From Branchiostoma floridae (lineage: Eukaryota; Chordata; Leptocardii; Amphioxiformes; Branchiostomatidae), in NCBI RefSeq assembly GCF_000003815.2, contig NC_049987.1, positions 14,294,266-14,358,265 of the forward strand: 64,000 nucleotides of DNA, read 5' to 3'. Positions within the stretch are counted from its first letter, which is position 1. Each line of letters begins with the position of its first letter. A program made the translations under genes and the position numbers. This document shows, in pieces, positions 1 through 64,000 of the stretch. The notes below the pieces were generated by a model, which saw nothing but the letters and a program-made list of their open reading frames with translations, was not told where the DNA came from and searched no databases.

Positions 1-120
1 TCATCCATCTATCATTCCATCCACCCACCCATCCATCGATCCATCCACACTCTTATAAGTTCATTCCTCCATCCATCATCAATCCAACCCTTTCTTCCTT
101 CCACCCTTCATTTATTTATC
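1..120. repeat. degenerate ATCC/CATC microsatellite
   Basis: Short-period repeat of CATC/ATCC units (catccatc, ccaccca, atccatcgatcc) running from the window edge to about base 90 and fading into T/C-rich sequence. No coding signal. Confidence 0.7.
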
Positions 121-1719
121 ACTCCATTGGTCTTGTTCATTCACTTACTCACCAGGTCACTCGCCTGTCTGTACATTTCTTCTGTCCGTTTAAAAATGAT
201 TTTTGTGTTCAGCAATGACATTATGTGCTTGCTTGAAGAAATGATACAGTCTAATCTAAACTTGGTCAACTCCTGTCTGATCCTTTCTCTAACGAAAAAT
301 GAAGAACGAAGTTCTTTTCTTTCTGCCCGTTGAAATGATGTATTCTGAAACATTCTAAGTGATATGTGTTATGTGACGTTTGTTTTCTTGTAGTTATACA
401 GTAATGCAAAAACGTGTGTCTGTTGGTTCTACTAGTAACTATAGTAGAAAATATACATGTGTATCATAATGTATTAGTCACCCGTTTGGCGTTACACATA
501 ACCGACTGATAACATGACGACTCCATGGGTTTCTAACGGAAATCTATCTGCAACCATGTGGGTTCGCTTTGTCCGTCATGACATGCCATGAATCATCATC
601 AGTCCCCATTGTGACAGGCCTGACAAGACAGTCGTGATGTCTCCATCTCCCGACGTCCCTTTGTTGGGAGTTACTCACCGTGCGGAGTTCCCCGGCCCTG
701 CACCCATCACGCCATGGAAACCATTAGGCTTAGCAGTAGTATGGGACCGTGTCTGGTAAGCAGTGCACCATCTTCTATCGTTAATGTTCAAAACAAAGCA
801 AAGATTGAATGAAGAGATCTCTTTCTGACCGCCAGTCTTTCTGACAACCATCAGAAAACGGACACGAATCAGAAGAAAGCAGCGCCTCTCTTCGTTCAAC
901 TTCTGCTTGGAGAGTCTGACACATCCTTTTTTACAAACAAAGCCTTCGCACGAGTCATCACCTCCTTTTGTTGCTCTTTGTGAGTCATCATTCTTACAGG
1001 CTGGACGGGACATGACAACACAAGATGTACATACATCATGCATCATGGTTCTAGGCGGGAGATTCGGTACTGAATGTTTCTGCCGCTCGGACGATCAGTG
1101 GCATCAAAAGTGTACATCATGAATTTGTATCTCACTGAAATGCGGAACGTTTAAGTCATCGTCCTGCGTTCTAACTCGAATATGTGTTACGGTACCATTA
1201 AACGGGAATATCACGCAAAACGTACAAGTACGCATAAAAAGACAACAAAACATTCAAAGCGTAGTTTTAACGGATAAAATTCGTTGGGCGTTCTGTCAAA
1301 TCGCTCGAACGCAACGATGCAGCCAACGTACCGCAGCTTCAGTGAGATAACCCGTGAACATGGCATAGAAACCTGTATCATCCGAACGTCAAACGTCTTT
1401 AAGGTAGCCAGGAGGTATGCCCGAGGAAGATTTCTTTTCGAAAAATAACCATCAATGTTAGTAGATATGTACTTCTATTTTTATAAAATCAAAAATTTGG
1501 CCATCAAATGTTGCTATTTGTTGGCCAAATTTCAAGGTCAAAGTAGCTGTCTCAAATTACACAAAAATTTCAAACTCTTCACAGCTTTTCAAACTTGACA
1601 TCATTGGATAGGTCTTGGTGAGAGAAATAGAATGGTTTTTATTGCGAAAACATCGGACATACCGTTAGAGTGTTATGGCCATCAAAAGCCTAAAAATTAC
1701 GCCATAATTTCTCCGGGTC
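121..1719. other. noncoding, no gene recognised
   Basis: Only short chance open frames are present. A segment at about 1246-1310 (acaaaacattcaaagcg ... aattcgttgggcg) resembles 8895-8965 (acaaaacatacaaagcg ... aattcgttgagcg), so it is probably an old dispersed repeat. At 903-915 the string CTGCTTGGAGAGT matches the terminus of the MITE family described at 12046 and 43330, but no partner end was found nearby. Confidence 0.5.
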
Positions 1720-1990
1720 AGCTAATTAAATATGCAAGATAACAATATCTCCGCAGTCATACAAGATACAAGGAAAAAACTTGGTATACTGGAGTTTTGT
1801 AACATGCTGAATTGAACTATGGCCATGAAATTTGCATATCTAATTCATAAATGATAAATAATCCTGAATAATTGAGTTCCAGGGGTAATAAAATCTGAGT
1901 AAGCTAATTAAATATGCAAAAACACCATATTTTCCCTCTCCTTGAAGATACAAGAACAAAACTTGGTATACGGAGGTCTTGGCACATGCC
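1720..1990 (+). repeat. two-copy imperfect tandem repeat, period about 183 bp
   Basis: The string GCTAATTAAATATGCAA occurs at 1720-1736 and again at 1903-1919. Each is followed about 40 bases later by a similar ACTTGGTATAC block (about 1779 and 1959). The copies are diverged and noncoding. They probably belong to an AT-rich interspersed element that continues to about 2.5 kb. Confidence 0.55.
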
Positions 1991-3235
1991 AAATACAAAT
2001 CTGACCTCAAAATATCATTTTAATTTTTTTATGGCCTGTAAAAATGTATTGCGTCACTACTACCACCACAATGTGATTATCGGAGCGACACGCCCCAAAA
2101 ACTGTTCATCAAAATTAGTCAAATTGGATCTTATTTTGAAATTTACCCTTTAAGGTAGAATGTCTCGCGCAGCCGCCTCAAAAGGGTGCTATTTAGTGCT
2201 CCCAATTGCTGGTAGCATATGGGGTAATCAAAATTTGAGGAAAAAAAATCATAAAAAATCAGCATTACATGATATGACAAAATCCACGCACAGATCTTTT
2301 TAAATGACCATTATTTACAATACTGTAAAGTATCAACAACAATCGTCGAATTACAAGCGGGGCAAAACACTTTTCTGTCATTTTTTCCCCAAATGGGCGT
2401 GGCCATATAGCTCTCTATGACATCATCATGACGTCATGCTAATTTGCATAAATCACCTTTATGCAATAAGGTACTTCCTAAAAAAAACTAAAGACCCATG
2501 CATTATCCAAACATGATATTTTCATGACACCAAAAACACCCCCAAACGCCTCAGTTACCACTCTTTATGGCCTTAAGCACAGACTGTCTCACCCGGACCT
2601 CAAGTGTGTGTCTGTTAGAGTCCGTTAGACCATTGTCTGCAATATTGCCAAGCAGAAGAGAGGAGAGAAGATATTTTCACGTCCCCTGGGACTTGACCTG
2701 TCGTCACGGACTTCTCGGTGGCCTCACGTGCACCCCAACTGTCCTTTTGATTGACAGCAATTCAAACCCTATGCTCAAAATCAACAAACTCTGCAACACA
2801 TAAGTCGACCAGAACCATACAAAGAGTATAGCCCTCAAGGCACGGATACCTTCCAGTGACATTTTTTGCTACATCTAACAGATTATGTCTAATCTATCGA
2901 AATATATCAAAATAGCAACATTTAGGGGACAGGTGGACAAAATCCTTATGTATATATCTATTTATCATGGTTCAGCAACAAAGTAGCTACTTTGTAAAGA
3001 GGTATTGCTTTGGGAGCGATCAGAAACATATTTCGGAGTTGAGTAAACAAATATAAGTAAGCTTGTGGCGATCCACTGTACTGTGCTGTGGATGTCTGAC
3101 ATAGTTCTGTGGGTTTTTCATTAAAACTGAATTAGTTGGTTACATGTTGGTATCAAGAATCGTAAACAACCTGTTGTTGGATGTTACGTCCCAAAATTCG
3201 ACTTCAGGGAAGAATTACAAAATGTCATGTATAGC
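1991..3235. other. noncoding, AT-rich, repeat-like
   Basis: No gene seen. The stretch 2160-2560 (low-complexity AAAAAATCAT runs, gggcgtggccatatagctc, paired tgacatcat/tgacgtcat) has the texture of an old interspersed element, but its ends could not be defined. Confidence 0.4.
2748..2757 (+). promoter_or_regulatory. exact Meis/Prep-Pbx composite motif TGATTGACAG
   Basis: Exact 10-mer TGATTGACAG, the established composite binding site for Meis/Prep with Pbx TALE homeoproteins. It lies about 3.7 kb upstream of Olig gene A and is one of five exact copies in the window. Occupancy is inferred only. Confidence 0.4.
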
Positions 3236-3279
3236 TTACATATATATATATACACATGCACACATGTACAGACAGACGA

Positions 3280-3311
<32 letters not shown>

Positions 3312-3312
3312 C
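3236..3312. repeat. microsatellite (TA)n then (GA)n
   Basis: An alternating TA/CA run at 3236-3268 is followed by about 14 GA units at 3284-3311. A simple sequence repeat; open frames through it (Arg-Glu or Leu-Ser repeats) are artefacts. Confidence 0.9.
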
Positions 3313-5316
3313 ATCCAAGATTACTACAATTCACGAAAAGAAAGCCCGGGATTTTGACTGATTGATGCGTTCTGAACAACCCAAATACTGTATCCCACGG
3401 TTGAATTTCAAGACCATGTCCATCCCGGTTGACTTTGACCACACACGGTCGGCGCTACAGAAACAAAACCAGCGGTACGGCCGTCACAACAAAGCGTCAC
3501 AGCGCCCAGGGACCTCGCCAAGATGAACTACCATTCAACAGTACATAAATCAAATCATATGCCTCAATAACCAATCAAGTGCTTTATCCAAGCACCAAGG
3601 ATAAACCAAATCCTCCAGGGTTTCCTTTGAAAGCGTTTCTTATTTTCGTATGGGATCAGAAAACAAATAGTTTTCTCACAGAAATGACGTTTTCCAAAAC
3701 TTGTGAGTTGAAATATTAGCTTCTTTACACTACAGCGTGTGTGGAATAGCGACATATGCTACATTTGTGAGATAAATCCTTTGTTAGTGGCTCTGTCAGC
3801 GATAATTGGCCTTTTGATTCACCCTTTCAGCTCCAGTGCCGTACGTGATAAGCCAGTCATTCAGAATAAATCTACCAACAAAGGACAGACGATGGCTTCA
3901 CGCAGAAAACATTAGAACAGATAAAAACGCGCACGTCGATCGGACCTGATAATTTGATGAAGCGGAAATCAAAGCTCACCTCTCCGATGGTACTTTGTCG
4001 GTAGAATAATCCGGTTATTTCCAGATCAACAAACGACATGACTCCCCTTTATCAAAGATTTAGAAATGACAAGGCTAGGATCATGGGGCATTTTTACAGA
4101 GTTGCAACTTTGTGTAATAGTTGTTGACATACGTTGTACTATACACAATTGTCGTGGAATAATGTTCTCTACTAAAGTTTAAAGAATAATTAGATCAACA
4201 CTGTGTCAAAAACTTACCCATCTCTTTGCGGACTAAACGACCAGGATAACACATGTACTTGTTCTGAGTACAATGATACATGTACATGTATAGACAATAT
4301 ATTTCTGCATATAGATTTATATAAGCTTCTGAGCCATATGACAAATTCATTGTCATGTATGGTATAGAATATTGTTTATATCAGTATGTGTATTTGAGTC
4401 CTTTTATTTTTGTTCAATGGATTAAAATTAGAAGCTCCACATACACAGTGCAAATGTGATACTAAGTATTGATCAAACATTGCTAATAACCAGTTACATC
4501 CCGATTAACTCATTATCCTCTTCATTAGTAATAGCTAATCTGCATTTTTCGGGATCAAAAACATTTAATTAGGAAGGATTTTGAGTAATCCTTGCTCCAG
4601 CAGGACACGTTGCTATGGTATATTCTCTGTGGGACAAACTTAATTCCAGTCAATATTAAACAGAGGAATACACTGTGGAATTATCAGTTTTCCTATGCGA
4701 AAGCCAGAGGAAGACCACCTAGGAGGACATGGGCTCATCACATGTATCATAGATATGATTGATTCTTAACGAGCCCGATGGGAAATCGACAAAACCATCG
4801 ATTATCGAACCTTGTGTCACTGAAGGACAAACACGTTCTGTCGGGGACAGGTCAAAGGTGAATCAGGAAAAAAACGGGGAAAATATTGTTTTCTATGTAT
4901 AATTGGTGTTTTTTTTCTCAGGAAATGTATGTTCTATGTATTCAGTGTGAAAAAATCGGCATAAATTCAACGAAAATTCATACTTTGTGACAGAAATGTT
5001 AGCTAAATTTGGTGACTGAGACAGCATAGATCTAGTACACTTGTCAGACGACAGACACTTGACCATCAAACCGGGCGTCCTGGGAACGAGTCCCCAGGGC
5101 ATGGCAACGGCGACTTGGCGACTCTGGGAACGATCGTCCGTGACTTTCCTACATCAGATAAGTATAGATCGTTTTTGAGTTGCCATGGAGACAAGAACAA
5201 TGTCCCCTTGGGCTGAGACGTGGCAGAGGCCGTGGCTTTGACGTCTGTGGGAAGATGGCGGACAGGCTTCTCTCATCCAGCAGTCAGCTAAAAAGTTAAT
5301 CAAAATACACAAAGAT
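3313..5316. other. noncoding stretch, possible conserved regulatory sequence at 3.79-4.02 kb
   Basis: No gene seen. At 3790-4020 the sequence is dense in homeodomain/TCF/GATA-like words (gataattgg, acaaagga, gataatttgatgaag, aatcaaag), the texture of a developmental enhancer. At 5178-5200 the word GTTGCCATGGAGAC resembles an RFX X-box and is followed by AACAATG (Sox-like). These are motif impressions; cross-species alignment would decide. Confidence 0.25.
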
Positions 5317-5317
5317 T

Positions 5318-5332
5318 GGGGGGGGGGGGGGG
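5318..5332. repeat. poly-G homopolymer tract
   Basis: Uninterrupted run of about 15 G. Prone to length error in assembly. Confidence 0.85.
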
Positions 5333-6482
5333 TGCTGGTTTGGCAATTCTGAAAATTGCAGCTGGAAATTTGTGTCTAACTTTCTTATTCCCAAATGTGC
5401 TGATGGCTAAACAACTGAAATTTGCTGAATCTTATTTTGTGATACTGGCGCCATCTAAATATACCGTGTGTATTTTCTCCAACAGACTAGTCTCCCATCT
5501 TTTACAAACCCCAATCCTCAACAATTCCACAACTGTTTTAAAATCAGTACAATAGAATAGACAAACGACGCTCTCGTGGTCCATTCTCCACAATGGGAAC
5601 TCTTCAACTAAAGTGCGTCGAGAAGAAGAGCCCTTAATTTAATTTGTAACTAGACTACTCTCTCCGCGTCTGTTCCTTTATTCCTACACCACCACACAAC
5701 CTGGATGAACCTAAGGACCGTGAAAACAGTCCCGGCACGTGCCCGTCCGCTAGCGGAGTTACTGACATCCGAACTAATCATTAAAACGAGTTTAACCATG
5801 TGGTAAAATGCACCACGACAGCCGTGCAACCCGCTATAAGTGAGCAAAACAAAGCTTAGCCTGGAGGCATGGAGTCCACACAAAAAGGGACATTTCGTTT
5901 TACACTCGTTAGACTCATGTTAAGTGGCATATTTACGTGTCTTACAAAGTACCAAGTTTGTAGTTGTGAGGAGAGTTGTTGGTGAGTTGATGAGGCGTGT
6001 GAGGTAGGAGCTAAGTAGGTTCCACCGCCGCGTGGCCGCGGTACGGCCGACTCTTGTGTCCTTATGGTCGGTATAATTGGTTCTGTAGACCAAAAAAGGA
6101 CGCAATACAAGTTAACAACAGCGATGCCTGCATGTCTTAATGTTTGTACTTCTTAAAGTGTTGTTATATGTAGTATTTACTCATTCTTATAAAGAATGGG
6201 AATGATGCAAAATAAACAAACAAATAATTCCCTGCTCGGATATGAGACTCATCGCTGGCTGGCGGTCGTGCATCGCGATTGGTGGCCCATCTGTCAAAGG
6301 GGACAGGTACCCTCGGGGTCCTTATTTTTGTCCCCATTGTTATCTGCCCAAGAGCCGCCCTTAAAATCCGGTGAGGCGGGCAGAAGCGACCATTCTGTGT
6401 TAACAACGCCTCAGAAGCATTGACGGCTTGAGTCCGAGTTTACGGTTGGTGCAATCGTTTGTTTGACGAAGTTATAGACGAG
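5333..6482 (+). promoter_or_regulatory. upstream region and 5' leader of Olig gene A
   Basis: The 1.15 kb before the Olig A start has no credible gene. An inverted CCAAT element (gcgattggtgg, about 6276-6286) lies about 200 bases before the ATG, and no clear TATA box was found. The transcription start cannot be placed from sequence alone. Confidence 0.35.
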
Positions 6483-7247
6483 ATGGAAGACCGTGAAGAC
6501 CATGGGCACATTGTCGGGACGGAGTCGCCTGGGTCTCCGAGCGTGTCTTCTCCTCTGTCCTGGTCCAGCGGCGGCTCGCCCAGACCGTCTTCTCCCTACA
6601 TGCGGTCCCAGCCTGGCAAGATCCGGAAGGGGAGCAAGAGTCTGAAGAAAGCCGAGAAGCAGTTATCGGAGGAGGAGGTACAGGAGCTGCGGCTGAAGGT
6701 GAACGAGAGGGAGAGGAAGAGAATGCACGACCTGAACTCGGCGCTGGACGGGTTGCGGGAAGTCATGCCGTACGCTCACGGTCCGTCCGTCAGGAAACTC
6801 TCCAAAATCGCCACGCTGCTGCTGGCCAAGAACTACATCCTCATGCTCAACAGTTCCTTGGAGGAGATGAAGCGGCTCGTGAGCGATGTGTACCAGAACG
6901 GCCACCGTGGTCACCACGCGGGGCTGCCGTCGCCGGCGGCAAGCTTACCGAGTCTGCACGGGCCCGCCATGAGACCCTCCCCGCCAATACTCCCGCACAG
7001 CACGCTTATCAAGCCCGAGGCGACGTTCAGCGTGCCGCCCACCACAAGTCTACACCGGCCTGCTACCCACCTCTCCCCGAAGGACCCTCCCCGCAGCTCC
7101 GCGTCTGTCAAGCCCCAGACCAGGCCGCTCGGGCTCCCGACGAACCCTTTCGGCGTCTGGCCCATCCCCTGCTCGTGCCCGCAGTGTCCGACGGACCTCT
7201 CAGTCGGCCTGCCGTTCGGAAAGATGCCGACATTTCACACAAGGTGA
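6483..7247 (+). CDS. Olig-family bHLH transcription factor (gene A), single exon
   Basis: Encodes a 254-aa nuclear bHLH protein of the Olig family. In vertebrates these factors bind E-boxes, usually as repressors, in ventral neural tube, motor neuron and glial specification. ATG 6483 is chosen because an in-frame TGA lies upstream at 6429 and no earlier ATG exists in frame. Order: acidic N-terminus, Ser/Pro-rich stretch with [12 protein letters not shown] (about 27-38), basic linker [15 protein letters not shown] (51-65), basic region plus helix-loop-helix about 69-125 ([32 protein letters not shown]), Pro-rich tail, then a Cys motif CSCPQCP and terminal LPFGKMPTF. No intron is needed, as in vertebrate Olig genes. 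Convergent with paralogue B at 41957-41178, and 174 of 175 bases of its bHLH region match B. AATAAA at 7886-7891 would give a 3' UTR of about 650 nt. Which Olig orthologue this is cannot be decided here. Confidence 0.95.
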
Positions 7248-8498
7248 CACGCTGCCTGATCGGACAATGTATAAACTATTGTACAGAACTGTATACAAAC
7301 TTCAAATCGGGTAAACACTTGTGTTTATCGACAGCTCATTCTTACTATTCACACTATTGTAAATTCGACTTTATAGACTATTTGTCAGGAATGTTTGTTC
7401 CACACAGTGTCTTTTCGTTTCCATTGTGGTAAACCATGAGCCTTCCACCCCATTTCACATGAACACAGGGCCCACAAAATCGCTTCAAGTCTCGAATATT
7501 TCTTGGGATAGCTGACGGCTCACATTCTCACTCACAAATTTCATCTATTGTTTTATGTAAGGCGAACGACAGTGTGGTGTTAGTCTCTTCGTCTTGAGGC
7601 CATGTTTTGTCTTAATCATATTATCAGTTGCTGTTCATGAATGTATAACGAAAAAGAAACAGCAAAAATTACATTGACGTTTGTTGTTCAGTGCTATGTC
7701 CCATTCCAATTCATGCGCGTTCTATGTGTATAACAAATTTGACCGGGGATTTAATACCGGTTCTCTTCATGTAGCAGATCATACTATTGACTGAAGTATC
7801 TACCAGTTCTGTATATGTCAAAATGAATCTGTCCATTTGTCGTCCATTTTACCCTGTCCATGTACATATTGAAAATCTTGAAGTAAATAAACGCTTTATT
7901 TTTCACCATACTTCTTTGCTTCTTTGTTCATTTGGACGGATGTCTGTCTTCCCGTCTTTGTTACATAACAGTATAAATTTCATTGTGGAACATATAACTT
8001 TAAACGGAACGAATATGAAGCCGTTTATGATGTTAACAACTCAACAGTGGTTTCAAAGTGTCTGAAAATCGTCTATCTTACACATGTTCTCTAAAAACAC
8101 TGTAGGAAAGTGTCCAAAACAAAAGATTTCGTTTACTCTATATTGGAAAATGTATGTTTTCATTATAAAACCAAGCTTACTAAATCTTGTAAAAAAGGTA
8201 TTGGTGTTGTACCCAAAGCATGTCTTTAAACCAAAAATGTTGTTGATATGAATGTTTATTTTGTAGAATATTTAAACTTGTGTTGTAGCTTACGTGCCAT
8301 AGACAGTACTAAATATTTACAATGCTAACGAAAAAATGGAAGAAAACGAATAGATAGTCACAACAGAGAACAGCAACAGATCCTGACAGAATACTTAGAT
8401 AATTTCCTTTCCATCTTAAACCTGTAGCTCTTCTTAGAGAGCAAAAAAATTCTTCCTAAACACCTCGACAAAAAGTTTAACAAAGAAAATCAGCGGGT
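7248..8498 (+). other. Olig A 3' UTR and downstream spacer
   Basis: No second gene. A canonical AATAAA at 7886-7891, followed by T-rich sequence, is the best polyadenylation signal for Olig A. The conserved block starting at 8499 therefore probably lies outside the transcript. Confidence 0.45.
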
Positions 8499-8611
8499 TG
8501 TTTAAGGGAAGCAGATGTGCATTAGAGCGCTAACGAGGGTTACATATCGCACCCGTGGATAATGACAGGTTGGACGGACAGGTCCCCCTCCGGGCCGAGC
8601 TGGGCTCCTCC
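8499..8611 (+). promoter_or_regulatory. near-identical noncoding element downstream of Olig A
   Basis: Bases 8499-8599 are identical over 101 consecutive positions to the reverse complement of 40118-40218. After one mismatch at 8600, 11 more bases match (8601-8611 with 40106-40116). It starts 1252 bp after the Olig A stop; its partner starts 960 bp after the Olig B stop in the same orientation relative to the gene. It contains an E-box CAGATG (8512-8517), ATTAGAGCGCTAA, CGCTAACGAGGG and GGATAATGACAGG (TGACAG is a Meis/TGIF-type half site). Identity covers every position with no shared start-to-stop frame, so protein coding does not explain it. Most likely a duplicated enhancer or other cis element. 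Gene conversion is the alternative cause of the identity. Confidence 0.75.
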
Positions 8612-11600
8612 AGAGTCTTTGTTGGCGGCAAATCGTACCAGAGAAAAATGTCCATCTCCTTTTCTTAGTTTCTTAAGTCTTTTTTGCTGATAATGAATGA
8701 ATGAATAAGGGTTTATGAACGCATCTTGCAGCAAATACAATCCGCTTCTAGGTCACAAAGAGGTTAAAATCATAGCTTAGCCTCCCTCTCCCCTAGACGG
8801 TGATCACGCTGCTCTCTCACTGCGACCTAAAACGGATGTGTGTAACTTTTCATTTCAATACTGGGTATATCATGAAAAATGTTTAAGTGTGGCAACAAAA
8901 CATACAAAGCGTAAAAAGATTCGTTTCTTTCTTGTACAATTCGTTGAGCGATCTGTAAAATTTTAGATAACAAAGAGCGCGAGAGCAATGCAAAGGGGCA
9001 TTACCGGTTAAAATTCTTTGCGCACTTCTAGTAACTGTTACATGATGGTTTTGGTTCTGAGACTTTGTAAGATGTCGGCCCATGTTCTATTAGAGCAATA
9101 TTTTTTATATAGTTAACAATTTACGGAACTTTTAAAAGAAAAACATACGGTATGCACTGAAGAAGATGTTTAAAGCGCAGAAGCCACACTAGTTTATACA
9201 GGAACTTTACGACTCTCTTAATTGTTTACATACAGATAGCACTTAGTTTTCGTTTGCAATGTTCATAAGTCTACCTAGCAGCAAGTGTGACGTGCATTCT
9301 GTGTCGGTCCCCATTCTGTACTGGAAAAAAATGTATTTATGAGCATTCACGTAATGTTGTCAATCAGTCAATGTTGTTGATTCTTCACATACAATTTTCT
9401 TTTTACTTTTGCGATTTTCACACATAATGTTTACAATATATTCAGTTTTTACCAACTAGGAATAGATTCAAAGTGAGCATTTTGTTTTCCACTGAGGAGA
9501 AACTGATGTTGTAATTTCCAAACAAACGTCAGCATCAGTTAGATAACAACGAAGGTCATCTGAATTAGCCACAACCTCTTTACAAAGGAAGGGACGTATC
9601 CTTTGGTTGAAAGCGGCTTTAAAACTACAATAAAAAGTATAACAAGCAGTTTGCTGAGCACATTGTGAATTCACGTTTTTCTCGAGCGCTTTCTCTGTGT
9701 GCAATCGGTTAGCTTCGGGTGAAAGGAACCTTGTGTCAAGCATATCTATTCACACCCTGCTCAAAGAAAACAATTCTTAAACAGTATTTTTGTGCTCTCG
9801 TCATGAAAACGATTTCAGCATTTCTTTCAGACACTGGTTGACTGTTGTTTGAAGCTTAAATAAATTACGAATATTTCTGTGTATTCACTTCAAAACAGAT
9901 TTGCGCAACCAAAATGACAATGGCAAAAAGTCACATTGAGAAAGGAACATATTTCGGGCTTGCAATGATTCATCATTCATTTTACATTTTCAACATTATG
10001 CGTGTTATTGTACTGGATTGATGATTACTTTGATGAAGTTGGTATGAAATATTCTTAAACTGTACGTACTCTTTCTTTGGCCGTCCCTTGTTTTGTTTTA
10101 TACTTATTAATAACATGTAGAGTTTAAAACGAAACAGTACAGAGTAAAAAGGATTCATAGTGGACCGATAAAAAGTTTAGATCCCTACATTATGCATTAA
10201 CCGCAGCGATTGTTCTCTAACTACATCATAGATTCTTCCAGCCCACCGACAGCATGGCCGTCCTCTGGTAACCAGCCCGGCCATTCTGTCCACCGCAGGT
10301 GTGGGGTTCGACTCCCCGCTGTCCCGCTTTGTAACCAGGTGCTGATCCATAATTCCAGCTATGTGACATTTGAACTTCCATTTTGCCCATGGCTAATCGC
10401 TTTCCCCGGTGTTTAAGGCTCCCCTTCAATCTGGCTAAACGCGCTCTATGGAATCTGTCAGCTTCGGTCCGCTGTGGCGCGCAAATGAACAATGACTGAG
10501 AAACCATAGAAAATTAGTCCTTTACACCGCAGACTATCACTTGGACATCGGTCACTATTTGGATCACTGGTAAAAAAAGATTTATGGAGTGGACTGAACT
10601 TGGGGTCACGCTCCCTCCCGGGGCTATTTTATTCAATTTTACCCGCTGAAAATGAGAAAATATCAGGGCGGCGGGGATAACACGGAGAGCATGCTGGTAA
10701 CAAATGTTCACAAGGTGGGGAACGAACAGTGACAGATTCTGGCAAGTCGACAGAAAAAGAGAAGCCGTAGTTAAGGGTACGGGACAAAAGAAGGGCCACA
10801 CAGCGGTCGGTACAAGAAAGATGTCGTAGGGAAGAACAAGGAAACCGTGTGTGTTTTTAAACACAGATTTTCTTGTTCTTCGTACGGCACTCGTGAGTGT
10901 AGCCCAAACGGAAAGTGTGAGTGTAGCCCAAACGACATAAATACATGCATTTCTAAGAGGTAAGTAATATTTGCAATGCTGAGTCATTTTAGTGTGTTAC
11001 AACACGAAACTAAACCTGAGAAGTATTAGATGAAAGAATGCACGAGCAAACGAACAAATGACTGGGTAGATGGATGGATGGACGGATGCATGAATGAATG
11101 AATGCATGAAAATAGATGGATGATTTGATTAGATGAATTACCTTTATTGCACTTCCCTGTATAACTTGTATGCGTAACATTATGTGTATATACTTTATCA
11201 TAGACATTCATAGTAATGATATGCCACATGAAATGCAAGAGTGTTGCTGCCCATATTTTCGTACGGAATTCCACATTCCATACGCTCAAAGATTATCCAA
11301 CATGTTCCAAAGAGATTCTTTATCTTATTGTTACATCAGTTGAATAATTGACATTTCCAAAGAGCCTCCATATCCTGACGCGACCGCTAAAAGACTCAAG
11401 CCAAGAGGTGTGAATAGACTGTATGTAATTATCCATATTTTCAGTGTGTCATTAAACAAGGCGAGAACAAACATCCTATATGGCCGTACGGTTGGGTGGA
11501 ACAGCTGGTGGATAGGTGCCCGTATGAGAAGATGTTGGGTACATTGTGTGTAATGACTGCTGCCCGCAGATAGCTGGAGGGACAGAGGGATATGTACAGT

Positions 11601-12045
11601 TCCCTATACCTCCGGGCAGGTAGGTGGGATCAGGTAATAAGGCATACTGTGAAAGGGCGAAACAGGCTGGTCATAATGCCATTTGTCATTTTTGGTTCGG
11701 AACTGTTAGCTTCGTAAAAATGACCCTCTTGAAAAAAGCATGGTTTAGGCCAAAGCAGAAACGATATTTTGTCTTTACTCACATAAATGTATGTATTGTA
11801 TGAAATGATATTGTAGGAAGCCAAAAATGTAAGATTTTGTGGTAGAAAAAATGAGAGCAACGATTCATCATTATCGCCGCAACTATTAGCAAGGCTTTCG
11901 AAAGTCTATTTCCTGTCCGTCTGGAATGAAACAATATCCAGGTCTGGTACTAGCACCACGGTGTATCGTAGATGTGAAATTCATGACGATCTGTGGGTAC
12001 TATTGGGATGTCATACAACAGTCTTCTAAGAGACCCTGTCACATT
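8612..12045. other. noncoding, no gene recognised
   Basis: Only short chance frames. Bases 8895-8965 resemble 1246-1310 (old dispersed repeat). A GAATGAATG/GGATGGATGG-rich patch at about 11068-11120 is a degenerate microsatellite. A tRNA-like T-arm at about 10306-10322 was examined and rejected. Confidence 0.45.
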
Positions 12046-12233
12046 CTACTCCCAAAGCAGAGGTTCGGCCACGGCCATTCTTAGACTTTCCTTTTTTTGT
12101 GGGGGGAGGGGGTAAGCTTTCTACTAGTATTTTGTGCCACGGGACATATTGGAAACGGTACAAAATAGAAAGCCCAACAATAACGCCCCAAACACGACAA
12201 AGCGGCCGGAGCCGAACCTCTACTCGGAGAGTA
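12046..12233. mobile_element. MITE, 188 bp, TIR TACTCTCC-AAGCAGAGGTT type, 7-bp TSD
   Basis: Both ends match when one is reverse-complemented: left TCTACTCCCAAAGCAGAGG followed by TTCGGC, right GCCGAACCTC then TACTCGGAGAGTA. Exact 7-bp direct repeats GTCACAT flank it (12039-12045 and 12234-12240). The interior is noncoding with a poly-G/T patch. Same family as the element at 43330-43496, which also shows a 7-bp target duplication. Non-autonomous; the transposase superfamily is not identified. Confidence 0.8.
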
Positions 12234-12240
12234 GTCACAT

Positions 12241-14118
12241 TGCGACATTTACATTAACTTGAGAGTATTCTTTGGACACCTGTAAATGTGTCTTGCCAAA
12301 CTGAACTGTCTTGTGACGAAAAATATTGTCGTAGATCTTTGTCAACGGTCGATTCTGGTCAGGGAAATCTCGTCCCAAAAATTGTGCAACATCCATAGCG
12401 TTACAGGTCTAACTCTTGATTCATATCTAAACCGTAGACTACAAAAACTCATGGCTTCCGTATCGGTCAAGGCAAGAGATAGACATAGTGTTAGGGTCGC
12501 GCTTATGTCTCGTGTAAGGTCGTGAAACGCGTAAGTGCCTGCTACTTTACCTAGGGCTTCTTTCACATCAAGAGACTTAGAAAGAACAACAAAGGGCACG
12601 AGTTAGAAGAAAAGGCTGCAGTAAACAAACAGGTGGCTGAAAATGGTTCTCTCATTTAGTGACGCCGGAGGCAGAATGTGTCAGTAGCCATCTGACTGGA
12701 CATACGTCATATAAAATCACCTGAAATTACTCGCCCTCCCCATCTCAACCACACGGCCTGCGGTTACGACACCGTAAAATGACCACTAAAAGTCCACATC
12801 ACCGCAATTTTACGTAGAAGCAAATTACATTTCTGTTTGATACATGCCTGTTTTTTTTTTACACATAAACAGTGTGAGGTAGGCATGTTTTAGGTGCTAG
12901 ATTGATTCGTAGTTTCAATATGGTCTCCATAACTTACAAACAATGACATACTTCATGTTCAAACATTAATATACATAAGAGGACACTGTTGTGCTGAAAT
13001 CGTACTGTTCATGCACTAATAGCATCAACAAGCTAAAATTGCCCCTTTTTCGGAAGGGTAGTTTTCCTCGTGATTACCTCAATGTTCGTTAACATCTTGA
13101 GGCCTAATCTATGGGCGTCCCAAGAAGAATGAACTGGTCCTGGTTCCCTGAAGGCATGCACAATTACGTGGTTAAACGTCGTCTGTCACACAGCGCAGTG
13201 TCGCGCGCTCCACACGTGGGGAGGTTTTGTCTTTGTCCGGTGAGTGCCTTCTGTGTGTGCCGGTAGCCGCGGGGGTAACGGCGTGGTTAGGCATACCTGT
13301 CTGTGACACCTTTTGTCAGCCACTCTTTCTTTCTTACTCCTGTCCTTTGTTGTTCTTTCTAAGTCTCTTCGTTGAAAATGAGCTTGTAATTTTCAGCATT
13401 AGACCAACTTGAATGTGATTGTGTACTCAAGTTATCCGAGCATGTACACTTGTACTGGAGACTGAAATCGTTAGGCTCTACAGTTGGTGAACAATTTTCA
13501 ACCCCCCCCCCCTCTCCCACCCCATTATGTGGACTGTTGAACATTTTCTGAGCCGATCTCATTAGCTAAGTCCCTCTTGAAAAATCCGATAGCAATCTCA
13601 ATAACTTTGATGCATTTTGATGAGTCATATTGATATACAAATTGCGTGAGTGCCACAGGCACACATATTCGTTCTAATTTTCTATATATCAAAACGGTTT
13701 ACATGGTATGCACCTACAGAGGCGTTGACTTCAGCAGCCGGTATGCTACAGAATAAATCTAATAGATGATTTCTATACACTCGTGCTATGCAGTTGTAGC
13801 TGTTGAGAAGGGATGTCTCTGTAACATAAATGGTAGAAGCATTACAACTGAGCTTCTGCTCCCCTTTACGTCGTGTCTGGTTAAATCCTGGGTAGGCATC
13901 TCGGTTGGGGCTGCATCCGTATTTCGGAAGGGATCGGAGGTACAATGGGGTCCACATGTTCGATGGGATGCCTCAAGCATGTTAAAGGGAAGGACTAGCA
14001 ACCCCTCTCTGTAGAAATACAGCTGCAATTGAAACAGCAAGGAAACTTCCTCTGTGCATAACGAGAGTCTGAATGGACGAACGAAAGTAGACGCCCTTTT
14101 GGCTATCGTTGCGTAAGT
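12241..14118. other. noncoding, no gene recognised
   Basis: No gene seen. A poly-C run lies at 13503-13513. Bases 13680-14060 contain several overlapping short frames on both strands with no recognisable domain. Confidence 0.4.
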
Positions 14119-14257
14119 ATACAATATCCAAGCAGGTGTTAGGAGGCAAAATTACAAGGCCTAGGATTACCTTGCTGCCCGTATTTGTCATAAACCACGT
14201 CCTAGCAGCTAGAAAAAAAACCTAACGATTTTGCCTCCCAGCGTCTGCTTAGAGATC
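14119..14257. mobile_element. MITE-like element with about 29-bp TIRs, degenerate
   Basis: Left arm CCAAGCAGGTGTTAGG then AGGCAAAAT (14127-14152). The right arm reverse-complements to CTAAGCAGACGCTGGG then AGGCAAAAT (about 14223-14251). The terminal AAGCAG core and following TTAGG match the 12046/43330 family. No clean target duplication was found, so the ends are approximate. Confidence 0.5.
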
Positions 14258-16518
14258 CCAGTTGTATGTACCAGCACACTTGGCTGTTTATATACTTTGC
14301 AACTCCAACCGTACCAAAATGAACCTCTTGTAATACAGTATTAGATCGTTAACTATGAAGTGGTATATGCATTTATCTTAGCAGTGTAGATACGTGATAT
14401 GAACACTTAATAAGTGATAAATTCTCCTTCTAGATGACACGTGATATGGTAATACAACCTTGGTTTTTAAGTGTTCCAGGCTTTGTTCCTCTGGCTTAAG
14501 AACTGCAGCGTCGCTTGTGCCACCGCTATTTTCATATATTACCAGTCGTAAGCTCAGATAAATTACCCCCTCCTCAACTATTATGACTAAAGCTAGAGGC
14601 TCTTATGTCCCCTCCAGTGTACAAATATTCAAAAATATTCAAACAAACACGGAACAATTCTACCTGCCGCGTGTTATAATCCTAGCTCCGAGCGGATAAA
14701 CAACCACGGATATCACAGGGAAGACTCAATAATTAGAAACTACACGGGATAATGGGGAACAAGTCCGCTGTAGTCCACAGGATCAGTTCAACACGTGCCA
14801 CATGATAACATGTCCTGTGGATATCTGTAGCAAAGCACCTATGATCATGTAAGAATCTTGGAGAAGAACTCGAACTGATGATTAGAATGCAAAACAAGTT
14901 CTTCATGTGGCATAGTGAACAATCTAGGTTGGCAAGGACTCGTATCGTACAGCTGAAAATTTAGGTAAGTTCAATTTCTCCTTTGGGCAGTTTTTATCAA
15001 AGATACTTTTTAGTAATTTGACAACTCTCACTATTTCATACGCGACATATTGTATATACATTGAAATATGTTTGAACATTATACATATCTATCTGTGTTT
15101 ATGAGTGTTTTCTTTCATTTATGTTGAGCTAAAAGTCTTCAATTTCAATCCAGCTACATGTATACATATATACATAATATACTTCGTTTAGTCTGATATA
15201 AGAATAAGGATACTATATTGGAAGCCACGTTGGATGCAGCAGAATTGTCTAGCCAATACATTCGTTTATTATAGTTTTAACCCTCATGTTGGACACTAAA
15301 CCAGGACTTAATACTAACAAGAGCTTTTAAAAAAAGCTGGTCTTTCGCTTACTTATATTGTGTAGGTAAAACTTTTACCAGATGAGTTTCAGAACAGTTT
15401 CAATGGTATGAACTAGGGGTGGGTACTGGAACAGAAAATTCAGGTACAGGTACAAAGGATCAGGTGCAGGTCCGGACTTGATGGTCTGTGAAAACTTTTG
15501 AAGGGGCGATACTCAAAACAATTGTCCATTTCGCTACTAAGGAATTAGTGGAGTATCTGATTACCACTGGTGTTATAAAGTCCTATGTTCATGTGAACAA
15601 CACTTGTTCTGTACGTTGACGTACAAAGTTTATTCAATTTGTTCTCGTAATTTATTGCACCAGTAAGCCCTTAAACGTATAGATGCCTGCTGATATAATG
15701 TGTTCATTTTCTAATTGGTGCAGCATCCAGTTTACTGATTTTTGTCAGGTCTATGTCTGTTAATAAAATTGTACTTAATGAGTTTCAAAATGCAAATGCA
15801 GTTTCATTGTGGTATGTTGAAAGGAACGTTTCATTTCTTTTCGGAATGCAAAATTATTGAGATTTTGATTCATTACGTCAGTGGTTATGGGCCACAAACT
15901 CACTCCATCGGGGTAGCTTGGAATCTTCTCATTTGAAATCAATTAGATAAAATATTAGTCAGTGTATTTTACATATATCAAAGAGGGATACAATTTTGTT
16001 GAAGTTTCTTCCACGAAGATCCCTTGAAATTTCGAGTAGTAAGCAATTTTCCACATGCAACCGCCTCCCACCCCACGTCAGATCTCTGCACAATTCTGGA
16101 TTTCATAGAGGTAATTCTCCACATCGTGACTTAGGCTCTGGGTCATTTCAACTTGAGAAGGATCAGAGGACTGATCGAAAGCGTCGGTATATAAGCGCTT
16201 TATTTTGTGCACGGATATATGGTCCTAAAATTGTAACATCGTAATAACACATCAAAATCGCGACACCCCTTCCCAACATGCGACACTCCCTTGGGACAAA
16301 ATGGTGGCGCCCATGGACGCCAACGAAAACAATATACTAGTAGGTTTTGTTATCGCAGGCCTGTAATAAATTGCTATTTGTTCCAACATATGCAACTATA
16401 CAAAAGTAGTTGTCTATACATGCGACGTTCCGGGCGAGCTCTCTCCGGTCACCGACCTTCCAAAATTTCCACATGGCTGGGGAGGACGCGAGACGCCGCC
16501 AGCGAGACCCCGACGGCT
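14258..16518. other. noncoding, no gene recognised
   Basis: AT-rich sequence without credible coding signal. A small tandem patch, about 15430-15475 (caggtacaggtac ... caggtgcaggtc), is present. Confidence 0.4.
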
Positions 16519-17097
16519 GTTTAATAACACCACTCACACTCACTCACTCGTCCTCTTGCACGTGGTGCGTAGAGCCGACTGAATTCACTAGGGACCTCCA
16601 CCATCCTCTGTTTGTCGCTGCAAGCTGCGCCTGGTGGGGGGTGATGTTAATGGTGCGCAGATCTCGGGACACCACGTCCATCCAGCGGGTGCGGGGCTTC
16701 CCCCGTGGGCGACGCCATCCTGCCTGCTTTGGGTTGAAGTCGAGCAGGGCTCTGGTGGGGTGCTCTGGGGGGAGCCGGAGGACGTGCCCGTACCATCGAA
16801 CCCTTCTCATGGCTGCAAGGGAGGAGGCGGGAGGTTGTCCGGTCAGCTCCCTGAGTTCACTGTTGCGCACGTGCTCGTGCCAACGGGTGCCAGTGATCCT
16901 CCTCAGAGCTCTAGAGTCGAATCCGTCGAGCCGGGCTGCCAGAGTGTTGTTCAGTGCCCAGGTTTCCGAGCCGTACAGGAGAACTGAAATAACCGAGGAG
17001 TTGTAGACTCGTTGTTTGGTCTGCAGGGAGATATGACGATGTCGCCAGAGTGGTTTCCATAGGTGTTTAATAACACCAAGGAGGTTTAATAACACCA
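16519..17097 (-). mobile_element. 5'-truncated non-LTR retrotransposon (LINE) insertion
   Basis: The minus strand encodes the C-terminal part of a non-LTR reverse transcriptase, from about 17052 to a TGA at 16544: VLLYGSETWAL, LRRITGTRW, RWYGHVLRLP, RPRGKPRTRWMDVV. This is the thumb/post-RT region common to many LINE clades; the palm motif and endonuclease are missing, so the copy is 5'-truncated. The 14-mer GTTTAATAACACCA flanks it at 16519-16532 and 17065-17078, a typical target-site duplication, and a third copy lies at 17084-17097. The element ends in a (GAGT)n-like tail (16533-16552 on plus: actcactcactcg) rather than poly-A. GC content is higher than its surroundings. The clade is not assigned. 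Confidence 0.85.
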
Positions 17098-17934
17098 AGG
17101 AGGTTAAAAAAGACCTCGTCAGAGAACTTGATGCTGTGCCTTTAGGAGATTCATAAATAGAATAACTGTGACAAATTCAGTCGGTAACGATTTTTGTATG
17201 CAAAAAAAAAATCAAGTTTTATTTGACTCTTTTGACAGTAGACCTCCACAAAACTCAGTAGATACATTGTATATAGCTTTCACATCTTTCCTGTATGTAC
17301 AATGCTCACAGTTCCCTACTCAAGTCAATCTATACACTGTCACCAGTCTTCACCAAACACGATTAGAATGTGCTAAGATTCAGGATGGATGCTTTTTTTC
17401 CGTTCAATGAATGTTGATCAAAGGCAGATATTTCCTCATGATAGCCATCACTTGAGTTGTACAATGTAAAAGTGGAAAGGACATCATATTCTGACTGTAT
17501 TTCTTCACTACCTGCTAGCAGAGACACTGCACCAGTACACACTATGAACATGTACAGACTCCAGATGTTACAGAAGGTATGAATCCTTTATAAGAATAAG
17601 GCGTACTAAAATTACATACCGGTAATTATAGGTTTGTTACAATGGCCAAATCTACACCAAAATCTTACATCATGTCTGTCAACCCAGTTCACATGAGATG
17701 GAAACAATTGGAGATTTCTTTGATCCGACCTGGTCCTCCCCTCCCCCATCTAAGTTTGTGCTACTCAATATCACTAGTTCATGAAAGGACTTACTATACA
17801 ATGGACTAGATATCCTTTACCATATGAGATGACCACAAGCTGACCAGTGTAAAAGCTACAGGTGGTAAGTTTTTTGAAAGCCCATGTTCCCAAGTTTCTG
17901 AAGGATGTATAGTATCCTGTGTGGTAACCATGTG
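17098..17934. other. noncoding, no gene recognised
   Basis: No gene seen in these 0.8 kb. CAAGGAGGTT at 17096-17105, just past the third copy of the LINE target duplication, belongs to the short-insert group described at 18538. Confidence 0.4.
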
Positions 17935-18736
17935 CTACCGCCCGACAACCATCTGTTTGAGATCCTTGAGGCTGTGTTCTCTGGCGACCTGCAGGGCGTG
18001 GTCCAAGGCATGGATCTGCACCAACAGCTTAGCTACCTGCTTAATGCTCTCTCTGTAAGGAAAGGGGATGCAAAAATGAGCAAGTTGTGGGGTAATCAAA
18101 ATATGTTACAACTAGACACATGTTTGATGTAGACACAGGCTTTGTGGCACTGGAACTAACCTACTCACTGTAAAAACCAAAAACTCTCCTTGTTTTAAAT
18201 ATGAGGTTCAACAACCAAACCTCCAAACAACCAAACAATCAAACAAATAATGATTTTCCAGAAATTTGGACTTCAGGTCAAATAGCAAATGTAACATAGC
18301 CAGACAATATAATTACTGTTGGTCACTTCTTTTGTGGCCAAGAGCATGTTATCATTTTATTTAGTTATGAAGTTTTCATAGCTTTAGAATGCTACAACAA
18401 ATACTGTGGATATCCGCCAAATAATGTTAAATTTTGGACAACACTTACGACATTTGTCAGTTTCTTAAAAACATGAAATCTGTAAAAACAGGTACAAATC
18501 AACATTTTACCCGTCATGCATATGGCGCATCTGAAGACTAAAAGCAAGGAGGTTAAAGAAGGACTAAAAGCAAGGAGGTTAACCTCCTTGCTAAAAGTCA
18601 TATTTTGCTGTATAGTTTATTGTGTCCACCCCTTACCTTGCTTTTCTCCTGTCTATGTCGGGACAGCCGATGCTGTTCTTGTGTAGGTTGAAGTTTAGGA
18701 AGATTTTAGGATCTCTTTCCATTGCAACTACCATCT
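17935..18736 (-). CDS. possible two-exon gene fragment of unknown function
   Basis: Minus strand. The upstream exon (about 18736 or 18734 to 18637) reads MVVAMERDPKIFLNFNL ... RRKA and ends at a strong donor (CAAG/GTAAGG). The downstream exon (18052-17935) follows a good acceptor (ttccttacag) and reads ESIKQVAKLLVQIHALDHA ... QMVVGR to TAG at 17937-17935. The exon phases agree (two bases plus one), and the second exon forms an amphipathic helix-like segment. If the ATG at the first exon is real, the product is about 71 aa; otherwise this is the 3' end of a larger or truncated gene. An AACCTCCTTG short-insert terminus abuts the first exon at 18743-18752. I do not recognise the family. Confidence 0.4.
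18538..18597. mobile_element. ultrashort palindromic insertion with 7-bp flanking repeats (plus a half copy)
   Basis: The perfect 20-bp palindrome CAAGGAGGTTAACCTCCTTG (18571-18590) is flanked by CTAAAAG at 18564-18570 and 18591-18597. A third CTAAAAG at 18538-18544 is followed by a half copy, CAAGGAGGTTAAAGAAGGA, ending where the second CTAAAAG begins. The arrangement looks like an element reduced to its two 10-bp terminal inverted repeats inside a 7-bp target duplication. Similar cases are at 27505-27540, 28287-28314 and 17072-17092. Confidence 0.6.
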
Positions 18737-19064
18737 CTTTTTAACCTCCTTGATCATTACCACACGGCGTACGGTGAAAATGGCACATAATGGGTGAATG
18801 TTGGTGAAACACGGTGAAAATGTGTCACCCGGATTCGCATTGTTCCCATGTAAATATGGAAGGGTGAAAGCAAATATTGCACCTACGTGACAAAAGAGTG
18901 AAACATGGTAGCCTCATTACTCATACTTGGGGTACCTACTGGCTGGCAAAATACACCAGATGATTATGGTGAAATGACGGTTTCACCCCTAGTAAAACAA
19001 ACAGCAATTACGTCTTTGTGTGTTTCACGAGCTAGCGACGTGCTCGCCGCTGTCCAGTCGACGG

Positions 19065-19218
19065 CATTGGGACTGAAGACTGCCCGCCCAGTTCCTCAGC
19101 GCAAGCCGAGGATTTTTTTCGCATTGCCGCTAGCTCCGCAAGCCGTGGAAATATCTTTGACACTGGGATTGAAGACTGCCCGCCCAATTCCAGGATTTTT
19201 TACGCTTGCAGCTAGCTA
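19065..19218 (+). repeat. two-copy tandem duplication, period about 93 bp
   Basis: GGGACTGAAGACTGCCCGCC (19068 on) and GGGATTGAAGACTGCCCGCC (19161 on) are each followed by AGGATTTTTT and then a GCTAGCT-containing end. Noncoding. The region just before, 18760-18990, is rich in ggtgaaa/ggtgaaac words. Confidence 0.6.
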
Positions 19219-20998
19219 AGACGTGCACGTGATCGCAATACGCACCTCTGATTGGTTGATCCTACAGCTGTAGGGGGTTCCCCGCTATCTACTTTCTTTG
19301 CTGTCCCATGATGCTTTGCGCCCACCCGTGTCAAAGAAAATTTCTTTTACATTTCTACGCACACAAAAAACGCTATATTCCACAATTACATTGCAATATT
19401 GCCGTGTGGTAGTGACAGATTGTGAGATGAAGATTTCCTTCAACTGCTGGCATTGTAACGTTGTTATGCTCTGAACTTGCCAAGGACGATAACGTCCTTG
19501 GAACTTGCCCAGTGTTTCTCGACCGCCTAATCATAAGGTCCAACCTACCCCTACCTACTGGGAGGAAAGACACCACAACGTTTGGACCCTTTCGTACGCG
19601 CCGCGTTCACTAAGAGAAACGAAGTGTGACTGATATCCATCGAATACACGTACGCAAAGATACCTTAAATGTTTTCTCTTTACCTTGCAGATATAGTACA
19701 AGTTGAATCGCGGAGGTCTTTGGTTGAATAGACGTCTACAAATACGTTGTGCAGGGCACATTGCAGGTCCTTTATTCCTGCTAATAAGCCATGCATAAAC
19801 CAAGCAGCACATTCATGGCAGGCCGATACGTATGTCATACATACTAGTACTTGCATGGCCTTTGGCAATACCATCGAATCTGCAGGGTAGAATATCTCGC
19901 TAGCACGGTATGGCATGGTCGACCCGGACGGACGGACGGACAGACGGACAGCAATCTAATATCAGTCTGATTGCCTTTCGCCGCGGAAGCGCGGCGAAAG
20001 ACAAAAATCTCTGCAATTTGCATGAAACAAGGAAACCAAATCTGTGAAGACCCGGTATAGTATACTATTACTCGTAGTCGGCGAAGCGTGCATGACCAGA
20101 AGTGACCCCGACATGTTGTTTTTGTGTAGTTGCTAAATCCTAAACAAGGAGTGAGTTGTAATCAACACATACTTTTATTGATCGATCCAGTGATAAACGC
20201 AAAACATTTGGGAAGAAACTATGTGCTGACAATGATAGAGGCGATGTTATCTTGACAGAACAGATGTTATTTGAACATTCGTGCTGGTCATATCAAAACA
20301 AACATCTACTATCATATCATGAAGAACGTTATATCAAGACAATAGACTACTGCACAAAATACCGGTCAAGTCAATTGTAAATTGGCAGTTCGAATCTACC
20401 GGAGAACATAAGAAACCCCTACGTTTGAATAGGATACAGGTCATTTGGAAGTTATGCTCTATAATATAACTGCATCATCAACACTTATGTGGTCGTGCAG
20501 CCTCGTGCTATGTTAATAATGATTGGTTGCCATATGCATATACATTTGTATATGATATGCCAGCAAATATATCTTACCTTTTGCAAGAGAGCAAGAGATG
20601 GTTACAGGTGATGCACTCTCAAATCCGCTTGTTTACCAAACACACGAACGGCTTTGTACTTGACAATTATTTTGTGTATAATCTTGTTGTACATTCTCCT
20701 TGATTTATTTACCTCTCCGTATCTTCAGATGTCTATTCAACAATGAAAGTAAACATGTTGAGTGGTTAGCAATACATGTGATGGTCATCCCTTTTCATCA
20801 ACAAACATCTGTGTATTTACAGAGTAACAGGAGAGAGAAAGGAACAAGAACATTTACCAACTCTCACACGTCCTTGATCCCGAAGAACCAAATTGAAATA
20901 TCAAAGGAGGTCTCCTTGACAGAAGGGGAGACAAAGAAGTCAGGGCGGCATGAAGAGGGAGGGACGGAACCATAATCTCATTGAGACGTTTTTACTAC
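19219..20998. other. noncoding, no gene recognised
   Basis: No gene seen apart from the simple repeat and hairpin at 19921-20000, which are listed separately. Confidence 0.4.
19921..20000. repeat. GGAC microsatellite followed by a perfect 11-bp hairpin
   Basis: GGACGGACGGACGGACAGACGGACAG at 19926-19951 is a short GGAC/AGAC repeat. At 19975-20000 the sequence CTTTCGCCGCG, GAAG, CGCGGCGAAAG forms a perfect 11-bp GC-rich inverted repeat with a 4-base loop. No terminator or small-RNA context is evident. Confidence 0.7.
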
Positions 20999-21177
20999 AG
21001 CCACTCGCCACCCTGAAGGCATCAGCTGAAGGTTTTCTGATGCAAAACCCAGTTTGTAAATTCTTGCTGTTGGCCGGCCCCTCCCCTGGTGAGGTCAACA
21101 CGAGACAATGCAGTCCACGAGCACTAGAACAAAGGGTTTTGTCGCCTCCGGAACAAGGCTTGAAATCGACTTTTCTA
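20999..21177 (+). repeat. dispersed repeat, copy 1 (plus)
   Basis: About 175 bp, roughly 80% identical to the reverse complement of 46031-46205. Shared blocks include ccactcgccaccctgaaggc, gttggccggcccctcccctg, and gcactagaacaaagggtttt followed by gtcgcctccggaac. No coding frame is supported; this is an interspersed element of unassigned class. Confidence 0.75.
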
Positions 21178-21320
21178 CTTTAAATGGCGGTGATCATACA
21201 CTTGAGCGCGTTTGTGTTTAGAAGCATGATTATCATTGCCCCCCTTCCTGTCGACTGACCATATAACCGTCAGCCATTTAAATTCAGCGATTTTCGGCGT
21301 TGCTTGAAGTAATATCTGTC

Positions 21321-21862
21321 NNNNNNNNNNNNNNNNNNNNNNNNNNNNNNNNNNNNNNNNNNNNNNNNNNNNNNNNNNNNNNNNNNNNNNNNNNNNNNNN
21401 NNNNNNNNNNNNNNNNNNNNNNNNNNNNNNNNNNNNNNNNNNNNNNNNNNNNNNNNNNNNNNNNNNNNNNNNNNNNNNNNNNNNNNNNNNNNNNNNNNNN
21501 NNNNNNNNNNNNNNNNNNNNNNNNNNNNNNNNNNNNNNNNNNNNNNNNNNNNNNNNNNNNNNNNNNNNNNNNNNNNNNNNNNNNNNNNNNNNNNNNNNNN
21601 NNNNNNNNNNNNNNNNNNNNNNNNNNNNNNNNNNNNNNNNNNNNNNNNNNNNNNNNNNNNNNNNNNNNNNNNNNNNNNNNNNNNNNNNNNNNNNNNNNNN
21701 NNNNNNNNNNNNNNNNNNNNNNNNNNNNNNNNNNNNNNNNNNNNNNNNNNNNNNNNNNNNNNNNNNNNNNNNNNNNNNNNNNNNNNNNNNNNNNNNNNNN
21801 NNNNNNNNNNNNNNNNNNNNNNNNNNNNNNNNNNNNNNNNNNNNNNNNNNNNNNNNNNNNNN
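21321..21862. other. assembly gap (542 N)
   Basis: Run of N. Open frames crossing it are meaningless. Confidence 1.
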
Positions 21863-24800
21863 TAGTAGCATGCTATAGAGGCTTTGAACCAGTGCCGGGG
21901 ACTATGTGCGGAAATGACTCTATTCTTCATGATGCTTGCCACCATCACCCTTCTGTATACAGCGTGATTTTATATTCTATAACCTTGCATCCACTCAATG
22001 AATCCTTACCATGAAAATCACCGGGCAAACAAAGACAAGCGGTTGAAGCTTTTGGTACCCAAACAGAAAGCTGTTATATCCATTCAGGATCCGCTACAAT
22101 AGAAAGGGGAACATTGGCCGACACACACTCTCAGGACATAAGTGTTTGGCCAGATGGGAAAATCCACTTAGCCGTCTGCAATAATTGAATAATCAAATTA
22201 GACGTCTGTGCGCATCTGGTGTTCGCGTGGCTCCTCCAACTCTCATCAGCACCATCTCTGAAGATGCAGATGACGTCATTCTCATTGCCGTGTGCAAACA
22301 TTGTTGTACCTTGTTCTGTCTGTTTGTATCATCTGTTTTTCCTTACCATAGTAGCTTCCCTTGCATGTCCATCCCATTGAGGAGGACATGGTCTGAAAAT
22401 TGACCAAACTAAAGAAGAACACAACTAAGTTCAAACCATTTGATGGTATCTCAAGGCAAAGATCGCACAGCACCGCAGTTTAGCAAAGAAAATAGTGTCA
22501 AAGAGGTTTGTAATCAAAACACCGCCAAATTACCAGGAACCCCATTATGTTTTGTTCAGAAGTAAACCGTGAAACAACTTGAATGTCTATTGAGCATCAC
22601 ACTATTGAGGATCATCAACTAATACACGTTCCGATTAACTACTTTTCAGTATTGATTTTTCTGTATATAACAAAAATGAAAACTGGTACAGACGAATTTA
22701 AGGAAATTTTCAAGAATCGCCTTCAACGACTTCTTTTAAGCCATGGCAGAAAATAACTTTCGAGCCTTTATTGTAAACGCCCTACAATAGAGGATATTTT
22801 CTACGTCGCTGCACGCGTACATTGTTCCCTCCCATCTTGACTCAAACTATCGGCATGTTGCCGCAACAATGCCCCGTCATGAGAGGCCGTGTCTCTTTTT
22901 ATTCCACCGGCGGAAACGACCGACAATAACCCCAGTGTGTGGTCCTACTGCCGGGAAGGGTAGATGTCATTGTGTCGCCATGCTATATAAATTAATCATG
23001 TCGTGTAATAATTGAAAGTTCGCATAATGAAGTCAGCCAATAGTTCAGAAGGTTATACCCTATAGAAGCTTAGGTTAGGGCACAGGTGATTGAACTGGTT
23101 TGAACTCTCTTCAAGAACTCATGTTTAGTCTAACAATCAATGGAGTATACGTATATATATAATTGTCTTTGAATCTTGACGAGAGAGATGCTAAAATTTG
23201 TTGCAGATATAAGCGTGCAATCGTATCGCAGCGTAAAATGGCAACATAGGCAAGTGTAAAAGACCGACTAGGTATAGACGTTAGACTAGAGGACAACTGA
23301 CAAAAAAACACACCAAGATTTCACATACGTGTTGCTGTCGGGCGCTTCATTCTCAAATTACTTTTATCAGAAGCCCCCTGTCTATAACTTTATGATGGAG
23401 TACCTTGAACGGTTAAATGTTGGTTTGGTAATTCTTTGATATGATTGCATTACAATATTTTTACAATCAGAGATAGTTCATCATCTGGCACCATTTGCTT
23501 GTGTTGACTCTCGCCAATGGTATAAAACTTTCCACAAAATGATATGACCATATCAAAAGTGCAATGTGCGGTTCCATATGATATGTAGCAGCAATGGCAA
23601 TGAATATCATATACATAACATAAGTGTATCATGTATTGGAGTCATCTCAAAATTTCCAAATACAAATGAACTTAATTTCACATATACAAGTAATACAGTG
23701 TATTAGAAATATATCTGTTTTGACTTTTACTGCAAGAGTCTATTTCGTTATTTCCAGATCTGTTTGAGAATCTTTGACTCTGTTGCGAATGTGGACATAA
23801 GACACCATATAACCATTATGATAAATACGAGCATCAGTTGACATGGCACTACGACAAGCACGTGTCTTTATCCTCTGTAAGCTTACAACCCGGCAGATGT
23901 ACCGTCGTAAGCTTTGGGGATAATCTCTCAATATTAAAATCACAGTCGATGCAATCATGGCGATGATGCTCCCTCTGGAGCCGCTATTGTTCGATGGCTG
24001 AATCTAACTTCTGTTGTTCGTTCTCTGGTGCTCTAACTGAGCATAGGACAGCCCAGTCATCAACAATATATAACCTGCTCACACAGGGTTGAAACAAACG
24101 AAAAATTAATTCTGAAAAAGACATAAACCAACTGCAGAGAATGTGTATGAAGACAAATGCCTACAAGATGGCATTTTAGATGTTGAAAACTTATAGGTTT
24201 CTGTCAAGGTCATTGAAGCTAGGGTGACAACAAGATGGCGGACACACGCGACTTGTTATGGACGTTCCTGATCCATCTGCCTGTCTGTCTGTCAATCATG
24301 ATCATCTCTCCTGCGGGAATAATAACGCTCGCGTAGACTGAGGATAATCTGAAATTCTTAGACCGAAATCTTCCGAACCATAGTGATAAATCTACGACTC
24401 ACTCCTCTTTGTTAATCGAGTTAATTGTTTCGTAATTGTCAAACGTTTTTGCTCAATTTTACGGATAGTTGTTTACAAGAAGAGACGGAATTAAGGTAAC
24501 GATGACTCACTCACAGCCAGCTGTGCTGTATATCATTATGTTTTGTGTCGAGGATGATTAGTTGTGTCGATACGTAATTGAAGGCCGTGTTAAATCAACT
24601 GACATGAACAACAATATCAACAAATTTCTTTCTTTCTCAAGAAACTGTACTTGACATTGTTTGATTAGAAACAAATAATATATGGTTCTTGGGCGTCCGA
24701 GAGGCAAGCTAACAGATGGAAATGTGACAAGATATCAAATGCTAGATATCACGATCAGCAATTATGAAGTGCCATCAAACAAATTTTCTTCTATTCTCCC

Positions 24801-25811
24801 ATTCAAAAGCAATATTACATCAAATACCAAACGGCTGTAGTCAAGATATACAAAGCTATGGAAAAGAAAAAAAGGAAATACGTACGTCTCCTTCAAAATT
24901 GTTGAGAAGAAAACAGATAGCTCTCTCTACATGTAAAAGATTTCTGTGCCAAACCAATACAAATAAGTTGTATGTGAAATGTCAGTCACAGGCTAGTTGG
25001 GTAGCACTGGATGGGTGTGTTGAACACTCAAACCAGTAGATAGGTGGATAAATGTCAACAATTGGAGATTGTAAACAGTTGATGTTCGTTTTGATTATGT
25101 CCATTTGGAGCTAAATCCCTTTTGCATTCTACAGTAGCAGGTGCCTGTCCTGCGGACATTGACAGACGACATCACGGATGGCCGGACAGACCATCGCTGG
25201 AGGATATTGTTTTTGGATGAACAACTGCTTTTTAAAAACTCGTCTCGAGAGTATCAGTCTTAAGCTGTGTCCTTCGGTAGCACGTGGACCATTGTCTTGT
25301 ACCAGTCACTGAAGATGTTAAGAGGGTACATCAGGAGATTCACTTAGTCATCCTTTGACGTTGTATGAAAAGCCTTCTGTTCATGAAGCATCTCCTTATG
25401 CATATGCATGAGGTAGTAGGAAATTAACAGATATTGATGTGTTCTATGGTTTGATGTTTCGACAATACAAATCCGTGTAATCAAAATTGCATTGCAGTTT
25501 AATTACATATTGGACAGGATAGAACAGCAGCTCATTGCAATTAGCACATTCCGTCGGTTAATTTTTACATAGAAAACTACCTATTATTGCATTTGTTCAC
25601 ATGTTAAAAAACTTCAACAGCGAAGCCATTGTTGTACAGTACTACTATCATTTGCTTTCGCGTATCAAAGATATGGTTGGGAAAAAGCCTGTCACCCAAA
25701 TTTTTCATGAACGGAATTTCAGTATTGTAATCATATAATTCAAGAAAGTTCGATCTATTTTAGTGCACAGCAACTGGACAATGCAATGCAATATATATTG
25801 CAATCGATATA
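21863..25811. other. noncoding, possible regulatory patches
   Basis: No gene seen. Bases 22850-23040 (accggcggaaacgaccgac, tataaattaatcatg, gtaataattgaaag) and 24230-24450 (caagatggcggac, a Meis/Pbx site, gttaatcgagttaattg) look more constrained than their surroundings and may be Olig-region enhancers. This is an impression from base composition and motifs only. Confidence 0.25.
24289..24298 (-). promoter_or_regulatory. exact Meis/Prep-Pbx composite motif (reverse)
   Basis: CTGTCAATCA on plus, i.e. TGATTGACAG on minus. It follows CAAGATGGCGGAC (about 24231), a YY1-like word also seen in related form at 5244 and 28536. One of five exact copies in the window. Confidence 0.4.
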
Positions 25812-28200
25812 CACTGCCTGAAAAGCCTCATTTCCAGGATGGAAACTGACTTACACAGTCCTGGAAATTAAACATGTCCTTCAAACTCCGGAGGTTTCAT
25901 GCCTGCAAACGAGACGTGTACAGTCCTTTACATGTCCTAGAATCTCGCGGAAACGAACCATTTCTGTGTGCAGGACGTGTAAAGGGCTTGAAATACCCTT
26001 ACAGATTCCCTTGAAACAACCTTACACAACAGGACATGAGCCGTGTGTTGCATTGTGTGTTGGCGGAATATGCATACATTAGCGGCCAATTACCACCTAA
26101 TTATATTTCCCCGGTCTGCCTCACCCAGTGCATCCCTTTTGTCATGGAAAGTGAAAATCGCGGAACAACGCCCCCCCCCCCCCCCAAAAAAAAACAGCCT
26201 CGTTCCGAACACTGCAAGGGAGTCTAGGTGATACAGTTGTCGTTCCTAGATGAGGGTGGTGTAGTCGCTACCCAAACATGAGAGCCGTTTCGATATTCCT
26301 CCGCACTATTTCCGTCGAAAGCAATGTCAAATGCCGACTGCAATATCATCGATACAGTTGTATACGGAAGTTCCTTGATCCTTGAAGCCATGGGAGAGAA
26401 CTTTGGCCCGACGGTGGTCCTGTTATTATTAGTTGCAGCTGACGTCCTGTCGTCCTGTTCCGCGATCTTGAGTAGAAACTACTTGCTGATGTAAAATAAT
26501 GACCAATGTTCCTCGGTACCATCAGATAACGCACCCTGGTATATAGACACACTTGGACAGCAAGAACGCACATCCACACGCAAAGACGCGGAATTCACAA
26601 TACCAACTCAACTGAAGAATTTGAAAATTGTGACTGGCACGTTGATTGGCCGAAGGTTTGACCCTATAATTGTGCGAGGAGAAATTCTATTGGCTTTTTC
26701 TGAAGAATTTGCATGGGCACAGACACAAAGAGCTGTGAACTACCGCTAGTACCAGCCATGATGTCTATTGTTACAATCACGTAAAGGAGGTTGTTTGAGC
26801 TGCCTGATTACCCGTATTTCACTTCACAGTAAAACAATACCTGCCTAGAAAGATGTGAAACATGCCGCTGTGATTATCAACAGCTTGAAACATCGGTAGA
26901 AATTTAACGTTCAACGTTGTCATTTAGTTTGTACAATCAAGAACATAACCCGGGACAAAAATTTAGTACATCGAGTCAAGGAGGTTATATCTTAACATAG
27001 ATCATTTCACTCAGTTTGTGCGTCGACAGTAGCCAAAGTTAGAGACAGTAACCAAGAAAATGGACTGTATTTTGTCCCGTGTTCTCTCTATTCTTTTGAC
27101 AAAAAGCTGCCCATAAATCAGATCGCAGTCCTATGTTTTCCCTATGTCCAACGTCGTTTCAGTTCAACTTCCTCGCTATGACGCGACAGGCACTCTATAA
27201 AAACATCGTACATCACTAGTTTACGAATTTCCAAATTAAACTTCTTTGGTTAGTTTAGTTTCCTAGCTCTTCATACAAAGGGGGCAGATCACGTAACTGA
27301 TTATCGCGATACACGCAGAAGTCTATTGCAGCAGTTCAGATTTATGTATGTTGAAACAGAATCTCAGTGTGAGTGCAAAATGATTAAAGAAGATATAAGA
27401 ATGATTCAATGAACGCTGGGTGTTTGTGGCCTTTGTCTGCGCTAGACAATGCAATACACATCCGGCTAACGAACTGCTGTTTATGTAATGAAAATGACGA
27501 GTTTGTTTAAGCAAGGAAGTTGAAACCTCCTTGGTTTAAGACTTACTTTCCTATTTATAAGCCAAGATCTATCCCTAGCATTTATTTCTTTCCGACATGT
27601 AGAAATGAATATGAATGGCCCGTTCAATACGCGCCGACCGTAGGATTTCCAAATAAGTTGGAAATATCGGGCCAAACAAATCACAGCTTCATTAATTATG
27701 ATTGTTTTTTTAGTATTTTGTAGACCTTTCTTTCTGACCTTGATTGTATTCCTAAAAATGTGGATGTCGTTTCTTTTTATAGTTGTATTTTGTTCCACTT
27801 TGTTCTGTCAGACGATGTCACGGGGAGACATACCAACCATTCAATACCCCCCGACAATCCCCCTTATTTTGTGTTTAAAATGTAAACCTCATTGCTTATT
27901 AATTGTCCAAGCATAGCCTAGGCTGGGTTGCAGGGGTAGTAGTTGCCGTAAACAGTAAACCCGCGACCCAAGCTTCGCTTTGAGAATAGGCGCCGCCAAG
28001 CCTTTGTCTGCCTATTTCCCCTACACGTCTGGTGTAAGGGTCCTAGAAATTCCTGTACAAGCGCGAGTCCAGGTATGTAAGAAAAAAACAAGGACATTAC
28101 ACGCCGAACCAGGAAAGTCATGTACACAGCCAGGACACAGAACATTTCACAGGTGTGTAAGTCCCTTGAAACACCTGGAAATTATTGATTTCGTGCAGTG
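25812..28200. mobile_element. non-autonomous CACTA/EnSpm-like DNA transposon, about 2.39 kb
   Basis: The left end CACTGCCTGAAAAGCC then TCATTTCCAGG and the reverse complement of the right end, CACTGCACGAAATCAATAAT then TTCCAGG, align as about 28-bp terminal inverted repeats starting CACTG. A 3-bp direct repeat ATA flanks both sides (25809-25811, 28201-28203), as expected for CACTA elements. Subterminal zones (25850-26040 and 28030-28170) are packed with short repeats in both orientations, such as GTCCTGGAAATTA, GTCCTAGAA, CTTACAC/GTGTAAG and AGGACATG, another CACTA hallmark. No transposase-like frame lies inside, so the copy is non-autonomous. It contains a poly-C tract at 26170-26185 and a nested short insertion at 27512. 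Confidence 0.65.
27505..27540. mobile_element. ultrashort palindromic insertion, 22 bp, with 7-bp flanking repeats
   Basis: CAAGGAAGTT, GA, AACCTCCTTG (27512-27533) is an inverted repeat with one mismatch, flanked by exact GTTTAAG at 27505-27511 and 27534-27540. Same termini and duplication length as the case at 18564-18597, but a different target. Nested in the CACTA-like element. Confidence 0.6.
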
Positions 28201-28286
28201 ATAGTTAATTGTACTAGCCATGCCATACAGAACATTCAGAAAGCAGGTCCTTCTTTGGCATCTACGAATTTCTGCTCCATGATTTG

Positions 28287-28314
28287 GATACACCATTAAC
28301 CTCCTTGGATACAC
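28287..28314. mobile_element. ultrashort insertion, 14 bp, with 7-bp flanking repeats
   Basis: CATTAACCTCCTTG (28294-28307) is flanked by exact GATACAC at 28287-28293 and 28308-28314. Reverse-complemented it begins CAAGGAGGTTAA, like the other members; the second terminus is reduced to a few bases. Confidence 0.55.
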
Positions 28315-28892
28315 GTACATGTGATAGATGAAATTAGTCTCGAATAAAGATATGTGGCAATGATGTTGACGCTAAGATGGCCTAGACTTGTCCTGTAGGG
28401 TATACAGAAAGCGTACAGATTTAGGTTAACTCATCCCTGTACCAGCTGAAGCCGATCCATTGTCCTTCAGACGACAGGTGGCCGGATTGTTATCCACCCT
28501 GTGACCTTGCCGAAGGTACCCGTGACCTCTACAACAATGGCGGACAAAGGTCGGGTTATAGGGGCTCATTACGGATTACCGTGGCTTGTTGGTAGTCAGC
28601 TAACCAAACAATGACGTGTGTGTGTAATGTGGTGCTGGAGACAAGGGCAGATTAGGAATGTAAACAACACTATTCAATAAACCTCATTTCGTAAACCGTC
28701 GGCAAGACAGGGCGCGTTGACACGCGCTTGATTAGAAAATCCCAAACGGAAGTGGGACAGAGACGAGATTTAGCAACAGAAGCTAATGTATAGTAAAGTG
28801 TATGGTTAGTTTAAGTGTGGCTGTGTATATGCCGTTGCGTGCGTGTGCGGATGTTATCTTACAACTACAGGGTATAACCATGAGGTAACTCA

Positions 28893-29077
28893 AGTTCACC
28901 TTTATCCGAGGGGAAACCTATATCCGTTGATAACGGGGCATTTATCGATATCAAGTCGCCAAACGTTGGCCTCAAATTGCAACATTTTCAATACACAAAA
29001 ACGTTAAATATTTTAGCTCGAAACCACCGTTCGTCGACTTGATATTCATAAGGTTACTCCGTGGATAAAGGTGAACT
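28893..29077 (-). mobile_element. MITE, AGTTCACCTTTATCCGCGG family, copy 1
   Basis: The ends AGTTCACCTTTATCCGAGG and CCGTGGATAAAGGTGAACT are terminal inverted repeats. The interior word GAAACCACCGT matches copy 2 in reverse, so this copy is inverted relative to copies 2 and 3. AACTAGCGTT follows at 29091-29100, matching the outer TIR of the other copies. About 185 bp, noncoding. Confidence 0.7.
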
Positions 29078-29102
29078 AGTAGTTGAACTTCAACTAGCGT
29101 TA

Positions 29103-31147
29103 CCATTACCAACATAGGATGACGTGCCACAACTTTGTACAAACGCACATAGAACTTTAGTTTACAATATGACATTTAGCTTTCGGCATCTTCCAACAAA
29201 TCTAAATAACTGGAAGACTTTGTCCCTTGTTGCTAAGAGCATCAGAAAGCCAGTTTTGTTAGAGGAAATAACATTTTCATACCTAATATTCACGTTAACT
29301 TACATGTTTTATTACTATCGTTTTCCGATTGTAATTGCAAATTTAATGTCGTGAATTTCATGACTGTGTTCAGATTCAGAACATGTTGCAAGAGAATCAC
29401 TTGGTAACCTGATCCACTTTTGGTGACAGCAATGAATTACTAAAATACTACATACGACAATGCTGCATATAACAATTTAAGCCAAGGACAGATGAAATTG
29501 AGGAGAAAATGTGGCAAAACGCAACCATTTTGTCACGGCCATACCAGCGCGTGTTTTAACCAATTTACGTCTTTGTACAGCCGTAAATTAATGCTTAGCA
29601 CAAATTATGTATTTTGTTATCGTCAAAAGTAATATCAAACGACAGGACAAACGCTATTTTAACATGCAAAAAGACAAAACGTTTTCTCCTATACAATATC
29701 AAGCTGGCATACCTTGCAACAAAAGTTAGGGAATCAAATGGTTACCGTTATATGTCAAACATGTTAAACATATTTTCCTCCGACAAAAGGAAGTAACATC
29801 AGCCCAAGGGGAGTCAAGATGTGTAGTGCATCCATCCCTTTGACTACTTGTCCATCCTATTGTCTTATCTTGCTCCCATTGTCCCCATGCAAACGCACGA
29901 GAAAGAATCTGAATCAACATTAGTTCAAGAGGGTGCTAAAATTTCATGATCTGTTTTTGTCCTTGAAAGGGGATTTTGATTGGCATTTGATTGGTTATTC
30001 AGCGAAAGTAAACGAACGCTGCCATATGGAGAAAGTGCCGGACCACCTGCATTCCGTGGTAATCTGAGGATTTACGAAAATGTAGAGATAATCATCTCTT
30101 AAGTCCTCCTCCTTGTCCTCCTATATTTGTCAGGAAAGATACCTCTTTCTCGTCTTGACAAATTTTAAGTTAAAGTTTGATCTAAATTCTACTTCAAACG
30201 AATTGTATAAAAATACTTGTAAATGATAGATTAGAATCTACTTGTTTGTGTGTTGTTGTTATCTAAATCTGGACTACACAACTTGTCATGTCTTAAATAA
30301 ACGTTACACGCCGTGCTCAAGAACATCGTGATTCAGAGAAAAGATTTACGAAAATTCAAATTTCTTTAAACGTTAATCGTTTCCATCACCTGACGTTAAA
30401 CCCTTCTATCGACTATCATTTTCATGACATGGCAACCACGTTAGTTAGTCGTGGTTTTATGGGGTGTGGAAAGAACAACAAAGGTGTATATGAGTGATTG
30501 ACAGGTAAGAAGACCAGCAAAGCTGTTTCGCCTTGGTACAGCTGATAGGCCGTTTGCCCTCCAGCTAGACGCGTTAGCCTAAGTATTGCACCAACAAAAG
30601 AAAACACTTTGCACGTGGGGAGGGAGGGGGACATGAGTAGACAAACAAACGTTGCATATACTGGTTCAAACCCCTTGCATATTTGTGTGACACCTCGTGT
30701 GTTTACGATCTTTCGTACCACAAGGCCGTGTGACCAATAATTTTAAACAATTTTTGCAGGGCTCCGACAAATACGCTCACTGGACAGACCACAAAATGCT
30801 TCAAAACTAGGCTTACTAGCGCACAAATCCAGCCACACCTTACATCTGCTTGCAGATTACTGCACGTATATATAAACTCCAGGTGCTCATAGTTTAGTAA
30901 TGTACTGATTTATCAGATATATGTACAGATTTACAGAGCTTCTGCACGTTTATTTGTCTAGGTACATGTACCTCTATGGCTGTGGGTCTAATCTATTCAC
31001 TGGGATTATTGAATACGATATATAATTCAAATGCTATTGTGTCCAACATATGCCAACACATCGAATCTAGTATCAAACGTGCGTGTCAAAGTATGATCTT
31101 TTGATTTTTTTATTTTCACGGCTGGGTTGAGACCATTCACTCTGCTC
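29103..31147. other. noncoding, no gene recognised
   Basis: No gene seen. Includes a Meis/Pbx site at 30495-30504 and a G-rich patch gggaggga at 30619-30631. Confidence 0.4.
30495..30504 (+). promoter_or_regulatory. exact Meis/Prep-Pbx composite motif
   Basis: TGATTGACAG, followed immediately by GTAAG. One of five exact copies in the window, roughly mid-way between the two Olig genes. Confidence 0.4.
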
Positions 31148-31330
31148 CCGGCGCATGATTGTCCTTTTTGCCGCCATATGGTTAGCACACCTGATTATCC
31201 TCACCTGCCGGGACCTGACAAAGAGCATTAAGGTGTGCCACAGAGACAACGTGAAGGGTTGTGGGCGCCGCGGGCAGTGATTTAGGTGATAAACGGAGCT
31301 GTCAATCTTACCGTACGGGCTGCCATCTGC
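31148..31330 (+). promoter_or_regulatory. candidate duplicated regulatory element, copy 1
   Basis: Bases 31149-31184 (CCGGCGCATGATTGTCC, TTTTTGCCGCCATATGG) align with 37671-37705 (CCGGCTATGACTGCCC, TTTTTGTTGCCATATGC). CTCACCTGCCG follows in both, at 31200-31210 and 37726-37736. Further on, ctgtcaatct (31300-31309) parallels the Meis/Pbx site at 37830, and gccatctgc (31322-31330) parallels cccatctgccg at 37858. The order is conserved over about 180 bp in the same orientation, with E-boxes CATATG and CACCTG preserved. A minus-strand open frame exists in both, so coding is not fully excluded. Confidence 0.4.
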
Positions 31331-31453
31331 CACAAAGCTTGGAACCAGAGGTTATGTCAATGTGCTCCTACATGTTTGGTGCTTCAATCTAGATGCTCCT
31401 ATTTTTACTACAGTCCAGCGAAAAGGTTATCCACCTAGTTGGTGTGTTGTTTG

Positions 31454-32020
31454 TTACCTCCATGAAAAAATGAGGTATAGTTTTTGGCGCGTGTCTGTGT
31501 GTGAATAGTCAGTCTGGCAGCATGTGAGGGGAAGTGGTGTAGTGGGATACTTGGAGAATTGGATGTACGGTTTGGCTCACGTGACCATATACCGACAGAC
31601 TGAAGCGGTTAGAGAGACAACAACAACAACAACGCATTTATATCAGATCGTAACCACTATTTGAGCATGACACAGCGATGTTCAGCCAATTATGTTGGCT
31701 CTTGTTTCATATACTGCTGTAGTGGAGGAGGTTTGTCTCAAAGCTAAGTTAAAAATGGATTTCCCTAACATTTGTAGGTTATTAGATATGTGTTGATGCA
31801 AGGGAAAAATGGTTATGTTTTTGGACTTCAAGCAGCTTTCTTAAAAACTGCAGGTAATGGGCGTAAACTACATTGAAGGAAACCGTGGTACAAATATTTA
31901 GTTAGAGGAGAGGGTTCACTCTCTGAATACGTACCTCCATGAAAAATGGAGGTATAGTTTTTGGTGTGTCTGTGTATCTGTCTGTCTGTGTGTCTGTTTG
32001 TGTTTCCGGATATTGTTGTC
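31454..32020 (+). repeat. pair of ACCTCCATGAAAAATGGAGGT-type repeats
   Basis: Two copies of a hairpin-like head followed by TATAGTTTTTGG and a GTGTCTGTGT-rich tail: 31454-31503 and 31931-32020. Direct repeats about 477 bp apart; probably the same end of an interspersed element. A short CAA repeat lies between them at 31617-31634. Confidence 0.6.
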
Positions 32021-32912
32021 AGCATTTTCTTACATTCTGTTCATTATTGTTGTAAGAGTGATTTACTGTTATTTTATGTGACGTTAATATTATCATATAT
32101 TTATAGAGGGTTGACGGATATGCAGGTGAAAATTCGAGGTGAGAGAATTGCTATTGTATTGAATGACAGTTACAAATTTTAACATGAATCGATTAACTTA
32201 TGATAAGTTTTATATTTTTGTCTATGTGTTGGTGAGTACAAAAGAGGTCAATTCTTCTTGGGAGGTTATGAGTTCTTCCAAGTCTACCACTGCAAAAGAG
32301 CGTGTTGTTAAATAACTTGTCCAGAAAGTACTATGATGTTAAAGCTCGGCACTCCTCCCTAAAATATGGCAGATAGTAAATGGTTGAGATTACAAACAAA
32401 ATACGATGAAAACACGCCACATACGCAATACTATATATAGACCTATCGCATACAGTAAAACCTTATATTCTGCATCAATATAGTATATGATCCCCATATG
32501 CCGCAGTATGTTATACGGGGTCGGGCGATTTTAACCCTGTAGTTTCATAGTTTTACCCCCGTAGTCATCACCAAAAAGGATGGGGCAGAGAAAGGCCTGT
32601 CTCACGCCTGGTTAGATAGTGATGGATGGCGGAGTGATACAGTACAGTGGGTGACAGATTGGTTACGGCCACCTTACACCTGGACTACTGTTGTCTTCGA
32701 GATCGATTTAGAGGAAAGTATTCGGAAAATTTGCCTTTTGTGCGTTCTTCATCCTGATTTTTCACGCGTCTTTGCAACTATCACTATCATAGGTCTTCTT
32801 TGAGGTAACGTTAGATTATCTGAATCTGACTTATAACGTATAGGAATGCTCTATCTCTAGAGAGACTTGGCAGCCCCTTGAAAGTTCTTAAGTGCTTGTT
32901 TATGAATGGTTC

Positions 32913-33108
32913 AACGCTAGTTCACCTTTATCCGCGGGGTAACCTATATCCAGGCTAGGGTACTTAGGGATAGCAAGTTGACGGACGGTGGTTTCAACTA
33001 TACTTTTTTTTTAGATATTTCCTTTTAATACCACTGTCTTGATATCTCTAATTACCATTTTTGATACAACAGATACAGGCTACCCCGCGGTTAAAGGAAC
33101 AAGCGTTA
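32913..33108 (+). mobile_element. MITE, AGTTCACCTTTATCCGCGG family, copy 2
   Basis: Left CAACGCTAGTTCACCTTTAT then CCGCGGGGTAACC. The right end CCCCGCGGTTAAAGGAACA then AGCGTTA is its degenerate inverse. About 196 bp, AT-rich interior, no coding frame. Confidence 0.7.
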
Positions 33109-35119
33109 CGTAAGTGTCCGGATTGATACAACCAGCGGTAGCAGTGTACCCGTAAAACCGGTGTGTTACGCTGAATGGTAGATATTCCCACAGTAAAACA
33201 ATTCTTTTGCTTCTGAGGGCATCACAACAAGCTCTTAAAACTTTAATTTATGGCAAGACAACTTTTAAAGTTACAATGTCTGAATAACATATCAGACATC
33301 TAATGAATTCTAACTGCTTTATGATAGCCTGTGCCAAACTTGTGACTTTAGAATTTCAAAAGTTATTATTCAACACGGACAAAAAGGGACATTGTATCTA
33401 AAGTTGAGTCAGCAACGTTTTTGTCACCTCTAGAACCAATAAATTGGTTTTCGCCATTCAACACAGTCTAAAGATAAAATATCTTTTGAATCTAACACAA
33501 CTCCTTTGGCAAACTAGATATGGACTTGATCCAAATAGTGAGTGATGGAGAAGCCATGAGCCGGGTCCCAAAAGAGGATTTTCTACGCTTTTCCAATTAT
33601 TGTTGGTTTGTGCGGCCGGCCGGTCAGAGGTGACAGCGGCCATAGATTGTCCCGATCCGTACGGAATGGAGCACCTAAACACTGGGAAAACGATTGGTTC
33701 CGTTCAACAATGGAAGTTCAGATGTCAACTGGTATGGCCTGGTAACAAGGGTGGAGCTGGCAATGTTATCCCGTACCCGACTCAACCGTGGAAGCACCTG
33801 GGGAAAATAGAACCACTCAGTCACTCAGCCTACACTGCTAAAAGTATAATTTTGCAAGAGAAAGGAAGATATGTCGTTTGTTATAGAGCTACTTAAACTC
33901 GTCTTCCCCTCTTCTTTTGCTAGAATGAGAAACTCTTGTACTTCTTTTTTTTTTGTCACCCAATCTTCGACAATTTACTTGTGCAGGAATTTAGATCATG
34001 TCTAGTGGATCTTTTTTTGTGTGCAAACTCTCTGTCGACGAAAGTACATAATTTATACTTGACTTACAAGTCCCTTAAAAATAGCGAAAATTGGACACAT
34101 AATTATACAGATGAAATGCCAAAAAGCTACATCTGTACTCCTGGGCCGGCTAAATGCTGTGGCAAGTTATCTGTCTATTTGGTCAATTTGTACTATTTTT
34201 CCAACGACCTCTGAAGTCATTACAAAGCAATCCCTACTCCTGATGAATGTTAGATATTAGCATCATTTGGAGTTTGGCTCAAACCTGACAAAATAGCCAG
34301 GTTTTGAACTCCTGGTTGTAAATGTAACGTTACGATGACGATCTAGAATAAGCTTAGTGGGTTCTGATTAAATCTCGCTTATAGCAGCCCAACCAACATC
34401 CGGACGGCCAGAGAAGGGCCAATTACAACTCCGCACAGCAGAGCTTGTGTGTTAAACACAGACCCCATGGTTCCTATCGTCTTGCCCTTTGTCTTGGTGT
34501 TGACAGGTGCAGTGCCACGCGCTGCAGTATGTTGAGGAATCCCTCCTCAGTACGGTCGTGCCTTGTGAGGAACTACAACAGTCTGGCACACTTGTGTCCG
34601 GAACTGATCCATTCCAGAGATTCAAAAGGTGCCCGAACAATACTGTTTCTTACAAACTACAATGTAAACTTTCCACACTCTACAACAATCAGGCCGAATT
34701 CAAAAAAGGGAATCAGACGAGTCTTAGATTTTTTTCACACAAAAAGTCGTCTAGTCGGCTACATTGCAAAGATTCATATTAATGATTTTGACCTTTTAAT
34801 AACACCAAACACCAGACTGATTGTTTAACTACTATTTTCTACACAGATTAGACTTTACAATTTCGTCATATGTGTATTCTTCTTCACAACACTATCTTAC
34901 AAGACTGACGTTTTTCTATTTGAAGACTTTGCCAATGGCGTCGGACAGTTGGAGACTTGCAAAGCGCTATACCATAGGCATCAAGAACGGTTGGTCTACC
35001 TGTATGATGTCGTTCAATATGTGAATATGCTTTATATGAGAATCTGTTTTTCAATGATAAAATGAACCCATGACGTTATCAGACTAACCCGGAGGTCTGT
35101 TCCATCAGCCCGCCTTACG
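33109..35119. other. noncoding, no gene recognised
   Basis: A 98-codon open frame at 33600-33896 (+) and a 127-codon frame at 34445-34828 (+) have no recognisable domain, splice context or homopolymer-free conserved motif. They are left as chance frames. Confidence 0.4.
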
Positions 35120-35159
35120 CCCTCGTTAGCGGCGCGGTAATGACAGGGTAGGGGGACAG
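35120..35159 (+). promoter_or_regulatory. rearranged relative of the Olig downstream element
   Basis: CCCTCGTTAGCG (35120-35131) is the exact reverse complement of CGCTAACGAGGG in the 101-bp block. It is followed four bases later by GGTAATGACAGGGTAGGG then GGACAG (35136-35159), which resembles GGATAATGACAGGTTGGACG then GACAG of that block. One module is therefore inverted relative to the other. It lies 5 kb beyond the Olig B copy and is noncoding. Confidence 0.45.
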
Positions 35160-35737
35160 CAGCCTCATGGTGGAACAGCCTGGTGTCACGTCTTCCGTCA
35201 CAGAACCTTCGTCTGAGCCACGCACAACAAAGGGCGGGAAAACCGAGCCCGACAGGCGTGCAAACCATAATGATGGGGTCTGGGTGACCTTCTGACCGAA
35301 CCGTACCCTGTGTACTATGTTTATCTGTAATGGTTATGATTATAGCCGTGTTTAAGTCGTTGTTTCCACACACAAATTCCGTAATTACAGAAAAGACGAC
35401 GTCAACGTCATGTCACAGGTGATTTCGAAAGAATGGTTGGTTGGTACTTGGAAACGTTTTTTGGTGAAAATTCAGTTTGTATCATAGTGGAGTTTCAAAT
35501 CGTGCAGTAACGTCCATGTGCAGCTTAGTAGTATTTTCAAACTTTATTGTATGTTTGAGGATCATATTCTAACGTTATAGTTTACTTTTCTTAGAAACGT
35601 CAAACAGCCAGTAATAGTACTTCAAGTTCAACAGCTTAGGACACATATCATATCATCTGCATTCAAATACGTGGGGTTCGGGAGGTTTGGATATGAAAAC
35701 TGTTGCTTTTGCAGTTTAACATTACTATAGTACCTTT

Positions 35738-35780
35738 CACACACACACACACACACATACATACATACATACATACATAT
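35738..35780. repeat. microsatellite (CA)n(CATA)n
   Basis: About ten CA units followed by about six CATA units. Confidence 0.9.
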
Positions 35781-37669
35781 AAGGAAAAGAAGTCGAACCC
35801 AACAAGATACAGTTTAGAGTTAGCTTTTAGACTAGAGTAGACATATACTGTTATACACTATTTGTTTGCTTCATTTTATTAGCATTTGCAATAAACTATT
35901 TTAAACATAGTAAAACCTAAAACTAGACAGCTCGTGCTGTTGTTGTACGCCGTCTCAACTGTAAATGGATTACACGCAAATAGAACTACTTTTAGCATAG
36001 CGCGGGTCTTTGATGTTCGCTACGTTAATCTTGTCTGATCCGATCAACCCACAAGTTTTATCAGGTCCAGTGTTTCCACCGTGTTGCCATCAGCCGCCCT
36101 TTGTTGGGAGATTTATAGTGAATGACCAGCTTAACACGTCCGAGAGCGAACATGAAAGGGACACTCACAAGGGTCAAGTACAAAAGAAACACATGGCCGT
36201 CCGACAAGCTGGGAACGAAACAGATTTTTACTTCTCGCAGTTCAAGCTACGTGTACCTTACTTTCTTCAAATAAAATCTTGAAAGACAGAAAATCTATTT
36301 TAAAAAATCTAGTCGGTATTTTGTCAGCTTTTCTTTGAAATCATTTCCCCTGATTTCCTTTAATGTAAAGCGAAGTTCGCCTCGAGGTATACATACCAAG
36401 CTCGCGAAATAGAATAAAACATTTGGATCATTTCTTTGTTTGTGATAACATATTTTGAACTGAGCCCCATCAGCAGAAGGAAACACATAACAGGAATTCA
36501 TCTTTATGGCCAATAAACTTTTAAGGGTGTCATGAAACAATTATTAAGTATTTCCAGACTACAACGCATAAAAAGGCACCGATAACGAGCAAAAAGAGGA
36601 GTTGGTGGCCAGAAGATGTACACAAAATCCACATGGGAACGTAGGAGGGCGGATAAAATACTTGTCTGTCAATCAAAATGAGTGACGGAACTTAATCGGC
36701 CACTTTCTTGAATCTTTATCAGCGCCCTTAATGAAAAGCCTCTTCAGATAAGATTCAGAGAGTCTTCAGACAAGATAACGTAACCTCACCTGGGGGCAAT
36801 AAACACATAGGTAGATTTCACACCGATAAAAGTTTGTCATCTCTAGCAACTCGGCATTTTGTCACTCGTGCACTTAGGTATTGTACATGTAACGTTAGTG
36901 GTAAAATAGAAAGATTGCTTGTCCAAGCAGATGTTGTGGTGTACATTTAAAGTTTTCTTTTTTTCATATAAACCTGTCATACATATCACTGCTTTACTTT
37001 TACTATTTACCTTGGGTGTCGACAGATGTGCTTTGAACAAAAGTAATTACGTTTATTGTATCAATTATGATATGATTGCTCATGAACTATCAACATATGG
37101 ATATCACAGAGTACCCGCATGTGTCTGTAGGTATGACTCATGGCTATCAATGTCAATCATATTGATTGTTTCCGTGCACGAGTATTCCATCTGCTCTAGG
37201 ACAAAATCTGATTTCAAACTCGTCATAAAAGCAATATATCATCACAGATCCGTTGCCACTTCCACAACCACAGTTGACAAACATCCTCCCTGTTTTCTAT
37301 TGGGATTGAATTAATGAATGAACTTTATTGCTCAACAATCGTACAAGGTACAATGCATATCAATCTATTACAACTACTAGCTACACAGACAATAGTACTG
37401 CAAGGCTACATGTAGAACAACACAATATTATCGACAACAGCACAGTCATGTATGAGTGATTTGGTCTCGCATTTGGAATAAAGTGTAAATAAAATGAACT
37501 ACGAAGTCGGATACATGAGTTGAACATGATATACTTTTTCACTATCGGGAAATTTCTGTTAACGTTGTTCTGAAGAAATTAAAAAACACTAGCATACACC
37601 CTTGTCCTTTCTGTGACCTATCTTTATTGAGAAAAAGCCGACCCTTCTTTTGGACAACATCACCCCACC
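35781..37669. other. noncoding, no gene recognised
   Basis: No gene. Bases 36010-36125 and 36600-36810 are rich in homeodomain-, Sox- and GATA-like words (ccctttgttggg, tttatcag, agataagattcag) and carry an exact Meis/Pbx site at 36666. They are the best enhancer candidates in this stretch. Confidence 0.3.
36666..36675 (-). promoter_or_regulatory. exact Meis/Prep-Pbx composite motif (reverse)
   Basis: CTGTCAATCA on plus (TGATTGACAG on minus), followed nearby by GAGTGACGG and CTTAATCGG. About 4.5 kb beyond the 3' end of Olig B. Confidence 0.4.
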
Positions 37670-37870
37670 CGCCGGCTATGACTGCCCTTTTTGTTGCCAT
37701 ATGCTCGGCGTAGCCTTTTATGGTTCTCACCTGCCGAAAGGTGTGACAGGAAGGCTAGGCGTGGCGCGCAGGTAGAGGTGTCTGGTGACCCCCGGGGCAG
37801 GGGAGGTGTGCAGACAAAACGTGCAGGGATGATTGACAGGTTTGGTGATGTGGGGTGCCCATCTGCCGGC
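37670..37870 (+). promoter_or_regulatory. candidate duplicated regulatory element, copy 2, with Meis/Pbx site
   Basis: Partner of 31148-31330 (shared core CCTTTTTG, GCCATATG, CTCACCTGCCG, then CCATCTGCC). An exact TGATTGACAG sits at 37830-37839 at the position equivalent to agattgacag in the other copy. It lies about 3.3 kb beyond the 3' end of Olig B. Confidence 0.45.
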
Positions 37871-38030
37871 TGTTATCTCCCCTATCATTGGCTATTCATT
37901 AGGTGTGTCATTATGGGTAACACCAGCCACTTACCAGCCTGGCGGTCATACGGTACACAGACAGGCGTGTGTCATTGGTTGTGACGTACATGCATTTATC
38001 TAGGCAAAGCATAACATTGGGATGAGGTAA

Positions 38031-38227
38031 AGCTAGCTAGTTCACCTTTATCCGCGGGGTAACCTATACCCGTTGTTTTTTTAAAACAGACTATTCAAGG
38101 ATATCACTTCGACGTATTTTTTTTTTCAAATTGCAGTATCTTGACAATGTTTTGATGCCCGTAAATGTCCTGCTTTTGAAAACCAACGAGTATAGGTTAG
38201 GCCACGGATAAAGATGAATTAGCGTTA
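38031..38227 (+). mobile_element. MITE, AGTTCACCTTTATCCGCGG family, copy 3
   Basis: Left AGCTAGTTCACCTTTATCCG then CGGGGTAACC. Right GGCCACGGATAAAGATGAAT then TAGCGTTA. About 197 bp, noncoding, same orientation as copy 2. Confidence 0.7.
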
Positions 38228-40105
38228 AATGTAACGTTAAGTATAAGTAAGTCACCAGGAAGATGTTATTTGTAACACATGTTTGGCAGGCATGTGGAAG
38301 CTGCTAGTTATATTGGTCCACACAAATTGTCCATATGAAGAAGCCACTTCTGTTTGATAACAACAAGCTGTCATTTTACAGTAGTTCTATGTTATATCTA
38401 ATCGCATCAACACATGTTGATATTGTAGTCGTGACAGTTTGTAGTTCTTTTCTCTCCTTGTTAATTGATCGTTGTGTTTAATCTTTTGTTCGAATAGTAG
38501 TTTAACATCATGCATTTCTATTGTCTTGCTCATTTTCAAAATAACATTACTTTCGTGGAGGAGGCTTGTTGAGGGAAGTGATTCAAATAGTATCAATTTT
38601 TGTAACCTGAATCAATATACTGACAGCTTGATCAATGTTGTACTTCCGTGTTTCCTACAGCAAGAAAAAACACGTCACATAACGTTAACTATTTACATAT
38701 TGTGTAATATCATCTCTCAGCTCTCGTTCCCATCACTCCGAAGCTTAGGAAAAAGAATAAAGGTATAAATGATATCATTCATGATTACGTCTATAACATG
38801 TAACAGGTATTCATCGAAATCGAATGACATTGAACGATATTTCAGTTTCTATTTTATGATACATTTCACCATTACATGTTTTCTTCCCAATCTCTTGTGC
38901 ATGTATTTGTCATAAAGCATTGACGGCAAACTACAGTAGTATCAATGGAGAACACGAGGAGATAATAATGGAAGATACACAAAAAAGCCGACAATCAAAC
39001 AAGACAAGAGGCGAAGAGATACAATTAATGCAAAAATTGATTTTTTACTCGCCCCCTCCTCGTGTGACCAATTACGGCACAAAACCTGTGTGTTTACGGA
39101 GTGATTATGGAGCATCTTTGGCGTCCGTGTGTCACAAACAGAGACACCATGGGAGGGGGAAGACACTTGGTGCCATCCGATGACACGGTGTCTGGACGGT
39201 TCTACTGTCCAGGGGACGTAATCATATACTAGTAGCTCATCGCATCTTCCCAATAATCTTCATACCAGAAGGCGTCATTCGGGACTCTTTGTCTACTTTG
39301 ATCAGTAAAAGGAAAAATCTACACACTTAGTTTCAGTTGGGATAAACTCTACTATAGATGGTGGAAGCATGCACGACATGAATGCAGTTATGACTGTTTG
39401 CGTATAAATCATAACATTTCTTTCAAAGCTGGTACTGAAACGTTCATCTTTGAAATCTGAAAGAATTCGTATTATTGAGATAAAGGATAAGTTAATGATG
39501 CGGGTAACAATGAGATGAGCTTTAAGTGCACACTATTACATGTAGTTTCAGAAACTCTATGATCTTGGATATAGGAATAACTACATTCATGCTACATGCA
39601 ATATTCAAGTTACATGTACACCAGGCCCTTTAGGTACAACACCATTGCATTGATGTGTAGAGAGTTTTTAACAATAAACCTCACAAAGCCAATGATTGCC
39701 TTAAATCCGTTGTAATCCCTGGTAAATGTCAAAGATAACGTTTGTCTGTCATTACTGTCGTGCGTCAGTCTATTCATACTCCATACGTTGTTGGTACATC
39801 ACTATGATAGCTAATGGAGTCCTGTGTTGTATCAATGTCCCATCAATGGGCGGCAGTACGCCGTAAAGACATCATACTAACGAACGGTTAGACTTGCATA
39901 CGATGGCCAAACATTTTAACAGTTCAACGTAGACGAAGGAAAGGTGTTCAAGATTGATTTTGTGGCCAAATGATTTAACCCGTATTTTGTTGGTGGGTGT
40001 TAAATTTTAGTGCAATTTTTATGAGATTCGTGTTGAGGAAATCGTCGGCAAGATCTCTTAGCGCCCACTCGGGGTCCAGAAGAACAATGGGAGAACAAAA
40101 ACACC
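38228..40105. other. noncoding, no gene recognised
   Basis: No gene seen; short frames on both strands lack motifs. Confidence 0.4.
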
Positions 40106-40218
40106 GGAGGAGCCCATCTCGGCCCGGAGGGGGACCTGTCCGTCCAACCTGTCATTATCCACGGGTGCGATATGTAACCCTCGTTAGCGCTCTAATGCAC
40201 ATCTGCTTCCCTTAAACA
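40106..40218 (-). promoter_or_regulatory. near-identical noncoding element downstream of Olig B
   Basis: Reverse-complement partner of 8499-8611: 101 identical consecutive bases (40118-40218), one mismatch at 40117, then 11 identical (40106-40116). It begins 960 bp after the Olig B stop. Flanking sequence on both sides is unrelated between the two copies, so the edges of similarity are sharp. Confidence 0.75.
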
Positions 40219-41177
40219 GCCGCACTTGTCCATTGTGGGGAAGACGGCGGGAGTTTCGTGGCATTCGGGCTTGTTAACAAGGGATATGACAGCATGCTGG
40301 ACTAGAGAAAGGGCCTAAATCCATTGTTATCAAGCACTTCATATGTGCAAAAGTGTGTATCACTTTAGTTGTTTACGCGATCATTTTCATACATACTAGT
40401 ACCACGTTCTGATTCTCACTTCATTAAGGTTCTCGTGCGTAGTTTTTAACGCCAGCAACGGCGTACATATAATCTTAAGTCATACTCTTGTGAATCCCTT
40501 GTGCAAGCAGCACTATTATACTTATATGAGATATAGTTGTGTAATTTGTACGCTACTCCAACCATAGTTCTGCTTAAAACACTAACGTATCATGACCATA
40601 CAATACCGTTAGTCCCACACGTTTATATATAATCAATTGAATCAGACAACAATGTTCATTTCATATATAAGTAAATTTAATATCGCTTTGTACAACACAA
40701 ATTCCATAGATATTTACACACATGTGCTCGTTTTCGAACAACCTGAGAATTCATGTACATGTAGTCACAGTTTAAATGTCCACGTTGTAGTCTTTACATG
40801 ACCGGCCAAGTACAGTATACGGAGTAGAATAAACTGGAAATTATCTATACTGACGAAATCAGTGAGCACAGAACCTTGCTGTTCAGGATCCTTACATTTA
40901 AAACAAAGGCACTTTTGTCAGGCACAATATCTTGACAGAACCAAAGCCCATATTTCGGTAAAACGGTGTACATATTTCAAAGAAAATACTACCCTATCGA
41001 TATCAGGTATTGTACATTGTACTTGAAAATGCGTTTGCACATTGCTTGACACTGTATGACTAGGCATTGCTTGATACGAAATCAATGGGACTATTTCTTT
41101 GCAGTATATGCATGTACTTTAAACTAAACGACATGTCCATTCTATGATACAGTTCAGTAGTCTGCAATACACTGCTG
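40219..41177 (-). other. Olig B 3' UTR and downstream spacer
   Basis: AT-rich, no gene. On the minus strand an ATTAAA variant signal lies near 40675-40680, about 500 nt after the stop; no AATAAA was found on that strand in the interval. The true polyadenylation site is uncertain. Confidence 0.35.
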
Positions 41178-41957
41178 TCACCTGGTGAAGGTTGGGAGCT
41201 TTCCAAAGGGCAGGCGATTGCTGGCGTCGGGCGGGCACTGCGGACACGCACAGGGCAGCGGCCACGGGCTGAAGGGGCTTCGGGCATGGTGATGACTGGA
41301 GCCGAAGGCGCTGCTCGTCGGTACGGTACTGCTGCTCACCGGAGTGTGTGGAGGAACGATCGGGGTCGGAGGCATGGCCAGCCTGTGGAAGGGCGGTACG
41401 GCGGCCCCTGATGGTGTGGGGAGGGTGGTTGAGGGCAGTCCGGCGCGGCGAGTGTGTTGAATGTCACTCACGAGCCGCTTCATCTCCTCCAAGGAACTGT
41501 TGAGCATGAGGATGTAGTTCTTGGCCAGCAGCAGCGTGGCGATTTTGGAGAGTTTCCTGACGGACGGACCGTGCGCGTACGGCATGACTTCCCGCAACCC
41601 GTCCAGCGCCGAGTTCAGGTCGTGCATTCTCTTCCTCTCCCGATGGTTGACTTTCAGACGGAGCTCCTGGAGTTCTTCCTCCGATAACTGCTTCTCGGCT
41701 TTCTTCAGACTCTTGCTCCTCCTGATCTTCCCCGGACGGGAGCGGGAGGAGGGTGAGGAGGGGGCGGGCGAGCCGCCGCTGGACCAGGACGATGTCGGTG
41801 AGGACGGCCGGGGAGACACAGACGGCGAGGTTCTGTTGAACATCGCGGCGTCCGGAGTCTGTTCCATCTTCAGAACCCACTTGGCTGTCTCAATGTCGGT
41901 GTTGCTCATATCGTTGCTTCGTGACAGTTTGTTGTTGAAGAACTGACCACGCTTCAT
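41178..41957 (-). CDS. Olig-family bHLH transcription factor (gene B), single exon
   Basis: Encodes a 259-aa protein, paralogue of gene A at 6483-7247, starting at ATG 41957 and ending at 41178. Order: N-terminal extension absent from A (about 1-40), Ser/Pro stretch with [12 protein letters not shown] (58-69), [15 protein letters not shown] (81-95), basic region and HLH about 99-155 ([32 protein letters not shown]), Pro-rich tail, CACPQCP and [11 protein letters not shown] at the C-terminus. The conserved tail in both proteins suggests a functional motif beyond the bHLH. An inverted CCAAT box (ccaattgg, about 42038) lies about 80 bp upstream of the ATG. Expected role as for A: E-box-binding regulator in neural patterning. 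Convergent with A across 34 kb. Confidence 0.95.
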
Positions 41958-43329
41958 GTCGAGCGACTATTTAGGGCAATAGTGAACAATAGAACGAAGG
42001 TAGACAAAAGGATCTCGATGGCGTATATTACAATACAGCCAATTGGAGCAGAGTGGTTGCAGTGGGCGTTGCTGCAAGAGAGATGTCCAACCAGGGAGGG
42101 CGTCATCCAGAGTAAGGGCTCCGCCTTACGTTTGTCACGTGAGCTGCTCAAAGTCGGTGCTTTTTTGAAAACGTTGGTGAATCTCTGGTGAAACAAAGGC
42201 TTTTATACCTTCAATCATTGTCATCAATGCATTTCAAAATACATTGCAACTTAAAGCGATACTACTGAACAATATGTCGTTTTATGAAGTCGTTCTTCAC
42301 AGGTACTAGGGTCTGCTTTTTGCTTCTTTGCAGAAGAAAAATAAGGAATACGATTTCACAACTTCCCTTGCGAAAGTAAAGTGAACAATGTTGTATCATG
42401 ACAATGTACTTCTAAAAGTATCCATTTTTGTCAAGCCTAGGTACAACAAAAGACAAGTTCGATACATCAAAATTCGTCTGGAGAATACTTGACAATCGCA
42501 AAGGTGAGTCGGCAATAACACAAAGAAAAGCTATGAGCTTTTGGTTCCCAATAAGTGATAGTACTCTTAACTGACCCGCGAGCTCTTGTAAATAGTTTGG
42601 GCAAATTTGAGAAGACCAATAATGTACAGTTAACGTACATCAAATAGAATCTTACGTTCTTCTAACGACAATGTTGAAAGCCACCGTCCACCCAAAAGCA
42701 GCATATGTCGCGGTGCTGCGTGCAGCAGGTCGCTTTGTTAAGTCCCCTCGCCTGTCTGATCGCATCTTCAGAACCTGGCGGAAGGCAGGATAATGACTAG
42801 TTTAAAATGTCCCCACCACAAGTTCGCGCTTTGATTCCTGAGATAATGACCGGTTAGACCGTCTGCACCAGAAGCTCGGGCCTGGGACGTGTCTCGTCCA
42901 GTTTCACGGCGCTGACAGGACTGATGGAGGCGGACAATACAGAACTCCTCCCCGGTACAAATCAGACGACATTTCCGACTGACCCCATTGACCTTCGCCG
43001 GTCGTTAACACAAGCAAAGATGATCGGTGGACTTCAAATGTCATTTGAAATAAATTTTGAGCGGATCCAAAACGTTCAGTATAATAGTCAAGAATAAACG
43101 AAAGTAGAGATAGTTGCAGAAATAAAACAAAACTTCCCATGAATAAGGACATATTAAGGAGTAAACAGTGATTGTGCTCAGTGAGTGATTGAGGAAGAAA
43201 AGAAGATAATGCCCGAAGGAAAAGTGTATATTTTAATAAATTGTTGACCATCCTATTCCGCCAAAACCAATTCTTACCCCATAACAGAGGGCGACAGAGA
43301 GAGGGAGTGAGTGAGTGAAGATATTGTCT
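41958..43329 (-). promoter_or_regulatory. upstream region of Olig B, with repeated GATAATGAC words
   Basis: No gene. GGATAATGACTAGTT (42788-42802) and GATAATGACCGGTTAGACC (42842-42860) repeat the GATAATGAC core of the downstream element, 0.85 kb upstream of the Olig B ATG. AGCAGCATATGTCGCGG (about 42700) carries a CATATG E-box. A plausible proximal regulatory region by motif content only. Confidence 0.35.
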
Positions 43330-43496
43330 TATGCTCTCCAAGCAGATGTTAGGTTCTGGCTGTTTTATTAAACGTTTTTTTAGTCGTCTTGTACCGTCAA
43401 AGGTTTTGACGGTACAAGATACAAAATGGAAAATCCGATAAAAACGACAAAAAAACGTTTAAAAACAGCCGGAGCCTAACATCTGCTTGGAGAGTA
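43330..43496. mobile_element. MITE, 167 bp, TACTCTCCAAGCAGATGTTAGG-type TIR, 7-bp TSD
   Basis: Left CTCTCCAAGCAGATGTTAGG (43334-43353) is a perfect inverse of CCTAACATCTGCTTGGAGAG (43475-43494), with further matching inward (ctggctgtttt / aaaacagccgg). The candidate duplication ATTGTCT is at 43323-43329 and 43497-43503. The centre holds a second perfect hairpin, CTTGTACCGTCAAA / TTTGACGGTACAAG. Same family as 12046-12233. Confidence 0.85.
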
Positions 43497-45766
43497 ATTG
43501 TCTGATACCTGTATGCTACAGTCAAAACGTCATAACGTTTTTTCTCTCATAGAAACGTTTTAGTTTCTATTGTAAGCGATTCTTACAAGTCAAGATATGG
43601 ATTCTTGATATACAGGACTTGGAGAAACACGTAACCTGCATGACATGCTACACGATTTGGGTAATCAGAGGGGCTTAAAAACAAACATGGCGGCGCCCAG
43701 GTAATTCAATGATTTGCTGTGTTTTTAATTCGCAATGAAAAAAATCTTGTGTAAGCTGTGTAGAACTAAGACATACATGGAGGTAGAAACAAGTGACATT
43801 GTGAGCATAAATTTGGCCATGTGTGTGTTATTTCTAATCTTTTTTCATACGGGCCAGCTATATACGTAGTACTCATGAATACAAAACATTGACAATGGGA
43901 GTTATGAGTTATGCCTTATGGCTCCCACAATCATAAATTGGCCTTTAATGTTGCATTGCACATATTTCTCATGGAGCATGGAATGGTCTTTTATAGTTGT
44001 CATCCCACATTTTTGGACTAACATTCTGAGTCAGACCAAGTGGCTTTTATCAACTTGGTCAGACATAAAATACTTTTGTCTCATATGTTAATATACATCC
44101 TTGGTTCCTTATCTAGAACTAAATAATTATGTGTCTTGATGTGACCACAAAAGAAATACATTCCAAAATAATTATAAAGAATAATTTAAAAAAATAACCT
44201 TTTTCTCCATAAAGATTTTCTTTCTCCGTATGAAATTAATTCCCTGGGAAAGAGATATGTTCTCGGACTATCAGAGTGACGGATCTCGGGAACTGTTTGT
44301 TTTCAGTTGCCATAGAAACCAATTAGTGTAACCCACCCATACAGTTTCCAATATTATGCCAACAATATGTAACGCTTATAGGTATGATAGCAATTATCTA
44401 TAGTTATTCTTTCTCACTGTTTGTAACACACACAACAAACTATAGCAGCAATACACACATGCACTAGGTATAGCCACTGGTATAACTGATCCCACACCTA
44501 ACCAGAGACCACACACTGTGTGATGGTCAGTGGGAGCCTGTCCAAAGAAGAGACCCTCCCTCTCCTGAGGCTGTATTGTGTGTCTGGAGGACGTATTGTC
44601 CTGTACCCCCTCGGACAGGACAAGTCAAGATGTCTGCTGCCAACCGGACACAATGAGGTGTTGGTTAAGTCCTGCTGAAGGCCTTTGAAGGTCTTTGAAC
44701 TCCAGACGACTGACCCTTTTTCTGGGATAAAAAGGTTCTTTTTCTGTCTCCTTCACTTTGAACTCCCGTCTTCTCATGACCAGCGGAGGTCTGTGATGAC
44801 TGGACAAGTTTTGCAGTCTGGCTATAATTCTGATACTAGTTATTTTAACCTTTTTCACAACTTTGGGAATGTAGGTAGGACAAATAAGTTGCTGATTCTA
44901 ATACAAATCTCTGGCGAGATTTTTCCATTCCTACATAAAGTGTAAAGTCATTGCATTTGTTTCATGATGTTGAACTTGGCTATGAAAGAAGGTATTTTTT
45001 GTATTCCCTAGTGAAAGGTATTCCATACCATCTTAGACATTTTATCTCAAAACCAACACTTGCCCCACCCTACAGTCTGTAGTCTGTTTGCCCAACCCCT
45101 GATCTCCCTCCCCACAGAAGACACCAGACCTTGTAGTGATCTGGCCACAAATGTTCCTGTCCAAAACCACAACATTTGGTCAATTCTAATCCTGTAAGTG
45201 GATTTACTGTCCTCCCAGTAATAAAGAAGAAGTGCCCAAATCCTTTCTGTGGCAGGCTTGAATGGGCCCATCAGCTCCTTTATGTCCCTCTTGTCCAGCT
45301 TTTCACAGCTTTTTGTGTGGTGAGAAAACACAATCAGAACCTCTGTCAGTGTGGTAAATATTCAATCAGTCATGAATGGGGTTTATGGGCAATCTGGATG
45401 GGTTCATTAAAAAGTCAAATGGGTCCTTATAGTTTCCCTTAGACTTACTTGTAAAAGCATCAACAACTGTTGAGCTCCTGTGGACTGTGTATTGTTTATA
45501 TGAGTGGTGGGTGTTTGAATCAATTAGAGATATTCAGGGTTTACAATTGGAGGAAAACTTTTGAATTGTAAAATTTAATGTACAGGAAGTGTTACACTTG
45601 TACAAGAAGCTTGAAAAAATCCAGGTTGTTAGAATCTTCCAATGGAAACATTGCTCTATGGACTGAAGCACCCTAATGTCAGCATGCCTTCAAGTAGTCT
45701 ACAATATTTCTTCCTCCTGTTCCCTTTCATCTCAGATCAAGGACACAAACCTAGGACCTTTTGAAG
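43497..45766. other. noncoding, no gene recognised
   Basis: No gene. GTTGCCATAGAAAC at 44308-44321 is a good RFX X-box-like word, and catggcggcgcc at 43687 is YY1-like. A 94-codon minus-strand frame at 45047-45331 is unrecognised. Confidence 0.4.
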
Positions 45767-46010
45767 GTGAAGAAGTCAGACCCAGGGTAAAAGTCCATTC
45801 AGGCATATCTTGCTTTCTTGCCCCTCTCTCCTGTGATCTTAGGGCAAAAGAATATCTCAGAGGTGAAGAAGTCAGACTTGGGTACAAGGTTTTCAAGTAT
45901 ATCTTTAAGTCATTTCTTGCTTCTTTTCGCCTGTAATCTCAGACTAAGAGGTGAAGATATCTCAGAGGTGAAGAAGTCAGACTCAGGGAATGAGTTCATC
46001 CAGGCATGTA
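45767..46010 (+). repeat. three-copy tandem repeat, unit about 95-105 bp
   Basis: GGTGAAGAAGTCAGAC recurs at about 45767, 45862 and 45967, each followed by similar caggg/tgggt and a cttgctt...cctgtgatct tail ending atatctcaga. Noncoding. Confidence 0.7.
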
Positions 46011-46030
46011 ATTTGTCCCAATCAGGAAAG

Positions 46031-46205
46031 AAAAGGCCAATTTCAAGCCTTGTTCCGGAGGCGACAAAACCCTTTGTTCTAGTGCTCCTGGGCTGTATTG
46101 TGTGGAGGTGACCTCACCAGGGGAGGGGCCGGCCAACATCAGGAATTCTCCGGCAGGTTTTACATCTGAAAACCTCCAACAGAAGCCTTCAGGGTGGCGA
46201 GTGGA
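46031..46205 (-). repeat. dispersed repeat, copy 2 (minus)
   Basis: Reverse-complement relative of 20999-21177; see there. It sits directly after the tandem repeat, with no flanking duplication found. Confidence 0.75.
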
Positions 46206-47350
46206 CAGAACAACAATCCCATCAAAGGACCATCCTTTATGCTGGGTGGAGACCTGAACTTTGATGTCCTCTTGTGGCCAGACTGTCTTCATCTGTCATG
46301 GATAGAAAGTCTTCATTAATCCTATCCATGGCTTAGGGGGGCAGCAGGAACCAGACCACCTTAGTAGATGGACTGTCGGTTTTCTAAATACATGATTGTA
46401 CTTCATCATTACATCAATGAAGATGGAGGTATTGTTGCCATTATGTTTTCTCTCTGGAGGGAAATGTGGGGTATATCTCAAGAACCACTGGAAGGTTTGG
46501 AATTGTTTTCAGAAGGTTGGTAGGTGTGGAGATGATGATGGCGCAGGTCGATTTTGGACCCTCTGTTGGTTGACCTTGGTACTGCAGCAGCACATTTTGT
46601 GTTATATCTTTGCACCGCAACTTGCTGACCACTAGTGTTAATTTTTATGTGGTGGGTAGGTGTATATTGGATGCTTATTTGATGTGGATTTTGTCCTTCT
46701 ATCTGATTGTTATGGATCTGCAAATTGGATTTGAAGTTTAATGGGGAATTTGTTTGTGTTGCTTATAACTTAAGGTCAAGGATTTGAAGTCATTAGAATT
46801 TTTATTTATTGTACATTAATATGTATTTAGAAATATTTGTTTCAATAACAGTTTCTTATTTCAAAAATTTCATGGTTTATTTTGCATTCATTGGCACTGT
46901 CAATACTAGTTTACATGAGCAGCCCAATTTCATATAACACAGCAGGATTTGGGTACTGAATATAGAGACATCATGACAGAAAGTTTGTGCTCCATTGTGC
47001 ATGAAATTCAATGTATTCCACTCGTTTAGTAGTTTGAAAACTTATTAAAGACAAATATTTTAACCTGATATGATGTTTGTAATAGGTTACTACTAGACAA
47101 TCATGGTATATTTCAATTTTTCAACACAGCATATAGTGTCATCACTGATGATGTGTCCCTGTTTGCACTACCAGAGTGTATTCTAGAGTTAAGGCAATTC
47201 ATTATATAAGGCACATTAATTGGTGTTCATGTACAGTTTGTAAACTTAAGGCAAGGAGATTTCATTGACGATGATTAGGGAGAAAGTTTGTTGATAATGG
47301 TGCTCTTATGTGTATGTGATCCTGGATTTTTTTTAAATGATACATTATGT
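46206..47350. other. noncoding spacer downstream of the sulfotransferase
   Basis: No gene seen. AT-rich beyond 46730. Confidence 0.4.
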
Positions 47351-50300
47351 TTATTCAAAGTCAAACATGATGCCTGTTCCAGCGAGTTTCTCCTCATACC
47401 AGGCATCAAAGGCTTTACTCTGATCTGGTGTAAACATGTTCTTCCAGTCTCCAATGATGCCTGTATAAGAATATAAATAATAGAAGTTTATTTGCAAGTT
47501 CGTGCCCGAGGGCTAATTGCAAGTACATGGTATACACATAGTGACAATGGACAGTCATAAACAATATTTTAATCTAATACTAGTGTTGGCTATTTCTAAA
47601 CAGGTATATACAGAAAAACATCATGTCAGTCATAAACTGTAGTAAGGCTAGTCATAATCTGTTAGCTCATGATACTGTAAATGGCAATGCAGAAAGTCAG
47701 ATCAGTTCTCTTCTGTCCAATAGACTTCGAAGTCTGTCCAATGCACATTATTGCAGAATGATACAAATGCACTGCTTCAGATGCATACAGGGTTTATGGG
47801 TCAAATTCATCAGTTCTTAATTGCAACTTGGAAAATGATTTCATGTGAACTTCGTGTTAAAACATTACAGGTACAAATCAGAAATCAGAGGTACCTTTCC
47901 TGGCTATCATCTGTCTCTCAGCTAGCTTGGAATTGTCCATGTCTGCCTTCATGTTGGTGAAAGTACTGGCCTCTGCAATGCCTTTTATGGTTGGTTCATC
48001 CAGATTAAACTCCAGAAATGCCACAATGGTCTTCACAGCACTCAGCAGGTCCTTAAAGGAATTACACATGGCATAGAATCATCCATACTTAAGATTATTG
48101 TCACATTCAAAATTTGGGGGAGACTGTGTATTAAACAATATTTGATCAGATATAAATTTCAAGTCCACAGTGTTTTAATTTATTTTCAATATTCTGTTTT
48201 ATTGGCTTAGAATATACTTGTAATTGTATGTGTACAGTCCAAGATTGGTGCAGTAATTTACAGGTATAAAAAAAATTGTTACCAAGTTGATACAGGTTGG
48301 TTGTCTGAATGCCCACATTTTGCTAGTGTCTTTTATAGCTTAAGCGTTTGTAATGGTTTGTGTAACTGCTGCATGTAATTACCTTCTTCATGTCCTCATA
48401 CTTGAGGAAGAGGAAGTGGGGGTCATCACGCATCTGCCACCAGCCCAAGACATGGTCTTCAAATGGTCCATATAGCACTATAAATTGTCATTTACACATG
48501 TCAATCATATGATGTACTTGTAAGGTATACTCAGAATTACACAGAGTAACATTACTACTCAACTGAAAGTTTGAATAAAGTAAGAAGAAATAATTCCAAA
48601 ATGCTATTAAATGCACAAGAAAAGGTTTACTACTTTTGCCAAGAAGGACAAGAAAAGGCCTGGCATTAGTGAGAAATATCTGTCTATAATACCTTTTCCA
48701 TTGGTGAAGTTATGAGCGAACTCTTCCCATGGAACATCATCTGTCATGCCCATCAACTCCAGGATTTTCTTGCCAAAATGGAAGAGTGACACAGCCGTGT
48801 CCTTCGGGTTCCTCATTGGCACCAGGATTTTCACCTTTTTATGTTGATCAAGTAAAAGAAACATACTGTTTTGATAAGTGTCTGAAAGTGAAGTTACAAA
48901 CTTTCTTTATTGACAGGTTGTTCCTGTCAATAGTGCAGAGAAAACTCTTGTGGACAGGAAGCACTTGTAACTCTCCAACAAGAGGAAAATATTTGTTTTC
49001 ATCTAATTAAAAAAATCATTTTGTAACAACTACATATCCATTTGTGCAACCGTGAGTTTGTAGCTTTCATCATTATGCACATGAAAAACATAATTTCATT
49101 GCAGTGGTATATATATACCAAAGTCCTGTATTTTGTCATTGAAAAAATAATATTAGTAGGGGCAATAAAACCTGACTACATCATCAACATGGCCCCAAAA
49201 TCAGATTTAGAATTCTTTCATGCCCATTTATATCAAAATTCGTTACAGCTCCATTCTTTCTCTTTTATCAGTGCTCTGAATGTAGTAGATACACGATGTA
49301 AAGAGTTAACCAACGACAACCTGTTTGTACATATAATGACAACCACAGACAACTTTGTACAACACAAACTCTGAGTTCGTATACACATGTTTTAAGAAAA
49401 GGGAAGAGTCATGTAAACGTTAGATATAGTGATAGCTTAGTTGCAGATGTATTGTTTATTCAATTGTAATACTACATGTTATAGTACTTAGTCTTTATAG
49501 TTAGTATCCCATTATGGGATTTGCTGCATTTAGCCCACATGGGCAGGAACATGCAAATAAAGATCATTCTTAATTCATTAATGAGAAAACAATGGAAGGT
49601 CAAAATGCCAATTTAGCCAACCTTAATACCCTGAAGAGGAATGAAGCACAGGGCTATTATAGTAGCCAAATTGAATCAGAACTAGTCAAAGAATCAGTGC
49701 AGTACAAATATAGCTCAACAGGTTATTGTGCTGGATTAATTGTTACAAAATTCAACATTTGTAGTTGTGTTCTGCCATGAAGTTTGTTATTGAGGCTAAC
49801 TGCATTACATGTATTCATGCTACATAATGTTTTGGTAAGAGCAGGTTACCACCTAGCTACACAATATTTTGCATTAATTGTGGATCATTGATTTTAGCTC
49901 AGAACAAGACTTCTTCCCATAGTAATTAAAGCACCTTTGGACTGACAAGGCCAAACCAATTTATTTTCATGGTTCATGGATATTTCATAGGAAAATTTCA
50001 GCAAGCAGTCAGGATGAAAACAAAAGGCTTTGATCTGCAGTACAAATTTTTCCCATATATATATTAGGGTCTGTTTTTATGTTGATTTTACTCAAAATCT
50101 GAGAGCTGTGAACAAATCAAATTGGTTTAGCCCAATCTATGTTACAGTAATAATTTGTTCTCATGATGTACATGTACCTTATTCTGTGGCTTGGATATCC
50201 CATTGGGTGCCAGCTGAATAGGCAGGTGTGTTACCACAAGTCGAGGAGAGGGCATGTCTGCGAGCGTGACATAGCCTGGTTGTGTGGCTGTAGGTAACTT

Positions 50301-50983
50301 TGCCTCTAAGAGCCCTGGAGCAATCAGGCTGTCTGTACTGCTGTCTGTTTTTCCTGCAGCCCTCAGGATCTTACCTATGATATCCAACAGCCAGTTTGTC
50401 CCTTGGAAAAAAGAAGGTTGAATTGGTGCAAAAAAAGACAATTTCTTATTAAAATTCAAACTCCAATTGAGTTTTACGACCAAATTCTAGAGGGCCTGCA
50501 GGGGGGGTCTCCCACAACGCTTGACGCTGATTTCAGAATATCCCCCTACGTATTACACAAAAATTAAGGCAGGCAGTTACGCAAAATTTGGTTTCCTCGC
50601 TACGAATATGAATAAGACCGCTTCCCCTACAATTTACGGGAAATAAAAATAGGCTGCCTATGCCTTACGGAAAAGAGCATGCACACCCCCATTATAGTAC
50701 CATCAACAAATGATTCTAACCACTGTGACTGATGTATTATGTGTATCTGATTGATTATGCAAATAAGGTCCTCATTTGCATAAATCATATTAGTTGTCAA
50801 TTATCATCCTCTCTACTCAAGCGAAGGTAAAGATTGTGTATCAATACCTGTCTTTGGAAAACTTGCCACAACGATGTCGTCATCTCGAATCTGGAAGTTA
50901 GGCATGACATCCAGGGTTTCCTTGGTAACATTCTGAAGGAGAGTAATCCCCTTGTACTCCCAGCTTATCTTCTCAATACTCAT
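47351..50983 (-). CDS. cytosolic sulfotransferase (SULT family), six coding exons, 287 aa
   Basis: Soluble PAPS-dependent sulfotransferase, transferring sulfate to hydroxyl or amine groups of small molecules. Coding exons (minus): 50983-50848, 50401-50178, 48834-48693, 48477-48383, 48051-47895, 47460-47351. Every junction has GT/AG and the phases join into one 288-codon frame with stop, the normal family length. Motifs: VASFPKTGTNW (39-49), the 5'-phosphosulfate loop, spanning exons 1-2; VVTHLP with the expected catalytic His104; MRNPKDTAVS (127-136) with Arg128 and Ser136 for the 3'-phosphate; KYEDMKK (193-199); RKGIIGDWKN (250-259), the C-terminal PAPS-binding signature. ATG 50983 lies six bases after an acceptor (cacttacag), so a 5' UTR exon probably lies upstream. 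AATAAA overlaps the stop codon. No damaging mutation seen; subfamily and substrate unassigned. Confidence 0.93.
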
Positions 50984-51162
50984 TGTGCCCTGTAAGTGTA
51001 AAGTCAACAAACATTTTTTTGTTTCAGTCAATAAATTTAGCATGAATTCTAAAGAATTCACAGAAGAGCAATTACCCAATTATTCACCATATTGCAGGCA
51101 GTTTAACCAAATGATCTGAGTAGGCCTACATCACATCACATCACTGACCATTTAAGAGACTA

Positions 51163-52592
51163 ATGGTAGGATTGCTAATAGAGCAATCGTGTGGAATTTC
51201 TCTGTAGGAAGTGACCTTCGACCTCACTGAGCGACATCCGCCGTCTGAGTCACGGCAGGGCTCGCCTCTCGCTTATCTTTTCGTCCAAAATTTCTGAATT
51301 TTAGCTCTGATCAAGAGCGTCTACCCAGTGTACAGCGTGTATGAACTACTGAGGCACACGATTCCACCAGTAGACGATCTGGGACCGCTGGATTGTTCAC
51401 GGAACCGGCCGATAAAGTGCATCACCACGACGGGCGAGCTGTCCGAACACCACGCCATGCATGGCCAGGCGCGCCGTCTAGCCGCTTTCGACAGCCAGTA
51501 ACTCGCTCTACCTGGGGCTACGAAACATCACGTCACTGAAACTCTGTCTCAGACAACCTTGCAGATGCTACGAAGGACTTGCCCTCTCTCATCGGGGACG
51601 TACAGTCCTATATTGGAGACCAAACGTCGACCGCCCCCCACCCCAACAGTTCCACCGAATCTTCTCGAATTCTCGCGCCCTTCCCGTTCTGGCGAGATGT
51701 CCGTGATTTCCCGTGACAATCATGGTTCCATCAGCAGCGCGACAGCTACGTACACGAGTGACACTTCCTTCTCTGCGTTCCTTCTGTTCACCATCGACAA
51801 CACAAGGAAACCAGCTCCAGCGGTGTGCTGAGGACCCTCAGGACCCCTCACTTCACAGTACTAAGTTAGGCTCACCGCGCCGACGCACCTGTTTACGGCC
51901 CGAGTCTACGCTGTTCGACAGTGCCCAGCGGCGTTCTGCAGGCGGATCTTCACAAGTCCTGGACTGTTTCTTTGTCAATTGAACTGGAATTTTATATTCT
52001 CTCTAATTTACTACAATAACAATACCACCTTTCTTCACACATTTCCGCTACGCGGTTTGGGGCCACCTCACTACGCTCGGCTTGGCCGTTGATGTCTTTG
52101 CACAACCTGTAAGCCTCTCATCGAGCAGAATAAAGACATCATATATGCCCCAAACCGCGTAGCTCTCTCCCTGTGTCATCTCGGAATACGTAAGAGTAAT
52201 TATGGTAGGATTGCTAATAGAGCAATCGTGTGGAATTTCTCTGTAGGAAGTGACCTTCGACCTCACTGAGCGACATCCGCCGTCTGAGTCACGGCAGGGC
52301 TCGCCTCTCGCTTACCCACCATCCCACCCTTGTCGCATTGAAGTTTCCTTTCACAGAATGTTAAACCGTACCACTACATGTGTATGTACATTCACTGCAT
52401 TGTTTGTTGTAATAGCCAAGATCCTGGTCTTCGACCCTTCATTGTTTGTTATAATCGGCAAGACCTTGGTCTTAGGCCGTTGATGTCTTTGCACAACCTG
52501 TAAGCCTCTCATCGAGCAGAATAAAGACATCATATATGCCCCAAACCGCGTAGCTCTCTCCCTGTGTCATCTCGGAATACGTAAGAGTAATT
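51163..52592. mobile_element. non-autonomous tyrosine-recombinase (Ngaro/DIRS-order) retroelement with split direct repeats
   Basis: Structure A1-body-B1-A2-B2. A1 51163-51275 and A2 52202-52314 are identical (113 bp). B1 52084-52201 and B2 52475-52592 are identical (118 bp). B1 abuts A2 at GTAATT/ATGGTAGG, the arrangement used by Ngaro/PAT-type elements to restore a circular intermediate. Total 1430 bp, with no target duplication, as expected. No RT or recombinase remains; the body holds one 67-codon open stretch (51298-51498) and other short frames, so it must be mobilised in trans. The identical repeats suggest recent insertion. It lies just upstream of the sulfotransferase start exon. Confidence 0.85.
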
Positions 52593-55500
52593 TTGAAGGA
52601 AATGGCCCAAATGAATGGACATGGACTATGAATGCCCAGTTTTCACTGGACTATTATGTTTTGTACTTAATCAATCTTTATGTAGTGATGTTGTTGGTAA
52701 ATTTATTGGCACTTGATGTAATCTGTATCTGGTATATTTTACCTGACCCTCATGACCTCAATGAAAACTGCTGAAGCTGATTTGAACTTACTAGTAATTT
52801 ATGAATAGATAAAGGTTCAAACAAACAAACATTCCAAAATGGGGCCTCAGCCATACAGCTTTCAAGTCCGGGGGGACGGAGCAAAAAGTTACATGATATA
52901 CTAAGACACCAAATTACACAAGATGTAAAGAGAATTGTCGTGGGCATTATTTGTGTATATTTTTACTTGCATTTAACGTTATACATTTCTCATTTCCACA
53001 AACAGCCTGGCCAGGCCCTGGTTGAGAATTGTCAGGCTGTTTACGTACTCAACTTCTAGAACACAGAGTCCCCATTTTACGTCCCTATCTGAAGACAAAA
53101 TGACATGATGGCAAAAGCAGAACATCTACAGTGTACAAGCATCATGTTTACCTGTTGTTTGTGGATTACTGCGCTCGTGTTGCTGCTGGTATGTCAGTAT
53201 CTTCAAATCGTATGTCCAATTCTGTCAGCTCAGGGAGCTCCTGCTTGCAAGGTCTACAGAGAGTAGTTCTGAATGTAAGAATCACTGCTGTTTGCCCTCT
53301 TTTTGTCTTCACTGTATAACCACACTGTCAATCTATTCAGTCCATATTGCCTCCCAACAGCGAGTACATTTGTACAGCCAATGTTAATATTGACTGTCAA
53401 GTCGGTGACCTAATACTTTCAAAGGGGTCAAGGGGTGATGGTAAACCAAGGACCTTTACTTCATTGGGTACTACATTTAATTTTATGACATTTGTATTGT
53501 GAATGGACAACATACACATGTAATAATAATTTTGATATACTAAGTTTCTATTTTTCCTACAACTTCTAGATCTTAAAATCAAGAATAATTTTAGCTTAAA
53601 AGTATGAATGAGAAGTATAAATCTGATGTGGTAATAATTTTTTATTGAACAATTGGTACCCATAGTGATGTTTTCTTAAATTCAATATCTATCTTGTTCC
53701 CATTGATGACAATGATACTATTGCTTAATACTGAATCCAAGCATCCAAGCTTAAAAAGGGAATTTGACAAGAATATGCATTGAGATGAGGTATGGATTGT
53801 GATAAATTAAGTTTTGATTCATCATCATCATCTTCATTTATTACTTACGTTCAATTTCACTTGACTTTCTGCAATTTTATTTCTTGTTTTGCTGTCTTAT
53901 AAGCAAGACATTAATAAACTTTCATTCATTCATATTATAAAGTTAGCCTGGTTGCCCAAGGAGGCCAGATAACCTTTATGTCAATCACTGCCCTTTGAAA
54001 GTATCACCATGGTAACTGGATCTGTCTGGGTTATCATGTCCACCGGAAGAGACACAGAGATGTCATCAGTGAGCGTTCCATCATGTCTTTGTGAGTTTTC
54101 CATTAAGGGAAACAGTTAAGGTGTTAAATGCACAATGAAGACAATGTACATTTACCTCTGTCTGACCTTATGGATTCTTGGGTGGGCTATGATAGAAAGA
54201 ATTCAATGAACTTTCAGCTCCAAGCAGATGGTTGGTTTGGGGCTCCTCAAGCTTTGTACACCTTTCTGGTCACCTTTATGTGTCCTTTGGGTGGTACACT
54301 TTTTTTGCATTGTAAAGATGAACTTGAAAAAATTGTACAGCTCAAAAGAATGGTATTTCATTTTCAAGCAGATGATATGGTATTTCATTTTAAAGCAGAT
54401 GATATATTTTGGCTTGTTCTTTTATACTTCACCATTTCCTTTTTTTAGTGGTACACTCTTGTTCGCTATTGTGAGAAGACTGGTGAATAAAGTTGTAGAA
54501 CTCAAAATTGATGATATTTCAGAGATGCAAGTCATGAAGAACAAAACAAGGAAAAAGAGAACATACATAAACTGTATTTTATATAAAATCATCACTTACA
54601 ATAATTGTACTCTTATACTTATAGATAATACTCATGGACAGTTTAATGTATTACCCAAAGGCTGATAGCTGGTCACAGGGCTTGGTTTTATTTCCGTCAA
54701 TATACATACTTACTGATGATACTATTAAATCTTTCAAAGGAACAGGTACCATGATTTGGGGCGGGGTCCATTTTCTAAAGTCATAAGCATTCTATTTCAA
54801 TGTCCAGTAGTTTATAAAAAAGCTATCGAATTAAATGTAATTTGAAGCAAGAGGGCAAAAACTTTGTGAAAATCACAGTGGTACATTCCTGAATCTAGAT
54901 TGACAATGTTACAATTAGCAGCACTTTTGAACTTGGCATAAAGCATTGCTAGGACACCTGCCACCCTGTGCCAGGAAATCAGATGGTCCATTTAATAATC
55001 CTCCTGGTGTACACAGGACCCCTGCAGCTCCCCCTTGCTGCTGGGTGTATACTACACCCACTCTGGGATAATCCCTGACAGATGGTCCAATGATGTGTTG
55101 AGTTCATTAAACATTTTCACACCCTGGTGTCAATCACCCATGATGTCATAAACAGTGAGCTGCTAAGTACCTTACATGACAAGACTTTGGCTTGACCAGT
55201 TAATATCATTAGCTGCAGGTTCGGAGTTATATCTATAGTTCCTGGTTTTCCCGATATGCATGTATGAAATTCAATGTAATTGGTCTCTTTCTGATACTTA
55301 ACAATATGTTACCAGTACTAACATCAATAATCTGTTCTTTTTTTTTCCAACAAATGAAATATTTACTTCAATGTTTGAAACACGTCCCGAAATGTTTTAA
55401 CCAATGTTTCAAATAAGAAAATTTTGCTTTTTCTGATTCAACTGCCAGAAAATAGTAACATTGAAACAATATTTTTGTCACTTATCCCAATACTAATTTC

Positions 55501-57131
55501 TTGTAAGTCATTTACAGGGAGAAGTCTGGACCATTTTCATAACTGACATCAGGTTAATTTCAGAGTTTTTACATATGACCAACAGTGAAAGAGTTCAGAC
55601 ATATGGGGACAATGGGAAAACACCCCATACAAGTTGGTGATAAATAAAAGGGTTGATTAGCAATATTTGCATAGAAATAGGTGTGACAAATGCTTCATGT
55701 TATACACTTTGCAAAACCAACAACTTTAAAGAATGTTAAACTTGAAGCTTGAACAATTTTTATTGTGGATACAATGGACAAAATTAACTTTTTCAAACAA
55801 AGTAAAACTTCATGCTCATTACAGTGGTAAAAATTAGTAAATTATGTTTTTGTGTCTGTCTCAAAGTGCAATGAAATATGGGCACCAGAAGTTATTCATA
55901 TCATTTTTCCCATGGGGTTGTTCCTATTGAAATTGATCTGAGACCCTATAGGGTAGATTGCTGTCACTCAGGGGTCTGTGTCTGTCTGTGGTTAGTTGTT
56001 ATCCCAAAGATTTGCAAATTTTCAGACTATTTGGTTGTCTACCATAAACAGATGGGGATCATACTGGTCAAAATGATTGGCAGCACACCTCTAAGGGGGA
56101 TATAACAAGTATTTTGGACATATCAATATGCATCTTTTTGCAAATAAAAGGAGAGATTTGTAGAAAAGGATGTAAGGTTATAATAAGTGCCCTTGCATGC
56201 TTTTCTGCTGAGGATATTTGAATAATGCACCCTCTGAACTTTCAAATATTTTTTGTGTGCCAGTAATAGCTGGACTGTCAATGGAATATATGAAAGTCTG
56301 CCAATGTCAGACTTTGGTAAACATCATAAAAGAGTATGAAAAGGGGTATCCAGAGGTCTAAAAGTGGGTTCATATTTCATTTAAACTAATTGCAGAGCCC
56401 CTATCCAAGTCCCATCATTGTTGGACTTCCCTAGCGCAAAACTTTATCTTCTACCAAAAAGAAAACAGTTAATCTTGAAACATTGTGGTGAGTTTTATTT
56501 TCCTTTCAACTATGAACTCATGACATTGGAAATATATATTTCTAGTGTACAACTAAAATTTGTTCCGACCTTGCACTTGAAACACCATGAAAAGTCGTTT
56601 CCCCTCACCAAGAAATAAAGGTTCCAGCATTTAGAAATGAATCTTACAGTACAGTGCCTACTAAAATCATAACTGTTTACAATATTACCCTTTCATTTCA
56701 CAAGGCATATTTTGCATGTATTGTTAACGCCCGACTCCAACAGACAGCTGATTATGTTTTCCATAAATATCAATTGTTCCCGGTGCCACTTCCTGTGTTC
56801 ATATGCCACAATGCCGCACCCAGCTTTTCAAATCACCATGTCTGGCTATTAACACAAGCGTGAAACGTGATTTTCTCCAACAAAAGACGCCAGGAAGATT
56901 TATAGGTCAATATTAGCGGATGTTTTGCCCTGGTGTGCTACCGTTTTGCCCCCTACCAGAGGTACCTTCTGTTACCAAAGCTTGCACATGTTTAAGTTGT
57001 TTGCATGGATAACAAGAATACTTTACAAGATCACTATATATTTTGTTTTACATAACCAGGTAATATATAACAGCTACAGGACCAGTGCAGGATGATGATA
57101 ATTACATGTCTGTCTATATATAATACTTTTC
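52593..57131. other. noncoding, no confident gene
   Basis: Two minus-strand stretches look weakly exon-like: 53320-53166, ending in ...FEDTDIPAATRAQ then TAA, and about 54103-54000, MENSQRHDGTLTDDISV... . Neither has a recognisable domain or convincing paired splice sites, so they are not called as genes. The rest is AT-rich spacer. Confidence 0.35.
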
Positions 57132-57468
57132 CAGTGCCCGAAATACTTTTTTCAGCCAGGTTGTCCAAGTGGCAACCTGAGTCAAAAGCCAGGTTGCACC
57201 ATCAACATTTCAGGTTGCCCCACTTTCAAGTTGTTACTTTCTTCAAATCAGCTACTTATCCCTTATCTTTTCTTCCAGTTATATGTAACTATGTAATATG
57301 TTTTATGTTATAAAAAGATAAATACAAAAGCTTAATATGCACTTAGGTGGGGAAAAGCAGTGTTCCAACTGCAAAATTTCAGGTTGTGCAGTGTGCAACC
57401 TGGGTTTAAAATTAAGTTGCACTAAGCAAAATGAGGTTGCATTTTCATGTGGGCAATTTCGAGCCCTG
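57132..57468. mobile_element. hAT-like MITE, about 337 bp
   Basis: Left terminus CAGTGCCCGAAATACTT; the right terminus reverse-complements to CAGGGCTCGAAATTGCC, a hAT-style CAG start. The flanks share CTTTTC (57126-57131 and 57469-57474), an imperfect remnant of an 8-bp duplication. Internal repeats of CAGGTTGC / GCAACCTG occur in both orientations. No transposase. Confidence 0.6.
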
Positions 57469-57865
57469 CTTTTCCTATGACACTCATTTCACTTGACAGT
57501 GTGTTCTTTAGCCTGTACCAAATGACAGGATCATTCAAATCTTTGTTACTGTTAGTCTAAAGTATGTGAGACACTGGAAAGCTACTGAAATGCTCTGAAG
57601 ACATTCAAATGTGGCAGTTAACTTTATCAATGGTTTGTTACTGCTTCATTTTTTTTCTTTTAGTAGTAACAACATTAGACATGAGCCATGTACTGTCTCA
57701 GTTCATATCATCAATGTTGATAACCAAAACAAAAGTTTTAACATTACCATTGATATTAAAGGTTCACAATGTATCAGATGTTGAATACAGATTAATTTTT
57801 AAAGATCTCATTCATTCATCCTTTTAAGTAACACAAGAGAGAAGAGAAAACCTTCTACATAGCTG

Positions 57866-57965
57866 CTACCGGATCAGTGCAACGTTTGCGGCCAGCAGTT
57901 CCATGCCAAAATTGGGCTCATCAAAAAGAGTGACTGAAGTCAAGGTCTTCATTGACCCATGATGG
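57866..57965 (+). pseudogene. possible LINE 3'-end remnant (zinc-finger-like tail)
   Basis: Plus-strand frame around 57887-57946 reads CNVCGQQFHAKIGLIKK then a stop. It resembles the CxxC...RIGLxSH segment that follows the RT domain in several LINE ORF2 proteins. Only this fragment is visible and it is interrupted at once. A host zinc finger is possible. Confidence 0.35.
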
Positions 57966-58374
57966 ATGAACAACAACACACTAGGACATGGTGAGTAGTT
58001 TTAATACATTCAATTAAAACTACAAATAGTCACATTGGCCAGGTGGTCCTTATGCAGAGGTGGTCACTTGCACAGGTTTGACTGTAGAAACAACCAAGAA
58101 ATGACAATCATCAATAAGGCTTTGGTCTGGTCACCATTTTCTGTACCTGCCTGGCTTCCAGGCTAAAGAAATCCTGGCCATTACCATTCCCCGACCAAAC
58201 CTCTGCTTGGAGTTAAAGCTTCACTGCATGTCATAAGAATTATAGCAGTTTTGCCCCCCACTAAGTTGCTAACCAGAGTGTTTAAGCTGGCAGGTGCCGC
58301 TGTCAGCAGCTTTGTTAACCACATGATTGATGGTTTATGCAAATGAGAGGTTAGAGAGCTTAGAGGCACTGACA

Positions 58375-58510
58375 ACAGTAGTGTCCGTACCCCAATAGTG
58401 TCCGTACCCGGACCCCCAGTAGTGTCCGTACCCAGGTAGTGTCCGTACTCCCAGTAGCGTCCGTACCCAAGTAATCCCAAGTTTGTCCGTAACCCCATTT
58501 GTCCGTACTC
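58375..58510 (+). repeat. minisatellite, unit about 17-20 bp (AGTGTCCGTACCC)
   Basis: At least seven imperfect copies of (A/G)GTGTCCGTACCC with variable CAGT/CAAT spacers. It leads directly into the ~206 bp satellite. Confidence 0.8.
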
Positions 58511-58949
58511 AAATAACTTTCTACCTTCTGCCCACGAGTTTTACTATGATATTCAAGTGTTGAAAGTAATGCACACTTTGTTTGAAATTCCCGAAGTTCA
58601 AATGTAAGGGTTCGCCATGCGGTTACCGAAGCGTTCGCTTAGCGTTAGCGGTTACCCCCAGGTGAGCCTTCATTCGTTTGTAGAAAAGTAACAACGTAAT
58701 TGTTGGTACTAAAATAACTTTCTACCTTCTGCCCACGGGTTTTACTATGATATTCAAGTGTTGACAGTAATGCACACTTTGTTTGAAATTCCCAAAGTCC
58801 AAATGTAAGGGTTCCCTATACGGATATTACCGAAGGGTTTCGCTTAGCATTAGCGGTTACCCCTCATGTGAGCCTTCATTCGTCTGTAGAAAAGTAACAA
58901 CATAATTTTTGGTACTCAAATAACTTTCTACCTTCTGCCCACGGGTTTT
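58511..58949 (-). repeat. satellite block, unit about 201-207 bp, left of the retroelement
   Basis: AAATAACTTTCTACCTTCTG starts at 58511, 58712 and 58919, giving just over two units before the N gap. The sequence is the reverse complement of the block at 63653-64000 (shared ATGATATTCAAGTGTTGA, CTTAGCGTTAGCGGTTACCC). Noncoding. Confidence 0.9.
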
Positions 58950-59049
58950 NNNNNNNNNNNNNNNNNNNNNNNNNNNNNNNNNNNNNNNNNNNNNNNNNNN
59001 NNNNNNNNNNNNNNNNNNNNNNNNNNNNNNNNNNNNNNNNNNNNNNNNN
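58950..59049. other. assembly gap (100 N, probably of unknown true size)
   Basis: Exactly 100 N, a common placeholder length. The 5' end of the large retroelement (A1 repeat and N-terminal gag) should lie here. Confidence 1.
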
Positions 59050-59395
59050 GTCGTGCAGAACACGCATTTGGCTGGACCTCGATTCTCCACATACAGTAGC
59101 ACTGGTGAGAGATCTCAAGCGTGACTACCTGCGCCGCCCGACGGACGACGACGACGTCTCGCCCACAGTCAAGGTCAAGGGCAAGGCGATCAGCAGTGGG
59201 GCACCCTGTGCAGGTTACCAGCGGGGAACGTGCACGTATGCATCTGACCATCTTGGCCCGTCCGGCGCCAACGCAAAGCACGTGTGCAAGTACTGCCACA
59301 AGTTTCGACCCGACGTTCCTCTGCAACACACACCTAAAGATTGCCCCTACGCCGACAAGGCCACACGCGACGCCTACGTGGCAGCTAGGGCATGA
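59050..59395 (+). CDS. gag-like ORF1 of the Ngaro-like element (3' part)
   Basis: Open from the N gap to TGA at 59393-59395, 114 codons visible. Contains a Cys/His cluster, CAGYQRGTC ... H ... HVCKYC ... H ... DC, of the kind found in DIRS-order Gag proteins, presumably for RNA binding. The ATG lies in the gap. After the TGA, the same frame continues open into the pol region; the stop is followed by CTAG, a context known to favour readthrough. Confidence 0.7.
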
Positions 59396-61601
59396 CTAGC
59401 TTTCGGGTCGTCTACTACAGACTTGAACGCTGAGTTAGGTGATGCATCAGACGTTCTTCACTTCGACAATCACTCTAGCGTTACCTTTAGTCCCCAATCA
59501 GAATTTGACAATGATTCCACTATTACATTAGGTTCCCAATCAGACTTAAGCAGTAGAACCGGCCCTGTTTTGGGTCACACTACTCTCACGGAGACTCACG
59601 GTCAGGAGCCCGTCACCCTCGTCATGAACCCGCCGCAGAGCGGGGAGGCCACGGAGTGCAGCAAGGCATCGCTGGCAACGTCCCAAGACAGACCACACTC
59701 TGCATCTTCAGTCGGTAGCCTCACGCAGCACACCAGTAATGCCACCGCGGAGTCTCGGCGTTCATGCCCCGCACATACCGGACTGCGCATACAGCCAACA
59801 CGACTTCCCGGCATCTCTTCGTGCTCAGGCCCGCACAGCTTTGCAGCTGGTTCAGTCGGTCTCGTCACAGCGGACATGTGGTCAGCAAATACCGTCACGA
59901 CCCTTGACGTGCCTTCGCCTAAACCGATTCCTCCTCGCTCTGCCATTGAACTTCATGAGCTAGTGTACGACTCCGGGACACTCAACTTCCAGGGTTTACG
60001 TCTCCCCGTCAGTTCCAACTTGAAGATACCAGTGTGGAGGGCCACCTTGTCCCAGTACCACGACAGTAAGGTCGCAGACTTCTTAGAATTCGGCTGGCCC
60101 GTAGGTTACACCGCAGCGACACTGCCTCGGTCCACGGCACGCAACCACACGTCGGCGACACAGTACGGCGCTGATGTTGACGCGTATATAGCCAAGGAAA
60201 CGAGACTCGGCGCTACCCATGGCCCCTTCGACGCTCCTCCCTTTGAGCGACTCACATGTTCGCCATTACAAACAGTGCCAAAGCGAGATTCTGACAAACG
60301 CCGAGTAGTTCTAGACTTGAGCTTTCCACCCGGGAATTCCGTCAACAGTGGTATACCCGGGCACGAATATCTGGGAGAGCAATTCAACCTTATACTCCCT
60401 AGTTATGACGCCTTCGAGGATCTACTCCGAAGCAAGGGTCAAGGCTGCTACATGTTTAAACGGGACCTTAGTCGCGCATACCGGCAGATACCCAGTAGAC
60501 CCGCACGATCACCAATCTCCTGGGCTACTGCTGGCGAGGCAATACTACTTTGATTCATCGTTCCCGTNNNNNNNNNNNNNNNNNNNNNNNNNNNNNNNNN
60601 NNNNNNNNNNNNNNNNNNNNNNNNNNNNNNNNNNNNNNNNNNNNNNNNNNNNNNNNNNNNNNNNNNNNNNNNNNNNNNNNNNNNNNNNNNNNNNNNNNNN
60701 NNCAGCATATCTCGCCCTGGGTCAAACGTTTGACGATCTCGGCTTGGCAGAGTCTATAGAGAAGGCCACTCCGCCCTCTACCGAGATGACCTTCCTTGGC
60801 GTCGGCTACAATTCCAGCGTGATGTCCAAGGCGGTGACACAAGACAGACTCACTGACACCCTGAGCGAACTCGCGCTGTGGACAGACAAGAAGAGAGCAA
60901 CGAAGCGAGAAGTTCAAGCCCTTCTCGGCAAGCTCTCCTTTATCTCGGCCTGCGTCACACCCGGCCGCGTCTTCTTATCGCGTATCATCACGACCATGAG
61001 GGGCTTACGCAGCAACCATCACAGGGTCCGCATCAGTACTGAATTCCGCAAGGACATCAACTGGTGGCTCCACTTCCTGGTGGAATACAACGGCGTCTCA
61101 CTCTTGCCAGACATAGCGGGTCGCAGGGCCCCTGACGTCCCAACTACAGATGCGTGCCTTTCCGGCTGTGGAGGGACCTTCAACAAAGAATTCTTTCACG
61201 CCGAGTTCCCGCCGGAAATCGCCGAGTCCAATCATCCAATACACCGTCTAGAGATGCTAGCAGTCATCGCAGCCTGCAAAGCCTGGGGCGCTGCCTGGAC
61301 CGGATGCACGATAGACATCGCCTGCGATAACTCCGTGACAGTACACGTTATAAACTCGGGACGCTCGATCGACGCCTTCCTGCAGTCGTGCGCCAGGGAG
61401 CTCGTCTACCTGCAGGCCAGGCACGATTTCCACCTCTCGGCGCACCACATTCCTGGGGTCGACAATAGATTGGCCGACTTTCTGAGCAGGTGGCACACCG
61501 ACGCCAAATACCAGACCTTGTTCCGCGAAGCCACGGTCAGCGAAGCATGGACAGAAGTCTCCGCAAACCACAACTGGTTTCACTTCTCCCATTCCTGGTA
61601 G
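59396..61601 (+). pseudogene. reverse transcriptase-RNase H (pol) of the Ngaro-like element, frameshifted and gapped
   Basis: A Ser/Thr-rich leader (to about 59990) is followed by RT: IPVWRATLSQYHDSKVADFL, FGWPVGY, LQTVPKRDSDKRRVVLDLSF, FKRDLSRAYRQIP. At about 60491-60494 one extra base shifts the frame; the RT continues in the next frame (VDPHDHQSPGLLLARQYYFD) into the gap 60568-60702, where the YxDD catalytic motif should be. After the gap: thumb/connection (TFLGVGYNS) and RNase H with TDACLSG, LEMLAV, CDNSVTV and DNRLADFLSR, i.e. the acidic active-site set is present. Stop TAG at 61599-61601. Not functional as assembled; a sequencing error at the frameshift is possible. Confidence 0.85.
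60568..60702. other. assembly gap (135 N) inside the RT
   Basis: It removes the fingers/palm segment expected to carry the YxDD motif. Its length is a multiple of three, so the downstream frame appears continuous. Confidence 1.
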
Positions 61602-61636
61602 AAACTCCTCTCGCGGCTCCTAGTGCAGAACGCTAG

Positions 61637-62695
61637 GCCAGCAAACACCACCCCTCCCCAACAACAGACTCCAGCTGACCTTTCACCTTCCCTCCCGTTA
61701 CAGCTACCGCCTGGCGGCTCCTACAACAGGACACCAGAGACACCCAACGGTCCGCCTTCGCAGCTTCCACACAGGCTAACCACCGGACTCACTTCGCCGC
61801 TTACCTGGGCTTCTGCGAGTATTTCCATCAACAGCCTTTCCCAGCCACCCCGCACCTCCTGTCCTGCTACGCACAGTTTCTCAGCCGAACACTCAACTCG
61901 CCAGCCTCCATCTCTCATTACCTCTCCTCCGTGAAGCTCCTACATCACTTACAGGGTTTCCACGACCTACACCTGAAACACTTTGAACTGCAGCAAACGC
62001 TCAAAGGACTGAAGCGCAACTTACAACACCGCCCAAGAGTCCCTCATCCCGTCACCCCAGAATTCCTCTTCCAGGCCCACCTATCTCTAGACCATTCAAA
62101 ACCAAAAGACGCCACCATCTGGGCTATCTTACTCGGTGGGCTTCTTCGCCTACTTCAGGAAGTCTAATCTCGTCCCCCCACAGCACGCGCATTCAAGCCA
62201 GACCACCATCTCTGACGTCGTGACATCCTAGTTGCTCCAGAGGGCCTTCTCATCCGCACGAGTTGGTCTAAGACAATCCAGGCGAACGAAAGAGAGGTGT
62301 TGACACCAGTCCTGGCCATCCCAGGCTCTCCTCTCTGCCCAGTCGCCGCCTACAGACGCATGCTACACATCGTCCCTGCCTCACCAGACTCACCCGCCTT
62401 TCTACTCCCGTCCACGCCTCGCCGACCATGCAGACCGGTCACCAGCTCCATCCTGGAGAAGGCCTTCGCCCAACTGGTCGCCTCCGCCGGTAGGCCTCCG
62501 GGCTTTCACACCCTGCATGACCTTCGGCGCGGAGGTTACACGCTCGCCTTTGAAGCAGGCGTCCCCAGGGAACTCCGACAGCGGCACGGTGACTGGCGTT
62601 CCGACGCAGACCTGTTCTACCTGCAGCCCTCCATGGCACAGCGACTTCGGCTTCCAGCGGCCATGAGGACACTGATCCTCCAACGCACCACCTAG
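61637..62695 (+). pseudogene. tyrosine recombinase of the Ngaro-like element, degenerate
   Basis: Replaces an integrase: it would insert a circular DNA copy by strand exchange. The N-terminal core-binding part is open in one frame from 61637 to 62167 (AAYLGFCEYFHQQPFP, SHYLSSVKLLHHLQGF). Near 62130 the frame shifts (box-A FFAYFRKSNLVPP is in the next frame). A second shift follows by about 62190, and a TGA at 62212-62214 stands where Arg (CGA) is likely, a CpG-type transition. From about 62215 the frame is open to 62695 and carries HDLRRGG, HGDW and a later Tyr (FYLQ), the remaining catalytic residues. The domain is nearly complete but broken in at least three places. Confidence 0.8.
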
Positions 62696-62805
62696 CCACG
62701 CGACAACATCGCCGGGACGACCAACTTCTCTTCCAACCCCAGAGAACTCTTACTCACCAACTCACACTCTCATCTCCTTCTTGGCACACCTCACTCTGTT
62801 CGGCC

Positions 62806-63652
62806 TGGCCTTTGACATACAGAAATGTACAGACTCTGGACTACCATTAAAAATGTCATGCGCCAAGCTGTCTGTTCGTGATCATGAGTTGGTGTAATTA
62901 TGGTGGTACCGCGCCATCTGGCGAGGTAGCGGGGAATTCCACCACGGGCCGGTCACATGACTCTCCCTGGCCAATCGCAGCAGTCTCAGATGAGAAGCTC
63001 TTCCGTCAAGTCAGACATCCCACGTCCACCCCGGCAACACAGACTCTCCCGAAGACTCTCTGCGAGGCACGCTCACAACCACCCAGCTCAGCAGAGTCAG
63101 CGCACTCTCCCCTCCCGTGACCGGGCTTCATAGACTTCAAGCAGTAGCAGAACTCACATTACGAGCAGACTCCTATTATTGCATCACAGGACAACTGACT
63201 CTAACTCTGTGCATAACCAGTCCTTTTTAGTTTAGCAGTAGCCAACTTTCGCTTAGTTTATCAAGGTTCGTAGATCAGTTAGGTTAGCAGTTTGTTATAT
63301 AAGACTCGTGAGCAGAAAAGGCTCTCACCAAGCGCTCAAGCATCCGGCCGATGCCACGTTCTCCACAAACGGAAACTTCTAGTTAGCTTAACGACTTGTT
63401 CCGTCGGTTAGGTCGCTCGACTCCTATTATATCAAGTTTACGTACCTCGTGTTACTTAACTCTTTCACCTGTTAACGCATGCCTTCGACGTTATTCGCAC
63501 AAGCCTAGTTCTCGATCATAATGTTAAAGCATACGCTTGATGCCTGGGTCGATACCCATGGCCTTTGACATACAGAAATGTACAGACTCTGGACTACCAT
63601 TAAAAATGTCATGCGCCAAGCTGTCTGTTCGTGATCATGAGTTGGTGTAATT
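62806..63652 (+). repeat. B1-A2-B2 split direct repeat end of the Ngaro-like element
   Basis: B1 62806-62899 and B2 63559-63652 (TGGCCTTTGACATACAGAAA ... GTTGGTGTAATT) flank A2 62900-63558, which begins ATGGTGGTACCGCGCC. No difference between B1 and B2 was noted by eye, suggesting a fairly recent insertion. A2 should match the missing 5' A1. Confidence 0.9.
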
Positions 63653-64000
63653 TACATACGAATGAAGGCTCACCTGGGGGATAACCGCTAACCGCTAAGC
63701 GAACCCTTCGGTAACCGCAAAAAAGCGACCCCTTACGATCGGACTTCCGAAATTTCAAACAAAATGTGCGTTACTTTCAACACTTGAATATCATAGTAAA
63801 ACCCCTGGGCAAAAGGTAAAAAGTGATTTGAGTACCCAAAATTACTTTGTAACTTTTCTACATACGAATGAAGGCTCACCTGGGGGATAACCGCTAACCG
63901 CTAAGCGAACCCTTCGGTAACCGCAAAAAAGCGACCCCTTACGATCGGACTTCCGAAATTTCAAACAAAATGTGCGTTACTTTCAACACTTGAATATCAT
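63653..64000 (+). repeat. satellite block, unit 206 bp, right of the retroelement
   Basis: CATACGAATGAAGGCTCACC begins at 63655 and 63861, period 206 bp, with the second unit almost identical to the first; it runs off the window. Opposite orientation to the block at 58511-58949. It starts at the base after B2. Confidence 0.9.

Follow-up and report, generated by a model that had tools for sequence, protein, structure and literature searches.

CNE1, a noncoding element beside three linked Olig genes of Branchiostoma floridae, was probably kept by selection and made uniform by gene conversion

Each of the three Olig genes that form a single cluster in the Branchiostoma floridae genome is followed by one copy of a noncoding element, here called CNE1, and the core of this element is the same in all copies. 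The sequences suggest, as the probable explanation, that CNE1 is an Olig cis-regulatory element that has been kept by selection and has also been made uniform by gene conversion. The window, i.e. the whole stretch of 64,000 nucleotides that was analyzed (C9:14294266-14358265), contains two of the genes:

6483 to 7247, + strand: coding sequence of Olig gene g1, 254 aa, with HLH domain
41178 to 41957, - strand: coding sequence of Olig gene g2, listed with 259 aa, with HLH domain
C9:14284910-14285647, outside the window: Olig gene g0, beside the third CNE1 copy

The g1 and g2 proteins both contain the HLH domain, and both match lancelet Olig-type proteins best. Relatives of g2 begin with the Met of MSNTD, which is internal in g2 (window position 41909) and to which g2 was trimmed for the synonymous-site and tree analyses. 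When the genome was searched with protein sequence, four of the 14 matches listed cover g1, g2 and g0 (the latter in two pieces), and the next-best match after these loci, with 49% over residues 34-166 on C2, is probably another bHLH family.

The CNE1 copies of the window and the flank that is needed below are:

8499 to 8623, + strand: CNE1 copy of g1; the core (8499-8599) is common to the three copies, the tail (8600-8623) is shared with the g0 copy only
40094 to 40218, - strand: CNE1 copy of g2; the core (40118-40218) is identical, the tail departs from g0 and g1 at 4 of 24 bases
40219 to 40278, - strand: left flank of the g2 copy, 56/60 identical to the g0 flank and unlike that of g1

Bases 8499-8599 equal the reverse complement of 40118-40218 at 101 of 101 positions, and the identity is 112/113 through 8611; both values had been given in the original prediction and were reproduced. 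Stretched to 8623, it is 121/125, and the corresponding blastn match (8499-8623 against 40218-40094, 96.8% over 125 positions), with an E value of 2.9e-54 in the window, excludes chance. A search of the B. floridae assembly (513,431,437 bases in 431 contigs) with the 125 bases of the g1 copy gave three candidates, and all three were scored as CNE1 copies. The third copy (C9:14286893-14287017) lies about 7.2 kb before the window, adjoins g0, and is identical to the 8499 copy at 125/125 positions, and the g2 copy is 97% identical to the g1 copy. All copies are thus linked within 48 kb of a single Olig cluster, and their 101-base core does not differ at any position among g0, g1 and g2. With three CNE1 copies and three Olig loci found in the genome, there is one CNE1 per Olig gene. 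The element lies downstream of its own gene and in sense orientation in all three cases, at 1245 bp (g0), 1251 bp (g1) and 959 bp (g2) from the stop codon, which for the two genes of the window bears out the earlier statement that the copies share their relative orientation and lie about 1 kb past their own stop.

Could these copies simply result from a recent duplication, from a haplotype that was assembled twice, or from a dispersed repeat? This is very improbable and largely refuted. Some islands of similarity between the g0 and g2 loci are 94-98% identical, and a gap of 542 N at 21321-21862 splits g1 from g2, both of which speak for such an origin. The many unlinked copies by which a repeat family would have revealed itself, and which had been named beforehand as a refutation, did not appear in the B. 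floridae genome: all three matches lie in the cluster, and all three adjoin Olig genes. A misjoined duplicate, named as the other refutation, is unlikely as well, since the surroundings of the copies cannot be aligned, and outside CNE1 the similarity of g1 and g2 immediately drops to background. Two of the g0-g2 islands lie upstream of g2:

42791 to 42998, - strand: upstream island of g2, which agrees with the matching place in g0 at 202/208 positions; two copies found in the genome
44503 to 45557, - strand: far-upstream island of g2, identical to g0 at 989/1055 aligned positions; the genome search gave two copies

Altogether, the g0-g2 islands are 93-100% alike, whereas the intervening DNA is at the level of unrelated sequence. 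Identities of the three spacers are 43.6%, 43.0% and 45.1%, compared with 43.0%, 41.5% and 40.9% for three unrelated controls, which were made for the first spacer only. A recent segmental duplication would have left alike spacers and therefore does not fit, and background-level DNA between islands is also unlike a second haplotype. Moreover, Branchiostoma belcheri carries orthologues of both g0 and g2. As far as tested, CNE1 is genuine, being neither repeat nor artefact. One further g0-g2 upstream block (94.9% over 533 columns) contains an interspersed repeat and was excluded from the evidence. An interspersed repeat, about 175 bp long, has copies with 86% identity at 21001-21176 and 46029-46204, and a further one upstream of g0.

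With regard to the nature of CNE1, a coding exon was rejected, as all six frames hold a stop within 113 bp. An RNA gene was rejected as well, as Rfam gave no hit for the window at the gathering thresholds and no hit for 8400-8700 even with E values of up to 5, and as the element in five folding runs was no more stable than shuffled sequences (z -0.02 to 1.17). A viral or prokaryote origin was rejected on the result that an exact 23-mer of the core has no match in viral contigs and none in prokaryote genome contigs. CNE1 could in principle also be transcribed as part of a long 3' UTR or as a noncoding RNA and act as RNA. The sense orientation and the similar distance from the stop codon in three genes agree with this idea, as does the fact that g0 has no canonical poly(A) signal within 1.8 kb of its stop, due to which a 3' UTR location is possible in g0. 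In g1 and g2, however, signals are found earlier:

7886 to 7891, + strand: AATAAA, 639 bp after the g1 stop and before CNE1
40676 to 40681, - strand: ATTAAA, 497 bp after the g2 stop and before CNE1

With these signals before the element, none is needed after it in g1 and g2, and the Rfam and folding results speak against a function as RNA as well, which altogether renders transcribed CNE1 improbable.

It is likely that CNE1 is regulatory DNA, and an enhancer that is used by the three Olig genes would be the likeliest type. The core contains one E-box, CAGATG (8512-8517), a TAATGACAG stretch, TGTTTA, two ACAGGT, and the near-palindrome TTAGAGCGCTAA. E-boxes are the type of site that is bound by bHLH dimers, and the words in the core may be sites for factors of the bHLH, homeodomain (together with TALE), forkhead and ZEB/Snail types. 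As expected for a duplicated noncoding element, CNE1 is noncoding and found at the same place and in the same orientation beside each paralogue (3/3). Ultraconserved elements are stretches of 200 bp or more that are identical across mammals, and this length is not reached by CNE1 with its 101 bp (three copies) or 125 bp (g0-g1). The GC content is 55% in the core and 33-45% in the flanks; the higher value of the core fits biased conversion, which proves nothing.

That interlocus gene conversion acts within the Olig cluster is very likely, as indicated foremost by the coding regions. The DNA around CNE1 and most of the two coding sequences had been described as diverged, and this is correct for the flanks, which are at background; the coding sequences, however, are unevenly diverged and contain uniform blocks:

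6709 to 6883, + strand: bHLH-coding block of g1, which equals g2 at 174/175 nt, also at synonymous sites
41467 to 41641, - strand: bHLH-coding block of g2, partner of 6709-6883
6631 to 6673, + strand: coding block of 43 nt, identical to 41719-41677 of g2, synonymous positions included

In the 60-codon bHLH core, the fourfold sites are identical at 27/27 (g0-g1), 26/27 (g1-g2) and 27/28 (g0-g2) positions, as opposed to 11/27, 9/22 and 13/26 in the C-termini of the same pairs. For the N-termini, the values are 39/40 for g0-g2 and 9/19 for each of the other two pairs. Comparing the conserved part with the C-terminus, Fisher p is at most 4e-6 for each gene pair (for g0-g2, N-terminus, linker and core were pooled against the C-terminus). 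Of 20,000 shuffles, none (g0-g2), none (g0-g1) and one (g1-g2) reached a run of unchanged synonymous codons as long as the longest one observed. In the linker before the bHLH core, 27/30 residues are conserved between g1 and either g0 or g2, and yet 8/27 synonymous codons differ, and protein constraint alone therefore does not set the pattern; the fourfold identity of the bHLH block goes beyond what selection on the protein explains. Along the g0 and g2 genes, the mosaic is 98% and then 59%, with 458/467 identical positions over N-terminus plus bHLH and 152/256 in the C-terminus. It has to be considered that the islands look functional, as one starts at the ATG and another one equals the bHLH domain, and that constraint would also give such islands and could suffice, but it is hard to believe that almost all synonymous sites and 1.1 kb of upstream DNA should be constrained.

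Other lancelet proteins bear on the same question. At least five lancelet Olig-type proteins are among the matches listed (120 of 2491 and 120 of 2251; cluster representatives). By their C-termini, P0003 and P0004 of B. belcheri are the orthologues of g0 and g2, P0005 of B. lanceolatum is that of g2, and P0001 is that of g1, the latter coming from a hybrid of B. floridae and B. belcheri, with the parent being uncertain. The B. belcheri orthologues of g0 and g2 both lie on a contig of 3,724,039 bp, which is taken to be one and the same, and their existence implies that the g0-g2 duplication is older than the split of B. floridae and B. belcheri. In the C-terminus, 33 sites unite orthologues and one unites species, and trees favor the orthologue grouping by a delta lnL of about 139-140 over the species groupings. 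In the N-terminus plus linker, two sites unite g0 with g2 within a species, and none unites orthologues; these two common changes of the B. belcheri g0/g2 orthologues are an inserted threonine and an alanine-to-threonine exchange. For N-terminus plus bHLH, where few sites vary, the orthologue tree is no more than disfavored, with an AU p of 0.067 and a KH p of 0.22. Trees and site counts were based on four sequences with all-gap columns scored as constant, P0005 was trimmed to an internal Met, and the chimeric P0002 was omitted from the trees. The N-terminal changes in B. belcheri thus may favor concerted evolution in a supportive, not decisive, manner. The omitted P0002 is a public B. floridae protein in which the g0/g2 N-terminus and bHLH domain are fused to the g1 C-terminus, with a junction that falls within a block that is identical among the Olig genes. 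As an intact g1 frame is present in the window and in P0001, P0002 is probably a gene-model artefact, the alternative being a real chimeric transcript, and the uniformity among the Olig genes probably accounts for this model.

The CNE1 copies look mosaic as well; the evidence consists of five sites in the tail and a short flank on the left. Left of the core, g0 and g2 are alike (56/60) and g1 is unlike, and right of the core, g0 equals g1 for 25 columns, of which g2 differs at 5. Informative sites are 35 for g0=g2 versus 4 for g0=g1 in the left flank, and 0 versus 5 in the tail (Fisher p 1.2e-4, which is approximate in view of the few sites and of a g1 left flank that may be non-homologous). 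Changes in the tail thus were tolerated in g2, and nevertheless the tails of g0 and g1 are identical, although the left flank marks these two copies as the less related pair. It is fairly probable that conversion acted on CNE1 itself, with the caveat that 125 bp are short for this process without flanking homology.

Is constraint alone sufficient, i.e. could 101 bp have been intolerant of change since the duplications, without any conversion of CNE1? The core has sharp edges in all three copies and clustered motif-like words inside, and neutral evolution would hardly have left the core unchanged, even at the divergence of the g0-g2 upstream region: the probability of 101 unchanged bases is 0.0005 at 7.3% divergence, the blastn value of the g0-g2 upstream block, and 0.08 at 2.5%. 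Nevertheless, we regard constraint alone as unlikely. It does not account for a tail that differs at 5/25 positions in g2 and at 0/25 between g0 and g1 despite a left flank that pairs g0 with g2, and an enhancer role of CNE1 leaves unexplained why the synonymous sites of the bHLH block are equally uniform. In addition, a second noncoding element, CNE2, which likewise lies downstream of the three genes, serves as an internal control:

10315 to 10566, + strand: CNE2 near g1
33527 to 33727, - strand: CNE2 near g2

CNE2 is only 66% identical between g1 and g2 (205 columns, 10364-10566) and 62% between g0 and g1 (220 columns, 10315-10525); the 78% between g0 and g2 refer to 50 columns only. On the other hand, the above probabilities imply that conversion alone, with no constraint, could account for the core only if it had happened very recently, and a joint action of the two is therefore the better bet. 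Of the two explanations that the original prediction had placed side by side, the cis element is plausible with indirect support only, and conversion is well supported by the synonymous mosaics and more weakly by B. belcheri, with the CNE1 mosaic relying on few sites. A third noncoding element, CNE3, is common to the g0 and g2 loci (3810-3974 against 36172-36008, 71%), and its order relative to CNE2 differs between loci. A genome search with CNE3 recovered itself alone, which shows the limited sensitivity of the search for diverged copies. Likewise out of order is a 63.6% match of 8820-8961 to the g0 locus. A match of 18555-18596 to 27549-27506 also pairs with a neighboring inverted copy and was set aside.

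Selection and conversion are not alternatives. Both readings are compatible because conversion requires an island that is still alignable. In the combined mechanism of selection and conversion, CNE1 would be a cis-regulatory element of the anciently duplicated Olig paralogues, with one copy 0.96-1.25 kb downstream of each of g0, g1 and g2, and would work as an enhancer to which transcription factors bind. Purifying selection would preserve a homologous island of about 100 bp while the flanks decay, and the paralogues could then swap this island via gene conversion. The same exchange seemingly affects the bHLH-coding block and, in case of g0 and g2, also the upstream islands and the N-terminal part of the coding sequence. 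Conversion would end where homology ends, which would result in the sharp edges of CNE1. A more specific and rather doubtful variant is that the E-box-containing core and the bHLH block are co-homogenized in a concerted evolution of an autoregulatory loop, in which the Olig proteins would bind CNE1, so that the factors and their own shared control site stay matched.

Both a duplicated noncoding element and conversion between linked paralogues are known kinds of phenomena. Vertebrate developmental genes have duplicated conserved noncoding elements, which are defined across species and are well short of identity between paralogues. CNE1 resembles these as it is noncoding and occurs once per paralogue at a comparable place, and it differs from them in that its copies are identical in the core and known here from B. 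floridae alone. With respect to conversion, the earlier view that the situation is unusual for invertebrate paralogues is too strong, as the passages concerned of a study on the annelid Capitella teleta describe gene conversion in and next to the homeobox of a linked tail-to-tail Dlx pair (PMC3199776). Judging from these passages, both cases deal with linked, inverted paralogues of developmental transcription factors in which the DNA-binding domain is nearly identical in nucleotides and the remaining gene has diverged; the Dlx tract comprises 150 bp with some intron included, and the Olig cluster differs by having also a uniform intergenic element 1 kb off, and this in three genes (PMC3199776). 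For the duplicated Hox clusters of the butterfly fish, concerted evolution has been proposed and conserved noncoding elements have been surveyed (PMC4166920). Homogenization is thus proposed for duplicated developmental loci in both systems, but there it concerns whole clusters after genome duplication instead of a short island in a local cluster, and conversion of noncoding elements is not claimed in the passages concerned (PMC4166920). In the open-access literature, we found no report that combines the duplication of a noncoding element with conversion between paralogues, and the titles and abstract starts among the matches listed contain nothing on CNE1. Identity between paralogous noncoding elements is easily taken for extreme functional constraint, and if conversion contributes, such identity overstates constraint. 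In that case, lancelets would offer a testable case of concerted evolution of regulatory DNA and the coding domain of its own gene.

Several further repeats were seen in the window. The region 58499-64000 contains retroelement-like frames (59624-61601) that are interrupted by a run of N and bracketed by the repeats 58499-58949 and 63653-64000, which recur directly and inverted; the region presumably resembles a DIRS-type element, and a Pfam search with two frames gave no family. The neighboring blocks 1717-1807 and 1899-1989, of about 90-130 bp, are 72-79% alike. Upstream of g2 lies an imperfect, foldback-like palindrome (43334-43494, 76% over 170 columns), and direct repeats of about 122 bp occur in 51153-52592, where the pairs 51153/52191 and 52081/52471 are 97.6-99.2% identical.
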